Positions 1 to 50,591 of a stretch of 50,591 nucleotides of DNA are shown here, piece by piece; position 1 is the stretch's first letter, and each line of letters starts with the position of its first letter. This DNA comes from Eubacteriales bacterium (GTDB taxonomy: Bacteria; Bacillota; Clostridia; Lachnospirales; Lachnospiraceae), in the NCBI GenBank assembly GCA_030524715.1, contig JAUNGB010000016.1:16943-67533 (forward strand), written 5' to 3'. The notes under the pieces are model-generated. The model was not told where the DNA came from. It did no database searches and saw only the letters and a list, made by a program, of their open reading frames with translations. A program made the position numbers and the translations under genes.

Positions 1-1
1 T

Positions 2-580
2 GATAAGTCCGAACCAACGGCTGCTCCTACGCCTACAGAGAAGCCCGAACCAACGGCTGCTCCTACGCCTACAGAGGTTCCGGTAATCGAACCCATACTG
101 CTTATGGATGTGGAAGCCGCGGCAGCTATTAAAGACTCTCACTGGAAGATCAGCGCGGATAAGGTAGTATCGGCAAACGCATCTTCAACGATCAAACAGG
201 AACTGGTGAAGAATCCCCCGATCAATATTTTCGATGAAGACGATACAAAAAACTGGCAGGAAGGCGTAGACGGGCCGGGAATAGGGGAATCCGTATCCTT
301 TACATTCGATCAGGAATATGATATCGACGCAATGACCTTAAAGCTTGGAAACTGGAAAACAGATGAATACTATTACGGAAATAACCGTCCGAAAACATTG
401 AAAATCGTAATGGAGGATCAGGAATGGTCCATAGACTTCCCTGAAGATCGTATGGAGTTCTCCGTCCAATTTACTTCGCCTGTAAGAACAGGGGAATTAC
501 AGGTAGTTATTGAGGATATTTATAAAGGAACAGACTGGGACGACACGGTTATTACGGAAATCTGTCTCTGGTGTAAATGA
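2..580 (+). CDS. C-terminal part of a surface/membrane protein with a discoidin-like glycan-binding domain (5' end outside window)
   Basis: The frame is open from the window edge, so the N-terminus is missing. The visible part begins with a Thr/Pro/Glu-rich linker holding two copies of a 36-nt DNA repeat (unit starts near 9 and 45). About 150 residues follow with the pattern of the NADase-type glycan-binding (discoidin-like) family: GPGIGESVSFTF, a NNRPK motif, a D-rich strand, and an end of the DDTVITEI type. In this family the domain usually sits outside the cell after a transmembrane helix, often behind a kinase or zinc-ribbon N-terminus. The next gene, 30 bp downstream, is such a kinase with a similar linker, so the two may act together. 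Family placement is from memory of the motif; function is inferred. Confidence 0.6.
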   Translation, partial: DKSEPTAAPTPTEKPEPTAAPTPTEVPVIEPILLMDVEAAAAIKDSHWKISADKVVSANASSTIKQELVKNPPINIFDEDDTKNWQEGVDGPGIGESVSFTFDQEYDIDAMTLKLGNWKTDEYYYGNNRPKTLKIVMEDQEWSIDFPEDRMEFSVQFTSPVRTGELQVVIEDIYKGTDWDDTVITEICLWCK

Positions 581-610
581 TACTGCAAATGTCTGAGGCG
601 GAGAGAATAT

Positions 611-2353
611 ATGAAAATAGAAAATCTGTGCATTCGCTGTATGAAGGAGAAGAACAGTCCCCGGGAAAAATGTCGGTTTTGCGGTTTTGAACCGGGAAAT
701 ACTGAGATACCGCCATATCATCTTGATCCATTTACTATCTTGGCAGGTAAATATCTTGTGGGAATGGGAATCGGTGAGGGCGGTTTTGGTATTACCTATA
801 TTGGAATGGATCTTAATCTGGAAATGCGTGTTGCCATTAAGGAATATTATCCTAATGGGTATGTGATGCGTGACAGAAGCAGAAGCAATACAGTGCAGGC
901 ATATACAGGAAATTATCAGTGCGTTTTTGAAGAGGGAAGAAATAAATTCATTAAGGAGGCAAGACTTCTTGCAAAGTGTGTTGATTTATCTGAAATTGTA
1001 ACGGTAAAAGATTTTTTTGAAGAAAACCATACGGCATATATTGTAATGGAATATGTAGATGGGATTACATTAAAATCTTATTTGCAGGAACAGGGAGGAC
1101 GTATTTCCGTACAACAAACACTCAGGATGATGCAGCCTGTAATCAGATCCTTGCAGGCAGTACACAAGATGGGCCTGATTCACCGGGATATCAGTCCGGA
1201 TAATATTATGATCAGGAAAGACGGTGCAGTAAAAATCTTAGACTTCGGGGGCGCAAGAGATTATCTGTTATCCGGAGGGAAAAGTCTTTCTGTTATGCTT
1301 AAACCGGGGTACGCACCGGAAGAACAGTACAGAACACATGGGGAACAGGGACCGTGGACAGATGTGTATGCTCTTTGTGCAACAATGTACAGATGTATAA
1401 CAGGAGTCATCCCGCCGGAGGCTCTGGAGCGCCTTCATAATGATAGTATGAAATCAATGCAGGAACTGCAGATTGTATGTCCGTCCTATGTAGAGAAGGT
1501 CCTGAAAAAGGGAATGAGTGTTTACAAAGAAGAACGATATCCATCAATGGACGAATTGTATGCCGCATTGTATCTCAGGATGGATAATACTGAAACAGAG
1601 AAGATTCCGGAAGAAAAAAACGCGGATTTACCGAATGCAAGGAAAACAGATAAGAACAGTAAGGTAAAAAGGACGCTTCTGGGAGCAGGGCTTCTGGCAT
1701 TGATTTTTGGCTGTACAGCAGGCATATTTTTTTACAGAAGGGACAGGACAGTTACGCCCCTGCCGACAGTGAATCATGTACCGACAGAAACGCCCATACT
1801 GACAGAAACGCCCGTGCCGACAGTAGCACCCACACCGATAGTTACGCCTGTACCGACGGTAACACCCGTGCCGACAGCAACCCCCATACCGACAGCGACC
1901 CCCACACCTACACCAATACCGACTCCCACTCCCATACCGGAAGAACTGCTTCGTCCGGTTGAGGATATCGTAACAGATATCAGAGAGAAGTATAATGCGA
2001 TTGTTGCCAATCGCGATGCCGGTTTATATATGGAAAGTTCATATGCAGACGGTGCGGTCACTGCCTATTGGGATTATGACGGAAATCTGGTGTGTGAAGT
2101 GCTCAGCAGTGAATATGGAAACTATGGCTATAGTCGTTGGTATTATTATGATGAAAATCAGCTTATGTTTGCATATTATGAATCCCTGGATTCATACAGG
2201 TTTTATTATTTAAATGACAGACTTATAAGGCTTCGGTATTGTGCTGACGCAGTTAATATTTCAGAGGGGGAGAACCGCGACAGGGAAGATTCAGAAGACT
2301 ACAGGGCGTGGGAGGCACGGATTCTGGCAGAAGCCGATTCTGTCCGGCCGTAA
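611..2353 (+). CDS. Membrane-anchored Ser/Thr protein kinase with N-terminal zinc ribbon
   Basis: This 580-aa protein starts at an ATG preceded by GGAGAG. Residues 7-24 hold two CxxC pairs (CIRC, CRFC), a zinc ribbon. The kinase domain follows: glycine loop GIGEGGFG near 53-60, lysine in VAIK at 77, HRDISPDN at 191-198, DFG at 211-213, and APEEQY near 235-240. HRDIS instead of HRDLK is common in Firmicute kinases of this class. A single transmembrane helix lies near 355-375, followed by a long Thr/Pro-rich linker (about 385-440) and a C-terminal extracellular domain of about 140 aa rich in Tyr and Asp that I do not recognise. The kinase domain should be cytoplasmic and the C-terminus outside. 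It ends 42 bp from the convergent spoVAA gene. Substrates are unknown. Confidence 0.85.
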   Translation: MKIENLCIRCMKEKNSPREKCRFCGFEPGNTEIPPYHLDPFTILAGKYLVGMGIGEGGFGITYIGMDLNLEMRVAIKEYYPNGYVMRDRSRSNTVQAYTGNYQCVFEEGRNKFIKEARLLAKCVDLSEIVTVKDFFEENHTAYIVMEYVDGITLKSYLQEQGGRISVQQTLRMMQPVIRSLQAVHKMGLIHRDISPDNIMIRKDGAVKILDFGGARDYLLSGGKSLSVMLKPGYAPEEQYRTHGEQGPWTDVYALCATMYRCITGVIPPEALERLHNDSMKSMQELQIVCPSYVEKVLKKGMSVYKEERYPSMDELYAALYLRMDNTETEKIPEEKNADLPNARKTDKNSKVKRTLLGAGLLALIFGCTAGIFFYRRDRTVTPLPTVNHVPTETPILTETPVPTVAPTPIVTPVPTVTPVPTATPIPTATPTPTPIPTPTPIPEELLRPVEDIVTDIREKYNAIVANRDAGLYMESSYADGAVTAYWDYDGNLVCEVLSSEYGNYGYSRWYYYDENQLMFAYYESLDSYRFYYLNDRLIRLRYCADAVNISEGENRDREDSEDYRAWEARILAEADSVRP

Positions 2354-2395
2354 GAGACTCTTTTGGATAAATAAGAAGTCGATTTTATAGAGTCT

Positions 2396-3043
2396 TTACG
2401 AGGATGGATTAGCTCCGTTCTGCTGCGCCTGGTTTTCCTGCCAACGGTTTATATCTTCGATGATCGTTGTGTTTACATCATCCTCATACATTCTCATCTG
2501 TACTTGCATAGGCGTCGGATCCGAGGTAATCTTCATTTTTCCGAAGTGATTGAAGAAGAAAAGAACGCCAAGTCCAAGGCCGATGGAATAAGAGATTTCC
2601 AAAACGGTAAACCCGCTGGAAGCATTTCCGGTCACTTGTGTGTAGATCTGCTGAAACAGCTTGCTGACATCCACATCATTGTTAAAAGTCATGATGGAAA
2701 ACGCCGCCCCGAAGAACGTGCTCAGGCAGACAAAGAAGACCTTTGCCCATCGCCAGAGCATATTTACCGGGGCTTCTTTTTCGTAGGTAAGAATAAAATC
2801 AGGTTCCCCCAAATGTGTGATCTCAAGCTCCGGCTCTTTTTTCTGAATCTGTTCCACCAGATCGATGGCAGACATTACATATCTTCCCGGCTTGTCCGGA
2901 TCCAGGTTTGCCACCGGCATGACTCTGAGGCGGTTCAGTATTTTGGAATTGCTGCAGGAAAGCTTGGCAATATCCTGAAGATATACATGGGGATGTGTTA
3001 CTTCAATGTTTCTGTCCAACTGTAAATATAAGGTATCACTCAT
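2396..3043 (-). CDS. spoVAA: Stage V sporulation protein AA
   Basis: A 215-aa protein with a soluble N-terminal domain of about 105 residues (starts MSDTLYLQLDRN) and two transmembrane segments (around WAKVFFVCLSTFFGAAF and SYSIGLGLGVLFFFNHF). This is the layout of SpoVAA, part of the SpoVA channel in the inner spore membrane that carries Ca-dipicolinic acid during spore formation and germination. The ATG follows a clear GGAGG site. In Bacillus spoVAA is the first gene of the operon; here it is the last, directly after spoVAE with a 16-bp gap. Expression is expected in the forespore under sigma-G (family knowledge). Confidence 0.85.
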   Translation of the reverse strand: MSDTLYLQLDRNIEVTHPHVYLQDIAKLSCSNSKILNRLRVMPVANLDPDKPGRYVMSAIDLVEQIQKKEPELEITHLGEPDFILTYEKEAPVNMLWRWAKVFFVCLSTFFGAAFSIMTFNNDVDVSKLFQQIYTQVTGNASSGFTVLEISYSIGLGLGVLFFFNHFGKMKITSDPTPMQVQMRMYEDDVNTTIIEDINRWQENQAQQNGANPSS

Positions 3044-3059
3044 GGCAGTGCCTCCGTAA

Positions 3060-3416
3060 TCAATCTTTCATTTTGGGTTTAAAGATCCAGCTTGCAATGT
3101 AAGAAAGGATCAATGCGGCTGATACGCCCACGGCGCAGGAAGTAAAGCCTCCGGTAAACAAGCCCATAAACCCATCCTGGTCGATTGCTTTTTTCATTCC
3201 CTTCCAGAGGGTTTGCCCAAAGCCCAGAAGTGGGACGGAAGCTCCGGCTCCCGCAAAATCCGTCAGCGGCTGATATATTCCGATTGCGCTCAGGAGCGCT
3301 CCCGAGCAGACAAGCAGAACCATGACCCGTCCGGGCATCATCTTTGTTTTATCCAAAAGGATCTGGACGAGGGCACAGATAAGCCCTCCCACCCAGAACG
3401 CGTTTATATAATCCAT
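3060..3416 (-). CDS. spoVAE: Stage V sporulation protein AE (SpoVAEb type)
   Basis: A 118-aa hydrophobic protein starting MDYINAFWVGG. I chose the ATG at 3416 because it has GGAGG five bases upstream; an in-frame ATG 30 bp earlier lacks such a site. It resembles SpoVAC in sequence (GGLICALVQILLD versus GGLICVLGQAILN; GAGASVPLLGF versus GAGSLVPITGF), as expected for the SpoVAC/SpoVAEb paralogue pair. It is a membrane component of the dipicolinic-acid channel. It lies between spoVAD and spoVAA in one minus-strand operon. Confidence 0.85.
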   Translation of the reverse strand: MDYINAFWVGGLICALVQILLDKTKMMPGRVMVLLVCSGALLSAIGIYQPLTDFAGAGASVPLLGFGQTLWKGMKKAIDQDGFMGLFTGGFTSCAVGVSAALILSYIASWIFKPKMKD

Positions 3417-3480
3417 AGTTACCTCCATTCTGCGGAAAATCCGCAATTTTCAAACACACTCCGGAAGACCGGCCGGAAAT

Positions 3481-4551
3481 TCACGCCTCCGTATGCTCGA
3501 TCACTACCGCGTGCGCAATTCCCGGGACAGAGTCGCCTTCATTAAAGCTCACCTTGGAAAGCATTGCCCCTGTGGGTACAAATAAAATCCGTTTCCAGTC
3601 TCCCTTTGCTACCTTCGGAAGCAGATATGCTGACAGGACAGCGGCCGCACATCCGCATCCGCTGCCGCCGGAGTGGGTATCCTGCGCTTTATTGTTGAAG
3701 ATCAGCAGTCCGCAGTCCTCATGGATGTCCCTGATATCTATATTTTTTTCTGAAAGCAGATCGAGCAGAATCTTCTGCCCGACCATTCCCAGATCTCCGG
3801 TAACGATGGCGTCATAGTCCCCGGGAGAACGCCCGAAATCGAACAGGTGCTGGTAAATGGTATCACAGGCTGCGGGCGCCATGCATCCGCCCATATTCAG
3901 GGAGTCCCTGAATCCATAATCCACCAGTTTTCCTGTGGTAATTTCCGTGATTACGGCGCAGCCTTTGTATTCCCTGAGAACCTGTGCGTCCGGTGAGACG
4001 CCTGTTCCCGGCGGCTCCGTCCCCAGTACACAGGCTCCGCTTCCGGTTACGGTCCAGGTTGCTGATAATGGCCGCTGATTACCATAACCCAAAGGAAAAC
4101 GAAATTCCTTTTCTGCACTTGCGAAATGACTGGAGGTTGCGCATAAGACATGGTCTCCGTATCCGGCGGCAACCGCCATGGCGCCCAGTGAGAGAGATTC
4201 TCCCATGGTAGAGCAGGCTCCGTACAGTCCGTAAAAGGGAATCCCCATCTCTGCGATCCCAAAAGAGGAAGCGGCAGCCTGCGCCAGCAGATCTCCGGCA
4301 AAGGCCATCCGGATTTCCTCCGGCTTAAGCCCCGCTTTTCCTATGGCAATTGTGGCCGCTTCCTTCTGCATGGCGCTTTCCGCGGATTCCCAGGTATCTG
4401 CCCCGAACATGGGATCCTCGCAGATGAGATCAAAATAATCCTTAAGCGGCCCTTCGCCCTCTTTTTTTCCTACGATCGAAGCGGTACTCTGGATAAATAC
4501 CGGATTTTCAAACGCAGTGCTGGCTGCGCCCTGCTGCAGTAGCTTTCTCAT
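3481..4551 (-). CDS. spoVAD: Stage V sporulation protein AD, thiolase-fold
   Basis: A 356-aa soluble protein with the thiolase-like fold of SpoVAD, which binds dipicolinic acid at the outer face of the inner spore membrane. Recognisable stretches are SIVGKKEGEGPL near the N-terminus, LYGACSTMGESLSLGAMAVAAGYGD in the middle, and HSGGSGCGCAAAVLSAYLLP near the C-terminus. The ATG at 4551 overlaps the spoVAC stop in an ATGA, which fixes the start; an earlier in-frame start would run into spoVAC. It works with spoVAC, spoVAE and spoVAA in the same operon. Confidence 0.92.
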   Translation of the reverse strand: MRKLLQQGAASTAFENPVFIQSTASIVGKKEGEGPLKDYFDLICEDPMFGADTWESAESAMQKEAATIAIGKAGLKPEEIRMAFAGDLLAQAAASSFGIAEMGIPFYGLYGACSTMGESLSLGAMAVAAGYGDHVLCATSSHFASAEKEFRFPLGYGNQRPLSATWTVTGSGACVLGTEPPGTGVSPDAQVLREYKGCAVITEITTGKLVDYGFRDSLNMGGCMAPAACDTIYQHLFDFGRSPGDYDAIVTGDLGMVGQKILLDLLSEKNIDIRDIHEDCGLLIFNNKAQDTHSGGSGCGCAAAVLSAYLLPKVAKGDWKRILFVPTGAMLSKVSFNEGDSVPGIAHAVVIEHTEA

Positions 4552-5018
4552 GCCGTCACCCCCATAAGCTTTAAAATATAATAGATTACCCCAAGAATCC
4601 AGGAACTCATGATCCCGTAAAGAATGACAGGTCCTGCGATAGTAAAAATTTTGCACCCGATGCCAAAAACCTGACCTTCCGCCTTGAACTCAATAGCCGA
4701 CGCCGCCACTGAATTGGCAAAGCCAGTAATCGGGACAAGACTTCCCGCGCCGCCGAATTTTCCGATTTTGGGATAAATATTCAAACCTGTCAGGATCACG
4801 CTCAGAAGGATCAGGATCAAAGAGCACCAACTGCCTGCCATTTCCTTATCGAGCCCTCTTGACTGTGCAAAATTTAGAATCGCCTGTCCAAGGACGCAGA
4901 TCAGCCCTCCTGTGAGAAATGCCTTGGCCATATTCAGAGGGAGGCTGTGGGTAGGAGTTATTTTTTTGACGTATTGCTCATATTGCTTCTGTTTTTCTTG
5001 CTGCTGCTTTGTCGGCAT
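4548..5018 (-). CDS. spoVAC: Stage V sporulation protein AC
   Basis: A 156-aa membrane protein, the pore-forming member of the SpoVA system (mechanosensitive channel in Bacillus). It has a charged, Gln/Lys-rich N-terminus (MPTKQQQEKQKQYEQYV) and then about four hydrophobic segments with GGLICVLGQAILNF, KIGKFGGAGSLVPITGFAN and GPVILYGIMSSWILG. A GGAAGGA site precedes the ATG. It is the first gene of the AC-AD-AE-AA run and overlaps spoVAD by 4 bp. I found no convincing sigma-G promoter in the 200 bp upstream, which are shared with the divergent AraC gene. Confidence 0.9.
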   Translation of the reverse strand: MPTKQQQEKQKQYEQYVKKITPTHSLPLNMAKAFLTGGLICVLGQAILNFAQSRGLDKEMAGSWCSLILILLSVILTGLNIYPKIGKFGGAGSLVPITGFANSVAASAIEFKAEGQVFGIGCKIFTIAGPVILYGIMSSWILGVIYYILKLMGVTA

Positions 5019-5132
5019 ATGATCCTTCCTTTCCTGCTTTATTTACTCTGCATTAAGACTTGCGAGTAAGTCGTCAATGCAATTTATTTGTTTTTAGTTT
5101 GTGAAAAAAATGCAGGAATATGCTTCCTTATT

Positions 5133-5161
5133 TTGACTTTTTTTAATTTTCTCCGTATAAT
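5133..5161 (+). promoter_or_regulatory. Vegetative-type promoter for the AraC regulator
   Basis: TTGACT at 5133-5138 and TATAAT at 5156-5161 are separated by 17 bp. The transcript would start near 5168 and carry the 33-nt palindrome at 5173-5205 in its leader. Confidence 0.65.
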
Positions 5162-5172
5162 GACAAGAAAAG

Positions 5173-5205
5173 GTTACTGTTTGCACCGTAGACACGGACA
5201 GTAAC
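5173..5205. repeat. 33-nt palindromic intergenic repeat, copy 1
   Basis: GTTACTGTTTGCACC and GACACGGACAGTAAC are 15-nt arms around a 3-nt centre. The outer eight bases pair perfectly; the inner part is degenerate. A 33-nt element of the same design is at 17164-17196, and half copies are near 13437, 15571 and 45065. Confidence 0.6.
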
Positions 5206-5239
5206 AAAGGGTTGGATAAGGGGAAAGGATGAACGACAG

Positions 5240-6229
5240 ATGAGCGGATTTTTTATTGGAAGGAATGTAAAGCTGCTGACGGATGAAACGCAGAGTCCGG
5301 GTATCCGGATCTGGAGGCTTGAGCTGGAGCAGAGGGAATTTGGCCATATGTCCTTCCGTCTGGAAGAACAACTGCATTTTTTATATGTGGAAAGAGGAAG
5401 CGTGACCTGTCAGGTCAATCAGGAAAAAGAAACGGCGGAGGCCGGAGAGGGGATTTTTATCAACAGAGGGAATGCATACCGTTTTGTCAGCAGCGCAGGG
5501 AACGGCTGTACCTTCCTTTTGTTTGCTGTGGACGCCAACTATGTTGGAGACGGCCCGCAGGGGATTCTTACAGAAAAATATGTAATGCCGGTTGCGGAAT
5601 CAGAGAATTTTCCGTATCTGAAGCTTGAAGGACGCGGTTCTTCTCAGGAGGATATTCTTACGGGGCTGTCATATGCGGGAGAAATCGCAAAGAAAAAGGA
5701 GTGCTGCTATGAGATGGAACTGAAAAGCGCCGTGTACCGGGTGTGGAGCGGTATTTACCGGGAATTTGTGCGCCTGAATCCATCTCTGAAACGTTCTGCC
5801 TGCCGGGAGGCGGAAAAAATGAAAAAAATGCTTTCTTATCTGCATAGCCATTATAAAGAAAAAATAACCCTTGGGGAGATGGCGGCTTACAGCGAAGTCA
5901 GCAGCGGGGAATACTGCCGCTTCTTTAAAAGACGGATGGAGCAGACGCCTTTTGAATATCTTCAGGCGTACCGTATCGAGCAGAGTATGCCGCAGCTTCT
6001 GGAAAAGACGGAAAGCATTACCGAGGTGGCCCTGCGTCACGGCTTCAGCGGATCCAGCTATTATTCAGAAACCTTCAAAAAAGAAATGGGCTGTTCCCCC
6101 GGGGACTACCGTAAATGGTATCGGGGCGAGGGTATCAGGGAATGTCCCCTTAAGAAAACGGCGGAGGAAGAAACAGTACGCAGCCGTACTGCGTGGGGAA
6201 GGGATTCCATGCCGGCGCACCTTCTGTAA
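5240..6229 (+). CDS. AraC-family transcriptional regulator
   Basis: A 329-aa protein. The N-terminal 110 residues form a cupin-like sensing domain (GSVTCQVNQEKETAEAGEG, then INRGNAYRF). Residues about 195-290 hold the two helix-turn-helix motifs of the AraC family (ITLGEMAAYSEVSSGEYCRF; SITEVALRHGFSGSSYYSE, ending CSPGDYRKW). The C-terminus carries about 35 extra residues. It stands alone between spoVAB and spoVAC on the opposite strand, with its own promoter. The ligand and targets cannot be told from sequence. It may simply have inserted into an older spoVA operon. Confidence 0.88.
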   Translation: MSGFFIGRNVKLLTDETQSPGIRIWRLELEQREFGHMSFRLEEQLHFLYVERGSVTCQVNQEKETAEAGEGIFINRGNAYRFVSSAGNGCTFLLFAVDANYVGDGPQGILTEKYVMPVAESENFPYLKLEGRGSSQEDILTGLSYAGEIAKKKECCYEMELKSAVYRVWSGIYREFVRLNPSLKRSACREAEKMKKMLSYLHSHYKEKITLGEMAAYSEVSSGEYCRFFKRRMEQTPFEYLQAYRIEQSMPQLLEKTESITEVALRHGFSGSSYYSETFKKEMGCSPGDYRKWYRGEGIRECPLKKTAEEETVRSRTAWGRDSMPAHLL

Positions 6230-6256
6230 AAAAAGTTTCCGCCTTGCACTGGCTGC

Positions 6257-6673
6257 TTACGCCCATCCCAGATAATAGAAGAGCAGGGAACCCAGAAATT
6301 TTCCAAACGCCACGGAGAGAATGACCTTGGGAATGCCCTCGGTAAAGCGGATACGGCGGGAAAAGATGGGAATGATATCAGCCACCTCCGCCAGGGCCAG
6401 TATCCAGCTTCCAAGGAAAATTCCGGAAAATAAGCCGTACAGGATCAGAAACGGGGCGCCCAGAGGAATGGGAAACTCAAAAAGAAAATATACATTGCCC
6501 AGAACAGTTCCGAGCAGAGTGATATCCTCATATAATAGGATATGCTCCGAGGTATGGGTGATGCCTGCGTACCGGGGGACAATGGAAAGGCCGATCAGAA
6601 GGCCTACCATGCCTCCGGCAATGATAACGCCTGAACACAGTCCGATAAACGCAAGAAAAATCTGCTGCCACAT
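6257..6673 (-). CDS. spoVAB: Stage V sporulation protein AB
   Basis: A 138-aa very hydrophobic protein with about four to five transmembrane segments: FIGLCSGVIIAGGMVGLL, a GIIPR-like SIVPRYAGIT, then LGTVLGNVYFLF, FLILYGLFSGIFLGSW and AFGKFLGSLLFYYLG. Length and pattern fit SpoVAB, the small membrane partner of SpoVAA. It is separated from the other spoVA genes by the AraC gene on the other strand and has its own sigma-G-like promoter. It converges with the AraC gene with a 27-bp gap. Confidence 0.8.
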   Translation of the reverse strand: MWQQIFLAFIGLCSGVIIAGGMVGLLIGLSIVPRYAGITHTSEHILLYEDITLLGTVLGNVYFLFEFPIPLGAPFLILYGLFSGIFLGSWILALAEVADIIPIFSRRIRFTEGIPKVILSVAFGKFLGSLLFYYLGWA

Positions 6674-6743
6674 AAGAGATACTCCTTTTCAGCTTTATAG
6701 ATGTTGCCGTGAACCATGCTTAAAAGTCAACCGATATTTCTTG

Positions 6744-6772
6744 TAGTATGCGAAAGCAAAAAATAATTATAC
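6744..6772 (-). promoter_or_regulatory. Probable sigma-G (forespore) promoter for spoVAB
   Basis: On the minus strand, GTATA (6772-6768) and CATACTA (6750-6744) match the Bacillus sigma-G consensus (GHATR and CATXHTA) with 17 bp between them; 17-18 bp is usual. It lies about 70 bp upstream of the spoVAB start, where a forespore promoter is expected. Confidence 0.65.
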
Positions 6773-6905
6773 GTTAATTCTTAAAAAAGAATGAAAAACT
6801 GTACTTTTACACGGGCAGATAGTATAATAAGTCATATCTGTTGCAGGCTATGGACAGAATAAGAATCATAATGGCAGATAACGGTGCCTTTTGGGAGGGT
6901 TACGT

Positions 6906-7646
6906 ATGCAGAATGCATTTTCCCGTATGGAAATACTTGTGGGTAAGGAAGGGATTGACAAACTAAGTAAGGCGAGGATCGCGGTATTTGGTCTGGGAGG
7001 CGTTGGATCCTATACGGTAGAAGCGCTGGCGCGGTGCGGCGTAGGAAGCCTGACTCTGGTGGATCACGACACTGTTTCCAAAACAAACATTAACCGGCAG
7101 CTTTTTGCGCTCAGATCTACGGTAGGCAAGAGTAAGGTTCAGGTTGCAAAGGAAAGAATACACGATATAGACGGCGATATTCTCGTACACACTTACGAGA
7201 CTTTTTATAATGAAGATACTGCCGGAATGTTTGACTTCCATTCCTTTGATTATGTAGTGGACGCCATTGATACGGTGACGTCCAAGCTGCTTTTGATCGA
7301 GAATGCCAAGGCATGCCAGACGCCGATTCTTTCCTGCATGGGGACAGGGAACAAGTTGAATCCCTCCCGATTTGAGATTGTGGATATTTCCAAGACCAGT
7401 GTCTGCCCGCTGGCAAAGGTTATGCGTTCGGAGCTGCGCAAGAGGGGCATCCGAAAGGTAAAGGTACTTTATTCAAAGGAGCGTCCCATTAAGGGAGTCA
7501 GTAACGGGGAGACAAAGGGAAATACCGACCGTCCGGTACCGGGGAGCATTGCTTTTGTGCCGAGTGTGGCAGGGCTTATGATCGCCGGTGAGGTGGTCCG
7601 CGATCTGCTGGGCATACAGTCAGGTTCCCTGTTTTCACGGGAATAG
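6906..7646 (+). CDS. tcdA: tRNA threonylcarbamoyladenosine dehydratase (E1-like ThiF/MoeB family)
   Basis: A 246-aa E1-like enzyme that uses ATP to cyclise threonylcarbamoyladenosine at position 37 of ANN-decoding tRNAs (ct6A). It shows the Rossmann motif VFGLGGVGSYTVEALARCG, the DHDTVSKTNINRQ adenylation motif, DAIDTVTSK, and CPLAKVMRSELRKRGI. The ATG at 6906 is chosen because GGGAGG lies seven bases upstream; an in-frame TTG at 6891 overlaps that site. A TATAAT box is at 6823-6828. It appears monocistronic, followed by an AT-rich gap of about 150 bp before murB. Confidence 0.92.
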   Translation: MQNAFSRMEILVGKEGIDKLSKARIAVFGLGGVGSYTVEALARCGVGSLTLVDHDTVSKTNINRQLFALRSTVGKSKVQVAKERIHDIDGDILVHTYETFYNEDTAGMFDFHSFDYVVDAIDTVTSKLLLIENAKACQTPILSCMGTGNKLNPSRFEIVDISKTSVCPLAKVMRSELRKRGIRKVKVLYSKERPIKGVSNGETKGNTDRPVPGSIAFVPSVAGLMIAGEVVRDLLGIQSGSLFSRE

Positions 7647-7798
7647 CTTCTTTTTTATAATTTATAAAATTTATAAAAATGCCAAAAACAGGATGTATGA
7701 AAGCTATGGGCTTTTACCATGTATAATTAAACATATATGTAAAAGTATATATACAAAAACATATATAATTAAAAATAGAAAGTTTGAGGATAGAATCT

Positions 7799-8710
7799 GT
7801 GAATCAGAAAGTCAGACAGAGGTTTTGCGAGTTACTGGGAGAAGAAAGAGTACTGACAGACGAGCCGATGAGCCGTCATACGACTTTCCGGATCGGAGGG
7901 CCGGCAGATTATTTCCTTCTTCCGGAAAATTATGAGAGCATCAGTGGGATCATCAAAATCTGCACAGAAGAAAATCTTCCGTATTTTATTCTTGGAAACG
8001 GAAGCAATCTTCTGGTGAGTGACAGCGGTTACCGCGGCGTTATCATCCAGCTTTACCGGAATATGGGAGAAATCACAGTGGAAGGGACCGAGATACGCGC
8101 GTCTTCCGGCGCGCTCCTTTCCGCCATCGCGGCGGCGGCCAAAAATGCGTCCCTGACCGGGTTTGAATTTGCGGGAGGGATCCCGGGGACTCTCGGCGGG
8201 GCGGCGGTTATGAATGCCGGAGCCTATGGCGGCGAGCTGAAGGACGTCCTGAAGGAAGTGACGGCAATGACCCGGGAGGGAGAAATCCTTCATATCCCGG
8301 CGGAGAAGCTTGAAATGGGCTACCGCACCAGTATTATAAAGAAAGCCGGATATATCGTACTGGAGGCTGTAATTTCCCTGAAGAAGGGAAATCAGGAGGA
8401 GATCAAGGCTTATATGAGGGAACTGACTGAGCGCAGGACCAGCAAACAGCCGCTGGAATATCCCAGCGCGGGAAGCACCTTCAAGCGGCCCGAGGGGTAT
8501 TTTGCAGGCAAGCTTATCATGGACAGCGGCCTTCGAGGGTATCGGGTAGGCGGTGCGCAGGTTTCCGAGAAGCACTGCGGCTTTGTGATCAACACCGGGA
8601 ATGCCACGGCGGCGGATGTTGTGCAGTTGATGAAGGATGTTTCCCAGAAGGTACAGGAGCAGTTTGGCGTTGTCCTGGAGCCGGAGGTGAAATTCCTGGG
8701 AGAATTTTAA
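7799..8710 (+). CDS. murB: UDP-N-acetylenolpyruvoylglucosamine reductase
   Basis: A 303-aa FAD enzyme that reduces enolpyruvyl-UDP-GlcNAc to UDP-MurNAc in peptidoglycan synthesis. Motifs are RHTTFRIGGPADYF, FILGNGSNLLVSDSGY, AGGIPGTLGGAAVMNAGAYG (FAD binding), and SAGSTFKRPEG with the catalytic Ser in GSTF (type II MurB). GTG at 7799 is chosen because GAGGA lies eight bases upstream; a TTG at 7784 would put this site inside the gene. It precedes rapZ, whiA and crh on the same strand, a conserved Firmicute neighbourhood. Upstream is AT-rich with no clear promoter consensus. Confidence 0.94.
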   Translation: MNQKVRQRFCELLGEERVLTDEPMSRHTTFRIGGPADYFLLPENYESISGIIKICTEENLPYFILGNGSNLLVSDSGYRGVIIQLYRNMGEITVEGTEIRASSGALLSAIAAAAKNASLTGFEFAGGIPGTLGGAAVMNAGAYGGELKDVLKEVTAMTREGEILHIPAEKLEMGYRTSIIKKAGYIVLEAVISLKKGNQEEIKAYMRELTERRTSKQPLEYPSAGSTFKRPEGYFAGKLIMDSGLRGYRVGGAQVSEKHCGFVINTGNATAADVVQLMKDVSQKVQEQFGVVLEPEVKFLGEF

Positions 8711-8774
8711 AAAATAAAAAAATTCGCGTGGATTTAGAGTGCGCGGCTAAAGAAACAAATGACGGGGGAAAAAT

Positions 8775-9653
8775 ATGAGGTTGGTCATAGTAACAGGACT
8801 TTCAGGCGCAGGTAAGACCACCGCGCTGAAAATGCTTGAGGATGCACGGTATTTCTGTGTGGATAATCTTCCGATAGCGCTGGTGGAAAAGTTCGTGAGC
8901 CTGATGGTGGGAATGCAGGGAGAGGATGTGCAGAACGCGGCGATCGGCATCGACGCCAGAAGCGGCCGTTCCCTTGGAGAACTGGAAAAGGTTCTGGAGC
9001 AGATGGAGGAAGCAGGATACCAGTTTGAAATCCTTTTTCTGGATGCGGAAGACTATGTGCTCGTAAAGCGCTATAAAGAAACACGTAGAAGTCATCCGCT
9101 GGCGCTGAACGGACGGGTGGACGACGGTATCCGTCTGGAACGGGAAAAGATGAAGTTCCTGAAAGACCGTGCGGATTACATTATTGATACTACGCACCTT
9201 CTGACCAGAGAACTGAAAGCAGAGATTGACAGGATTTTTGTGGATAACGCAAGCTTCCATAATCTTGTGATTTCTGTTCTGTCCTTTGGATTTAAATATG
9301 GGATTCCTGCGGATGCGGATCTTGTTTTTGACGTACGCTTTTTGCCGAATCCCTATTATGTGGATGAACTCCGTCCGCAGACAGGGCTGGATGAGGGCGT
9401 TTACCATTATGTGATGGATCATGATGCTGCGCGGGAGTTTGCCGATAAGCTTGAGGACATGGTGAAGTTCCTGATCCCTCACTATGTGGATGAAGGGAAG
9501 ACAAATCTGGTGATTGCGGTTGGCTGTACCGGAGGGAAGCACCGTTCCGTAACCCTTGCCCGCGTCCTGTATGAGAGGCTGCTGGAAACAAAGGAGTACG
9601 GTCTCAGACTGGAGCACAGGGATATTGCCAGAGACGCCGTTACCAGAAAATAA
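8775..9653 (+). CDS. rapZ: RapZ/YvcJ family nucleotide-binding protein
   Basis: A 292-aa P-loop protein. The Walker A motif GLSGAGKTTALKMLED is at residues 8-23, and DNLPIALVEKF follows. The C-terminal domain ends with the family signature GCTGGKHRSVTLARVLYERL. In E. coli RapZ is an RNase adaptor controlling GlmS; in Firmicutes YvcJ binds GTP and UDP-linked sugars and affects competence. The ATG follows GGGGGA. It sits between murB and whiA, fitting a link between envelope precursor state and regulation. Confidence 0.93.
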   Translation: MRLVIVTGLSGAGKTTALKMLEDARYFCVDNLPIALVEKFVSLMVGMQGEDVQNAAIGIDARSGRSLGELEKVLEQMEEAGYQFEILFLDAEDYVLVKRYKETRRSHPLALNGRVDDGIRLEREKMKFLKDRADYIIDTTHLLTRELKAEIDRIFVDNASFHNLVISVLSFGFKYGIPADADLVFDVRFLPNPYYVDELRPQTGLDEGVYHYVMDHDAAREFADKLEDMVKFLIPHYVDEGKTNLVIAVGCTGGKHRSVTLARVLYERLLETKEYGLRLEHRDIARDAVTRK

Positions 9654-9732
9654 AATACCGGAAATAAAATATCAGAATCAAAACATAGAAAAACATAGAA
9701 ATAAAATATAGAAACAGAAGAGAGGTTGGAAA

Positions 9733-10680
9733 ATGTCTTTTTCAGGGATGGTGAAAGAAGAACTTTCCAAACAGATCGGGACTGCCCGCCACTGCAGGAT
9801 AGCGGAGCTTGCCGCTCTTCTCAGTGCCTGCGGAAGGCTGGAGGACGGGCAGAAGCTGCGCTTACAGACAGAAAATGCCGCAGTGATAAGAAAGTACTTT
9901 ACTTTATTGCAAAAAACATTTAATATAGAGACAGTAATTTCCGTACGTGAGAGCGGCGCCTCGAAAAGAGGAAGGGTATATTTTGTGGAACTTGTATCTC
10001 CCGAACAGATCCAGACTGTACTTCAGGGAACGAAGCTCACGGCGGACAAAACGGACGGAGAAACGCTTGTTTTCCAGAATGCACTGGTCACGCAGCAGAG
10101 CTGCTGTAAAAGAGCGTTTATCCGCGGCGCTTTTCTGGCATCCGGTTCTATCAGTGATCCCCGCAAGGGATACCACTTTGAGATTGTTTGCCAGGATCAG
10201 GAAAAGGCCGGTCACTTACAGGAGATTATCCGCAGTTTCCGGATTGACGCCAAAATCGTTCTGCGTAAAAAGTCATATGTGGTCTATGTGAAGGAGGGCG
10301 CGCAGATCGTGGACATGCTTGCGGTTATGGAAGCCAACGTTGCGTTGATGGATCTGGAGAACATCCGGATCCTGAAGGAAATGCGCAATTCCGTAAACCG
10401 GAAAGTAAATTGTGAGACTGCGAATATCAATAAGACGGTTAGCGCGGCAGTGAAGCAGATTGAAGACATTGAGTTAATTGAAGAAAGAATAGGAATTCAG
10501 GAATTGAACAGAGGTCTTGCACAAATCGCTGAGCTGCGGCTGCAGTATCCGGATGCTACACTAAAAGAATTAGGTATGATGTTAACCCCGCAGGTGGGCA
10601 AGTCCGGCGTGAATCACCGCTTACGTAAGTTAAGCGCCATCGCAGACGGATTGCGGGAAAACAAGGAGGAGTTATTATGA
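9733..10680 (+). CDS. whiA: WhiA, LAGLIDADG-fold DNA-binding regulator
   Basis: A 315-aa protein. The N-terminal part has a LAGLIDADG homing-endonuclease fold (SFSGMVKEELSKQIG; CCKRAFIRGAFLASGSISDP; GYHFEIVC). The C-terminal helix-turn-helix holds RNVNRKVNCETANI-like NSVNRKVNCETANINK and LKELGMMLTPQVGKSGVNHR. WhiA affects cell division and sporulation in Gram-positive bacteria. The stop overlaps the start of the downstream HPr-like gene in an ATGA, so the two are translationally coupled. Confidence 0.94.
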   Translation: MSFSGMVKEELSKQIGTARHCRIAELAALLSACGRLEDGQKLRLQTENAAVIRKYFTLLQKTFNIETVISVRESGASKRGRVYFVELVSPEQIQTVLQGTKLTADKTDGETLVFQNALVTQQSCCKRAFIRGAFLASGSISDPRKGYHFEIVCQDQEKAGHLQEIIRSFRIDAKIVLRKKSYVVYVKEGAQIVDMLAVMEANVALMDLENIRILKEMRNSVNRKVNCETANINKTVSAAVKQIEDIELIEERIGIQELNRGLAQIAELRLQYPDATLKELGMMLTPQVGKSGVNHRLRKLSAIADGLRENKEELL

Positions 10681-10931
10681 TTAAAAAGCCAATCACCATT
10701 AATTTATCTACTGGACTTGAGGCTCGTCCGGTGGCGCAGCTGGTACAGGTTGCAAGTCAGTTCAACAGTGAGATTTATGTAGAGATTGGGAAGAAACGAG
10801 TGAATGCCAAGAGCATCATGGGAATGATGACGCTGGGATTGGATGCCGGAGAGAAAATTACACTTTCTGCAAACGGAGAAGACGAAGAGGCTGCCATGTC
10901 CAGCATCGAAAAGTATTTAAGCAATCAATAA
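10677..10931 (+). CDS. Crh-like HPr-family protein (catabolite repression HPr, no His15)
   Basis: An 84-aa protein of the HPr fold. Position 15 is Glu (GLEARPV) where HPr of the PTS has the phosphocarrier His (GIHARP). Ser46 and its surroundings are kept (NAKSIMGMMTLG), so HPr kinase could still modify it. This fits Crh, which has Gln15 in Bacillus and acts only as a CcpA partner, not as a sugar-transport phosphocarrier. It follows whiA with a 4-bp overlap, the usual crh location, and has AAGGAGG inside the whiA end. A strong terminator follows at 11014-11061. Confidence 0.88.
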   Translation: MIKKPITINLSTGLEARPVAQLVQVASQFNSEIYVEIGKKRVNAKSIMGMMTLGLDAGEKITLSANGEDEEAAMSSIEKYLSNQ

Positions 10932-11013
10932 TTTTTCTGAGCAAAGAGTATAAAAGTATCTGTGAGGGCGCAGGGCAGATACGGATAACTATTCAGTAAT
11001 CAGCCATTGTAGC

Positions 11014-11061
11014 AAAAAGGCATTTTCGGGAAAGAAGACCTGTTCTTGAAAATGCCTTTTT
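11014..11061 (+). terminator. Rho-independent terminator of the whiA-crh unit
   Basis: A 14-bp perfect stem pairs AAAAAGGCATTTTC (11014-11027) with GAAAATGCCTTTTT (11048-11061); the 3' arm ends in a T run. Confidence 0.85.
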
Positions 11062-11132
11062 ATACATACTGCTTTATGCATGCACCTTATATATGCTGCT
11101 TTATGCATACTGCCTTATATTTTACTGCTTTT
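11062..11132. repeat. Short imperfect direct repeats after the crh terminator
   Basis: The words ATACTGCTTTATGCAT, ATGCTGCTTTATGCAT and ACTGCTTTT recur about every 20-30 bp. The repeats lie between the terminator and the end of the convergent PAP2 gene and overlap its last codons. No function is apparent. Confidence 0.4.
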
Positions 11133-12029
11133 TGCTGTGAATAAAGCCGGATAAAGGATCACTATCCAGAAAACTGTAATAAAGTAGCGGAACCATGAGG
11201 CGGGAAGAGAGGCGCCGATAACAGGCTTGATACCCTCAAGGAGAAGGAGCGCTGCTGCAAGGCCGACGATCATACGGATAATCTTTCCCTTCAATGTACG
11301 CGGAATGTCAAAGCGGATGCGGCGCTTTTCCACATAAAAGCCAAGGGCGAACGCCATGCCGGCTCCGGATGCTTTCAGGCAGTCCTGAGCATATATAAGC
11401 TCGATGACGCCCCGGTGTTCCAGCAGGAGGGCATACACAGTGAGAAAGAGGCAGGCAGCCCCCATGATAAGGGCAACTGTGCTTTCATGTCCGGACAGGA
11501 GGTCTGCATCCTTTTCTGAGGCCTCCTTCGGCTTCCCGTAAAAGAAGTAATAGTTAATAAGCACACAAACCATGGTGACGGCAAAAGAAACGCCTACATC
11601 CTTGGGCGTATGGCATCCGAGATACATCCGGGAAAACATAACGGCAAAAATAAGTATAAAGCACAGGATTTTGGCCCATACTTTTTTCCAGTGTAGTGCA
11701 AGCGTCCCAAACAGGGAAGTAATGCTCTGGGTGTGTCCGCTTGGAAAAGAATATCCTGTGGCTCCGGAAACAGCGGAGGCTACCGGGGTAAATTCGGGAT
11801 CCAGGATCCAGGGGCGGGGAATGCGGAAGGTGATCTTCAGTCCCTGTACCATAAGTCCGGAGGTAAAGTACGCGAAACCAAGGGAATAGGCCAGCTTTTT
11901 ATCCGCACACCAGAAAAGCCAGCAGATAACGCCTACAACAAAAAATTCCTGAGCAAGGTATGTGATCCCCTGAAAGAGGATATCGCCGGCAGGGGTACGT
12001 ATACCGGACAGAAATTGCAGAAATTCCAT
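11115..12029 (-). CDS. Membrane phosphatase, PAP2 family
   Basis: A 304-aa integral membrane protein. The three PAP2 active-site motifs are all visible: KITFRIPRP (Kx6RP), PSGHTQS (PSGH), and SRMYLGCHTPKD (SRx5Hx3D). Several transmembrane helices surround them and an extra C-terminal block of about 130 aa adds more. Members remove phosphate from lipid phosphates such as undecaprenyl pyrophosphate or phosphatidic acid at the outer face of the membrane; the exact substrate is not determined. The start has AAAGGA eight bases upstream. It is divergent from the next gene. Confidence 0.85.
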   Translation of the reverse strand: MEFLQFLSGIRTPAGDILFQGITYLAQEFFVVGVICWLFWCADKKLAYSLGFAYFTSGLMVQGLKITFRIPRPWILDPEFTPVASAVSGATGYSFPSGHTQSITSLFGTLALHWKKVWAKILCFILIFAVMFSRMYLGCHTPKDVGVSFAVTMVCVLINYYFFYGKPKEASEKDADLLSGHESTVALIMGAACLFLTVYALLLEHRGVIELIYAQDCLKASGAGMAFALGFYVEKRRIRFDIPRTLKGKIIRMIVGLAAALLLLEGIKPVIGASLPASWFRYFITVFWIVILYPALFTAKSSKI

Positions 12030-12071
12030 AAAAATGTATCCTTTCTTTTATGATAGTAAGAACATTATAAG

Positions 12072-12100
12072 TTGACCGGGACAAAAAAACAAGGTATAAT
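12072..12100 (+). promoter_or_regulatory. Promoter for the SipW-like gene
   Basis: TTGACC (12072-12077) and TATAAT (12095-12100) are 17 bp apart. The leader to the ATG at 12223 is about 115 nt. Confidence 0.75.
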
Positions 12101-12222
12101 AAGGAAGTGCAATCGAAAACAGTATGTTTGGGGTTACTGTTTGGGCAAAATAATAAGCAGGTTAAAAAAGAAACGAACAACGTAACTAAATAAGCTAAAA
12201 GCAGAAGTGAGGAAAAGTACCA

Positions 12223-13272
12223 ATGTCGAAATTTTTGAAATTTATCGTACATTTCGTTGTGATATGTACCATACTTTGTGTGGTTGCTCTTGCAGCACCG
12301 CCGTTTTTCGGAGTAACTACAGTTATTGTGGATAATGCGGGCGAGGGGTCGAACCTGCCTATGGGTTCCGTGACCTACGCGATTCCGGTAAAGACAGATG
12401 AGGTCAATGCAGGCACTCCGATTCTGGTACAGGATGAATCCGTAACATACCGTTATAATATCGTAAGCCTGGATATGGAAAATCATACTGCGGCAGTTGT
12501 GGATCCTACCGTATCCGCCTCAGAGACTATTCCTGTTTCTGTGAAGAATTATGTGCCCAAGGTAGTGATCACCATTGGATATCTGGGATATCTCCTTGTA
12601 GCTACGGAGAGTATTGAAGGTCTGATCGTTCTCGGCCTTGTAGTTCTGTTCCTGGTTATCCTCTATGTCATTGCGGAGCTTCTGAAAAAGGATCCCGCGG
12701 ACAACGATTCCGCGGAGGATGATTATCCTGCGGAAAACCTTAAGAGCAAAAAAGAACTGAAGCGCGAAGAAAAAGAACGTGCCAAACGTATGAAGGAGGA
12801 AGACCGTCAGATGCTGCGCGGTGAAAAGCAGCGCAAAAAGGCGGAAAAGAAAGAGAAAAAGATTATTAAAACCGGTGGCTTTGTGGACGAAATCTATGAG
12901 GAAGAGCCGGAGGAAGAGGAAGAACCTGCTGTAAATGTGCAGGCGGCCACAAGCGAGGCCCATGCATTGCTTAAAAAGGAAATTGCCGCCGCAACTGCTG
13001 AGGAACCGCAGCCGGTACGCAGGGTAAAGAAAGAAGTGCAGGCGCCGCCCAAGGCAGCTCCAAAGGAAGTGAAGCGCCTTGAGGAAGAAGAGGAAGTGGA
13101 ACCGGTGGAGATCAAGAAGATGGCGATTCCGGTCTGGTCCGCAGCCCAGCTTGCGGATAAAGCAAAAAAAGATGGGGACGCGCCGGATATTGTGAAGGAT
13201 GAGATTACCAATGTCACTCTGTTTGATTATTCAGATATCATCGGCGGAGAAGACGATCCTTCTCAGAACTGA
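12223..13272 (+). CDS. SipW/S26-like membrane protein without catalytic residues, with long charged cytoplasmic tail
   Basis: A 349-aa protein. Residues about 7-30 form an N-terminal membrane anchor. Residues about 38-135 follow the pattern of SipW-type signal peptidases: LPMGSVTYAIPV (compare LPVGSLVVVEPV), a middle RYNIVSLDMENHT strand (compare HRVVEID), then VPKVVITIGYLGYLL. In my alignment the catalytic Ser (SMxPT) and the His of HR are both replaced. A second membrane helix (GLIVLGLVVLFLVILYVIAEL) is followed by about 190 residues very rich in Lys and Glu, likely cytoplasmic and helical. The role is unknown; a scaffold or chaperone for secretion is one idea. Its last 93 bp and terminator are duplicated 3.8 kb downstream. 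Confidence 0.6.
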   Translation: MSKFLKFIVHFVVICTILCVVALAAPPFFGVTTVIVDNAGEGSNLPMGSVTYAIPVKTDEVNAGTPILVQDESVTYRYNIVSLDMENHTAAVVDPTVSASETIPVSVKNYVPKVVITIGYLGYLLVATESIEGLIVLGLVVLFLVILYVIAELLKKDPADNDSAEDDYPAENLKSKKELKREEKERAKRMKEEDRQMLRGEKQRKKAEKKEKKIIKTGGFVDEIYEEEPEEEEEPAVNVQAATSEAHALLKKEIAAATAEEPQPVRRVKKEVQAPPKAAPKEVKRLEEEEEVEPVEIKKMAIPVWSAAQLADKAKKDGDAPDIVKDEITNVTLFDYSDIIGGEDDPSQN

Positions 13273-13341
13273 TTAACTGGAATTGGATAAAGATTTACGT
13301 GGACGGCCAATACCGCTGATTAGCAGAGGTATTGGCCGTTT
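13180..13341. repeat. 162-bp perfect direct repeat, copy 1
   Basis: This copy covers the last 93 bp of the SipW-like gene plus its terminator. It is base-for-base identical to 16989-17150, offset 3809 bp. The flanks differ immediately on both sides (C/T before, A/G after). Confidence 0.97.
13303..13341 (+). terminator. Terminator of the SipW-like gene
   Basis: A 12-bp stem pairs ACGGCCAATACC (13303-13314) with GGTATTGGCCGT (13328-13339), followed by a short T run. The same hairpin is present in the second repeat copy at 17112-17150. Confidence 0.75.
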
Positions 13342-13459
13342 AGTTAGTATGCTTCAGCAAGGATTACCGCTTGCAGATAAATACAGGGATCATGAGCTAA
13401 AAGGTAAATATATTAATATGCCTTTGTACGCCGGGAGGTATAAACAGTACCCGATGTAA
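13340..13459 (+). pseudogene. Fragment of a YafQ/RelE-type mRNA-interferase toxin gene
   Basis: Reading from 13340, the frame gives VSMLQQGLPLADKYRDHELK and then GKY, the central part of YafQ-family toxins (compare the usual LPxKYRDHxLxGxY). Both ends are missing: the 5' end is cut at the 162-bp repeat, and after GKY the frame enters unrelated sequence (containing half of the 33-nt palindrome near 13437-13451) and stops at 13457-13459. It is a short remnant of a toxin-antitoxin locus. The call rests on about 25 residues. Confidence 0.5.
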
Positions 13460-13586
13460 ATGAGAAAAGCCCTTCGTTGAAAACTGAGAAATTTAGTGCT
13501 TTTTTCAGGGAAAAGTGCTTGGCAAAAACACTTGCAGGAAGCAAAAGGGCTGTGTTAAAATGGAAAAAAAGAAAAGGAGGGGTTTC

Positions 13587-15212
13587 ATGAAGAAGATACT
13601 TACTTGGATGTTGGCTTTGATTGCGTCGGTGTGCTTTTTTTCTGTAAGTGCAAAGGCGGAATCCTACGTGGCTGGAGGGGATTGCGGAGATGACTTGAAG
13701 TGGTCTTTGGATTATGATGGTACGCTCTTCATTTATGGAGAGGGAGAGATGAATCGTTATAAAGCGTCATGGAGGCATGAATACGGGGATAAAATCAAAA
13801 CAGTTATGTTTGAAAAAGGCGCAACAACCATTTCGGAAGATGCATTTTCAGGTTGTAAGAACCTAAAGAAAGTAACGTTACCGTCTACGATGAAGCGTAT
13901 TGATGATTATGCATTTTTAGGGTGTACATCGTTAGAATCTATTAATCTTCCGGAGGGACTTACCAGTTTGGGAATGGCAGCTTTTGTGAACTGTACTTCT
14001 CTTTCGAAAATTCAGTTTCCAAGTACATTGGAAGAATTGCCCTGGGAAGGCTTTCGCGGAAGCGGCCTTGTCACTGTCAGTATCCCATCCGAAATAAAAA
14101 AAATCCGTATAGAGTGTTTTATGGACTGCCCAAAACTGACGACGGCTGTAATCAATGGCTCAAATCTGGAAATACCCATGTCGGCATTTGCGGGCTGCAC
14201 CATGCTTAATACAGTAAAAATGGGTAATGGCGTTACGAAAATTGGGACGTGTGCTTTTAATGGCTGTACCATGCTTCGCAATCTGACAATAGGAAACAAT
14301 GTCAGAGCCATAGATAACACTGCATTTCGAGGATGTACCGCCTTAAAAGAAGTTTCCATACCCGATCGGGTAGAAGAGATTGACGGTGGATGGCCAAATG
14401 CAGGTGCTTTTAGTAACTGTACATCTCTTGAGAAATTGACGTTGGGAATAGGCGTTTCCAAAATTGGCGCAACTGCATTTGAAAATTGCACTTCTTTAAG
14501 GGAAGTTTATTTCTGTGGTTCTGCTCCGAAATTTGATGATTGGAAACCTATTTTTTCAGGATGCAAAAGTTTCACGGCTTATTATCCGTCCGGCGATAAG
14601 ACCTGGGATCGATCTAAATTGACGAATCATGGTGCAGAGCGTGTGGAGTGGAAAAATTGGACAGTGCCTCTGGACTACTTTACACCTGTATTAAAGAGTC
14701 TGAATCCTGCTGCAAAGGGGATTAAGGTATCATGGAATCAATTAAATGGCGTCAAAGGCTATGAGATATGGAGACAATCAGGGAATGGATCTTTTACAAA
14801 GGTGAAGACCATTACCAGTCCGTCTACGCTTTCCTGGACAGATACCTCGGTTGCAAACGGTAAACGGTATACATATAGAATTTATGGCAAGAATGGAACT
14901 CAACTAAGTAAGGTATCCAATGCTAAGTATATGTATTTCCTTTCACAGAATACGGCATCTCTTTCCAAGAGCGGTTCCTATATTGTGGTGAAATGGAAGA
15001 AAAATTCACAGGCAACAGGTTATCAGATACAATATTCGAAAAAGAGTAACTTTTCAAATGCAAAATTACTCGGAGCCAAAGGCGCGTCAAAGACTTCCGG
15101 GAAAATTAAACCGGGAAAAGGGAAATTTTATATCCGTGTCAGAACTTATAAAAAGGTTAATGGCGTAAACAGTTATTCGGCATGGAGCAGCGTGAAGACC
15201 ATTACCGTATAA
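13587..15212 (+). CDS. Secreted BspA-like leucine-rich-repeat protein with fibronectin type III domains
   Basis: A 541-aa protein with a signal peptide (MKKILTWMLALIASVCFFSVSAKA). Residues about 60-330 are BspA/TpLRR-type repeats of about 23 residues (FSGCKNLKKVTLPSTMKRI, FLGCTSLESINLPEGLTSL and so on). The C-terminus has two fibronectin type III-like domains (SLNPAAKGIKVSWNQLNGVK; GSYIVVKWKKNSQATGYQIQ). No LPXTG anchor is seen. The ATG at 13587 is chosen because GGAGGGG lies just upstream; earlier in-frame starts would add a Lys-rich leader. Such proteins bind host matrix or other bacteria; the ligand is unknown. It lies inside the repeat-flanked island. Confidence 0.85.
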   Translation: MKKILTWMLALIASVCFFSVSAKAESYVAGGDCGDDLKWSLDYDGTLFIYGEGEMNRYKASWRHEYGDKIKTVMFEKGATTISEDAFSGCKNLKKVTLPSTMKRIDDYAFLGCTSLESINLPEGLTSLGMAAFVNCTSLSKIQFPSTLEELPWEGFRGSGLVTVSIPSEIKKIRIECFMDCPKLTTAVINGSNLEIPMSAFAGCTMLNTVKMGNGVTKIGTCAFNGCTMLRNLTIGNNVRAIDNTAFRGCTALKEVSIPDRVEEIDGGWPNAGAFSNCTSLEKLTLGIGVSKIGATAFENCTSLREVYFCGSAPKFDDWKPIFSGCKSFTAYYPSGDKTWDRSKLTNHGAERVEWKNWTVPLDYFTPVLKSLNPAAKGIKVSWNQLNGVKGYEIWRQSGNGSFTKVKTITSPSTLSWTDTSVANGKRYTYRIYGKNGTQLSKVSNAKYMYFLSQNTASLSKSGSYIVVKWKKNSQATGYQIQYSKKSNFSNAKLLGAKGASKTSGKIKPGKGKFYIRVRTYKKVNGVNSYSAWSSVKTITV

Positions 15213-15250
15213 TATGCGGTATAAGAGTAAAGCTTATTATTATAATTAAG

Positions 15251-15310
15251 AAGGGACTGCTTTAGTGCGGTCCTTTCCTAATTAATAGATTGATAATATA
15301 TTGCGATGAG
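15251..15310 (+). terminator. Terminator plus conserved tail (module copy A)
   Basis: The hairpin AAGGGACTGC/GCGGTCCTTT (15251-15275) ends the BspA-like gene. It is followed by a tail to ATATTGCGATGA that is similar to 16476-16507 and 24561-24593. The unit is discussed as a repeated module in the findings. Confidence 0.65.
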
Positions 15311-15323
15311 TTACTGTTTAGAC

Positions 15324-15571
15324 AATAACGGACAGGTTACACTTCCACCTGCCATTCTTTATATATACTGCATAGCAATACAACTATCAGCGCAGGAATC
15401 AGAAAGGGTCTACCGTACAGATAATGTTTCTGATCTTCCACACAACATTATGCTCGAAAGAGCCAGAAAATTATCCTGTACTTTAGCAGATTCCTTTAAA
15501 GCCTGCATACATATCAGGAAAATGTACAGGTATATAAAATAGCAGATTGAAGTGTAACCTGCCCGCTATTG
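15324..15571. mobile_element. MITE-like element with long inverted repeats
   Basis: AATAACGGACAGGTTACACT at 15324-15343 pairs with the inverted copy at 15552-15571 (core GTGTAACCTG, tail CGCTATT), with two mismatches over 22 bp. The pairing continues inward with gaps (CTGCCATT..TTATATA on the left against CTGCTATTTTATATA on the right). It is about 248 bp with no recognisable protein. The 78-codon open frame inside (15306-15542) has no ribosome site. Halves of the 33-nt palindrome (GTTACTGTT at 15310; AACAGTAAC near 15590) lie just outside both ends. Confidence 0.6.
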
Positions 15572-15762
15572 GTTGACACCGCAGATAGAACAGTAACCTT
15601 TCGTTTGTGAATTTTCTGAAAAATTTTTCCTTGCGCTTGTAAAGTGCTAAATTCGATGGTAGAATTAAATTAAAGAAGTGTAGGCTGGAAGTTGGGTATA
15701 TTAACTTGCTGGTAAGAGCGTGAGTACCTTCACTTCTGTGAAAAATGAGGTGATTTGCTTAG
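15572..15762 (+). other. Intergenic leader upstream of the PIN gene
   Basis: Holds the half palindrome ending AACAGTAAC (about 15590-15598) and a possible stem between AGAAGTG (about 15675) and CACTTCT (about 15730) just ahead of the PIN gene. I see no clear promoter consensus. Confidence 0.35.
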
Positions 15763-16200
15763 ATGAGAGTTTATTTGGACAATTGCTGTTTTAATCGACC
15801 ATATGATGATCAGTCATATGTGAGTATTTCTTTGGAAACTCAAGCGAAACTTCATATACAGGATTTGATTCGGAATGGTCAGTTGGAAATGTCATCATCA
15901 TATATGCTTGTGTATGAGAATGGCCAAAATCCTTATGAGATGAGAAGGAATGCTATAACAGAATTTATTGAGAAGAATACCACCGTTTATGTTAGTGATG
16001 CCAGATTGGAAGAAGTATCCAAGCAGGCACATGAGATTATGAAAACTGGCGTAAAATATAAGGATGCGTGTCATGTAGTATGTGCGATTATGTCAGACTG
16101 CAAATATTTTCTTACGACTGACCGTAGACTGTTAAAGTACCAAACAGATAAGCTAAAGATGATGAATCCGTTAGACTTTATCAGGGAATTGGAGGTGTAA
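15763..16200 (+). CDS. PIN-domain ribonuclease toxin (VapC-like)
   Basis: A 145-aa PIN-domain protein. The acidic metal-binding residues are visible: Asp6 (YLDNCCFNRP), Glu52 (VYENG), Asp101 (YKDACHV) and Asp120 (TTDRRLL). PIN toxins of this kind cleave RNA. The ATG follows GAGGTG. The 76-aa gene downstream starts after 3 bp and probably is its partner. The toxin comes first, the reverse of most VapBC loci. It may help keep the island in the chromosome (inference). Confidence 0.8.
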   Translation: MRVYLDNCCFNRPYDDQSYVSISLETQAKLHIQDLIRNGQLEMSSSYMLVYENGQNPYEMRRNAITEFIEKNTTVYVSDARLEEVSKQAHEIMKTGVKYKDACHVVCAIMSDCKYFLTTDRRLLKYQTDKLKMMNPLDFIRELEV

Positions 16201-16203
16201 TGC

Positions 16204-16434
16204 ATGAGTTCGAATACAGTAGAGATTATGAATAAGGGAATGAATTGTCTTCTGGAAAAACTTGGCGTTGTAGAGACAGAGCAGTTTATTTCTATTATAA
16301 TAAGAGAGAAATTTGATTATACAAAATGGCAGCAAGAACATTTTGATGAGCTGACTCCGGAGCAGATAGATGATGGGGCTAAAAGATATGTAGAAGAGCA
16401 TCCCTTTAGAGGGGCGGCTAAAGTTGTACTGTGA
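16204..16434 (+). CDS. Small protein, likely antitoxin partner of the PIN protein
   Basis: A 76-aa protein of mixed composition (MSSNTVEIMNKGMNCLLEKL; FISIIIREKFDYTKWQ). There is no clear DNA-binding motif by eye. Its position, 3 bp after the PIN gene, and its small size point to an antitoxin, but I do not recognise the family. A ribosome site lies in the end of the PIN gene (GGAGG at about 16190). A terminator follows at 16449-16475. Confidence 0.6.
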   Translation: MSSNTVEIMNKGMNCLLEKLGVVETEQFISIIIREKFDYTKWQQEHFDELTPEQIDDGAKRYVEEHPFRGAAKVVL

Positions 16435-16445
16435 ATTTTCGCTAT

Positions 16446-16507
16446 AAAAAAGGACTGCCTGAAAGGCGGTCCTTTCCTATTAACATATTGATAATACCCT
16501 GCTATGA
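16446..16507 (+). terminator. Terminator plus conserved tail (module copy B)
   Basis: An 11-bp stem AAAGGACTGCC/GGCGGTCCTTT (16449-16475) ends the PIN unit. The tail after it (TTCCTATTAACATATTGATA, then the ATACCCTGCTATGA end) matches 24560-24593 at 32 of 34 positions. Confidence 0.75.
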
Positions 16508-16528
16508 AATTTTAATTTTTTGCGGGGA

Positions 16529-16557
16529 TTGACATATTTGTAGGGCTTGCGTATAAT
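16529..16557 (+). promoter_or_regulatory. Consensus promoter of a mobile-element leader
   Basis: TTGACA (16529-16534), a 17-bp spacer and TATAAT (16552-16557): a perfect sigma-A promoter, the strongest in the window. It drives a structured leader ahead of broken mobile-element genes. Confidence 0.85.
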
Positions 16558-16567
16558 AATAGTAGCA

Positions 16568-16714
16568 GGTAGGCAACTACCTTGAAAAGCAGTCCGCTCC
16601 CAGTCATGCGGAATATAAATAGGCTGTGTAAACGAGGTTCGCTCCCGGACATGTGAATAATAAATAGGCCGTGGAAAAGTTTTTAAGCCTCTTGCCGGGG
16701 ACGGCAAGAGGCTT
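16568..16714 (+). ncRNA. Structured leader: small hairpin, two tandem 45-nt units, strong hairpin
   Basis: After the promoter come a small hairpin (GGTAG/CTACC, 16568-16581) and two imperfect direct units offset 45 bp (starting near 16592 and 16637, each with CGCTCCC, CATG and AAATAGGC). A 12-bp hairpin then pairs AAGCCTCTTGCC (16685-16696) with GGCAAGAGGCTT (16703-16714), followed by AAGGAG. The layout suggests a regulatory leader or attenuator of an integrative element. The family is not identified. Confidence 0.5.
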
Positions 16715-16732
16715 AATCTATACAAGGAGAAA

Positions 16733-16934
16733 TGCCGCTTATGGAAATAATAACGGACAGCCTGTACGGATTGCAGACCCGAAGATAATACAGGAAATGG
16801 AAAAGAACGCAAGAAAAGTTATCAATCTGTTACATAGAGGGATTCGCTTTACACCGACGCAGCCGGACGTAATTAAAATTGAGAAAATGATGTTAGCAGA
16901 ATTGCAGTCAGATAAGGACAGGCAATCAGAATAA
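16733..16934 (+). pseudogene. Frameshifted small integrative-element gene
   Basis: From the ATG at 16742 (or 16733) with AAGGAG upstream, the frame stops after about 15 codons. One base shifted, the frame reads NNNGQPVRIADPKIIQEMEK and continues for about 60 residues to a stop at 16934. One extra A in the GAAAT run near 16745 would join the start to this frame (M-E-N-N-N-G-Q). The product resembles a small conserved protein of clostridial integrative elements, recalled only by pattern. It is most likely inactive. Confidence 0.5.
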
Positions 16935-16951
16935 AGACAGGAGCGTTGAAT

Positions 16952-17011
16952 ATGGCAAATCGGAAAATGCCCGATTATGAAACCATATGCGCCGGATATT
17001 GTGAAGGATGA
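16952..17011 (+). pseudogene. 5' fragment of an integrative-element helix-turn-helix gene, cut at the repeat junction
   Basis: An ATG with an upstream AGGAGCG-like site starts MANRKMPDYETICAG, the beginning of a helix-turn-helix protein found in clostridial conjugative elements (family recalled from pattern). At 16989 the sequence switches into the second 162-bp repeat copy, giving six foreign residues and a stop at 17009-17011. Confidence 0.55.
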
Positions 17012-17150
17012 GATTACCAATGTCACTCTGTTTGATTATTCAGATATCATCGGCGGAGAAGACGATCCTTCTCAGAACTGATTAACTGGAATTGGATAAA
17101 GATTTACGTGGACGGCCAATACCGCTGATTAGCAGAGGTATTGGCCGTTT
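16989..17150. repeat. 162-bp perfect direct repeat, copy 2
   Basis: Identical to 13180-13341. It holds the last 93 bp of the SipW-like gene and its terminator (hairpin 17112-17150) without the rest of the gene. The first five bases, GCGCC, also fit the mobile-element reading frame it interrupts, so they may be shared microhomology. Confidence 0.97.
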
Positions 17151-17163
17151 GTTTGCAGAAGGT

Positions 17164-17196
17164 GTTGCTGTTCACACCTACGGTATAAACAATAAC
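17164..17196. repeat. 33-nt palindromic intergenic repeat, copy 2
   Basis: Arms GTTGCTGTTCACACC (17164-17178) and GGTATAAACAATAAC (17182-17196) flank a 3-nt centre, the same size and plan as 5173-5205. Confidence 0.6.
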
Positions 17197-17286
17197 CAGA
17201 GGCTATAATTATTATGTTACAGCAGCGATTTTTGTTGCATAAAAAGTGCAATTGATATATAATTAAGGATAGAAAGGAGAATTGGC

Positions 17287-17688
17287 ATGAGAAACAAAGG
17301 ATTTGAATTAACTAAAGGAGAGGAAGTGATGATGGAGATTTTCTGGGATGCCGAACGTCCTCTGACAACCATGGAAATCTCGGAAATGACAGACGAGTTT
17401 AACGACAGTTATATACACAGGCTGGTGAAAAGTCTGGAAAAAAAGGAAATGCTTAAAATCAGCGGCCTGGTAAAATCAGGCAAGCAGTATGCAAGACAAT
17501 TTGCGCCAACTACGACACGGGAGGAATATGGGGCATTTGTAATGCAGAATCTGGGAATCCGTGATGAAAAGGCTTTGGCAAAGGTTGCGGTCGCCATGGT
17601 GAGTCGTTTCGTAGATGATGAAAACAACAAAAACGAGGCTCTGGTGAAGGAACTGGAAAACATTGTGGAAGAACTGAAGAAAGGTTAA
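17287..17688 (+). CDS. BlaI/MecI/CopY-family transcriptional repressor
   Basis: A 133-aa protein with the winged helix of the BlaI family (LTKGEEVMMEIFWDAERPLT, MEISEMTDEF, SYIHRLVKSLEKKEML) and a helical C-terminal dimer part. BlaI proteins repress beta-lactam-type resistance genes and are cleaved on a signal from a BlaR1 membrane peptidase. The ATG has AAGGAG upstream. The next gene is a truncated BlaR1-like sensor, so signal-dependent release is probably lost. The operator cannot be defined with confidence. Confidence 0.8.
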   Translation: MRNKGFELTKGEEVMMEIFWDAERPLTTMEISEMTDEFNDSYIHRLVKSLEKKEMLKISGLVKSGKQYARQFAPTTTREEYGAFVMQNLGIRDEKALAKVAVAMVSRFVDDENNKNEALVKELENIVEELKKG

Positions 17689-17702
17689 ATAACAGAAAAA
17701 GT

Positions 17703-18044
17703 ATGAGCATTACGTTTTTTTCGTTTTTTATGGCTGTTTTCTGGAGCAGTATAGCCATCCTTCTTTTTTGTTCCTGCCGTAAACGGCAATGGTTTATCCG
17801 TCACTGCGGAATCAGTATAATGGCAGTTTTATATTTGGCATGTATGCTTCGCCTTCTGGTTCCTGTGGAAGTGAACGGAGTGGCATATGTAAAATTACGT
17901 GGGGCTTTTTCTTCCATTTATGAATTAGTTGGCCTTAAAAAAAGAGAAGTGTTTGGGCTGGAATGCACGGTATTGCAGATGCTTATTGCTGTCTGGATAG
18001 CAGGAAGCCTTATTAAAGGAATACATTGGGGGATTTGTTATTAA
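17703..18044 (+). pseudogene. Truncated BlaR1-type (M56) sensor, N-terminal fragment
   Basis: A 113-aa frame begins like the N-terminal membrane part of M56/BlaR1 sensors (FSFFMAVFWSSIAILLF, then a second hydrophobic segment with MLRLLVPVE). It stops after GICY, well before the HExxH peptidase domain and the sensor domain, which are absent from the following sequence. It sits 15 bp after the BlaI gene, the usual place of blaR1. It is a remnant, or at most a short membrane protein. Confidence 0.6.
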
Positions 18045-18126
18045 TTGCTAAGAAGCTGTCCGCAGTTTGAATTTTGGAAAAGGTAGTATTTTTTACATTA
18101 CTGTAATAAAAATGAAGGTGAATCTC

Positions 18127-19101
18127 ATGAAAAAGAAAATATTTATTACCGGATATATGTTTGCTTTTTTATTCTGCTGTAGTAGAGTATATGCAGAAAC
18201 AGGCACGGATGCAGAAGAATACATGAAGAGTGCAATAGAAAAAATGACGGAAAATCCAAGGATGATCGGCACGCCTGAAATTGATGATGCAAAAGAGTAT
18301 TTGGTGTCGGAACTAAAAAACTGGGGCTATGATGTTCAGGAACAGGATTTTTTCTATGATGATAGGCTGAATGAAAAGGCTATTCAAAGCAGAAGCAATA
18401 AGGAAGAGTATCTCAGAGGCGCCTTTACCGGGAGTGAAGGTGATAAAAGGGGAACCAATATCATAGCTGAGAAAGCTGGCTCTTCCTCCGATAGGACGTT
18501 GATCATCAGCGCCCATTATGATACCTGCGAAAATTCTCCGGGAGCAAATGACAATGCTTCAGGGGTGGCAGTTTTGCTCAATGCGGCAAGGATGTACAGC
18601 CAGAAGGACTATCCTTTTAATATCAGGTTTATCTGCTTTTCCGGTGAAGAAGCATGGTTTGCAGGCTCTCGATATTATGTTTCTTCTTTAGAGGATTCAG
18701 GGTATGATAATATTATGGGTGTGATTAATATTGATTCTGTAGCAGAGAAAAGTAATCTGGATTACTGGGTCATGGTATCAGAAGGAAAAGAAGTTGTTGA
18801 TGAGAGCGGAACTGTTGATTTCGAACCGATTGCGAACGAGATTTCTGAATTGATCACCAAAAAAACCGAATATCAGCTTGTATGTCAGATGAATTCGGAT
18901 CACTATCCGTTTTCGCTGCTTGGGATTCCGGCTGTTACAATAACCCAGGATCTATCAGAAGAGCTTCACATAAATTCTTCCGAGGATACAATGAGCTATA
19001 TTGACAGTAATCGTCTTGTCGAAGTGTTTTCAACAGTTGACGATATCATCCAAAAGGAAACAGCTCTTGCTTCCCTGGCGGGAGCTACTGCTGCAAATTA
19101 A
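18127..19101 (+). CDS. Secreted M28-family zinc aminopeptidase
   Basis: A 324-aa protein. Residues 1-23 form a signal peptide ending VYA. The M28 zinc site is visible: His130 and Asp142 (SAHYDTCENSPGANDNASG), Glu174/Glu175 (FSGEEAW), Asp203 (NIDS) and a C-terminal His near 281. The enzyme should remove N-terminal residues from peptides outside the cell. The ATG at 18127 is used because GAAGGTGA lies upstream; longer in-frame starts would spoil the signal peptide. It stands downstream of the BlaI/BlaR1 remnant and may have been its regulated target (inference). Confidence 0.8.
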   Translation: MKKKIFITGYMFAFLFCCSRVYAETGTDAEEYMKSAIEKMTENPRMIGTPEIDDAKEYLVSELKNWGYDVQEQDFFYDDRLNEKAIQSRSNKEEYLRGAFTGSEGDKRGTNIIAEKAGSSSDRTLIISAHYDTCENSPGANDNASGVAVLLNAARMYSQKDYPFNIRFICFSGEEAWFAGSRYYVSSLEDSGYDNIMGVINIDSVAEKSNLDYWVMVSEGKEVVDESGTVDFEPIANEISELITKKTEYQLVCQMNSDHYPFSLLGIPAVTITQDLSEELHINSSEDTMSYIDSNRLVEVFSTVDDIIQKETALASLAGATAAN

Positions 19102-19104
19102 TCT

Positions 19105-19122
19105 AAAAAAGGACTGCCTGAA
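19105..19122. repeat. Half copy of the terminator module at the left edge of the ABC element
   Basis: The 18 bases AAAAAAGGACTGCCTGAA equal the head of module B at 16446-16463, then diverge. The matching tail appears at 24560-24593. Confidence 0.6.
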
Positions 19123-19222
19123 GGGGAACACTTCGTAAGGAAGTTGTTTCCCTTTCGCCTTGTAATCAGCCAGAATGATTGAATTGTAGGGAAAAATTCA
19201 AATCATATGGAGGAATTACAAA

Positions 19223-19384
19223 ATGGCAAAATCATTATTTGAAAGGCTAGTAGAAGACATGAAACAGGCACAGGGTATCACAGAACAGTTAAAGGCTGAA
19301 AATCAGTTTTTGTGGGTGCAAAGGCTCAATAATATACGGGCGTGTGCAAAGGAGATTGTGGAAAAAGAAATTATCTTTTCTTAG
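19223..19384 (+). pseudogene. Internally deleted TnpV transposon protein
   Basis: A 53-codon frame with GGAGG upstream reads MAKSLFE and then directly ends in the TnpV pattern ITEQLKAENQFLWVQRLNNI, closing KEIIFS. Full TnpV proteins are about 110-130 aa; the middle is missing in frame. TnpV is an accessory protein of Tn4451-type serine-recombinase elements. It marks the left part of the element that carries the ABC genes. Too short to be listed by length-limited gene finding. Confidence 0.65.
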
Positions 19385-19394
19385 GAAGTAGAGA

Positions 19395-19422
19395 GCAGCG
19401 GGGAATATCCCCCTGCTGTTTT
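19395..19422 (+). terminator. Terminator after the TnpV remnant
   Basis: The GC-rich hairpin CAGCGGGG/CCCC-TGCTG is followed by TTTT. Confidence 0.6.
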
Positions 19423-19450
19423 CAATTTTAATAAAAATCTGTGCAAGTAC

Positions 19451-19511
19451 TTGACAGAACGGAAAAAAGAAATATAATAATAGACAGACGCTCGTTCTAT
19501 ATGGAACGAGC
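19451..19511 (+). promoter_or_regulatory. Promoter and TetR-type operator
   Basis: TTGACA (19451-19456) and TATAAT (19473-19478) are 16 bp apart. Just downstream, GCTCGTTC (19490-19497) and GAACGAGC (19504-19511) form a perfect 8-bp palindrome with a 6-bp centre, the shape of a TetR operator at the transcription start. Confidence 0.75.
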
Positions 19512-19556
19512 AAATCTTAAAACATACGGTTAGATTTTTCTAACCAAAAAAAGGAA

Positions 19557-20167
19557 GTGAGAAATCTGAAAAAAAACAGCAAAAAGCCAGAAGTAAGAAA
19601 AAAGAACTGATTGATATTGCCGCTCAGTTATTCGCTGAGAAAGGTTACGAAGCCGTATCCGTGCGGGATATTTTAGATATTGTAGGCGGTGCGCCGGGAA
19701 TGTTTTATTATTACTTTAAATCGAAACAGGATATTTATATTGCAGCTATGGAGCAATATATTTCTGAACGTCTTGAACGGAAATGTAAAATTATTGAAGA
19801 TGATACAGTTCCTTTTGATGAAAAGTTAAGTGTTTTCCGAAGCATGATAGTAGAGGATATCAAAGGCTATGCCGAGCGTTTTGACCCGAAAGCAGACACT
19901 TCTATATCCGATACGTCCTATAAACTCTGGGATTTGGTGCAAATGCTAAATCGAATGGTAAAGCCTTATGCCAAGTTTATGATGCAGGGAATCAGGGAGG
20001 GAAAAATAAAAAATACATTAGGCGTTACAGAAGAATCTGCAGAGGCGCAGGCAGTATTCATTCTATATGGCTGTTGGGGAATGATATATAACGGTAAATT
20101 TACGAAAGACAGCACAGAATATGAAATGGAAGATATTTTAAAAGTAACAGACAAATTCTTTCATTAA
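19557..20167 (+). CDS. TetR/AcrR-family repressor with a disrupted start region
   Basis: The frame from about 19568 to 20167 encodes a TetR-type protein: a helix-turn-helix with KELIDIAAQLFAEKGYEAVS, then VRDIL and GMFYYYFKSKQDIY, and an all-helical ligand domain. No ATG, GTG or TTG lies in this frame before the internal GTG at 19661, which would remove half of the DNA-binding helix. A GTG at 19557 is one base out of frame; one more A in the eight-A run at 19569-19576 would join them. It is frameshifted, or made through slippage on the A run. It likely controls itself and the ABC genes downstream. Confidence 0.65.
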
Positions 20168-20196
20168 CTCTAAAAATCACATAAGGATACCACATT

Positions 20197-20239
20197 ACAA
20201 CGGGAATGTTCCGAAAGGGCATTCTCGTTGTGGCGTTTT
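20197..20239 (+). terminator. Terminator between the TetR gene and the ABC genes
   Basis: ACAACGGGAATG (20197-20208) pairs with CATTCTCGTTGT (20220-20231), followed by GGCGTTTT. Confidence 0.6.
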
Positions 20240-20299
20240 AGGGGTACAGAACGAACTCGGTCTGAAATGAAAATATGAAGAAAGAGAGGAATGTCCAAA

Positions 20300-22108
20300 A
20301 TGAAACAAAAAGAAAAAACAAAACAGGGAATATCGAGGCTGATAGAAATATCAGGGGAAAATAATTCTGCCCTGATATCCAGTATCGTATTGTCTGTTAT
20401 CGGAACACTATGCCAGCTTGTTCCGTTCTGGTCTGTCTATCGTGTGATGGCGGAATTACTAAAGCATACGGTTACGGGAGATGCTATATCTTCAGACTCA
20501 CTTATCCGTTTGGCTGTTTACGGTCTTATAGGACTTCTGGCAGGATACTTAGCTACATATCTGGGAGGTATTAAAGCCCACACATTCGCTTATCGTGTGA
20601 TTTGCGGCGTGAGATTAAAGGTGGCGGAACACATCGGGAAATTGCCGATGGGATATGTATCGAATAATTCCGTAGGTAAAATCAAACAGATTTTAGATGC
20701 CGATGTGGAACAGATAGAAGGTTTTCTTGCTCATCAACTTCCCGACCTTGTGAGTACGGTTGTTATGCTGATTGCGATGTTTGTTGTCATGTTTATGGAG
20801 AATGTCTGGCTAGCGTTTGCCTGCCTGATACCAATCGTCGTAGGTTTTGTGTGCCAGTTTGCGGTTATGATTAAAATTATGAAAAGCGGAGGCGTTCAGC
20901 AAAATTTTGATGCACTGGAAAAAATCAGTTCTTCATCCATTCAATATGTGAAAGGAATGCCGTCCATCAAAATCTTTGGACAGACAGTGAAATCTTTTCG
21001 TCAGTTTTACGATGATATTATCAGTTACAGAGATTTTACAACAAGCATGACAGAGGTTATTCGCCCCGGCTTTGTGCGCTTTCGGATGTTTGTGTTATCG
21101 GTTGCTACGTTTATTGTACCTGTAGGATTACTCTTGTTTTTGCGAAATCCAGAAGATATTTCCTTTGTAATTACATATTTGTTTTTCCTGATACTGGCTC
21201 CTGCGGCGGCAACGCCGACCTTAAAACTAAGGGGATTTTCGGAGAGCATGAATATCATTACGGAAGGTGTAAAGCGTGTAGAATCCGTACTGAATGAAAA
21301 GCCTTTGCAGGAAGTATCAGAGGGGAAAGTACCAAAAAAGCATGATATTACTTTCTCGGATGTCCATTTTTCTTATGATGATAGTGGGAAAGCCATTTTA
21401 AACGGAGTTTCTTTCACAGCACGTCAGGGTGAAATTACTGCTTTGGTTGGAGCGTCAGGCGCAGGCAAATCTACCATAGCAGAACTGATACCGAGATTTT
21501 GGGATATTACCGATGGAAGTATAATGATTGGTGGCATTGATATCAGGGAAATACATCAGATTGATTTAATGGAACAGATGTCTTTTGTATTTCAGGAAAG
21601 TTATTTGCTGTCAGATACCATTTACAATAACATTGCTTTGGGAAAACCCGATGCCACAAAAGAACAGGTAGAACGAGCTGCAATGGCGGCGCAATGTCAC
21701 GATTTTATCTTGTCGCTCCCAGAAGGCTATCAGACCAAAATCGGAGATGGAGGTATTTATCTGTCTGGCGGTGAAATGCAGCGTGTATCTATAGCAAGAG
21801 CAATTTTAAAAAATGCGCCAATATTGATTTTGGACGAGGCAAGCGCCTATGCAGATGCAGAAAATGAGCATGAGATGCAGCTGGCATTGACAGAGCTTAT
21901 CAAAAACAAGACGGTCATTATGATTGCCCACAGACTGGCGACGATTTGTAATGCAAATCAAATACTTGTTGTAGCAGATGGAAAAATAGCAGAAGCAGGC
22001 ACACACGAACAGTTGCTGCAGAAGAATAAGCTCTATGCGGCTATGTGGAAAACGGGTATGGAATCTGCTAACTGGCGTATGGAGCATGGCAAGGAGGACG
22101 TACAATGA
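20300..22108 (+). CDS. ABC transporter, fused permease/ATPase, subunit 1
   Basis: A half-transporter of about 602 aa. The N-terminal 320 residues hold about six transmembrane helices. The ATPase domain has Walker A GASGAGKST, the Q-loop (FVFQESY), signature YLSGGEMQR, Walker B ILILDEASA and the H-loop (AHRLAT). The ATG at 20300 has GAGAGG ten bases upstream; the ATG at 20291 is too close to it. It overlaps subunit 2 in an ATGA, so a heterodimer is expected. The codon use is more AT-rich than the neighbouring core genes. The substrate is unknown; drug or peptide export is the usual role with TetR control, but siderophore-type import cannot be excluded. Confidence 0.85.
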   Translation: MKQKEKTKQGISRLIEISGENNSALISSIVLSVIGTLCQLVPFWSVYRVMAELLKHTVTGDAISSDSLIRLAVYGLIGLLAGYLATYLGGIKAHTFAYRVICGVRLKVAEHIGKLPMGYVSNNSVGKIKQILDADVEQIEGFLAHQLPDLVSTVVMLIAMFVVMFMENVWLAFACLIPIVVGFVCQFAVMIKIMKSGGVQQNFDALEKISSSSIQYVKGMPSIKIFGQTVKSFRQFYDDIISYRDFTTSMTEVIRPGFVRFRMFVLSVATFIVPVGLLLFLRNPEDISFVITYLFFLILAPAAATPTLKLRGFSESMNIITEGVKRVESVLNEKPLQEVSEGKVPKKHDITFSDVHFSYDDSGKAILNGVSFTARQGEITALVGASGAGKSTIAELIPRFWDITDGSIMIGGIDIREIHQIDLMEQMSFVFQESYLLSDTIYNNIALGKPDATKEQVERAAMAAQCHDFILSLPEGYQTKIGDGGIYLSGGEMQRVSIARAILKNAPILILDEASAYADAENEHEMQLALTELIKNKTVIMIAHRLATICNANQILVVADGKIAEAGTHEQLLQKNKLYAAMWKTGMESANWRMEHGKEDVQ

Positions 22109-23835
22109 AAAAACTATTTTATGCAATTACCTGTAACGACCCGAAAAGGCTGATAAAACCGATTATTTCAAATGCGCTTGCCAATTTGTCAAATTTGCTG
22201 CCATTCTTGTGTACGGCTTATATCATCAGCCAAATATATGATTACTTTATGACAGGAAATTTAAACCGTTCCCACTTATGGCTTTCATGGGGCGGAATGG
22301 TTATCTGCTTTATCATTACTTATCTTTTGGAGAATATTGCCTGCAAAATTACTTATCGGGATGGATATATGACATCTGCCGACGGGCGTGTAAAATTAGC
22401 GGAGCATATCAGAGAACTGCCGCCTGGCGTATTGATGGGTAAATCTTCTGGCGAAATCGGTAATACGATGATGAACGATTTTTCTAAAACTGAATCGGCA
22501 ATGACGCACATCCTGCCTCAGATTGTCAGTGGTGTACTCGTTGCGGTCATTGCGTCCGTTGCCATGCTCATAGCAGACTGGAGGATGGGAATAGCCATGT
22601 TTTGCGGATTTCCGATTGCGATTGTACTTATGCTTGGTATGCGTAATCTGGAGCGAAAACTGGATGACCGACTTGCGGCATCAAGAATTGAACAGGCAAG
22701 TAAGCTTCAGGAATACCTGTATGGTATGAGAATTATAAAAGCCTACAATATGCAGGGGGAAAACTTCGGTAAATTAAAATCGGCGTGTACGGATTATCGT
22801 GACGCTTGTATAAAACTTGAGAGTGGAATCGGTCCGCTGAATTTTGTTGCTACCGCTCTTTTGCGATTAGGTCTGCCGCTTATGACCATAGTTGGTGTGT
22901 TTTTAATAAGCGGAGGAACGCTTACAATCCCTGAATTTGTCATGTTTTTGTTAGTTGGCACTCGTGTGTTTGACCCGCTTTCCGTAGCAATTATGAATTA
23001 TTCAGAATTAACGATGTGCGGCATGGCAGGGGAACGAATCAGCCGTTTGCTTGACGAGCCGACTATGGGCGGCAAAAAAGATGCGCCAACGACACACGAC
23101 ATTGCCTTTCAGAATGTTTCCTTTGGGTATGGAACAAAAGAGGTTCTCCATGATATTAACGCAACATTCAGACCAAATACAATGACAGCTCTTGTAGGAC
23201 TGTCAGGTTCAGGAAAAAGTACGATGTTGAAATTGGCGGCACGATTCTACGACCCCACCGCAGGAAAAATCTTATTTGGAGGCGTTGATGAGAAAGAAAT
23301 TATGCCAGACAAACTGATGAAGCAAATATCAATGGTATTTCAGGATGTGTATTTGTTTCAGGATACAGTTGCAAATAATATCCGTTATGGGCGTGAAAAT
23401 GCAACGCAGGAGGAAATTGAAAATGCAGCCCGTCTTGCAAATTGTTATGACTTTATTATGCGTATGCCGCAAGGATTCGACACGATGATTGGAGAGGGAG
23501 GTTCTACTCTTTCGGGCGGTGAAAAGCAGCGGATTTCCATTGCAAGAGCTATGTTAAAGGATGCGCCTGTCATTTTTCTGGACGAAGCGACTTCCTCTCT
23601 TGACCCAGAAAATGAAGCGGAAATACAGCAGGCAATCAGCCGTCTGATTAAAGGAAGAACGGTTGTGGTAATCGCCCATAGATTAAAAACAATCACTTCC
23701 GCTGATAATATTTTTGTGTTCGATAATGGAAGGATTGTCGAACGGGGAACACATAACGAACTTCTATCCCATTGTGGATTGTATGCAAAGCTCTGGAAAT
23801 TGCAGACATCTACCGAGGGTTGGAGGATAAATTAA
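22105..23835 (+). CDS. ABC transporter, fused permease/ATPase, subunit 2
   Basis: A 576-aa half-transporter with six predicted helices and a complete ATPase domain: Walker A GLSGSGKST, Q-loop (MVFQDVY), signature TLSGGEKQR, Walker B VIFLDEATSSLD with the catalytic Glu, and AHRLKT. Both subunits keep canonical site residues, so both ATP sites may be active. It is translationally coupled to subunit 1 by a 4-bp overlap and followed by an ECF S-component-like gene after a short gap. Confidence 0.88.
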   Translation: MKKLFYAITCNDPKRLIKPIISNALANLSNLLPFLCTAYIISQIYDYFMTGNLNRSHLWLSWGGMVICFIITYLLENIACKITYRDGYMTSADGRVKLAEHIRELPPGVLMGKSSGEIGNTMMNDFSKTESAMTHILPQIVSGVLVAVIASVAMLIADWRMGIAMFCGFPIAIVLMLGMRNLERKLDDRLAASRIEQASKLQEYLYGMRIIKAYNMQGENFGKLKSACTDYRDACIKLESGIGPLNFVATALLRLGLPLMTIVGVFLISGGTLTIPEFVMFLLVGTRVFDPLSVAIMNYSELTMCGMAGERISRLLDEPTMGGKKDAPTTHDIAFQNVSFGYGTKEVLHDINATFRPNTMTALVGLSGSGKSTMLKLAARFYDPTAGKILFGGVDEKEIMPDKLMKQISMVFQDVYLFQDTVANNIRYGRENATQEEIENAARLANCYDFIMRMPQGFDTMIGEGGSTLSGGEKQRISIARAMLKDAPVIFLDEATSSLDPENEAEIQQAISRLIKGRTVVVIAHRLKTITSADNIFVFDNGRIVERGTHNELLSHCGLYAKLWKLQTSTEGWRIN

Positions 23836-23859
23836 AACATTATGAAGGAGGATTCCAAA

Positions 23860-24372
23860 ATGGAAAATACAAGAAAAACAAAATCGTCAAGAGGTGCAAT
23901 CGCAGCGGGCGTATTTATCGCATTGTATCTTGTCACTTATTTTATTGTTGGGGCAATTACAATGCCTGTTGCGGTACTTTTTGTACTGATGCCTGAAATT
24001 GTTGCGCTGCTTGCAGCTCCTACATATCACATGATGCTGACAAAATCCCCGTCATGGATTTCTATTTTAATTGCAGCTTTTCTTCCGAGTTTGTTGCTGA
24101 TTGCGTCTGGGCATATTCCGATTGCGCCATTGGTTGCAATACCAGCAGGAATCATAGCTGCCCTTATTGCGAAAAAAGGAAATTATAAAAGTTTTAAATG
24201 GAATACTGTCAGCCATATGTTTTTTTCATTAAATTTATTTGGTGGTTTTATCCCGATTTGGGTAATGCGTGACTATTTCTTTGAGGATACCTTTGAACGT
24301 GGAATGAGTCAGGAGAATTGTCAGAAAAACGCAGGGAGCTGTCAAAAGCGAAAAAGCGTGTTAAGGAGATAG
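23860..24372 (+). pseudogene. Truncated MptD-like ECF S component joined to recombinase sequence
   Basis: The ATG at 23860 has GAAGGAGG upstream. The first 150 residues are a multi-helix membrane protein with the pattern of the MptD/Trep_Strep ECF S-component family (FIALYLVTYFIVGAITMPVA, GHIPIAPLVAIPAGIIAALI, FFSLNLFGGFIPIWV). After ERGMSQ near 24309 the frame runs out of phase through serine-recombinase DNA and stops at 24372. ECF ATPase and T-component genes that should follow are absent. So the S protein lost its C-terminus and partners. Confidence 0.6.
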
Positions 24373-24569
24373 ACAACCTTATCCAGAAAATCTATGAGGA
24401 CAATGTTATCGGTAAAATCTCCGATGAACGCTTCGCCACAATGTCTATGGCATTTGAGGAAGAACAGCAACGGTTGAAAGCTGCTATCCCAGAAATGGAA
24501 ATATACCTTGAAAGCGAAACAGATAAAAGCGACAGCTTGCAGAGGTTTATCGACAAGGTTTCCTATTAA
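24309..24569 (+). pseudogene. C-terminal fragment of a large serine recombinase
   Basis: In another frame the DNA reads ELSEKRRELSKAKKRVKEID, then KIYEDNVIGKISDERF and a coiled-coil stretch, ending FIDKVSY and a stop. This is the coiled-coil region near the C-terminus of Tn4451/TndX-type recombinases. The catalytic and zinc-ribbon parts are missing, and the usual continuation (VxxYTxIQELTPEML-like) is cut. It marks the right end of the element begun by the TnpV remnant. Confidence 0.7.
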
Positions 24570-24593
24570 TATATGGATAATACCCTGCTATGA
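24560..24593. repeat. Tail copy of the terminator module at the right edge of the ABC element
   Basis: Matches 16474-16507 at 32 of 34 bases, ending GATAATACCCTGCTATGA. It directly follows the recombinase fragment and ends 31 bp before the S10 promoter. Confidence 0.7.
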
Positions 24594-24624
24594 TATTGTT
24601 CCTGAAAAAAAACAAAAAAAGTGC

Positions 24625-24653
24625 TTGCATTTGAAAATGACATTGTGTATACT
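24625..24653 (+). promoter_or_regulatory. Promoter of the S10 ribosomal operon
   Basis: TTGCAT (24625-24630), 17 bp, TATACT (24648-24653). The leader to rpsJ is about 220 nt. Confidence 0.75.
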
Positions 24654-24659
24654 AACAAG

Positions 24660-24872
24660 TGCTGTGACATGATAGCTATGAAGCGTGAGGTTGCTGTCCG
24701 CAGAGGCAGGTTTTCCGTGGAGCGAATGTCAAGTTAGGAAACTGACGACAAGTCACTGTACAAGTTCAGAAAGCCATCTGGGGATGGGCACGCGCTGGTG
24801 AGTACCAGGACACGCGTGGAGATGTGTACAGTCGCCGCTTGTCGTACCGATAACCGAGTACGAATAGGAGGA
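24660..24872 (+). ncRNA. Structured leader of the S10 operon, likely autoregulatory
   Basis: A long closing helix pairs CGACAAG (about 24746) with CTTGTCG (about 24838), continued by CTGTAC with GTACAG. Inside lies a further hairpin around CACGCG and CGCGTG (24787-24820). An upstream region also folds (GCAGAGGC..). S10 leaders in other bacteria bind L4; which protein acts here is not known. Confidence 0.55.
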
Positions 24873-24882
24873 GACTTTTTTT

Positions 24883-25200
24883 ATGGCAAATCAGGTAATG
24901 AGAATCACATTAAAAGCTTATGATCATCAGTTAGTAGATGCATCTGCTGCAAAAATCATCGATACTGTTAAGAAGAACGGAGCAACCGTAAGCGGTCCGG
25001 TTCCGCTTCCTACTAAGAAGGAAGTTGTTACAATTCTTCGCGCAGTTCACAAATACAAAGACAGCCGTGAGCAGTTTGAGCAGCGTACACATAAGCGTCT
25101 GATCGATATCCTGACACCAACGCAGAAGACAGTAGATGCACTGTCCAGACTGGAAATGCCGGCTGGCGTTCACATCGATATCAAGATGAAAACCAAATAA
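24883..25200 (+). CDS. rpsJ: Ribosomal protein S10
   Basis: A 105-aa protein of the 30S head and also the NusE antitermination factor. It starts [20 protein letters not shown] and ends with the conserved [13 protein letters not shown] stretch. AGGAGG precedes the ATG. It is the first gene of the S10-spc block, behind a structured leader and promoter, and it lies 290 bp after mobile-element debris. Confidence 0.97.
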
Positions 25201-25293
25201 TTTGGTATTACAATTAAGCTAGATGATACCGCAAGGTATTTCTAAATGTATATGATTGCCGCAATGGTAATCCGCTATAAGGAGGAAGAAAGA

Positions 25294-25926
25294 ATGAAGA
25301 AAGCTATTTTAGCTACGAAAGTCGGAATGACTCAGATCTTCAATGAAGACGGTCTGTTGATTCCGGTAACCGTTTTACAGGCGGGTCCATGTGTCGTAAC
25401 TCAGGTTAAGACCGAAGAGAACGACGGATATGCAGCAGTTCAGGTAGGCTACGGCGACATCAGAGAGAAACTGGTGAACAAACCGGAAAAAGGCCACTTT
25501 GACAAAGCAGGCGTTTCAGTTAAGAGATTCTTAAAGGAATTCAAATTTGAAAACGCAGGCGAATATGAAGTAGGACAGGAAATCAAGGCTGATATCTTTG
25601 CAGCAGGCGATCACGTTGACGCAACTGCAATCTCCAAAGGTAAAGGCTTCCAGGGCGCGATCAAGAGACACGGACAGTCCAGAGGACCTATGGCTCACGG
25701 CTCCAAATACCATCGTCATGCAGGTTCCAACGGCGCTTGTTCTGACCCGAGCAAGGTATTCAAGGGCAAACATATGCCAGGCCATATGGGAAATGTTCAG
25801 GTAACTGTTCAGAACCTTGAGATCGTACGCGTAGATACAGAAAACAACTTACTGTTAGTGAAAGGTGCTGTTCCAGGACCTAAGAAATCTTTGGTAACCA
25901 TCAAAGAAACAGTAAAGTCCTTATAA
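25294..25926 (+). CDS. rplC: Ribosomal protein L3
   Basis: A 210-aa early 50S assembly protein. [20 protein letters not shown] is the typical start; the ATG at 25294 has AAGGAGGAA upstream, while an open frame 48 bp earlier has none. The conserved loop [20 protein letters not shown] reaches the peptidyl-transferase centre. Second gene of the block. Confidence 0.96.
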
Positions 25927-25947
25927 TGAGAAAGGAGGAGCATCAGA

Positions 25948-26568
25948 ATGGCAAACGTAACTGTTTTTAATATGGAAGGCAATGAAGTTGGAACAATGGA
26001 GCTGAACGACGCAGTGTTTGGCGTAGAGATCAACGAGCATCTGGTTCATCTTGCTGTTGTTCGCCAGCTTGCAAATAAACGCCAGGGTACCCAGAAGGCA
26101 AAAACCCGCTCTGAGGTAAGCGGCGGCGGAAGAAAACCGTGGAGACAGAAAGGAACAGGTCATGCAAGACAGGGTTCCACACGCGCACCACAGTGGACAG
26201 GCGGCGGAGTTGTATTTGCTCCGGTACCGAGAGATTACGAAGTAAAAATGAACAAGAAGGAAAGAAGAGCTGCTCTCAAATCTGCTCTGACTTCCAAGGT
26301 TCAGGACAATAAATTAGTCGTTCTTGACAATCTGACACTTGCAGAAGCAAAGACAAAAGAAATGCAGAAGGTTTTGACAAACCTGAAAGCAGACAAGGCT
26401 CTTGTAGTGACCGCTAATGATGACAAGAATGTTGTTCTTTCCGCAAGAAATATTGCAGATGTACAGACCGCAACCGTCAACACCATCAACGTATATGATG
26501 TTATGAAGCATAACACCGTAGTAGTAACCAAGGATGCGGTGGCATCCATCGAGGAGGTGTACGCATAA
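25948..26568 (+). CDS. rplD: Ribosomal protein L4
   Basis: A 206-aa protein lining the exit tunnel. The extended loop carries the conserved [19 protein letters not shown] stretch. It follows rplC by 21 bp with AAAGGAGG, and overlaps rplW by one base (TAATG). In E. coli L4 represses its own operon; the leader here may be a target (inference). Confidence 0.96.
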
Positions 26569-26867
26569 TGGCTGACATTAAGTACTATGACGTAATCCTG
26601 AAGCCAGTGATTACAGAAAAATCCATGAACGCTATGGGCGAGAAGAAATATACATTCCTGGTTCATCCGGAAGCAAACAAAGCCCAGATCAAAGAAGCAG
26701 TAGAGAAAATGTTCGAGGGAACAAAAGTAAAGAGCGTAAATACCATGAATCTGGATGGTAAGAAGAGACGCCGCGGTATGGTAGTCGGAAAGACCGCCAA
26801 GACCAAAAAAGCTATTGTAGCTCTGACAGAAGAGAGCAAGGACATCGAGATTTTCGAGGGACTTTAA
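26568..26867 (+). CDS. rplW: Ribosomal protein L23
   Basis: A 99-aa protein at the tunnel exit, docking site for trigger factor and SRP. Starts [20 protein letters not shown]; the basic loop [19 protein letters not shown] is typical. Translationally coupled to rplD. A 117-bp gap follows before rplB, longer than other gaps here; I see no terminator in it. Confidence 0.95.
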
Positions 26868-26984
26868 GCAGTAGCGAGTGATAAACAAGCACGACGAACT
26901 GCTCCTTCGAGAATTTTCGGCGCTCTGTTTATCGCGGATATACGCAGTCAAAAGCGTGATAATAAAGTTGAAAGGAGAACAATC

Positions 26985-27830
26985 ATGGGAATTAAAACCT
27001 ATAACCCATATACACCTTCCAGAAGACACATGTCTGGTTCTGATTTCTCTGAAATCACAACCAACAAACCGGAGAAATCCCTGGTAGTGTCTCTGAAGAA
27101 AAATGCAGGCCGTAACAATCAGGGTAAGATCACTGTAAGACACCGCGGAGGCGGCAGCAGAAGAAAATACAGACTGGTTGACTTCAAGAGAAGAAAAGAC
27201 GGAATCCCTGCAACAGTTAAGACAATCGAGTACGATCCCAACAGAACAGCAAACATCGCCCTCATCTGCTACGCAGACGGCGAGAAAGCATATATTCTTG
27301 CACCGGAAGGCTTAAAGGTAGGCCAGAAGGTAATGAACGGACCGGAAGCAGAAGTTCGCGTAGGTAACTGCTTACCTCTGGAACTGATTCCGGTAGGTAC
27401 CATGATCCACAATATCGAGCTGCATCCCGGCAAGGGCGGACAGATGGTTCGTTCCGCTGGTAACGGTGCTCAGTTAATGGCTAAAGAAGGCAAATACGCA
27501 ACATTAAGATTACCATCCGGTGAAATGAGAATGGTTCCGATCATCTGCCGCGCTTCTATCGGCGTCGTAGGAAACGGAGACCATAACCTGATCAATATTG
27601 GTAAGGCTGGACGTAAGCGTCACATGGGTATCAGACCTACTGTCCGCGGTTCTGTAATGAACCCGAACGACCATCCGCACGGCGGTGGTGAAGGAAAGAC
27701 CGGTATCGGCCGTCCGGGCCCGTCTACTCCATGGGGCAAACCTGCTCTGGGTCTGAAGACCAGAAAGAAGAACAAACAGTCCAACAAGCTCATCGTAAGA
27801 AGACGCGATGGAAAAGCTTTATCGAAATAA
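26985..27830 (+). CDS. rplB: Ribosomal protein L2
   Basis: A 281-aa protein needed for subunit joining and peptidyl transfer. It starts [16 protein letters not shown] and contains the signature region [19 protein letters not shown] with the HPHGGGEGK motif holding the conserved His. AAAGGAGAA precedes the ATG. rpsS follows by 15 bp. Confidence 0.97.
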
Positions 27831-27845
27831 TAAGGAGGTTAAAGC

Positions 27846-28130
27846 ATGTCTCGTTCACTGAAAAAAGGACCTTTTGCAGACGCAAGCTTACTGAAAAAAG
27901 TAGATGCATTAAATGCTGCAAACGATAAATCCGTAATCAAAACCTGGTCCCGCCGTTCTACAATTTTCCCGTCTTTCGTTGGACATACAATTGCTGTTCA
28001 TGACGGAAGAAAGCATGTGCCGGTATATATCACAGAAGATATGGTTGGCCACAAACTGGGTGAATTCGTAGCAACCAGAACCTACAGAGGACACGGAAAA
28101 GACGAAAAGAAATCCGGCGTTCGTAAGTAA
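27846..28130 (+). CDS. rpsS: Ribosomal protein S19
   Basis: A 94-aa protein of the 30S head near the A site. [18 protein letters not shown] and [20 protein letters not shown] are hallmark stretches; the end [12 protein letters not shown] is basic. AAGGAGG is upstream. An 80-bp gap to rplV follows. Confidence 0.97.
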
Positions 28131-28210
28131 TATACAACTGCCTGTTGTCTTATCAAGGCAGCAGGTCAGTTTAACCTGATATTGAATATGACGAAAGGAG
28201 GCACTTTAAA

Positions 28211-28600
28211 ATGGCAAAAGGACATAGAAGCCAGATTAAGAGAGCCAGAAATGAGAATAATAGAGAGACAAGACCGTCTGCAAAATTATCTTATGCAAGA
28301 ATTTCTGTTCAGAAAGCCTGCTACGTATTAGACGTAATCCGCGGCAAAGATGTGCAGACAGCACTTGGTATCCTGACATACAATCCAAGATACGCTTCCA
28401 GCGTGCTTAAGAAATTACTGGAATCAGCAATTGCAAACGCTGAAAACAACAACGGTATGAGTGCAGATAACCTCTACATTGCAGAGTGCTATGCAAACAA
28501 AGGACCTACAATGAAGAGAATTCAGCCAAGAGCACAGGGCAGAGCTTACAGAATCGAAAAGAGAACAAGCCATCTCACCATCGTGCTGGATGAAAGATAA
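28211..28600 (+). CDS. rplV: Ribosomal protein L22
   Basis: A 129-aa protein whose beta-hairpin lines the exit tunnel (macrolide-site region near [20 protein letters not shown]). It starts [20 protein letters not shown] and has AAAGGAGG upstream. rpsC begins 11 bp later. Confidence 0.96.
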
Positions 28601-28611
28601 GGAGGATAAGC

Positions 28612-29268
28612 ATGGGACAGAAAGTTAACCCACATGGCCTTAGAGTCGGTGTTATCAAAGATTGGGATTCCAGATGGTATGCAGAAGCAGATTTTGCAGA
28701 CTACCTGGTAGAAGATTACAACATCAGAACATTTCTGAAAAAGAAATTATACAGCGCAGGTGTTTCCAAGATCGAGATCGAGAGAGCATCTGACAGAGTA
28801 AAGATCATTATCTACACAGCAAAGCCGGGTATCGTAATCGGTAAGGGCGGCGCTGAGATCGAGAAGGTAAAAGCTGAGCTTCAGAAGTTTGTAAACAAGA
28901 AGCTGATCGTAGATATCAAAGAAGTTAAGAGACCGGACAGAGACGCACAGCTTGTAGCTGAAAACATTGCTCTGCAGCTTGAAAACCGTATTTCTTTCAG
29001 ACGTGCTATGAAGTCCACGATGCAGAGAACTATGAAATCCGGCGCAAAGGGAATCAAAACCGCAGTTTCCGGACGTCTTGGCGGAGCTGATATGGCTCGT
29101 ACAGAGTTCTACAGCGAAGGAACCATTCCGCTTCAGACACTTCGTGCAGATATCGATTACGGATTCGCTGAAGCAGATACCACTTACGGCAAGGTTGGCG
29201 TAAAGGCATGGGTCTACAATGGTGAAGTACTTCCAACAAAAGGAACTAAGGAAGGGAGCGATAAATAA
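28612..29268 (+). CDS. rpsC: Ribosomal protein S3
   Basis: A 218-aa protein at the mRNA entry. [18 protein letters not shown] is typical; the KH domain shows [13 protein letters not shown], and the C-terminal part shows [24 protein letters not shown] (shown in part). It overlaps rplP by one base. Confidence 0.97.
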
Positions 29269-29705
29269 TGTTAATGCCAAAAAGAGTAAAACGTCGTAAA
29301 CAATTCCGTGGCTCCATGAAGGGGAAAGCCTTAAGAGGCAATCAGATCAATTATGGTCAGTACGGTCTTGTTGCTACCGAACCATGTTGGATCAAATCCA
29401 ACCAGATTGAGGCAGCCCGTGTTGCTATGACCCGTTACATCAAACGTGGCGGTCAGGTTTGGATTAAGATTTTCCCAGATAAACCAGTAACAGCGAAACC
29501 AGCAGAAACACGTATGGGTTCCGGTAAAGGTACCCTGGAATACTGGGTAGCAGTTGTAAAACCAGGACGTGTAATGTTCGAAATCGCAGGCGTTTCCGAT
29601 GAAGTTGCCCGTGAAGCATTACGTCTTGCTATGCACAAGTTACCATGTAAATGTAAAATCGTTTCTCGTGCAGACTTAGAAGGCGGTGATAACAGTGAAA
29701 ATTAA
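29268..29705 (+). CDS. rplP: Ribosomal protein L16
   Basis: A 145-aa protein that organises the A-site tRNA region. It has [19 protein letters not shown] near the start, [19 protein letters not shown] in the middle, and the end [10 protein letters not shown]. The ATG at 29268 overlaps the rpsC stop; a second ATG two codons later is possible. The 3' end overlaps rpmC by 11 bp. Confidence 0.96.
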
Positions 29706-29904
29706 TAAATTCGTAGAAGATTTAAAGGCAAAATCAGCTGCAGAATTGAATGAAGAATTAGTAGCTGCTAAAAAAGAACTTTTTAATCTGAGATTTCAGA
29801 ATGCAACCAATCAATTAGACAATACAAGCAGAATCAAAGAGGTTCGTAAAAATATTGCCAGAATCCAGACAGTAATCACTGAGCAGGCAAACGCTGCGAA
29901 ATAG
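29695..29904 (+). CDS. rpmC: Ribosomal protein L29
   Basis: A 69-aa two-helix protein at the tunnel exit. It reads [20 protein letters not shown] and has the hallmark [18 protein letters not shown]. The GTG at 29695 is chosen because AAGGCGG lies eight bases upstream; a GTG nine bases earlier is too close to that site. It overlaps the end of rplP. Confidence 0.92.
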
Positions 29905-29925
29905 TGAATATAGGAGGACAGAATC

Positions 29926-30180
29926 GTGGAAAGAAATCTGAGAAAAACCCGTGTGGGCAAGGTTGTCAGCAATAAGATGGACAAGACCATCGTCGTTGCA
30001 ATTGAAGACCATGTAAAACATCCTCTTTACAAAAAAATCGTGAAGAGAACATATAAATTAAAAGCTCATGACGAACAGAATGAGTGCAATATCGGTGATA
30101 CCGTAAAAGTTATGGAGACAAGACCGCTGTCCAAGGACAAGAGATGGAGACTTGTTGAGATTGTAGAGAAAGTGAAATAA
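29926..30180 (+). CDS. rpsQ: Ribosomal protein S17
   Basis: An 84-aa OB-fold protein that binds 16S rRNA early. It starts with GTG (AGGAGG upstream): [20 protein letters not shown], and has [20 protein letters not shown]. rplN follows 13 bp later. Confidence 0.96.
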
Positions 30181-30193
30181 GGAGGAAACCAGT

Positions 30194-30562
30194 ATGATTC
30201 AGCAGGAAACTAGACTGAAAGTTGCCGACAACACTGGTGCAAAAGAAATCCTTTGTATTCGTGTTATGGGCGGCTCTACAAGAAGATATGCAAATATCGG
30301 CGACACTATCATTGCTACTGTCAAAGATGCAACACCAGGCGGCGTTGTTAAAAAAGGTGATGTAGTAAAGGCCGTTGTTGTTCGTACAAGAAAAGGCGCT
30401 CATCGTAAAGACGGATCTTATATCCGCTTCGATGAAAACGCTGCAGTAATCATTAAAGACGACTTAACTCCGAGAGGAACCCGTATCTTTGGACCAGTTG
30501 CCAGAGAGCTTCGTGAAAAGAAATTCATGAAGATCGTTTCCTTAGCTCCGGAAGTATTATAG
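30194..30562 (+). CDS. rplN: Ribosomal protein L14
   Basis: A 122-aa protein at the subunit interface. It starts [20 protein letters not shown] and shows [20 protein letters not shown]-like [20 protein letters not shown] at the end. AAGGAGGAA precedes the ATG. No oddities. Confidence 0.97.
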
Positions 30563-30573
30563 GAGGGTGCCTA

Positions 30574-30885
30574 ATGTCAGCTATGAAGATTAAAAAAGGC
30601 GACACTGTTAAAGTAATCGCCGGTAAGGATAAAGGCAAAGAAGGAAAAGTTCTTGCCGTAAACGTAAAAGACAACACCGTAGTAGTTGAAAACGTAAACA
30701 TGGTTACCAAGCATACCAAACCGTCCGCAGCAAACCAGAACGGTGGAATCATCAATAAAGAAGCTCCGCTTCATATCTCCAACGTAATGCTGCTGGTAGG
30801 CGGAAAGGCAACCAGAGTTGGCTTCAAAATGGATGGAGACAAAAAAGTACGTGTTGCAAAAGCAACTGGTGCTGTCATCGATTAA
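30574..30885 (+). CDS. rplX: Ribosomal protein L24
   Basis: A 103-aa assembly-initiating 50S protein with the KOW motif ([20 protein letters not shown]). The start chosen has AGGAGGG seven bases upstream; an ATG three codons later (MKIKKGD) is the usual family start and is possible. rplE follows by 21 bp. Confidence 0.95.
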
Positions 30886-30906
30886 TTGAGAGAGGAGGCA
30901 TGACAA

Positions 30907-31446
30907 ATGAGCAGATTAAAAGACCTTTATAAAAATGAGATCATGGATGCCATGATCAAAAAATTTGGATATAAAAACGTTATGGAAGTGCCAAAACTCG
31001 AAAAGATCGTTGTAAACATGGGTGTTGGTGAAGCCAAAGAAAACGCAAAGCTTCTGGATTCCGCAATTGCAGACATGGAGCTGGTTACAGGGCAGAAGGC
31101 TGTCGCTACCAAAGCAAAGAAGTCTGTCGCTAACTTCAAAATCAGAGAGGGTATGCCCATCGGATGTAAGGTTACGCTGAGAGGCGAAAAGATGTATGAG
31201 TTCGCTGACCGTCTGATCAACCTGGCTCTTCCGCGTGTACGTGACTTCCGCGGCGTTAATCCTAACGCTTTCGACGGCAGAGGAAACTATGCACTGGGAA
31301 TCAAGGAACAGTTGATCTTCCCGGAAATCGAGTATGACAAGATCGACAAGGTAAGAGGTATGGACGTGATCTTTGTTACAACTGCAAAGACCGACGAAGA
31401 AGCTCGTGAATTACTGACATTATTCAATATGCCGTTTGCAAAATAG
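30907..31446 (+). CDS. rplE: Ribosomal protein L5
   Basis: A 179-aa protein that binds 5S rRNA and P-site tRNA. It shows [25 protein letters not shown]-like [20 protein letters not shown], and [20 protein letters not shown]. The ATG has GAGGAGG upstream, and rpsZ follows by 14 bp. Confidence 0.97.
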
Positions 31447-31460
31447 GAGGATGAGAGTTC

Positions 31461-31646
31461 ATGGCTAAGACAGCAATGAAAATCAAACAGCAGCGCAAAC
31501 AGAAATTCTCCACAAGAGAATACAGCCGCTGCAGAATTTGTGGCCGTCCACATGCTTATTTAAGAAAATACGGAATCTGCAGAATCTGCTTCCGTGAATT
31601 AGCATACAAGGGACAGATCCCGGGAGTTAAAAAAGCTTCCTGGTGA
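31461..31646 (+). CDS. rpsZ: Ribosomal protein S14, zinc-binding type
   Basis: A 61-aa short S14 of the C+ type. Two CxxC pairs ([10 protein letters not shown] and [10 protein letters not shown]) bind zinc. This is the form usual in Firmicutes. AGGAGG precedes the ATG, and rpsH follows 78 bp later. Confidence 0.96.
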
Positions 31647-31724
31647 CCGAAAGCAACTTAATGAAACAACTATATTAATTAAAACAACAATGACATGTAA
31701 AGTCTGATTAAGGAGGAAACTAAC

Positions 31725-32126
31725 ATGACAATGAGCGATCCGATTGCAGATATGCTTACAAGAATCCGTAACGCAAATACTGCAAAACATGATACCGTAG
31801 ATGTTCCGGCATCCAAAATGAAAATTGCAATCGCAAACATTCTGCTTGACGAAGGATATATTGCAAAGTATGATTTAGTAGAGGACGGCGTAATCAAAAC
31901 CATCCACATCACCCTGAAATACGGTGAGAGCAAAAACGAAAAGATTATTACTGGATTAAAGAGAATCTCCAAACCGGGTCTTCGTGTATACGCAGGCAAG
32001 GACGAGCTTCCGAGAGTTCTTGGAGGTCTTGGCGTAGCAATCATTTCCACCAACCAGGGCGTTATCACTGATAAAGAAGCCCGCAAGCTGAAAGTTGGCG
32101 GAGAAGTATTGGCATTTGTATGGTAA
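31725..32126 (+). CDS. rpsH: Ribosomal protein S8
   Basis: A 133-aa central 30S protein, in E. coli the autoregulator of the spc operon. It starts [20 protein letters not shown] and ends with the hallmark [27 protein letters not shown] is upstream. Two small hairpins lie in the 96-bp gap to rplF. Confidence 0.97.
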
Positions 32127-32129
32127 TAG

Positions 32130-32194
32130 AAAACCGGAAATGGTTTTTTATATAAATGTATTCAACTGAAAACAGAGGGAAGTAAACTTCCCTC
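32130..32194 (+). promoter_or_regulatory. Two small hairpins between rpsH and rplF
   Basis: The first pairs AAAACC with GGTTTT (32130-32147) and is followed by T's, like a weak terminator. The second pairs GAGGGAAG (32175-32182) with CTTCCCTC (32187-32194) around TAAA. They may mark an attenuation or RNA-processing site inside the operon. Confidence 0.45.
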
Positions 32195-32222
32195 CGACAA
32201 TTTAAGTAAGGAGGACAAAATT

Positions 32223-32762
32223 ATGTCTCGTATCGGTAGACTGCCGGTAGTGATTCCTGCAGGAGTAACTGTAGATGTCAAAGAAGGCAACGTAGTAACC
32301 GTAAAAGGACCAAAGGGAACACTTGAAAGAGCGCTTCCTGCAGAAATGGATATCAAGGTTGAAGATGGTCATGTGGTAGTTGGAAGACCAAACGACCTGA
32401 AGAGAATGAAATCTTTACATGGTTTAACAAGAAGCCTGATCCACAACATGGTAGTTGGCGTTAACGAAGGTTACACCAAGACTCTTGAGGTAAACGGTGT
32501 AGGTTATAGAGCAGCAAAACAGGGCAAGAAACTGGTTCTGTCCCTTGGATATTCTCACCCGGTTGAAATGGAAGATCCGGAAGGTCTGGAATCCAAAGTA
32601 GATGGAAATAAGATTATTATTTCCGGTATCAGCAAAGAAAAAGTTGGCCAGTATGCGGCTGAAATCAGAGACAAGAGAAGACCTGAGCCATACAAGGGCA
32701 AAGGTATCAAGTATGCTGATGAGGTTATCAGACGCAAAGTTGGTAAGACTGGTAAGAAATAA
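32223..32762 (+). CDS. rplF: Ribosomal protein L6
   Basis: A 179-aa 50S protein near the GTPase centre. It starts [20 protein letters not shown] and ends with the signature [27 protein letters not shown] is upstream, and rplR follows by 17 bp. Confidence 0.97.
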
Positions 32763-32779
32763 ATAAGGAGAGTGAGAAC

Positions 32780-33148
32780 ATGATTAAGAAAGCATCCAAG
32801 GCAGAAATTCGTCAGAAGAAGCATAGAAGATTGCGTCATCACTTAAGTGGAACCGCTGCAGCTCCCCGTTTGGCAGTTTTTCGTTCCAATAAGCATATGT
32901 ATGCGCAGATCATTGATGACACGGTAGGCAAGACTTTAGTATCAGCTTCTACTCTTCAGAAAGATGTAAAAGCAGAGTTAGAGAACACAGATGATGTAAA
33001 AGCAGCGGCATACCTGGGAACCGTTATCGGCAAAAAGGCGCTGGAGGCAGGCATCGAAAGTGTAGTCTTTGACAGAGGAGGCTATATCTACCACGGTAAA
33101 GTCAAAGCATTGGCAGACGCAGCAAGAGAAGCTGGCCTGAAATTCTAA
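32780..33148 (+). CDS. rplR: Ribosomal protein L18
   Basis: A 122-aa 5S rRNA-binding protein. The basic N-terminus ([20 protein letters not shown]) and the end [20 protein letters not shown] are typical. rpsE follows 18 bp later. Confidence 0.97.
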
Positions 33149-33166
33149 AGGGAGGGAAAAGCGCAC

Positions 33167-33676
33167 ATGAGACGTAATCTTATTGATGCTAGTCAGTTAG
33201 AGTTAGAAGATAAAGTAGTATCAATCAAGCGTGTTACCAAGGTTGTTAAAGGTGGTCGTAACTTCCGTTTCACAGCTTTAGTTGTTGTAGGTGACGGCAA
33301 CGGACACGTTGGTGCAGGTTTAGGTAAAGCAGCCGAAATTCCTGAAGCAATCCGCAAAGGAAAAGAGGACGCAATGAAGAAATTAGTTACCGTAGCAAGA
33401 GATGAGAATGGTTCTATTACTCATGACTTCGTAGGCAAATTCGGAAGCGCAGAAATGCTTCTGAAGAGAGCTCCGGAAGGTACCGGTGTTATCGCCGGAG
33501 GTCCGGCCCGTGCCGTAATCGAACTTGCAGGTATCAAGAACATCCGTACCAAATGTATGGGATCCAGAAACAAACAGAACGTAGTTCTGGCAACCATCGA
33601 AGGTTTAAGTCAGTTAAAAACTCCGGAAGAAGTTGCAAAGCTTCGCGGAAAATCTGTTGATGAGATTCTGGCGTAA
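33167..33676 (+). CDS. rpsE: Ribosomal protein S5
   Basis: A 169-aa protein at the mRNA entry and accuracy centre. It shows [20 protein letters not shown], the loop [20 protein letters not shown], and [20 protein letters not shown]. The ATG follows GGGAGGG. Confidence 0.97.
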
Positions 33677-33690
33677 GGAGGAGAATAAAA

Positions 33691-33873
33691 ATGGCAGGTA
33701 CATTAAAAGTTACATTAGTAAAATCTCCGATTGGCGCAGTTCCGAAACACAAAAAGACTGTTGTAGCTATGGGACTTACCAAAATGCACAAAACAGTTGA
33801 AATGCCGGATAATGCGGCAACCAGAGGTATGATTCAGCAGGTACAGCACCTGGTAAAAGTAGAAGAAGCGTAA
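33691..33873 (+). CDS. rpmD: Ribosomal protein L30
   Basis: A 60-aa 50S protein starting MAGTLKVTLVKSPIGAVPKH and containing MIQQVQHLVKVEE at the end. AAGGAGG is upstream. Its 3' end forms one arm of a long hairpin (33859-33890) that covers the stop codon. Confidence 0.96.
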   Translation: MAGTLKVTLVKSPIGAVPKHKKTVVAMGLTKMHKTVEMPDNAATRGMIQQVQHLVKVEEA

Positions 33874-33890
33874 GTTACGCCTTCTTCTAC
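33859..33890 (+). promoter_or_regulatory. Long hairpin across the rpmD stop codon
   Basis: GTAGAAGAAGCGTAA pairs with TTACGCCTTCTTCTAC with one bulged C and a one-base centre in the simple pairing, giving at least 12 usable pairs. It is followed by CTAAAAAA, not a T run, so it is more likely an mRNA stability or processing element than a terminator. Confidence 0.5.
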
Positions 33891-33939
33891 CTAAAAAACA
33901 AAGTTAATCGAGATTGAATAATTAAAGGAGGTGCCAAAC

Positions 33940-34380
33940 ATGGATTTATCAAACTTAAGACCAGCAGAAGGTTCTAAGCACAGCGATAACTTCAGAAGAG
34001 GCCGTGGACATGGTTCCGGAAACGGCAAAACAGCCGGCAAGGGACACAAAGGACAGTTAGCTCGTTCCGGACATAAGAAACCGGGATTTGAAGGTGGACA
34101 GATGCCTTTATACAGACGTCTGCCGAAGAGAGGCTTTACTAACAGAAACTCTAAAGAAATCATCGCGATCAACGTTGACGTTCTGAACCGCTTTGAAGAC
34201 GGCGCAGAGGTTACTGTTGAGAGCTTACTGGAAAACCGCGCAATTTCCAAAGCTGGCGACGGCGTTAAGATTCTTGGAAACGGCGAACTTACTAAGAAAC
34301 TTAATGTAAAAGTCAATGCTGTCAGTGAGACTGCAAAAGCAAAAATTGAAGCTGCTGGTGGTACAGTAGAGGTGATTTAA
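33940..34380 (+). CDS. rplO: Ribosomal protein L15
   Basis: A 146-aa late-assembly 50S protein. It starts [20 protein letters not shown] and carries the Gly-rich [19 protein letters not shown] region. The ATG at 33940 is chosen with AAAGGAGG upstream; the frame opens nine bases earlier at a GTG next to that site. Its stop overlaps the secY ATG (TAATG). Confidence 0.96.
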
Positions 34381-35696
34381 TGTTTGAGACTCTTAAAAAT
34401 GTTTTTAGAGTGAAAGAGATGAGGCGCAAGCTGCTGTATGTCGTATGGATGATCTTTGTCATCCGTGTGGGATCGCAGCTTCCCGTTCCGGGAGTAGACA
34501 GCGACGTCTTTAAACAGTGGTTTGAGAGCAATACCGGTGACGCATTTAATTTTTTTGATGCGTTTACCGGAGGGTCTTTCACCCAGATGTCTGTTTTTGC
34601 GCTGAATATCACGCCATACATTACTTCCTCGATTATTATGCAGCTTCTTACCATTGCCATTCCGGCATTGGAAGAAATGCATCGTGACGGTGAGGAAGGA
34701 AGAAAGAAAATTACTGCGATCACCCGTTATGTAACGGTAGGTCTTGCCCTGTTTGAATCCATCGCTATGGCCATCGGTTTCGGACGAGGCAACATGATCC
34801 CGGACATGAATTTCTTTAAGGGCGTCGTAGTAGTTGTTACTTTGACTGCAGGTTCTGCAATGCTGATGTGGATCGGCGAGCGTATTACAGAGAAGGGCGT
34901 CGGAAACGGTATTTCCATCGTACTTACTATTAATATCGTTTCCCGTATTCCAAGCGATCTGTCACTGCTGTATGAGAACTTTATTAAAGGGAAAACAATT
35001 GCAAAAGGAATGCTGGCAGGCGTGATTATCGCCGCAATCATTCTGTTAATGGTTGTTTTCGTCCTGATTCTCAATGGTGCGGAGAGAAGGATCCCGGTAC
35101 AGTATTCCAAAAAGATGGTAGGAAGAAAGATGATGGGAGGCCAGTCCACCAATATTCCACTGAAGGTCAATACTGCCGGCGTCATTCCTGTCATTTTCGC
35201 TTCTTCGATTATGTCGTTCCCGGGAATCATTGCACAGTTTGCCGGTAAGGGCAACGGTACAGGCATTGGTAGTGAGATTTTAAGAGGTTTATCATCTAAT
35301 AACTGGTGTAATCCAAAACAGCTCCAGTATAGCTGGGGACTGATCGTATACATTGTATTGTGTATTTTCTTTGCTTATTTCTATACTTCCATTACTTTCA
35401 ATCCGTTGGAGGTTGCGGATAATATTAAGAAGCAGGGTGGATTTATCCCGGGTATCCGTCCGGGAAAACCGACGTCAGATTATTTGACGAAAATCTTAAA
35501 CTATATTATATTTATAGGTGTAGTCGGACTCATTATTGTAGCGGTCATTCCGTTCATCTTTAACGGAGTATTTGGAGCAAATGTTTCCTTTGGAGGAACT
35601 TCTATCATCATCGTTGTTGGTGTAGTTCTGGAGACTGTGAAGCAGATTGAATCCCAGATGCTTGTCCGCAATTACAAAGGATTCCTGAACAACTAA
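34380..35696 (+). CDS. secY: Protein translocase subunit SecY
   Basis: A 438-aa, ten-helix membrane protein that forms the Sec channel. Typical stretches are RVGSQLPVPGVDSDVFKQW near the plug helix, YITSSIIMQLLTIAIPALEE, and GGFIPGIRPGKPTSDYL in the cytosolic loop that meets the ribosome and SecA. Coupled to rplO by a one-base overlap. A 190-bp spacer with a hairpin follows. Confidence 0.97.
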   Translation: MFETLKNVFRVKEMRRKLLYVVWMIFVIRVGSQLPVPGVDSDVFKQWFESNTGDAFNFFDAFTGGSFTQMSVFALNITPYITSSIIMQLLTIAIPALEEMHRDGEEGRKKITAITRYVTVGLALFESIAMAIGFGRGNMIPDMNFFKGVVVVVTLTAGSAMLMWIGERITEKGVGNGISIVLTINIVSRIPSDLSLLYENFIKGKTIAKGMLAGVIIAAIILLMVVFVLILNGAERRIPVQYSKKMVGRKMMGGQSTNIPLKVNTAGVIPVIFASSIMSFPGIIAQFAGKGNGTGIGSEILRGLSSNNWCNPKQLQYSWGLIVYIVLCIFFAYFYTSITFNPLEVADNIKKQGGFIPGIRPGKPTSDYLTKILNYIIFIGVVGLIIVAVIPFIFNGVFGANVSFGGTSIIIVVGVVLETVKQIESQMLVRNYKGFLNN

Positions 35697-35700
35697 AATG

Positions 35701-35729
35701 AAGGTTGTGGTGCGCTGCGCCACAGCCTT
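35701..35729 (+). promoter_or_regulatory. Hairpin after secY
   Basis: AAGGTTGTGGTGC and GCGCCACAGCCTT can form a 13-bp stem with G-T pairs. No proper T run follows, so partial termination or processing is more likely than a full stop. Confidence 0.5.
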
Positions 35730-35886
35730 GATTTGCTTAAGTCATATGCATGATGCAGCATGCATAGGGCAGGTGCCTTCATGATGCAGAAGGCAAGTGT
35801 GTTGTGCTCGCATATAAGCAATTGTCTGCGGCAGCATGGATAGACAGATTTAAGCAGTTTATAAAACAAAATGGGAGGTATAAGCT

Positions 35887-36531
35887 ATGAGAATCATTAT
35901 GTTGGGTGCTCCGGGAGCCGGAAAAGGCACGCAGGCCAAGAAAATCGCCGAGAAATATGGTATTCCGCACATTTCCACAGGGGATATTTTCCGTGCAAAT
36001 ATCAAAAACGGCACAGAGCTTGGCAAAAAAGCAAAAACCTATATGGATCAGGGACTTCTTGTTCCGGATGAACTGACCTGTGATCTGGTTGTGGACAGAA
36101 TCCAGCAGCCTGACGCGCAGAAGGGTTATGTACTGGACGGTTTTCCAAGAACAATTCCCCAGGCGGAATGTTTGACAGACGCACTGAATAAATTAGGCAG
36201 TAAGATTGATTATGCCATCGATGTAGACGTGCCGGATGAAAATATTGTGAACCGTATGTCAGGCAGACGTGCCTGCTTAAAATGCGGCGCTACCTATCAT
36301 ATCGTTTATGCAGCTCCGAAGACAGAGAATGTCTGCGATACCTGCGGTGAAGCATTAGTGCTTCGTGACGATGATAAGCCGGAAACCGTAAGCAAACGTC
36401 TGAATGTATATCACGAGCAGACACAGCCGCTTATCGACTATTATACAGGCCAGGGCGTATTAAAGACTGTAGACGGTACTAAAAACCTGGAGGAAGTTTT
36501 CCAGGAAATCGTGGCAATCTTGGGAGAATAA
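35887..36531 (+). CDS. adk: Adenylate kinase (zinc lid)
   Basis: A 214-aa enzyme that converts ATP and AMP to two ADP. The P-loop [10 protein letters not shown] is at residues 7-16. The lid holds a zinc site with CLKCGATYH and CDTCG, usual for Gram-positive bacteria. The lid Arg (RMSGRR) and the GFPRT motif are present. GGGAGG precedes the ATG. It sits between secY and map, the standard place. Confidence 0.97.
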
Positions 36532-36535
36532 AAGA

Positions 36536-37291
36536 ATGTCAGTTTCTATTAAATCAGAACATGAAATAGAGCTTATGAGGGAGGCAGGCCACCTTCTTGA
36601 AAAGGTACATGACGGCCTTGCCGCCTGCATCAAACCGGGTATCAGCACCAAGGAGCTTGATAAGATCGGAGAAGAGATGATCCGTTCCTTAGGCTGTATT
36701 CCCAACTTTTTGAATTACCAGGGCTTTCCAGGCTCCTTCTGCATCAGTTTGAATGATGAAGTAGTACATGGAATTCCTTCTGAGAAAAAAATCATCCAGG
36801 AGGGAGATTTGGTAAAAATCGATGCCGGACTGATTTATAAAGGTTATCATTCCGACGCCGCGCGTACCTATGCGGTAGGAGAGGTTTCCCCGGAAGCGCG
36901 TCAGCTTATGGAAGTAACGAAGCAGAGCTTTTTTGAAGGCATAAAATTCGCGAAAGCCGGAAACCATCTGAATGATATTTCAAAGGCCATCGGCGCCTAT
37001 GCGGCAAAATACCGCTATGGAATCGTCCGTGATCTGGTTGGGCACGGGATCGGCACCCATCTTCACGAGGATCCGCAAATACCGAATTTCCCGCAGAAGC
37101 GCAGAGGTATTAAGCTGATGCCGGGTATGACACTGGCAATAGAGCCGATGATCAATCTGGGACGCGCGGATGTGGCATGGGAGGATGACGACTGGACTGT
37201 TGTGACAATGGACGGTTCCCTCTCCGCACATTATGAGAACACCATTCTGATTACAGATGGTGAACCCGAGATTCTGACGCTTACAAAATGA
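36536..37291 (+). CDS. map: Methionine aminopeptidase, type I
   Basis: A 251-aa metallo-enzyme that removes the initiator Met. The metal ligands are visible in DAGLIYKGYHSDAARTYAVG (two Asp), GHGIGTHLHEDPQIPN (His), AIEPMINLGR (Glu) and the final ENTILIT (Glu). It starts 4 bp after adk and is followed by infA. The KOW-type protein gene often found between map and infA in Firmicutes is absent. Confidence 0.96.
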   Translation: MSVSIKSEHEIELMREAGHLLEKVHDGLAACIKPGISTKELDKIGEEMIRSLGCIPNFLNYQGFPGSFCISLNDEVVHGIPSEKKIIQEGDLVKIDAGLIYKGYHSDAARTYAVGEVSPEARQLMEVTKQSFFEGIKFAKAGNHLNDISKAIGAYAAKYRYGIVRDLVGHGIGTHLHEDPQIPNFPQKRRGIKLMPGMTLAIEPMINLGRADVAWEDDDWTVVTMDGSLSAHYENTILITDGEPEILTLTK

Positions 37292-37317
37292 TAGACGGAT
37301 GACACAGGAGGTTAAAA

Positions 37318-37536
37318 ATGTCAAAAGCAGATGTAATCGAAGTAGAAGGCACCGTACTGGAAAAACTGCCGAATGCGATGTTTAAAGTGGAACTGGAGAA
37401 TAAGCATGTAGTGCTTGCGCATATCAGCGGAAAGCTGCGCATGAACTTTATCCGTATTCTTCCGGGAGATAAAGTAACGATCGAACTTTCTCCGTATGAT
37501 CTGTCCAAAGGAAGGATTATCTGGAGGGACAAATAA
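37318..37536 (+). CDS. infA: Translation initiation factor IF-1
   Basis: A 72-aa OB-fold protein that binds the 30S A site. [20 protein letters not shown] and the end [13 protein letters not shown] are hallmarks. AGGAGG is upstream. rpmJ normally follows closely; here it lies 11.56 kb away. Confidence 0.97.
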
Positions 37537-37540
37537 GGAA

Positions 37541-37585
37541 TTGAGGGGGCAAGCTCGGAGTTGCGAAGCCCGCATGCCCCCTCAA
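37541..37585. repeat. Perfect 11-bp inverted repeat after infA
   Basis: TTGAGGGGGCA (37541-37551) pairs with TGCCCCCTCAA (37575-37585), with GCTTCGC-type pairing inside. No T run follows, so it may be an intergenic palindrome at the left edge of the inserted cassette, or a processed terminator. Confidence 0.55.
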
Positions 37586-37686
37586 ACTCCCCCTGTTGGG
37601 CACGCAGGAAGCCTATGTTGTGGAAGGTTGGACTGTTCTGGCATATAGATGATACGCCGGGGCAGTTTTTTTTAAAGGATTTTATT

Positions 37687-38355
37687 ATGAAGATTTTAAT
37701 TATTGAGGATGATGCCGGGCTCAACCGCGGGATTTCCTTTGCGCTTGCACAGGAAGGGTATGAAACTGTGACGTCCCGGACGCTTAAGGAGGGGCTGGAG
37801 CTTTTTGACAGGGAGAAGCCTGACGGGGTACTGCTGGATCTGAATCTGCCTGATGGCGACGGGATGGAAGGCTGCAAAAAAATCCGGGAGAAGTCGGAGG
37901 TTCCGGTGCTGATGGTGACGGCGCGTGATATGGAGGTGGATGAGCTTATGGGACTGACCAACGGGGCGGATGACTATATTACCAAGCCCTTTTCCATAGC
38001 TGTCCTGAAGGTCAGGCTGGAGAACCTCCTGAAGCGGAAACGAAGAATACCAGAAGAGAAACCCCTTCTGGTATCCGGAGAGATCCGCATGGATACCAAA
38101 GCTCTCCGTACATTCAGGGGAGAGGAAGAACTGGAATTAAGTATGACGGAGTATCGCCTCCTTCAGTATTTTCTCGAAAACAAAAACCAGGTGCTTTTAA
38201 AGGAGCAGATTCTGCAGCATATCTGGGATGCGGACGGAAATTTTGTGGAGGAAAATACCCTCGCTGTGAATATCAGCCGTTTGCGCAGGAAAATCGGCGG
38301 GAATTATATACGAACCATTCAGGGAATGGGATATCTCTGGGAGGAAAGCCGATGA
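37687..38355 (+). CDS. OmpR/PhoB-family response regulator
   Basis: A 222-aa regulator. The receiver has acid pocket EDD at 7-9, phospho-Asp in VLLDLNLPDGDG near 52, and Lys in TKPF. The C-terminal winged helix shows ELSMTEYRLLQYFLENKNQV and ENTLAVNISRLRRKIG ending in IQGMGYLW. The ATG at 37687 has AAAGGA upstream. It overlaps the kinase gene in an ATGA. Targets probably include the adjacent ABC genes. Confidence 0.93.
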   Translation: MKILIIEDDAGLNRGISFALAQEGYETVTSRTLKEGLELFDREKPDGVLLDLNLPDGDGMEGCKKIREKSEVPVLMVTARDMEVDELMGLTNGADDYITKPFSIAVLKVRLENLLKRKRRIPEEKPLLVSGEIRMDTKALRTFRGEEELELSMTEYRLLQYFLENKNQVLLKEQILQHIWDADGNFVEENTLAVNISRLRRKIGGNYIRTIQGMGYLWEESR

Positions 38356-39311
38356 CAGCGCAGTCATGGAACTGGATCCTTGGGATAGGCCTTGTGGTGT
38401 GCCTTGGTGTTCTTGTGGCGGTGATCCTGTATTTTTTGAGACAGTGGAACAGGCTGGAGAGAATGCTGGAAGAGGCGGAAAAGGATATATACAGCGGGAA
38501 ACACCGGGAATTACAGGACACCAGGGAATCGAAGCTTTTGGGACAGGTATGCCGGATCCTGAATACTGCGCAATATAAAGAAAGGCAGGCAGTGGGAGAG
38601 AAAAATCAGGTAATGGAGCTGATCTCGGATCTTTCCCATCAGCTTAAGACCCCTCTGGCGAACATTGTGATGAATATGGAACTCCTGAAAGATAGCTCTA
38701 TGGATGAAAAACGGAGAACAGAGTTTCTGGAGCGTACGGCAGGACAGGCGGCAAAGATGCAGTGGCTGATGGAGAACCTTCTGAAAGCCTCACGTCTGGA
38801 AAACGGGATGCTTGATTTTCAGGCGGAGGATACGCTGATTAAGGGGACGATCGCGAAGGCAGTCAGCGCCGTCTATGCCCAGGCTTCCGGGAAGGAGATT
38901 TCTATTTGCGTGGAGGAATTTCAGGATTTTCCCTTGTATCATAATCCCAGATGGACGGTGGAAGCCCTTACGAACCTTCTGGAAAACGCCATAAAATATT
39001 CTCCACGGGGGAGCTGTGTGCGGGTTGGAATTTCCAGACTGGATTTTTATACCAGTATCACAGTGGCAGATGAGGGAATCGGAATTCCTGAGAAGGAATA
39101 CAACCGTATATTCCAGAGGTTTTATCGGGGCAGGGCGGCGGAGCAGGAGGAAGGCAGCGGCCTTGGGCTGTATCTGGCGCAGTTGATTCTGCAGCAGGAG
39201 AAAGGGTATATTACGGTGACCTCCAAACCGGGACAGGGAAGTGTTTTTTCAGTATTTTTGTTAAATCAGGGAGAAAAACGCGGCTGCGATAGCAGATGCA
39301 AAAGTGTTTAA
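38352..39311 (+). CDS. Membrane sensor histidine kinase
   Basis: A 319-aa kinase with one strong transmembrane segment (WILGIGLVVCLGVLVAVILYFL) near the N-terminus and hardly any extracellular part, as in intramembrane sensors that work with ABC transporters. Phospho-acceptor His is in DLSHQLKTPLANI. The ATPase has NLLENAIKYS, DEGIGIP and GSGLGL boxes. The last 18 or so residues (GEKRGCDSRCKSV) do not look like a usual kinase end and overlap a fragment of another frame, which suggests a junction near 39270. Confidence 0.9.
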   Translation: MTAQSWNWILGIGLVVCLGVLVAVILYFLRQWNRLERMLEEAEKDIYSGKHRELQDTRESKLLGQVCRILNTAQYKERQAVGEKNQVMELISDLSHQLKTPLANIVMNMELLKDSSMDEKRRTEFLERTAGQAAKMQWLMENLLKASRLENGMLDFQAEDTLIKGTIAKAVSAVYAQASGKEISICVEEFQDFPLYHNPRWTVEALTNLLENAIKYSPRGSCVRVGISRLDFYTSITVADEGIGIPEKEYNRIFQRFYRGRAAEQEEGSGLGLYLAQLILQQEKGYITVTSKPGQGSVFSVFLLNQGEKRGCDSRCKSV

Positions 39312-39366
39312 GCGCGTAGGTTGGAATATTCTTGATATTCCAACTGCACAGGTGGAAGAATTTTTG
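39275..39366 (+). pseudogene. 3' fragment of an unknown gene overlapping the kinase end
   Basis: In another frame the DNA reads NAAAIADAKVFKRVG then WNILDIPTAQVEEFL and a stop near 39366. The composition looks like a real protein C-terminus, but I cannot name the family. It contains a 10-bp inverted repeat (GTTGGAATAT/ATATTCCAAC, 39321-39345). It may be leftover DNA from an insertion. Confidence 0.3.
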
Positions 39367-39408
39367 TAAAAGAATTTCTGTAATAGAGATTCTATAATAA
39401 AATAAGAG

Positions 39409-39468
39409 GCAGGTAGTTGTACAGTAGTCATATTTCTGACAAAACTGTCACAACTTACCTGCTTTTTT
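39409..39468 (+). terminator. Terminator upstream of the ABC operon
   Basis: GCAGGTAGTTGTACAG (39409-39424) pairs with CTGTCACAACTTACCTGC (39445-39462) with small bulges, followed by six T's. It separates the two-component genes from the ABC genes. The remaining bases to 39611 hold no gene I can support. Confidence 0.7.
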
Positions 39469-39611
39469 GTCAGGGCGCTGTAAGATTGGTTTGGTAAAAT
39501 ACAATCGTATCAAAGGTAAGCTTACCAAAGGCAGCCCGTTGGGAACATGCGGCGTGCTTTTGGGCAGCATGGAGACGGTGGTTATCCGCCGGATGACGAG
39601 GAGGATTGAGA

Positions 39612-40313
39612 ATGAGCAGCATACTGGAAACGAAAGGCTTAAAAAAATATTACGGAAACGGAGCCAATCAGGTAAAAGCCCTTGACGGAGTAAATCTTTG
39701 TGTGGAGGAAGGGGAATTTGTGGCGGTGGTAGGGGCCTCCGGCTCCGGCAAATCCACTCTTCTGCACATGCTTGGTGGGCTGGATTATGCCACAGAGGGA
39801 ACTGTGAAGGTAGCAGGAAAGGAAATTTTCAGGCTGAATGAAAATGAACTGACGATTTTTCGGAGAAGGAGAATCGGTTTTGTTTTTCAGAGCTATAATC
39901 TGGTGCCGATCTTAAATGTTTATGAGAATATTGTGCTTCCGGTGGAACTGGACGGAAGAAAACCGGATGAGGCGTTTATCAGCGACGTTATACGGACGCT
40001 TGGGCTTTCGGATAAGACAGAGAGTCTTCCGGGGCAGCTTTCCGGCGGGCAGCAGCAGAGGGTGGCCATTGCCCGCGCCCTTGCGGCAAAACCCGCCATC
40101 ATTCTGGCGGATGAGCCCACTGGAAATCTTGACAGCAAAACCACTCAGGAGGTTCTGGGGCTTCTGAAGCTGACAGGGGAGCGGTTCCACCAGACGGTGG
40201 TGATGATCACCCACAATGAAGCGTTGGCACAGCTCTGTGACCGTGTGATTCATATTGAGGACGGCAAAATCGTAAATGACCGCCGAAATGGAGGTGTTTC
40301 CTATGAGAAATAA
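39612..40313 (+). CDS. ABC transporter ATPase, MacB/LolD type
   Basis: A 233-aa ATPase: Walker [11 protein letters not shown]-loop [10 protein letters not shown], signature [15 protein letters not shown], Walker [13 protein letters not shown], and the H-loop ITHNEAL. This subfamily drives FtsX-like permeases in antimicrobial-peptide defence or surface-molecule transport. The ATG at 39612 has GAGGAGG seven bases upstream. Its 3' end overlaps the permease gene by 11 bp. Confidence 0.92.
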
Positions 40314-42936
40314 CAACGGAGCGGTCATTCGGAAGCTTTCCGGGAGAAGCTTTCGGAATAATCGTATGAGAAACGCCTTTGCGATCCTTGCCATTATCCT
40401 GACAGGGATGCTGTTTACGGCGGCGTTTTCTCTGGTAAGCGGTATGATACAGGTAGCGGAAGAAGAGACTATGCGCGAAGTGGGCGGAAGATTCCACGCG
40501 GGCTTAAAGAATGTGACAGAAGAGCAATATGATAAGATCACGGAAGATCCTATGGTGAAACGCAGCAGCTATAATATCCTGATCGGCCATGCCGAAAATA
40601 TTGTAAAAAGGCAGGCAGAGCTTCGGTATGTTCCCCAGGAAAAGGATCTGGAGGATTATTTTATCAGGCTGGAAGAAGGCCGCCTTCCGGAAGCGGAAAA
40701 TGAGATTGTGGTGGATACCATTGTAATGGACGAATGTAAGGTGTCTCATGCGCTTGGGGAAACGATTCCGCTGACGTTTTCCTTTATGGGAAAAACGATT
40801 CAGAAGGATTTTGTGGTAAGCGGCTGGTACGAAGGAGATCATGTGAGCCATGCAAGCGAACTGTTTTTTTCTGAGGCATATTGGATGGAATTGAAGGGAG
40901 ACCTTACAGATGAGGATTTTGGGGAATGGTACAAGGAGCATCCGGAGGATAACGGCGCAGGGCTCAGAAGCGGGAATCTGTTTTTTGAAAACACCTCTGA
41001 TCTGGAGGAAAAAGTCCGTACAGTGATTTCCAATGCCGGATATGAGCCGGGAACGGAGGTTGCCTATGGGGTGAACTGGGCGTACATGACCAGCAGAATT
41101 TCCACAGTTGACCCTGTTACGCTGGCAATTCTGGGCGGTGCGGTTCTTGTGATCCTGCTGACAGGATATCTGATCATTTTTAATATTTTCCAGATTTCTG
41201 TCATGAGTGATATCCGCTTTTATGGATTGCTGAAGACCATAGGAACCACGAAAAAACAGATACGGAGTATGGTAAGGCGTCAGGCTCTTATAATGTCTGT
41301 ACTTGGTATTCCCATCGGGCTTCTGGCAGGTTACGGGGTCGGAAAGTGCGTACTGCCTTTTGCCATGAGCTTTATGAGCTATAATATAGAGATTTCCCTG
41401 AAGTTCCATCCTATGATTTTTGTATTCGGAGGGATGTTTTCCGCGCTGACCGTATTTTTAAGCTGCAGAAAGCCGGGAAAGATCGCGGGAAGCGTGTCGC
41501 CTATAGAGGCGGTAAGATATACGGAAGTCACGACTTCCAAAAAGAAAAAGAAGAAACGAAGAGGACAGTTCAGCCTGTTTTCCATGGCTTTAGCCAATCT
41601 TGGAAGAAATAAAAAGAAAACGGCTGTGGTTGTGGCGGCGATCACCCTGAGTATGGTGCTTCTGACTCTGGTCATGACAGGCGTGGGAAGCTTCCGTATT
41701 GAAAAATTTATGGACTACCGGATCGTCGGGGATTATATGCTGGGAAACAATAATCTTGTTGGTTCTGCGGCGAGTGTCATGGACTATGAATTGGATGACG
41801 CTTTTATACAGTATGCAGATTCCCAGAGGGGAATTCTGGAAAAAAATGAGCTGTGGAGGAACTGCTATGGAAGAGAACTGGTGATGGATGAAGACGCTCT
41901 TGCCCAATACAGGAAGCTGGATGCGGAGGGGAAGCTGGAACACCATGAATTTACAGAGTATACACTTGAGCAGGTACTTGCAGGAAAAATGAATATGGGA
42001 AATCATTTTTACGGCTATACCGATGCCCTTCTGGAAAATCTGACGGTGCTGGAAGGAAATCTGGATATCGAAAAATTTCAGAAGGGAGATTATATTCTGA
42101 TCGGTACCATGTTCGGAACGGAAGAATTGACGGCAGAGGACGGCCTGTATCATCCGGGAGACATGGTTACGGTCCAGTCTGTGACAGAACAATCCCAAAT
42201 GCATGAGATCACAGATGATTCCGGAGAGGTGATCGACGTATGGTATGACAATATGGAGACAAAGGAGTATGAGGTGATGGCAGTGGTAGATATCCCTCAC
42301 AGTCTGGATATCCACGCGTATAGTTCTAATGCAATGGATGTGGTGCTCCCCCTTCGGGAATTTACGGAGAAGCCCGGGAGTAACGAATGCTTTGCGGTAT
42401 CCTACAGGGTGGAGGAAGAAGCCGGGGAGGAATTTGAAGCGGCGCTGAAGGATTATACAGAAAACAGAAATCCGGAAATGGGATACCTTTCCAAGAATAC
42501 ACTCCGGAAAGAATTTTCCGGTATGGTAGGGGTCATCTCCACCATCGGAATCGCCTTGTCATCCGTGATCGCTTTTATCGGGATCCTGAATTTTATCAAT
42601 GCGGTGATCACCGGAATTATCGCCCGGAAACGGGAATTTGCCATGCTTCAGAGCATTGGCATGACCAATGGGCAGCTTCAGAAAATGCTGGTATATGAAG
42701 GGGTCAGCTACGTAGCCGCCGCAGGGATTATCAGCTTTTGTCTGGGAAGCGTGATGGCATGGCAGTTGTTTACCGCATTGAATCAGGTGATCCTGTTCTT
42801 TGAGTACCGGTTCCAGATACTCCCGTTCCTGATCATGATCCCTGTCCTTCTGGCAGTATCCGTGGCGGCCCCTCTTGCAGCCTACAGAAAAGTGAAAAAG
42901 AAAAGTATTGTGGAGCGTCTGCGGGAAACGGAGTGA
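40303..42936 (+). CDS. ABC transporter permease with two FtsX domains
   Basis: An 877-aa protein. One transmembrane helix (AFAILAIILTGMLFTAAFSL) is followed by a large extracellular domain of about 230 aa, then three helices, a second large extracellular domain, and three more helices near the C-terminus (FSGMVGVISTIGIALSSVIA onward). Both FtsX units show the typical RRxLRRxIxT- and IGMTNGQLQKML-like loops. The ATG at 40303 has GGAGG upstream. With the ATPase and the sensor genes it fits a sensing/export unit for envelope stress. The substrate is unknown. Confidence 0.88.
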   Translation: MRNNNGAVIRKLSGRSFRNNRMRNAFAILAIILTGMLFTAAFSLVSGMIQVAEEETMREVGGRFHAGLKNVTEEQYDKITEDPMVKRSSYNILIGHAENIVKRQAELRYVPQEKDLEDYFIRLEEGRLPEAENEIVVDTIVMDECKVSHALGETIPLTFSFMGKTIQKDFVVSGWYEGDHVSHASELFFSEAYWMELKGDLTDEDFGEWYKEHPEDNGAGLRSGNLFFENTSDLEEKVRTVISNAGYEPGTEVAYGVNWAYMTSRISTVDPVTLAILGGAVLVILLTGYLIIFNIFQISVMSDIRFYGLLKTIGTTKKQIRSMVRRQALIMSVLGIPIGLLAGYGVGKCVLPFAMSFMSYNIEISLKFHPMIFVFGGMFSALTVFLSCRKPGKIAGSVSPIEAVRYTEVTTSKKKKKKRRGQFSLFSMALANLGRNKKKTAVVVAAITLSMVLLTLVMTGVGSFRIEKFMDYRIVGDYMLGNNNLVGSAASVMDYELDDAFIQYADSQRGILEKNELWRNCYGRELVMDEDALAQYRKLDAEGKLEHHEFTEYTLEQVLAGKMNMGNHFYGYTDALLENLTVLEGNLDIEKFQKGDYILIGTMFGTEELTAEDGLYHPGDMVTVQSVTEQSQMHEITDDSGEVIDVWYDNMETKEYEVMAVVDIPHSLDIHAYSSNAMDVVLPLREFTEKPGSNECFAVSYRVEEEAGEEFEAALKDYTENRNPEMGYLSKNTLRKEFSGMVGVISTIGIALSSVIAFIGILNFINAVITGIIARKREFAMLQSIGMTNGQLQKMLVYEGVSYVAAAGIISFCLGSVMAWQLFTALNQVILFFEYRFQILPFLIMIPVLLAVSVAAPLAAYRKVKKKSIVERLRETE

Positions 42937-43054
42937 TAAGATAGAAGACATATAAGACAGAAGACATTTATAATAGAAGACACATATATTTCTTAAAGTT
43001 TTCATAGAATTAACATAATTTGGAAGTATAGTGGCAGTACTCCATAAAAATAGA

Positions 43055-43165
43055 ATCAGATGTGGGATGACTCCCGCCTCTATAGGCGGTGAGTAACAAG
43101 TTTGTATCAGTGGCGGGATTCAATCCCCCATCTGATATATGCTCTAAGACTCGCGAGCGAGTCTT
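43055..43165. repeat. Structured palindromic element upstream of the secreted-protein gene
   Basis: An outer inverted repeat (ATCAGATG..GGGAT..CCCGCC at 43055-43078 against 43112-43136) encloses a hairpin CCGCC/GGCGG (43074-43089). A second palindrome AAGACTCG-CGAG-CGAGTCTT is at 43146-43165. The plan looks like a small palindrome-associated mobile element or an RNA. The family is not identified. A weaker relative of the second palindrome lies at 5058-5073. Confidence 0.5.
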
Positions 43166-43223
43166 GAACAGAAATGGGGAGAGTATAAAAAATAAAAGAG
43201 ACGCGGACAGGAAGGGAAAATTT

Positions 43224-44774
43224 ATGAAGCATAAATATCTTGCAGTTTTATTGGGGATCGTGGTTGCAGTATCTTCTGTGAATGTTTTTGGATCGGAGGC
43301 ATCCGGAGGGACAGAGACACAGAGCGCAGAGAAAGAGAATGGAAGTGCGCCGGAGAAACCGGATGGTGAGAACGGAGAAGCCCCTGAAAAGCCGGATGGT
43401 GAGAACGGGGAAGCGCCTGAAAAGCCCGGAGAGGGAGGCGGCCCGGGAGGACAGGTACAGACGGTGGACAGCTATGAGGCGGTCAACGAATACACGGAAG
43501 ATACGACAGTGTCGGATACTTCTCTGGAGTCCACGGGAACCGATGAAAATGCGGCTTTGATCCAGTCAGACTGTGAGGTTACTTTTGACAATGTGTCTTT
43601 TACAAGAGAATCTTCAGATAGTACAGGCGGAGACAGCTCCAGCTTTTACGGCGTGGGAGCCGCCCTTCTCGCTGCGGATGGAAAGGCTTATGTGAAGAAC
43701 AGCACAGTTACTACGGACGCTGCCGGAGGAGCAGGGCTGTTTGCGTACGGCGACGGAACAATCTACGCAGCCGATTCTGAGATTAAGACAGAGCAGGATA
43801 CTTCCGGCGGCATTCACGCGGCAGGGGGAGGAACTCTTTATGCCTGGGATCTGGATGTGGAGACCAACGGGGAGTCGGCGGCTGCGATCCGAAGCGACAG
43901 AGGCGGAGGAACCATGGTAGTAGACGGGGGAACGTATGTGTCCAACGGGGAAGGTTCCCCGGCGGTTTACTGTACCGCGGATATCACGGTGAATAATGCG
44001 GAATTGAACGCGGAAGGCTCCGAGGCTGTATGCATCGAAGGATTGAATACGCTGAGGCTGTTTGACTGCGACCTTACGGGAAATATGAGCGACTTAAGCC
44101 AGAACGACTGTACGTGGACGGTAATTCTTTATCAGAGTATGTCCGGGGATTCCGAGGTTGGAAACAGTACGTTCCAGATGACAGGAGGAAGCCTTACTTC
44201 AAAGAACGGCGGTCTTTTCTATACCACAAATACAGAATGTACAATTATTCTTGATTCTGTAGATATTACCTATAATGATGACAGCGAGTATTTTCTTCAG
44301 TGTACGGGAAATAACAATGAAAGGGGCTGGGGAAGGACAGGCGACAATGGTTCAGACTGCCATTTTACCGCGATCAGTCAGGATATGAAGGGAAATATTA
44401 TCTGGGATTCCATCAGCGACCTGGATTTTTATCTTACAGACGGAAGTACCCTTGAAGGCGCTGTTGTGGATGATGAGACTTATGCCGGAGAAGACGGAGA
44501 CGGTTATTGTAACTTATCTATTGAAAATGGCTCCACATGGACAGTAACCGGCGACAGTACCGTGACTTCCCTTGCCAATGAAGGGGAGATCATAGACGAA
44601 GCGGGAAATGTGGTCTCCATAGTCGGTACGGACGGTACTGTTTATATTGAAGGTGAAAGCCAGTATACAGTTACTGTGGATTCTTATCTGGAAACGATCG
44701 ATACCTCTGAAGGTACGGCGTCGGAGCCGGAAGAATGGGCTGATCTGCAGGTGGACAGACCGGAAAATCTTTAA
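43224..44774 (+). CDS. Secreted beta-helix-like protein with Pro/Glu/Gly repeat linker
   Basis: A 516-aa protein. Residues 1-24 are a signal peptide (MKHKYLAVLLGIVVAVSSVN). Then comes an acidic linker with 11-residue repeats (EKPDGENGEAP, 33 bp apart in the DNA). The rest is a series of short beta-strand repeats (ALIQSDCEVTFDNVSFTR, AYVKNSTVTTDAAGGAGLF, TIYAADSEIKTEQD) that suggest a right-handed parallel beta-helix, common in surface adhesins and polysaccharide-binding proteins. No LPXTG or lipobox is seen. The ATG at 43224 has GGAAGGG upstream; the longer frame lacks a signal peptide at its start. Its position after the ABC genes suggests a link. Confidence 0.7.
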   Translation: MKHKYLAVLLGIVVAVSSVNVFGSEASGGTETQSAEKENGSAPEKPDGENGEAPEKPDGENGEAPEKPGEGGGPGGQVQTVDSYEAVNEYTEDTTVSDTSLESTGTDENAALIQSDCEVTFDNVSFTRESSDSTGGDSSSFYGVGAALLAADGKAYVKNSTVTTDAAGGAGLFAYGDGTIYAADSEIKTEQDTSGGIHAAGGGTLYAWDLDVETNGESAAAIRSDRGGGTMVVDGGTYVSNGEGSPAVYCTADITVNNAELNAEGSEAVCIEGLNTLRLFDCDLTGNMSDLSQNDCTWTVILYQSMSGDSEVGNSTFQMTGGSLTSKNGGLFYTTNTECTIILDSVDITYNDDSEYFLQCTGNNNERGWGRTGDNGSDCHFTAISQDMKGNIIWDSISDLDFYLTDGSTLEGAVVDDETYAGEDGDGYCNLSIENGSTWTVTGDSTVTSLANEGEIIDEAGNVVSIVGTDGTVYIEGESQYTVTVDSYLETIDTSEGTASEPEEWADLQVDRPENL

Positions 44775-44811
44775 AAACATTTCCACCTGTGCGGTTGCAA
44801 CATTTTTCTTA

Positions 44812-44836
44812 TTTTGTCAGAAAATCTCTGACAAAA
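44812..44836 (+). terminator. Hairpin terminator of the secreted-protein gene
   Basis: TTTTGTCAGA pairs perfectly with TCTGACAAAA around a 5-nt loop. A second small hairpin, AAAAACGC/GCGTTTTT (44843-44858), follows and overlaps the next promoter. Confidence 0.65.
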
Positions 44837-44848
44837 GATAAAAAACGC

Positions 44849-44877
44849 TTGCGTTTTTGGAAAAAATATGATAATAT
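44849..44877 (+). promoter_or_regulatory. Promoter of the hflK-hflC unit
   Basis: TTGCGT (44849-44854), 17 bp, TAATAT (44872-44877). The start point would be near 44884, right at the first bases of the riboswitch. Confidence 0.65.
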
Positions 44878-44883
44878 CTTAAC

Positions 44884-45055
44884 AAAGAAAAGGGAGTAGC
44901 GGCCATTTGGCTGAGAAACAAGATTGCTTTTTCAGAAAGATGGTACATATATGCGTCAGAACGATGTCATGAGAATGGTATCCGCAATATGAGATAATCA
45001 GCAAGACTTTTGTTTTCGGATAGGAAAGTATCTGTCCGGGACAAAAGTCTTTTTT
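44884..45055 (+). ncRNA. Probable yybP-ykoY manganese riboswitch with terminator platform
   Basis: The 5' part AGGGAGTAGC (44891-44900), the middle GCGTCAGAACG (44953-44963) and the 3' part GCAAGACTTTT (45001-45011) fit my memory of the yybP-ykoY consensus. An expression platform follows: AAGACTTTTGT (45003-45013) pairs with ACAAAAGTCTT (45041-45051) and then T's, a strong terminator. Metal binding to the aptamer would use AAGAC in the closing helix and free transcription. The gene behind it is hflK, an unusual target. Confidence 0.65.
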
Positions 45056-45058
45056 CAT

Positions 45059-45079
45059 ACCTGCGGTGTAAACAGTAAC
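45059..45079. repeat. Half copy of the 33-nt palindrome
   Basis: Reads ACC-TGC-GGTGTAAACAGTAAC, the right arm of the family. The left arm is replaced by the terminator T run. Confidence 0.5.
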
Positions 45080-45161
45080 TGCTCTTTTCTTTGGACGCAA
45101 TAGGAAAACAGGAGCTTCTTGCCATGGAAGGAGGTTCCGCGTAAAACGGAGGAGGAAAATA

Positions 45162-46238
45162 ATGACTGATTTTGAAGAGAATAATTGGAACAAAAAGAAG
45201 CCCTTTAAAGTAAAAATGCCGAAAAAGACGGGAAAACATCTGAAACGCGGCGTGATCGGGGCGGTTGGGCTGGCCGTGGCGGCGCTGATGGCATTTGACT
45301 GCACCTACCAGATCCAGGAACAGGAACAGGCTGTCTTATCCACTTTCGGAGTGCCCAAGGCAGTATCTGACACGGGACTTCATTTTAAGGCGCCGTTTAT
45401 CCAGAAGGTATACAAAGTAAACACTACGATTCAGGGATTTCCCATTGGATATGACATGGATTCTAATGCGACAGTAGAGCATGAAGGGATCATGATCACG
45501 TCGGACTACAATTTTATAGACGTGGATTTCTTCGTGGAATACAGGATCGCCGATCCGGTCAAGTATCTGTATACCTCCCAGATGCCGGAAAGCATTCTTA
45601 AGAATATTTCCCAGAGCTGTATCCGCACGGTTATCGCAAGCTACAATGTGGATGATGTGCTGACCACAGGCAAGAGTGAGATCCAGAGTAAGATCAAAGA
45701 AATGATCCTGCAGAAGATGGAAGAGCAGGATATCGGCATCCAGCTTGTAAATATCACTATTCAGGATTCCGAGCCGCCTACACAGGAAGTCATGCGTGCG
45801 TTCAAGGCTGTTGAAACTGCCAAGCAGGGTAAGGAAACCGCATTGAACAATGCCAACAAATACAGGAATGAAAAGCTGCCGGAGGCAGAGGCAAAGGCTG
45901 ACCAGATTATTCAGGATGCCGAAGCGGAGAAACAGGTCCGGATCAATGAGGCAGAAGCAGAGGTTGCAAGATTTAACGCCATGTACGAGGAATACACCAA
46001 AAATCCGACCATTACCAGACAGCGTATGTTCTATGAGGCAATGGAAGAGGTTCTGCCGGATCTGAAGATTATTGTGGATAACGGCGATGGAGTGCAGAAG
46101 CTTCTTCCCATAGATACTTTTACAGAGGCTCAGTCCAATGCAGCAGACAATGCCACAGATAGTGCAGCAGACGCAGAGAACGCGGCAGCGGACGGAACCC
46201 AGGCGGCCCGGACGGATAACGCAGGCGAGGAGGAATGA
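45162..46238 (+). CDS. hflK: SPFH/band-7 protein HflK
   Basis: A 358-aa protein with a cytoplasmic N-terminus of about 25 residues, one transmembrane helix (GVIGAVGLAVAALMAF), the SPFH domain (EQAVLSTFGVPKAVSDTGLH onward), a long coiled coil (AEAKADQIIQDAEAEKQVRI), and an Ala/Asp-rich tail. HflK and HflC form a membrane ring around the FtsH protease. GGAGGAGG precedes the ATG. Three bases separate it from hflC. It has its own promoter and a riboswitch-like leader. Confidence 0.88.
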   Translation: MTDFEENNWNKKKPFKVKMPKKTGKHLKRGVIGAVGLAVAALMAFDCTYQIQEQEQAVLSTFGVPKAVSDTGLHFKAPFIQKVYKVNTTIQGFPIGYDMDSNATVEHEGIMITSDYNFIDVDFFVEYRIADPVKYLYTSQMPESILKNISQSCIRTVIASYNVDDVLTTGKSEIQSKIKEMILQKMEEQDIGIQLVNITIQDSEPPTQEVMRAFKAVETAKQGKETALNNANKYRNEKLPEAEAKADQIIQDAEAEKQVRINEAEAEVARFNAMYEEYTKNPTITRQRMFYEAMEEVLPDLKIIVDNGDGVQKLLPIDTFTEAQSNAADNATDSAADAENAAADGTQAARTDNAGEEE

Positions 46239-46241
46239 CAG

Positions 46242-47111
46242 ATGAAGAAAAAAAGTGTTCTTACTATAATAATAGGCGTGGTGGTTTTGGCGGCGGCCTC
46301 TATGTCCATAACAGTTACCGCTCAGAATGAATATAAGCTGGTACGTCAGTTTGGTAAAGTGAAGCGTGTGATCAGTTCTCCGGGCATCAGCCTGAAGATC
46401 CCGTTTCTGGAGACGACGGCAACTCTGCCAAAGCAGACGCTTCTTTATGATCTGTCTCCCTCGGATGTCATCACCAGGGATAAAAAGACCATGATCAGCG
46501 ACAGCTATGTTTTATGGAAGATTTCAGACCCTCTGAAGTTTGCCCAGACTCTGAACCTGTCCATAGAAAGCGGGGAGAGCAGGATCAATACGGCTGTCTA
46601 TAACGCTACGAAAAATGCCATCAGTAGTATGGATCAGGATGAGGTTATCACCAGCCGTGACGGGGAGCTGTCTGAAATGGTCAAGAAGGCAGTGGGCGGA
46701 AGCATGGAGCAATACGGGATTACCCTGCTGGAATTTGAGACAAAGCAGTTGGATCTCCCGGATGATAATAAGGAAGCGGTCTATGAGCGTATGATATCCG
46801 AGCGGGACAATATTGCCGCCACCTACACTGCAGAAGGAAGCTCGGAGGCGAAAGTCATCCGCAATACCACAGACAAGGAGATCGCCATTCAGATTTCCGA
46901 AGCCGAGAAACAGGCGGAGATCCTGAAGGCCGAAGGAGAACAGGAATACATGAGGATCCTTGCCCAGGCATACGACCAGGAGGACAGGAGTGAATTTTAT
47001 TCTTTCGTCCGCAGCCTGGACGCCCTCAAGAATTCCATGGACGGAGAAAATAAAACGGTTATTCTGTCCGCAGATTCGCCCATCGCGAAAATCTTCGAGG
47101 GTGAATTCTGA
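46242..47111 (+). CDS. hflC: SPFH/band-7 protein HflC
   Basis: A 289-aa partner of HflK: N-terminal helix (VLTIIIGVVVLAAASMSIT), SPFH domain (VRQFGKVKRVISSPGISLKI, then DSYVLWKISDPLKFAQTL), and a coiled coil (EIAIQISEAEKQAEILKAEG). FtsH itself is not in the window. GAGGAGGA lies upstream. A terminator follows at 47249-47279. Confidence 0.88.
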   Translation: MKKKSVLTIIIGVVVLAAASMSITVTAQNEYKLVRQFGKVKRVISSPGISLKIPFLETTATLPKQTLLYDLSPSDVITRDKKTMISDSYVLWKISDPLKFAQTLNLSIESGESRINTAVYNATKNAISSMDQDEVITSRDGELSEMVKKAVGGSMEQYGITLLEFETKQLDLPDDNKEAVYERMISERDNIAATYTAEGSSEAKVIRNTTDKEIAIQISEAEKQAEILKAEGEQEYMRILAQAYDQEDRSEFYSFVRSLDALKNSMDGENKTVILSADSPIAKIFEGEF

Positions 47112-47126
47112 TGCCTGTGAAAATTT

Positions 47127-47192
47127 GGCTGAATGACAAAGGAAACGCAATGGAGGCTGGAAATAGGGCTGCATTAACTTTGCCAATTTATA
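47127..47192. repeat. About 66-bp direct repeat, copy 1
   Basis: Begins GGCTGAATGACAAAGGAAAC and contains GAGGCTGGAAATAGGG and CTGCATTAACTTTG. Copy 2 at 48893-48960 has a few substitutions and one added G. The two flank the AAA-ATPase gene. Confidence 0.85.
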
Positions 47193-47248
47193 GTTCACAG
47201 ATATTAATAAAAATGCGAAACAATGTAATTGTATATTGAATGGCTGGT

Positions 47249-47279
47249 GTGCCGGACAACTTTTTATGGTGTCCGGCAC
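47249..47279 (+). terminator. Terminator of hflK-hflC
   Basis: GTGCCGGACA (47249-47258) pairs perfectly with TGTCCGGCAC (47270-47279), followed by TTTCTCTTTT. The rest of 47112-47446 holds the direct repeat and the leader of the next gene. Confidence 0.85.
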
Positions 47280-47446
47280 TTTCTCTTTTCAGTTATAAAT
47301 AAATTGGCAAATGAGGTGAAGAGAACAGAAGAAATGAACCGGCGTGTGCTTGAAATGACAGGGGGCATATGATAAACTGATAAAAAATGAAGATGTGAGT
47401 AATCCAAATAAGGATGAAATCTTACAGAAAGGAGCGTACAGAGAGA

Positions 47447-48898
47447 ATGGGGTTTTACGTTAATCCGCCGGCGGACGGTTTTGCGGAGGTTTTGGCAAAC
47501 GGAATGTATGTAGACAAATCGAAATTGATCGCTTACACGAATAAAGTACTTGGGACATCTGATAAGCTGACGGCTTCTACCAGACCGCGTCGCTTCGGGA
47601 AGTCGTTTGCTGCGAAAATGCTGGCGGCTTATTACTCAAAAGGCGCAGATTCAAAAGCTCTTTTTGAGAACCTTAAAATTGCGGAGACAGATTATGAAAA
47701 ACATCTGAACAAGTATGACGTCCTTTTTATCGATGTTGCATCTTTTATCGCCATGTCAGAGAATGTCAGGGATACGGTGGCTGACATTCAGTCAGAGGTG
47801 ATTGCGGAGTTAAAGGAAACATATCCGGGGTGTATCCGGGAAAATACCCGATCGCTGTTGAAAGCCCTGATGCAGGTTCATGCGAGTACAGGAAATAAGT
47901 TTTTTGTAGTCATTGATGAATGGGATGCCCTGTTCCGGGAAGCAAAAGACGATGAGGAAGTGCAGAAAGCATATATTCAGCTTTTGCGCAGCATGTTTAA
48001 AAGCAGTCAGACTCCACAGATATTTGTCGGCGCATATATGACAGGGATTCTTCCGATCAAGAAATACGGAACCCAGTCTGCACTGACCGATTTTAAAGAG
48101 TATACGATGTTGGAACCCGGTCCGTTGGCTTCACTGATTGGATTTACCGAAGATGAGGTTAAGAATCTGTGCGATGCCAATCATTTGGATTTCACAGAAA
48201 CGCAAAAATGGTATGACGGATATCAGTTTGATACAGTCGTGATGGAAAAAATGTCAGGCAATCAGGAGACTGGCAGCGCGAAACCAAAGCAGCATAATAT
48301 TATTCAGCATATATACTGCCCAAATTCCATCATGGAACTGATAGAGAGGAAAAAATTCGGCAGCTATTGGACAAAAACAGAAACTTATGAATCTCTCAGA
48401 GATTATATTGACCTGAATTATGACGGGTTGAAAGATGCTTTGGTTGATATGCTGGGGGGAAAGCGCTGTCGGATCGACGTGGAAACATTCCAGAACGATA
48501 TGACGTCCATAGGAAGCAGAGATGACATTTTCACCCTTCTGGTACATTTAGGATATCTTGCATATGATTCTAACAGAAAAGAGGTTTTTATTCCGAACGA
48601 GGAGGTCAGAGGTGAGTTCATCCGTGCTGTGAAAGAAGGAAAAAGACAGGAATTTGAAGAGCTGGCGTCAGGAAGGGGATACAGTGATATTCTGTTTCTT
48701 CCAAGACCGACATCTCGAAAACCGGCATTGTTGATTGAACTGAAGTGGGATAAAAGTGTGGAGAAAGCAATCACACAAATTGTAGATAAACAGTATCGGG
48801 AGATTTTGAAGAAATTTGATTATGAAGGAAAAGTGCTGTTGATAGGTATAAATTACAGCACAAAGACAGGAAAGCATACTTGTAAGATAGAAGGCTGA
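47447..48898 (+). CDS. AAA-ATPase with C-terminal PD-(D/E)XK nuclease-like domain, shortened
   Basis: A 483-aa protein of the family with an AAA-ATPase-like and a DUF1703-type nuclease domain. It starts MGFYVNPPADGFAEVLANGM. The Walker A is STRPRRFGKSFAAKML and Walker B is FFVVIDEWDALF. The nuclease end shows GRGYSDILFLPRP and the E-x-K in LIELKWDKSVEKAITQI. Family members are usually 520-580 aa; between RGEFIRAVKEGKRQEF and EELASGRGY about 70-80 residues seem missing in frame. The ATG at 47447 is preceded by AAGGAG at 13 bases. The role is unknown; the family is often multicopy in gut bacteria. Confidence 0.75.
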   Translation: MGFYVNPPADGFAEVLANGMYVDKSKLIAYTNKVLGTSDKLTASTRPRRFGKSFAAKMLAAYYSKGADSKALFENLKIAETDYEKHLNKYDVLFIDVASFIAMSENVRDTVADIQSEVIAELKETYPGCIRENTRSLLKALMQVHASTGNKFFVVIDEWDALFREAKDDEEVQKAYIQLLRSMFKSSQTPQIFVGAYMTGILPIKKYGTQSALTDFKEYTMLEPGPLASLIGFTEDEVKNLCDANHLDFTETQKWYDGYQFDTVVMEKMSGNQETGSAKPKQHNIIQHIYCPNSIMELIERKKFGSYWTKTETYESLRDYIDLNYDGLKDALVDMLGGKRCRIDVETFQNDMTSIGSRDDIFTLLVHLGYLAYDSNRKEVFIPNEEVRGEFIRAVKEGKRQEFEELASGRGYSDILFLPRPTSRKPALLIELKWDKSVEKAITQIVDKQYREILKKFDYEGKVLLIGINYSTKTGKHTCKIEG

Positions 48899-48960
48899 AT
48901 GACAAAGGAAACGCAGCTGAGGCTGGAAATAGGGGCTGCATTAACTTTGACAAATTATAA
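48893..48960. repeat. About 66-bp direct repeat, copy 2
   Basis: Matches 47127-47192. Its first bases, GGCTGA, contain the last codon and stop of the AAA-ATPase gene. Confidence 0.85.
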
Positions 48961-48989
48961 AAAAATCTTTTCATAATTAAAAAAAAGCC

Positions 48990-49018
48990 TTGCATTTTCC
49001 AACAGACAATGCTAAAAT
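48990..49018 (+). promoter_or_regulatory. Promoter of the rpmJ-rpsM part of the ribosomal cluster
   Basis: TTGCAT (48990-48995), 17 bp ending in TGC, TAAAAT (49013-49018). A hairpin around CTGATA/TATCAG follows in the leader (49024-49059). The same TTGCAT box is used at the S10 promoter. Confidence 0.75.
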
Positions 49019-49096
49019 ACAATGCGAACGCGCTGATATCTCGCTATCAGTGCGTCCGCAACTGCAGATTTTTAGACTACGGAAGGAGGATTTCCA

Positions 49097-49210
49097 GTGA
49101 AAGTAAGATCATCTGTGAAACCGATTTGCGAAAAATGCAAAATCATCAAAAGAAAAGGATCTATCAGAGTAATCTGTGAAAATCCAAAGCACAAACAGCG
49201 TCAGGGCTAA
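49097..49210 (+). CDS. rpmJ: Ribosomal protein L36
   Basis: A 37-aa zinc ribbon protein starting with [23 protein letters not shown], then a CxxxxH pair (CENPKH). GGAAGGAGG precedes it. Too short for length-limited gene finding. It normally follows infA directly; here it has its own promoter after the cassette. Confidence 0.96.
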
Positions 49211-49533
49211 TTCCCATAAAGATTGTTTGTGGAAACGTGCGGCTGCAGTATGAAACACCCGGCAGGGTTGTTCAGACTGTTTTTTATAATTTTTTTGAAA
49301 AAAATTAAAGCATGTATTGCCTAATACCGAGAGGCAACGCCGGTCAGAAAGACCGCAATCATTTCGGAAAGGCCGTTTTATCGTCAGAAACGGCTGGGTG
49401 TTTTACCGAGGCACCTCAATTAGGAACTAAAAACAGAAAGCAGCGGACAGATGCATCCCATTTCACCTTGTACCTGATGTGCAAGTGATGTACAGGCCGC
49501 GGGACTTTCAGAAGAAAATGGAGGAAACAGTAC
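49211..49533 (+). promoter_or_regulatory. Long untranslated region ahead of rpsM, possibly regulatory
   Basis: The 323 bp between rpmJ and rpsM hold no gene. Small hairpins are visible: GGTC/GACC near 49343-49356 and GCCGTTT/AAACGGC near 49372-49395. The end reads GGAGGAAAC before the rpsM ATG. Leaders here in other bacteria bind S4; I cannot show that for this one. Confidence 0.45.
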
Positions 49534-49902
49534 ATGGCTCGTATAGCTGGTGTAGACTTACCAAGAGAAAAGAGAATTGAAATCGGTCTTACCTATATTT
49601 ATGGTATTGGAAGACCAAGCGCAGACAAGATCCTTGCTCAGGCAGAAGTAAATCCTGACACACGTGTCAGAGACTTAACAGACGATGAAGTAAAGAGAAT
49701 CAGCGCTGTTATCGATGAGACAATGATGGTAGAAGGCGACCTTCGCCGTGAGATTGCTCTTAACATCAAGAGACTGCAGGAGATCGGATGCTACAGAGGT
49801 ATCCGTCATCGTAAAGGACTTCCGGTTCGTGGTCAGAAGACAAAGACCAATGCAAGAACACGTAAGGGTCCGAAGAGAACCGTAGCTAATAAGAAGAAAT
49901 AA
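49534..49902 (+). CDS. rpsM: Ribosomal protein S13
   Basis: A 122-aa 30S head protein. [20 protein letters not shown] and the basic end [20 protein letters not shown] are hallmarks. It has GGAGGAAA upstream. rpsK follows 97 bp later. Confidence 0.97.
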
Positions 49903-49998
49903 GCAGAGCAGTTAATGAATACAGACGAATCGCTGTATTGACTAATAAATGCAACCAAACAAATTTATAATACGAGGAAAGCGTAGGTTAGTTTTAAA

Positions 49999-50394
49999 AT
50001 GGCAAAAGCAGCTAGAAAAACGACAGTAAAACGTCGTGTCAAGAAAAACGTTGAACACGGACAGGCACATATCCAGTCTTCCTTTAACAATACGATTGTT
50101 ACTCTGACTGACAATGAAGGAAACGCTCTTTCATGGGCAAGTGCCGGCGGTCTGGGATTTAGAGGTTCAAGGAAATCTACTCCTTATGCAGCTCAGATGG
50201 CAGCAGAGACAGCTACCAAGGCTGCGCTGATTCATGGTTTGAAAACTGTAGACGTTATGGTAAAAGGACCAGGCTCCGGACGTGAGGCTGCAATCCGTGC
50301 CCTTCAGGCATGCGGACTTGAAGTAACCAGTATCCGTGACGTAACGCCGGTTCCACATAACGGTTGTCGTCCGCCAAAACGCAGAAGAGTCTAA
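49999..50394 (+). CDS. rpsK: Ribosomal protein S11
   Basis: A 131-aa platform protein. It shows [40 protein letters not shown] and the end [23 protein letters not shown] precedes the ATG. rpsD follows 18 bp later. Confidence 0.97.
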
Positions 50395-50412
50395 TTGAGG
50401 AGGTAGCGCAAG

Positions 50413-50591
50413 ATGGCAGTAGATAGAACTCCAGTTCTGAAAAGATGCAGATCCCTTGGCCTGGATCCAATGTACTTAGGAATTGATAAGAAGTCCACAA
50501 GACAGTTAAAACGTGCAAACCGTAAAGTATCTGAGTACGGTATGCAGTTAAGAGAAAAACAGAAAGCAAAATTCATCTACGGCGTACTGGA
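50413..50591 (+). CDS. rpsD: Ribosomal protein S4, N-terminal part (runs off the window)
   Basis: The frame starts with ATG after GAGGAGG and reads MAVDRTPVLKRCRSLGLDPM, then YLGIDKKSTRQLKRANRKVS and on to FIYGVL at the edge. Only one Cys is seen in the N-terminal region, so this is the zinc-free form of S4. It binds 16S rRNA early and can regulate its operon. About 59 of about 197 residues are visible. Confidence 0.93.
   Translation, partial: MAVDRTPVLKRCRSLGLDPMYLGIDKKSTRQLKRANRKVSEYGMQLREKQKAKFIYGVL

What the first reader, a model, noticed from the sequence alone, without database searches (positions are those of the whole stretch)
13180..17150. Perfect 162-bp direct repeat brackets a mosaic island next to the SipW-like gene
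The last 93 bp of the gene and its terminator occur twice, identical, 3809 bp apart. Between them lie broken pieces of at least three mobile or toxin genes plus a BspA-like surface gene. The repeat starts inside a coding region and the outer five bases (GCGCC) fit both junction partners. This looks like a recent insertion or duplication that left a gene end behind, not a classic short target-site duplication.
Basis: seen in the sequence. Interest (0 to 1): 0.72.

Follow-up and report, generated by a model that had tools for sequence, protein, structure and literature searches.

The report
Gene-end duplication inside stacked cargo
A gut bacterium, apparently a Blautia, carries about 11 kilobases of intact and broken acquired genes between a conserved membrane-protein gene and its main ribosomal-protein genes, and a perfect 162-base copy of that gene's end inside the block looks like the scar of one recent, additive acquisition by known recombination routes.

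Summary
The perfect 162-bp repeat (13180-13341, 16989-17150) is real. The 3.8-kb island is only the left third of a larger insert. In relatives the gene sits directly before the S10 ribosomal operon: 44 of 46 measurable loci (61 fetched) have 288-729 bp between gene and rpsJ, and 0 of 58 tested has a second gene end; the window has 11.6 kb. Inside the insert a second repeat lies interleaved with the first: a terminator plus 35-bp motif at 15247, 16445, 19104 (left part) and 24559 (right part, abutting the S10 leader). In the genome all four matches with E < 0.01, the query included, lie in this locus. The order is R-cargoA-TM-TM-fragment-R-cargoB-T..M-S10, so versions of the same intergenic region appear stacked in tandem. 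The island's right joint fuses a broken HTH_16 gene of a mobilisation region to the gene end at GCGCCG, six bases that a plasmid relative also has there. Best reading: additive integration, with one exchange in the shared gene end and one microhomology joint. No integrase or transposase was recognised in the 12 ORFs scanned there. Direction and order are inferred; sibling strains and reads were unavailable; a strain-merge artefact is not excluded.

The parts
   Evidence: relatives at 61 loci; gap to rpsJ 288-729 bp in 44 of 46 measurable
13180..13341 (+). R1: last 93 bp of the gene plus terminator
   Evidence: identical to R2
13342..13417 (+). YafQ-type toxin fragment joined directly to the terminator
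   Evidence: PF15738 E 2e-4, profile 27-54/88, below cut-off; TIGR00053 E 0.005, below cut-off
13515..15212 (+). BspA-like LRR/Fn3 surface-protein gene, open
   Evidence: LRR_5 E 2e-78; 56% identical relative on contig C121 of the same genome
15247..15309 (+). T+M copy (terminator and motif)
   Evidence: 78% to 16445-16507
15323..15571 (.). dispersed MITE-like element with 41-nt inverted arms
   Evidence: I1; matches, some partial, on 15 contigs of the genome, C88 included
15763..16200 (+). PIN-domain-like ORF
   Evidence: PF01850 E 0.002, below cut-off
16204..16434 (+). small partner ORF
   Evidence: 58% identity over 65 aa to a stretch of G014 (L102); no family
16445..16507 (+). T+M copy
16585..16674 (+). 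two 45-nt repeats, read as a CptI-like RNA antitoxin (inference from position)
   Evidence: D4, 73%; before a CptN remnant; 82% to the same region in G077
16671..16934 (+). CptN toxin remnant: C-terminal sequence, interior lost
   Evidence: NF047359 profile 102-150/150, E 4e-6, below cut-off; PDB 4rmo_A residues 108-151, E 5e-8; longer relative ORF of 194 aa in G077
16952..16988 (+). first 12 codons of an HTH_16 gene of a mobilisation region, cut by R2
   Evidence: 93% (102 bp from 16893) to G036, 86% (56 bp) to a Monoglobus plasmid gene
16989..17150 (+). R2: second copy of gene end plus terminator; GCGCCG joint at its left edge
17287..17688 (+). BlaI-family repressor gene
   Evidence: PF03965 E 8e-7
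17703..18044 (+). ORF after BlaI; looks like a short BlaR-type membrane part (recalled label)
   Evidence: 34% to the ORF after the BlaI relative in G063; no Pfam family
18067..19101 (+). M28-family peptidase gene
   Evidence: PF04389 E 3.5e-36
19104..19125 (+). T of a further T+M copy, cut off by a TnpV-type piece
   Evidence: 95% over 22 bp, E 0.004
19223..19384 (+). TnpV remnant
   Evidence: PF14198 profile 62-111/111, E 1e-16
19661..24372 (+). TetR-like remnant (below cut-off), two ABC transporters, cut Trep_Strep membrane protein
24318..24569 (+). C-terminal remnant resembling DUF4368 proteins (large serine recombinases, recalled)
   Evidence: 49% over 77 aa to plasmid proteins annotated DUF4368; no Pfam hit at cut-off
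24559..24597 (+). M of the last T+M copy, directly before the S10 leader
   Evidence: 92% to 16473-16511
24605..24900 (+). conserved S10 promoter/leader and start of rpsJ: end of the insert
   Evidence: 78-94% to 14 of 14 relatives, matches starting 24603-24634; Rfam RF03136 at 24670-24751, 91.9 bits

Best explanation
The interval between the gene and the S10 operon is a place where acquired cargo has been stacked. Shown: in relatives it is a 0.3-0.7 kb spacer; here 11.26 kb lies in it; sequence from both edges of the spacer (R on the gene side, T+M on the S10 side) recurs inside, in the order R, TM, TM, R, T..M. Inferred: two versions of the region (cargo A = YafQ piece, BspA, PIN pair; cargo B = BlaI, M28 peptidase, later invaded by a TnpV/ABC/recombinase element) were brought into tandem by an additive event. 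DNA that carried the gene end followed by cargo A recombined through the identical gene end (one homologous exchange). Its other end, a mobilisation-region fragment cut inside an HTH gene, was joined at GCGCCG to the resident gene end, 162 bp before the cargo B joint. The resident gene end was therefore pushed downstream as R2. A circle closed by the same GCGCCG joint and inserted by one crossover in R gives the same product. The island should be removable by exchange between the 162-bp copies, giving a 3,809-bp circle and a cargo-B-only chromosome (prediction).
For: Empty site in 44 of 46 measurable loci and no second gene end in 58 of 58 tested. S10 leader begins only near 24605. Interleaved T+M: four matches with E < 0.01 in the 5.28-Mb genome, the query itself included, all in this locus; the motif core occurs 3 times in 716 kb sampled, all here. 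The HTH|gene-end joint shares GCGCCG: gene GACGCGCCGGAT, plasmid relative ATACGCGCCGCC, window ATATGCGCCGGAT. R copies are identical while measured T+M pairs differ by 8% and 22%, so the R event looks the latest (inference; conversion between copies could also keep R identical). Precedents, passages read: duplication of part of the homologous end in 56 of 60 clones by PCR, 109-950 bp in the 14 sequenced (PMC3240628); stacking of older modules behind new ones proposed for Vibrio T6SS loci (PMC5361080).
Against: No genome with cargo A alone or cargo B alone was found; the held collections have one genome per species. Both cargo blocks start at the same base after the terminator, which needs a reason of its own. 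The T+M copies are older and not explained by the single R event, and that T+M is the native spacer of this species is inferred from its place before the S10 leader only. No donor for the YafQ joint was found. In G036 the overlap at the joint is only 5 bp. Homologous exchange and microhomology joining are inferred from the joints. In PMC3240628 the duplications were ascribed to single crossovers, not to HFIR proper.
Confidence: 0.5

Rival explanations
1. In-place tandem duplication: an unequal sister exchange at GCGCCG duplicated the gene end plus cargo A, and a later deletion removed the second cargo A, leaving R2 joined to cargo B.
For: Needs no foreign donor for the R event; the same GCGCCG joint is expected; nearby genes show internal losses, e.g. 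CptN and TnpV.
Against: Needs a second deletion whose left end falls exactly at the end of the terminator, where cargo A also starts; does not account for the interleaved T+M copies.
Confidence: 0.2
2. Assembly or amplification artefact: two strains with different cargo at this site were merged into one contig, or a chimeric molecule formed at the 6-bp overlap.
For: The genome is listed with 5.02% contamination in 210 contigs; two alleles in a row is what a merge could look like; amplification chimeras can form at short overlaps (general knowledge).
Against: A 6-bp overlap is too short for a k-mer or read-overlap join (general knowledge); the contig runs on as conserved S10 operon; genome size 5.28 Mb lies within the 1.6-6.7 Mb of the genus. 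No read data were available to test.
Confidence: 0.15
3. Site-specific integrative element that uses the 3' end of the gene as attachment site and carries a replacement gene end; integrase lost.
For: The layout (whole gene, new end, island, old end) is that of elements in gene 3' ends such as e14 in icd (recalled).
Against: No integrase recognised in the 12 ORFs scanned between the copies; 44 of 46 relatives are empty and the two larger spacers carry no gene-end copy.
Confidence: 0.1
4. T+M is a recombination site and the locus is a small cassette array, each cassette being gene(s) plus T+M.
For: T or T+M follows BspA, the PIN pair and the M28 gene, and M abuts S10; no other significant match in the genome.
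Against: No match in 298 other family genomes sampled, only one of them of this genus; within the genus only weakly tested; measured copies differ by up to 22%; no recombinase assigned; T is an ordinary terminator shape.
Confidence: 0.05

Closest known systems
Homology-facilitated illegitimate recombination and truncated-circle single crossover (PMC3240628; passages read)
   Same: Integration through one homologous end; most products carried a duplicated stretch of that end, 109-950 bp in 14 sequenced clones; here 162 bp.
   Different: There an engineered plasmid in E. coli, the duplications ascribed to single crossovers and true HFIR rare; here a natural locus, donor unknown, event inferred.
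Stacked immunity-gene arrays of Vibrio cholerae T6SS clusters (PMC5361080; passages read)
   Same: A conserved upstream stretch is proposed as anchor, new modules are added next to it and older material, including an effector 3' end, is shifted downstream.
   Different: There effector/immunity modules; here unrelated cargo, much of it broken, between a membrane-protein gene and the S10 operon.
Genomic islands in gene 3' ends, e.g. e14 in icd (recalled; no call)
   Same: Duplicated gene end with the whole gene kept.
   Different: No integrase recognised in the ORFs scanned, no conserved use of the site in relatives.
CptIN type III toxin-antitoxin, Eubacterium rectale (PMC4627078: search listing and start of abstract only; PDB 4rmo by sequence)
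   Same: C-terminal CptN sequence preceded by direct repeats of RNA-antitoxin kind.
   Different: The toxin gene here has lost its interior; it is a passenger fragment. Number and length of the E. rectale repeats were not checked.

Membership tests
Transposon/IS insertion with target-site duplication | Transposase gene in the insert | tested here: not met
   no transposase family in 12 ORFs between the repeats, 6 on each strand; shorter ORFs not scanned
Transposon/IS insertion with target-site duplication | Short duplication (a few to about 14 bp, recalled) with inverted ends at the boundaries | tested here: not met
   162-bp duplication; of the inverted pairs of 20 nt or more only the terminator hairpin inside R touches the boundary
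Integrative element in a gene 3' end | Integrase between the att copies | tested here: not met
   a recombinase-like remnant lies outside, at 24318-24569
Integrative element in a gene 3' end | Empty site in relatives and direct repeat at both ends | tested here: met
   equally expected under additive recombination
Additive homology-facilitated integration | One end homologous, duplicated in the product | tested here: met
   162-bp R copies identical
Additive homology-facilitated integration | Other end joined at microhomology between foreign and resident DNA | tested here: met
   GCGCCG shared by gene and the HTH gene of a plasmid relative; CGCCG only in G036
Additive homology-facilitated integration | Donor and recipient forms each exist | not testable with these tools
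Additive homology-facilitated integration | RecA-dependent exchange in the homologous end | not testable with these tools
   needs genetics
Integron-type cassette array | Integrase present | tested here: not met
   none recognised in the ORFs scanned of the insert; the rest of the genome was not searched for one
Integron-type cassette array | Recombination sites recurrent in several loci or genomes | tested here: inconclusive
   T+M significant only in this locus of the genome and absent from 298 family genomes, but the genus was only weakly tested

The most novel reading that the evidence does not exclude
The spacer before the S10 operon in this Blautia species is a recurrent cargo-landing site in which each acquisition re-creates the spacer's own edge (gene end plus terminator, or terminator plus 35-bp motif), so that cargo is added without separating the S10 operon from its promoter or the upstream gene from its terminator: an integrase-free accretion locus running on edge homology.
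Probability: 0.15. Interest if true: 0.6.

Novelty: new member of a known kind. Interest (0 to 1): 0.33.

Why it matters
It gives a natural, sequence-readable example of how cargo may be stacked beside essential ribosomal genes without a recognised integrase, with one joint still legible at single-base level. If sibling strains show cargo-A-only and cargo-B-only forms, the locus would be a clean natural case for studying additive integration in gut Firmicutes. It does not change any known mechanism.

Tried and rejected
Plasmid and phage collections with the whole 3,971-bp repeat-to-repeat stretch: one plasmid record with a 56-bp match, no phage match. Viral contigs for the terminator joint: one match in a sequence with no other similarity to the window; for the motif: none. 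Rfam on 12000-18000 at E <= 5: one hit far below its gathering score. PADLOC on the PIN pair, the CptN remnant and the G077 relative: nothing. A donor for the YafQ joint: none; of 64 genomes 3 others matched and their matches begin at about 13427, downstream of the fragment. A 67-bp, 91% direct repeat around an AAA-like ORF (47127 and 48893) was first taken as a second gene-end duplication; rejected, because it has further copies on 6 other contigs. Dropped from counts: 15 of 61 relatives in which the stop of the gene or rpsJ was not on the locus. A first gap table overstated gaps where only the N-terminal part matched; one search replaced it. One search scored only 4 candidates per genome, so its absences are weak; focused searches were made for two edges. 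One script of mine used a start one base off for the HTH piece (no effect on a result); one search gives the right start, 16952.
Full report
Observation. It holds the last 93 bp of ORF 12223-13272 and a terminator hairpin. As a control I compared 716,416 bases of the same genome within contigs (400,000 and 316,416 bases, the latter including the window). They listed 40 repeat pairs of at least 60 bp, 38 of them direct, and this is the only pair with 100% identity. About 86% of the genome was not compared in this way.

The organism. Same-genus genomes hold contigs of 66,882, 22,482 and 15,319 bases with this gene, and contigs of exactly these lengths with this gene are titled Blautia sp.; I therefore take the genus to be Blautia (inference).

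Where the insertion really ends. Relatives of the protein of ORF 12223-13272 were found at 61 loci of GTDB genomes, by title mostly Blautia or Lachnospiraceae, some named only to Clostridia, Eubacteriales or Eubacterium. In the 12 stretches taken, rpsJ (S10), rplC and rplD follow the gene directly. Measured from the stop of the gene to the rpsJ start, 46 of 61 loci could be measured: 44 have 288-729 bp, the median of all 46 being 408.5 bp; Blautia schinkii has 1,453 bp and Blautia parvula 2,312 bp. In the window the distance is 11,610 bp. The S10 leader aligns with 14 of 14 relatives at 78-94% identity, the matches starting between 24603 and 24634, and Rfam places the S10-Clostridia leader at 24670-24751. 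Of 58 relatives tested none has a second copy of its own gene end on the locus held. The B. schinkii spacer is made of long inverted repeats without a large ORF, and the B. parvula spacer holds a lactate/malate dehydrogenase gene; neither shows a gene-end duplication.

What the island contains. From left to right: a fragment of a YafQ-type toxin gene fused straight to the terminator (below cut-offs); an open BspA-like LRR/Fn3 gene with a 56% relative elsewhere in the genome; a MITE-like element with 41-nt inverted arms, with matches on 15 contigs of the genome, C88 included; a PIN-like ORF (below cut-off) and a small partner ORF; two 45-nt repeats followed by a CptN type III toxin remnant that keeps only C-terminal sequence, a longer relative being present in genome G077; and the first 12 codons of an HTH_16 gene. 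That HTH gene lies downstream of a MobC gene and a relaxase gene both in a Monoglobus plasmid record and in genome G036, so the right end of the island is a piece of a conjugative or mobilisable element. In 12 ORFs between the copies, six on each strand, no transposase or integrase family was recognised; shorter ORFs were not scanned.

The joint. In the plasmid relative the HTH gene reads ...GAAACCATACGCGCCGCCGTT; the resident gene reads ...GGGGACGCGCCGGATATT; the window reads ...GAAACCATATGCGCCGGATATT. The two partners share GCGCCG. In G036 the match is shorter, CGCCG.

A second, interleaved repeat. A search of the whole genome with 16440-16512 gave 14 matches at E <= 10; the four with E < 0.01, the query itself included, all lie in this locus: 16440-16512, 24559-24597 (92%), 15247-15309 (78%) and 19104-19125 (95%, E 0.004, terminator part only). 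The unit is a terminator (T) and a 35-bp motif (M). It follows BspA, the PIN pair and, as T alone, the M28 peptidase gene; its last M directly abuts the S10 leader. A TnpV/ABC/recombinase element sits between the T at 19104 and the M at 24559, as if it had split one T+M unit (inference). The motif core was found at three places in 716 kb of sampled sequence, all here. The motif with up to 3 mismatches was found in none of 298 other genomes of the family, of which only one is of this genus; in the genus it was only weakly tested, as part of longer queries. The order along the window is R1, cargo A, T+M, PIN pair, T+M, CptIN/HTH piece, R2, cargo B, T, element, M, S10. R marks the gene-side edge of the spacer, and T+M, as I read it, the S10-side edge.

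Interpretation. Interleaving of the two edge repeats is what one expects when different versions of the same intergenic region are placed in tandem. R1 and R2 are identical, while the measured T+M pairs differ by 8% and 22%, so the R event is probably the latest. One homologous exchange in the shared gene end plus one microhomology joint at GCGCCG yields the observed structure in a single step; a circle with the same joint, inserted by one crossover, yields the same. In E. coli conjugation tests 56 of 60 clones scored by PCR had a duplication of part of the homologous end, 109-950 bp in the 14 sequenced, which the authors ascribed to single crossovers of truncated circles (PMC3240628; passages read). 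For Vibrio T6SS clusters a similar additive route was proposed to explain stacked older modules (PMC5361080; passages read). I met no paper on this locus, but my searches were narrow and their lists capped: CptIN, type III toxin-antitoxin, Blautia (8 of 10 listed), natural transformation with Blautia and competence genes (1 of 1), BspA-like, ribosomal protein operon, insertion hotspot, genomic island (6 of 42 listed).

Results against this reading. No single-cargo form was found, because one genome per species is held. Cargo A and cargo B start at the same base after the terminator, which the model takes as given. The assembly is listed with 5.02% contamination, so a merge of two strains cannot be excluded without reads. 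In-place duplication followed by deletion would also fit the R pair. The T+M history is unresolved, and no relative shows that T+M is the native spacer.

Verdict. I take it as a well-preserved example of known recombination outcomes rather than a new kind of element.

Noticed in passing
15311-15600 and contigs C195, C10, C22, C155, C159, C106 and others: MITE-like dispersed element, about 200-260 bp; some of the five copies printed begin near GTTACTGTT and end near AACAGTAAC or variants.
   Followed up: partly
17162-17196: 33-35-bp palindrome-like dispersed repeat (GTTACTGTTCACACCTACGGTGTAAACAGTAAC type) just after R2, with 10 further matches in the genome; its ends resemble those of the MITE-like element.
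   Followed up: partly
47127-47192 and 48893-48959: 67-bp, 91% direct repeat around an AAA/nuclease-like ORF (recalled label) just upstream of rpmJ; the repeat has further copies on 6 other contigs.
   Followed up: partly
37300-48900: Two-component genes, ABC transporter genes, a repetitive surface-like protein, two SPFH-like genes and an AAA-like ORF lie between map and rpmJ; rpsJ to rpmJ is about 24 kb here against about 16 kb in G004 (gene labels recalled).
   Followed up: no
L108 10940-12400: Blautia schinkii has a 1,453-bp spacer built of long inverted repeats at the same place.
   Followed up: no
G000 C106 33,000-52,000 and C88 1-199: Direct repeats about 10.6 kb apart (88-91%) on C106 and a 66-bp tandem array at the end of contig C88.
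   Followed up: no
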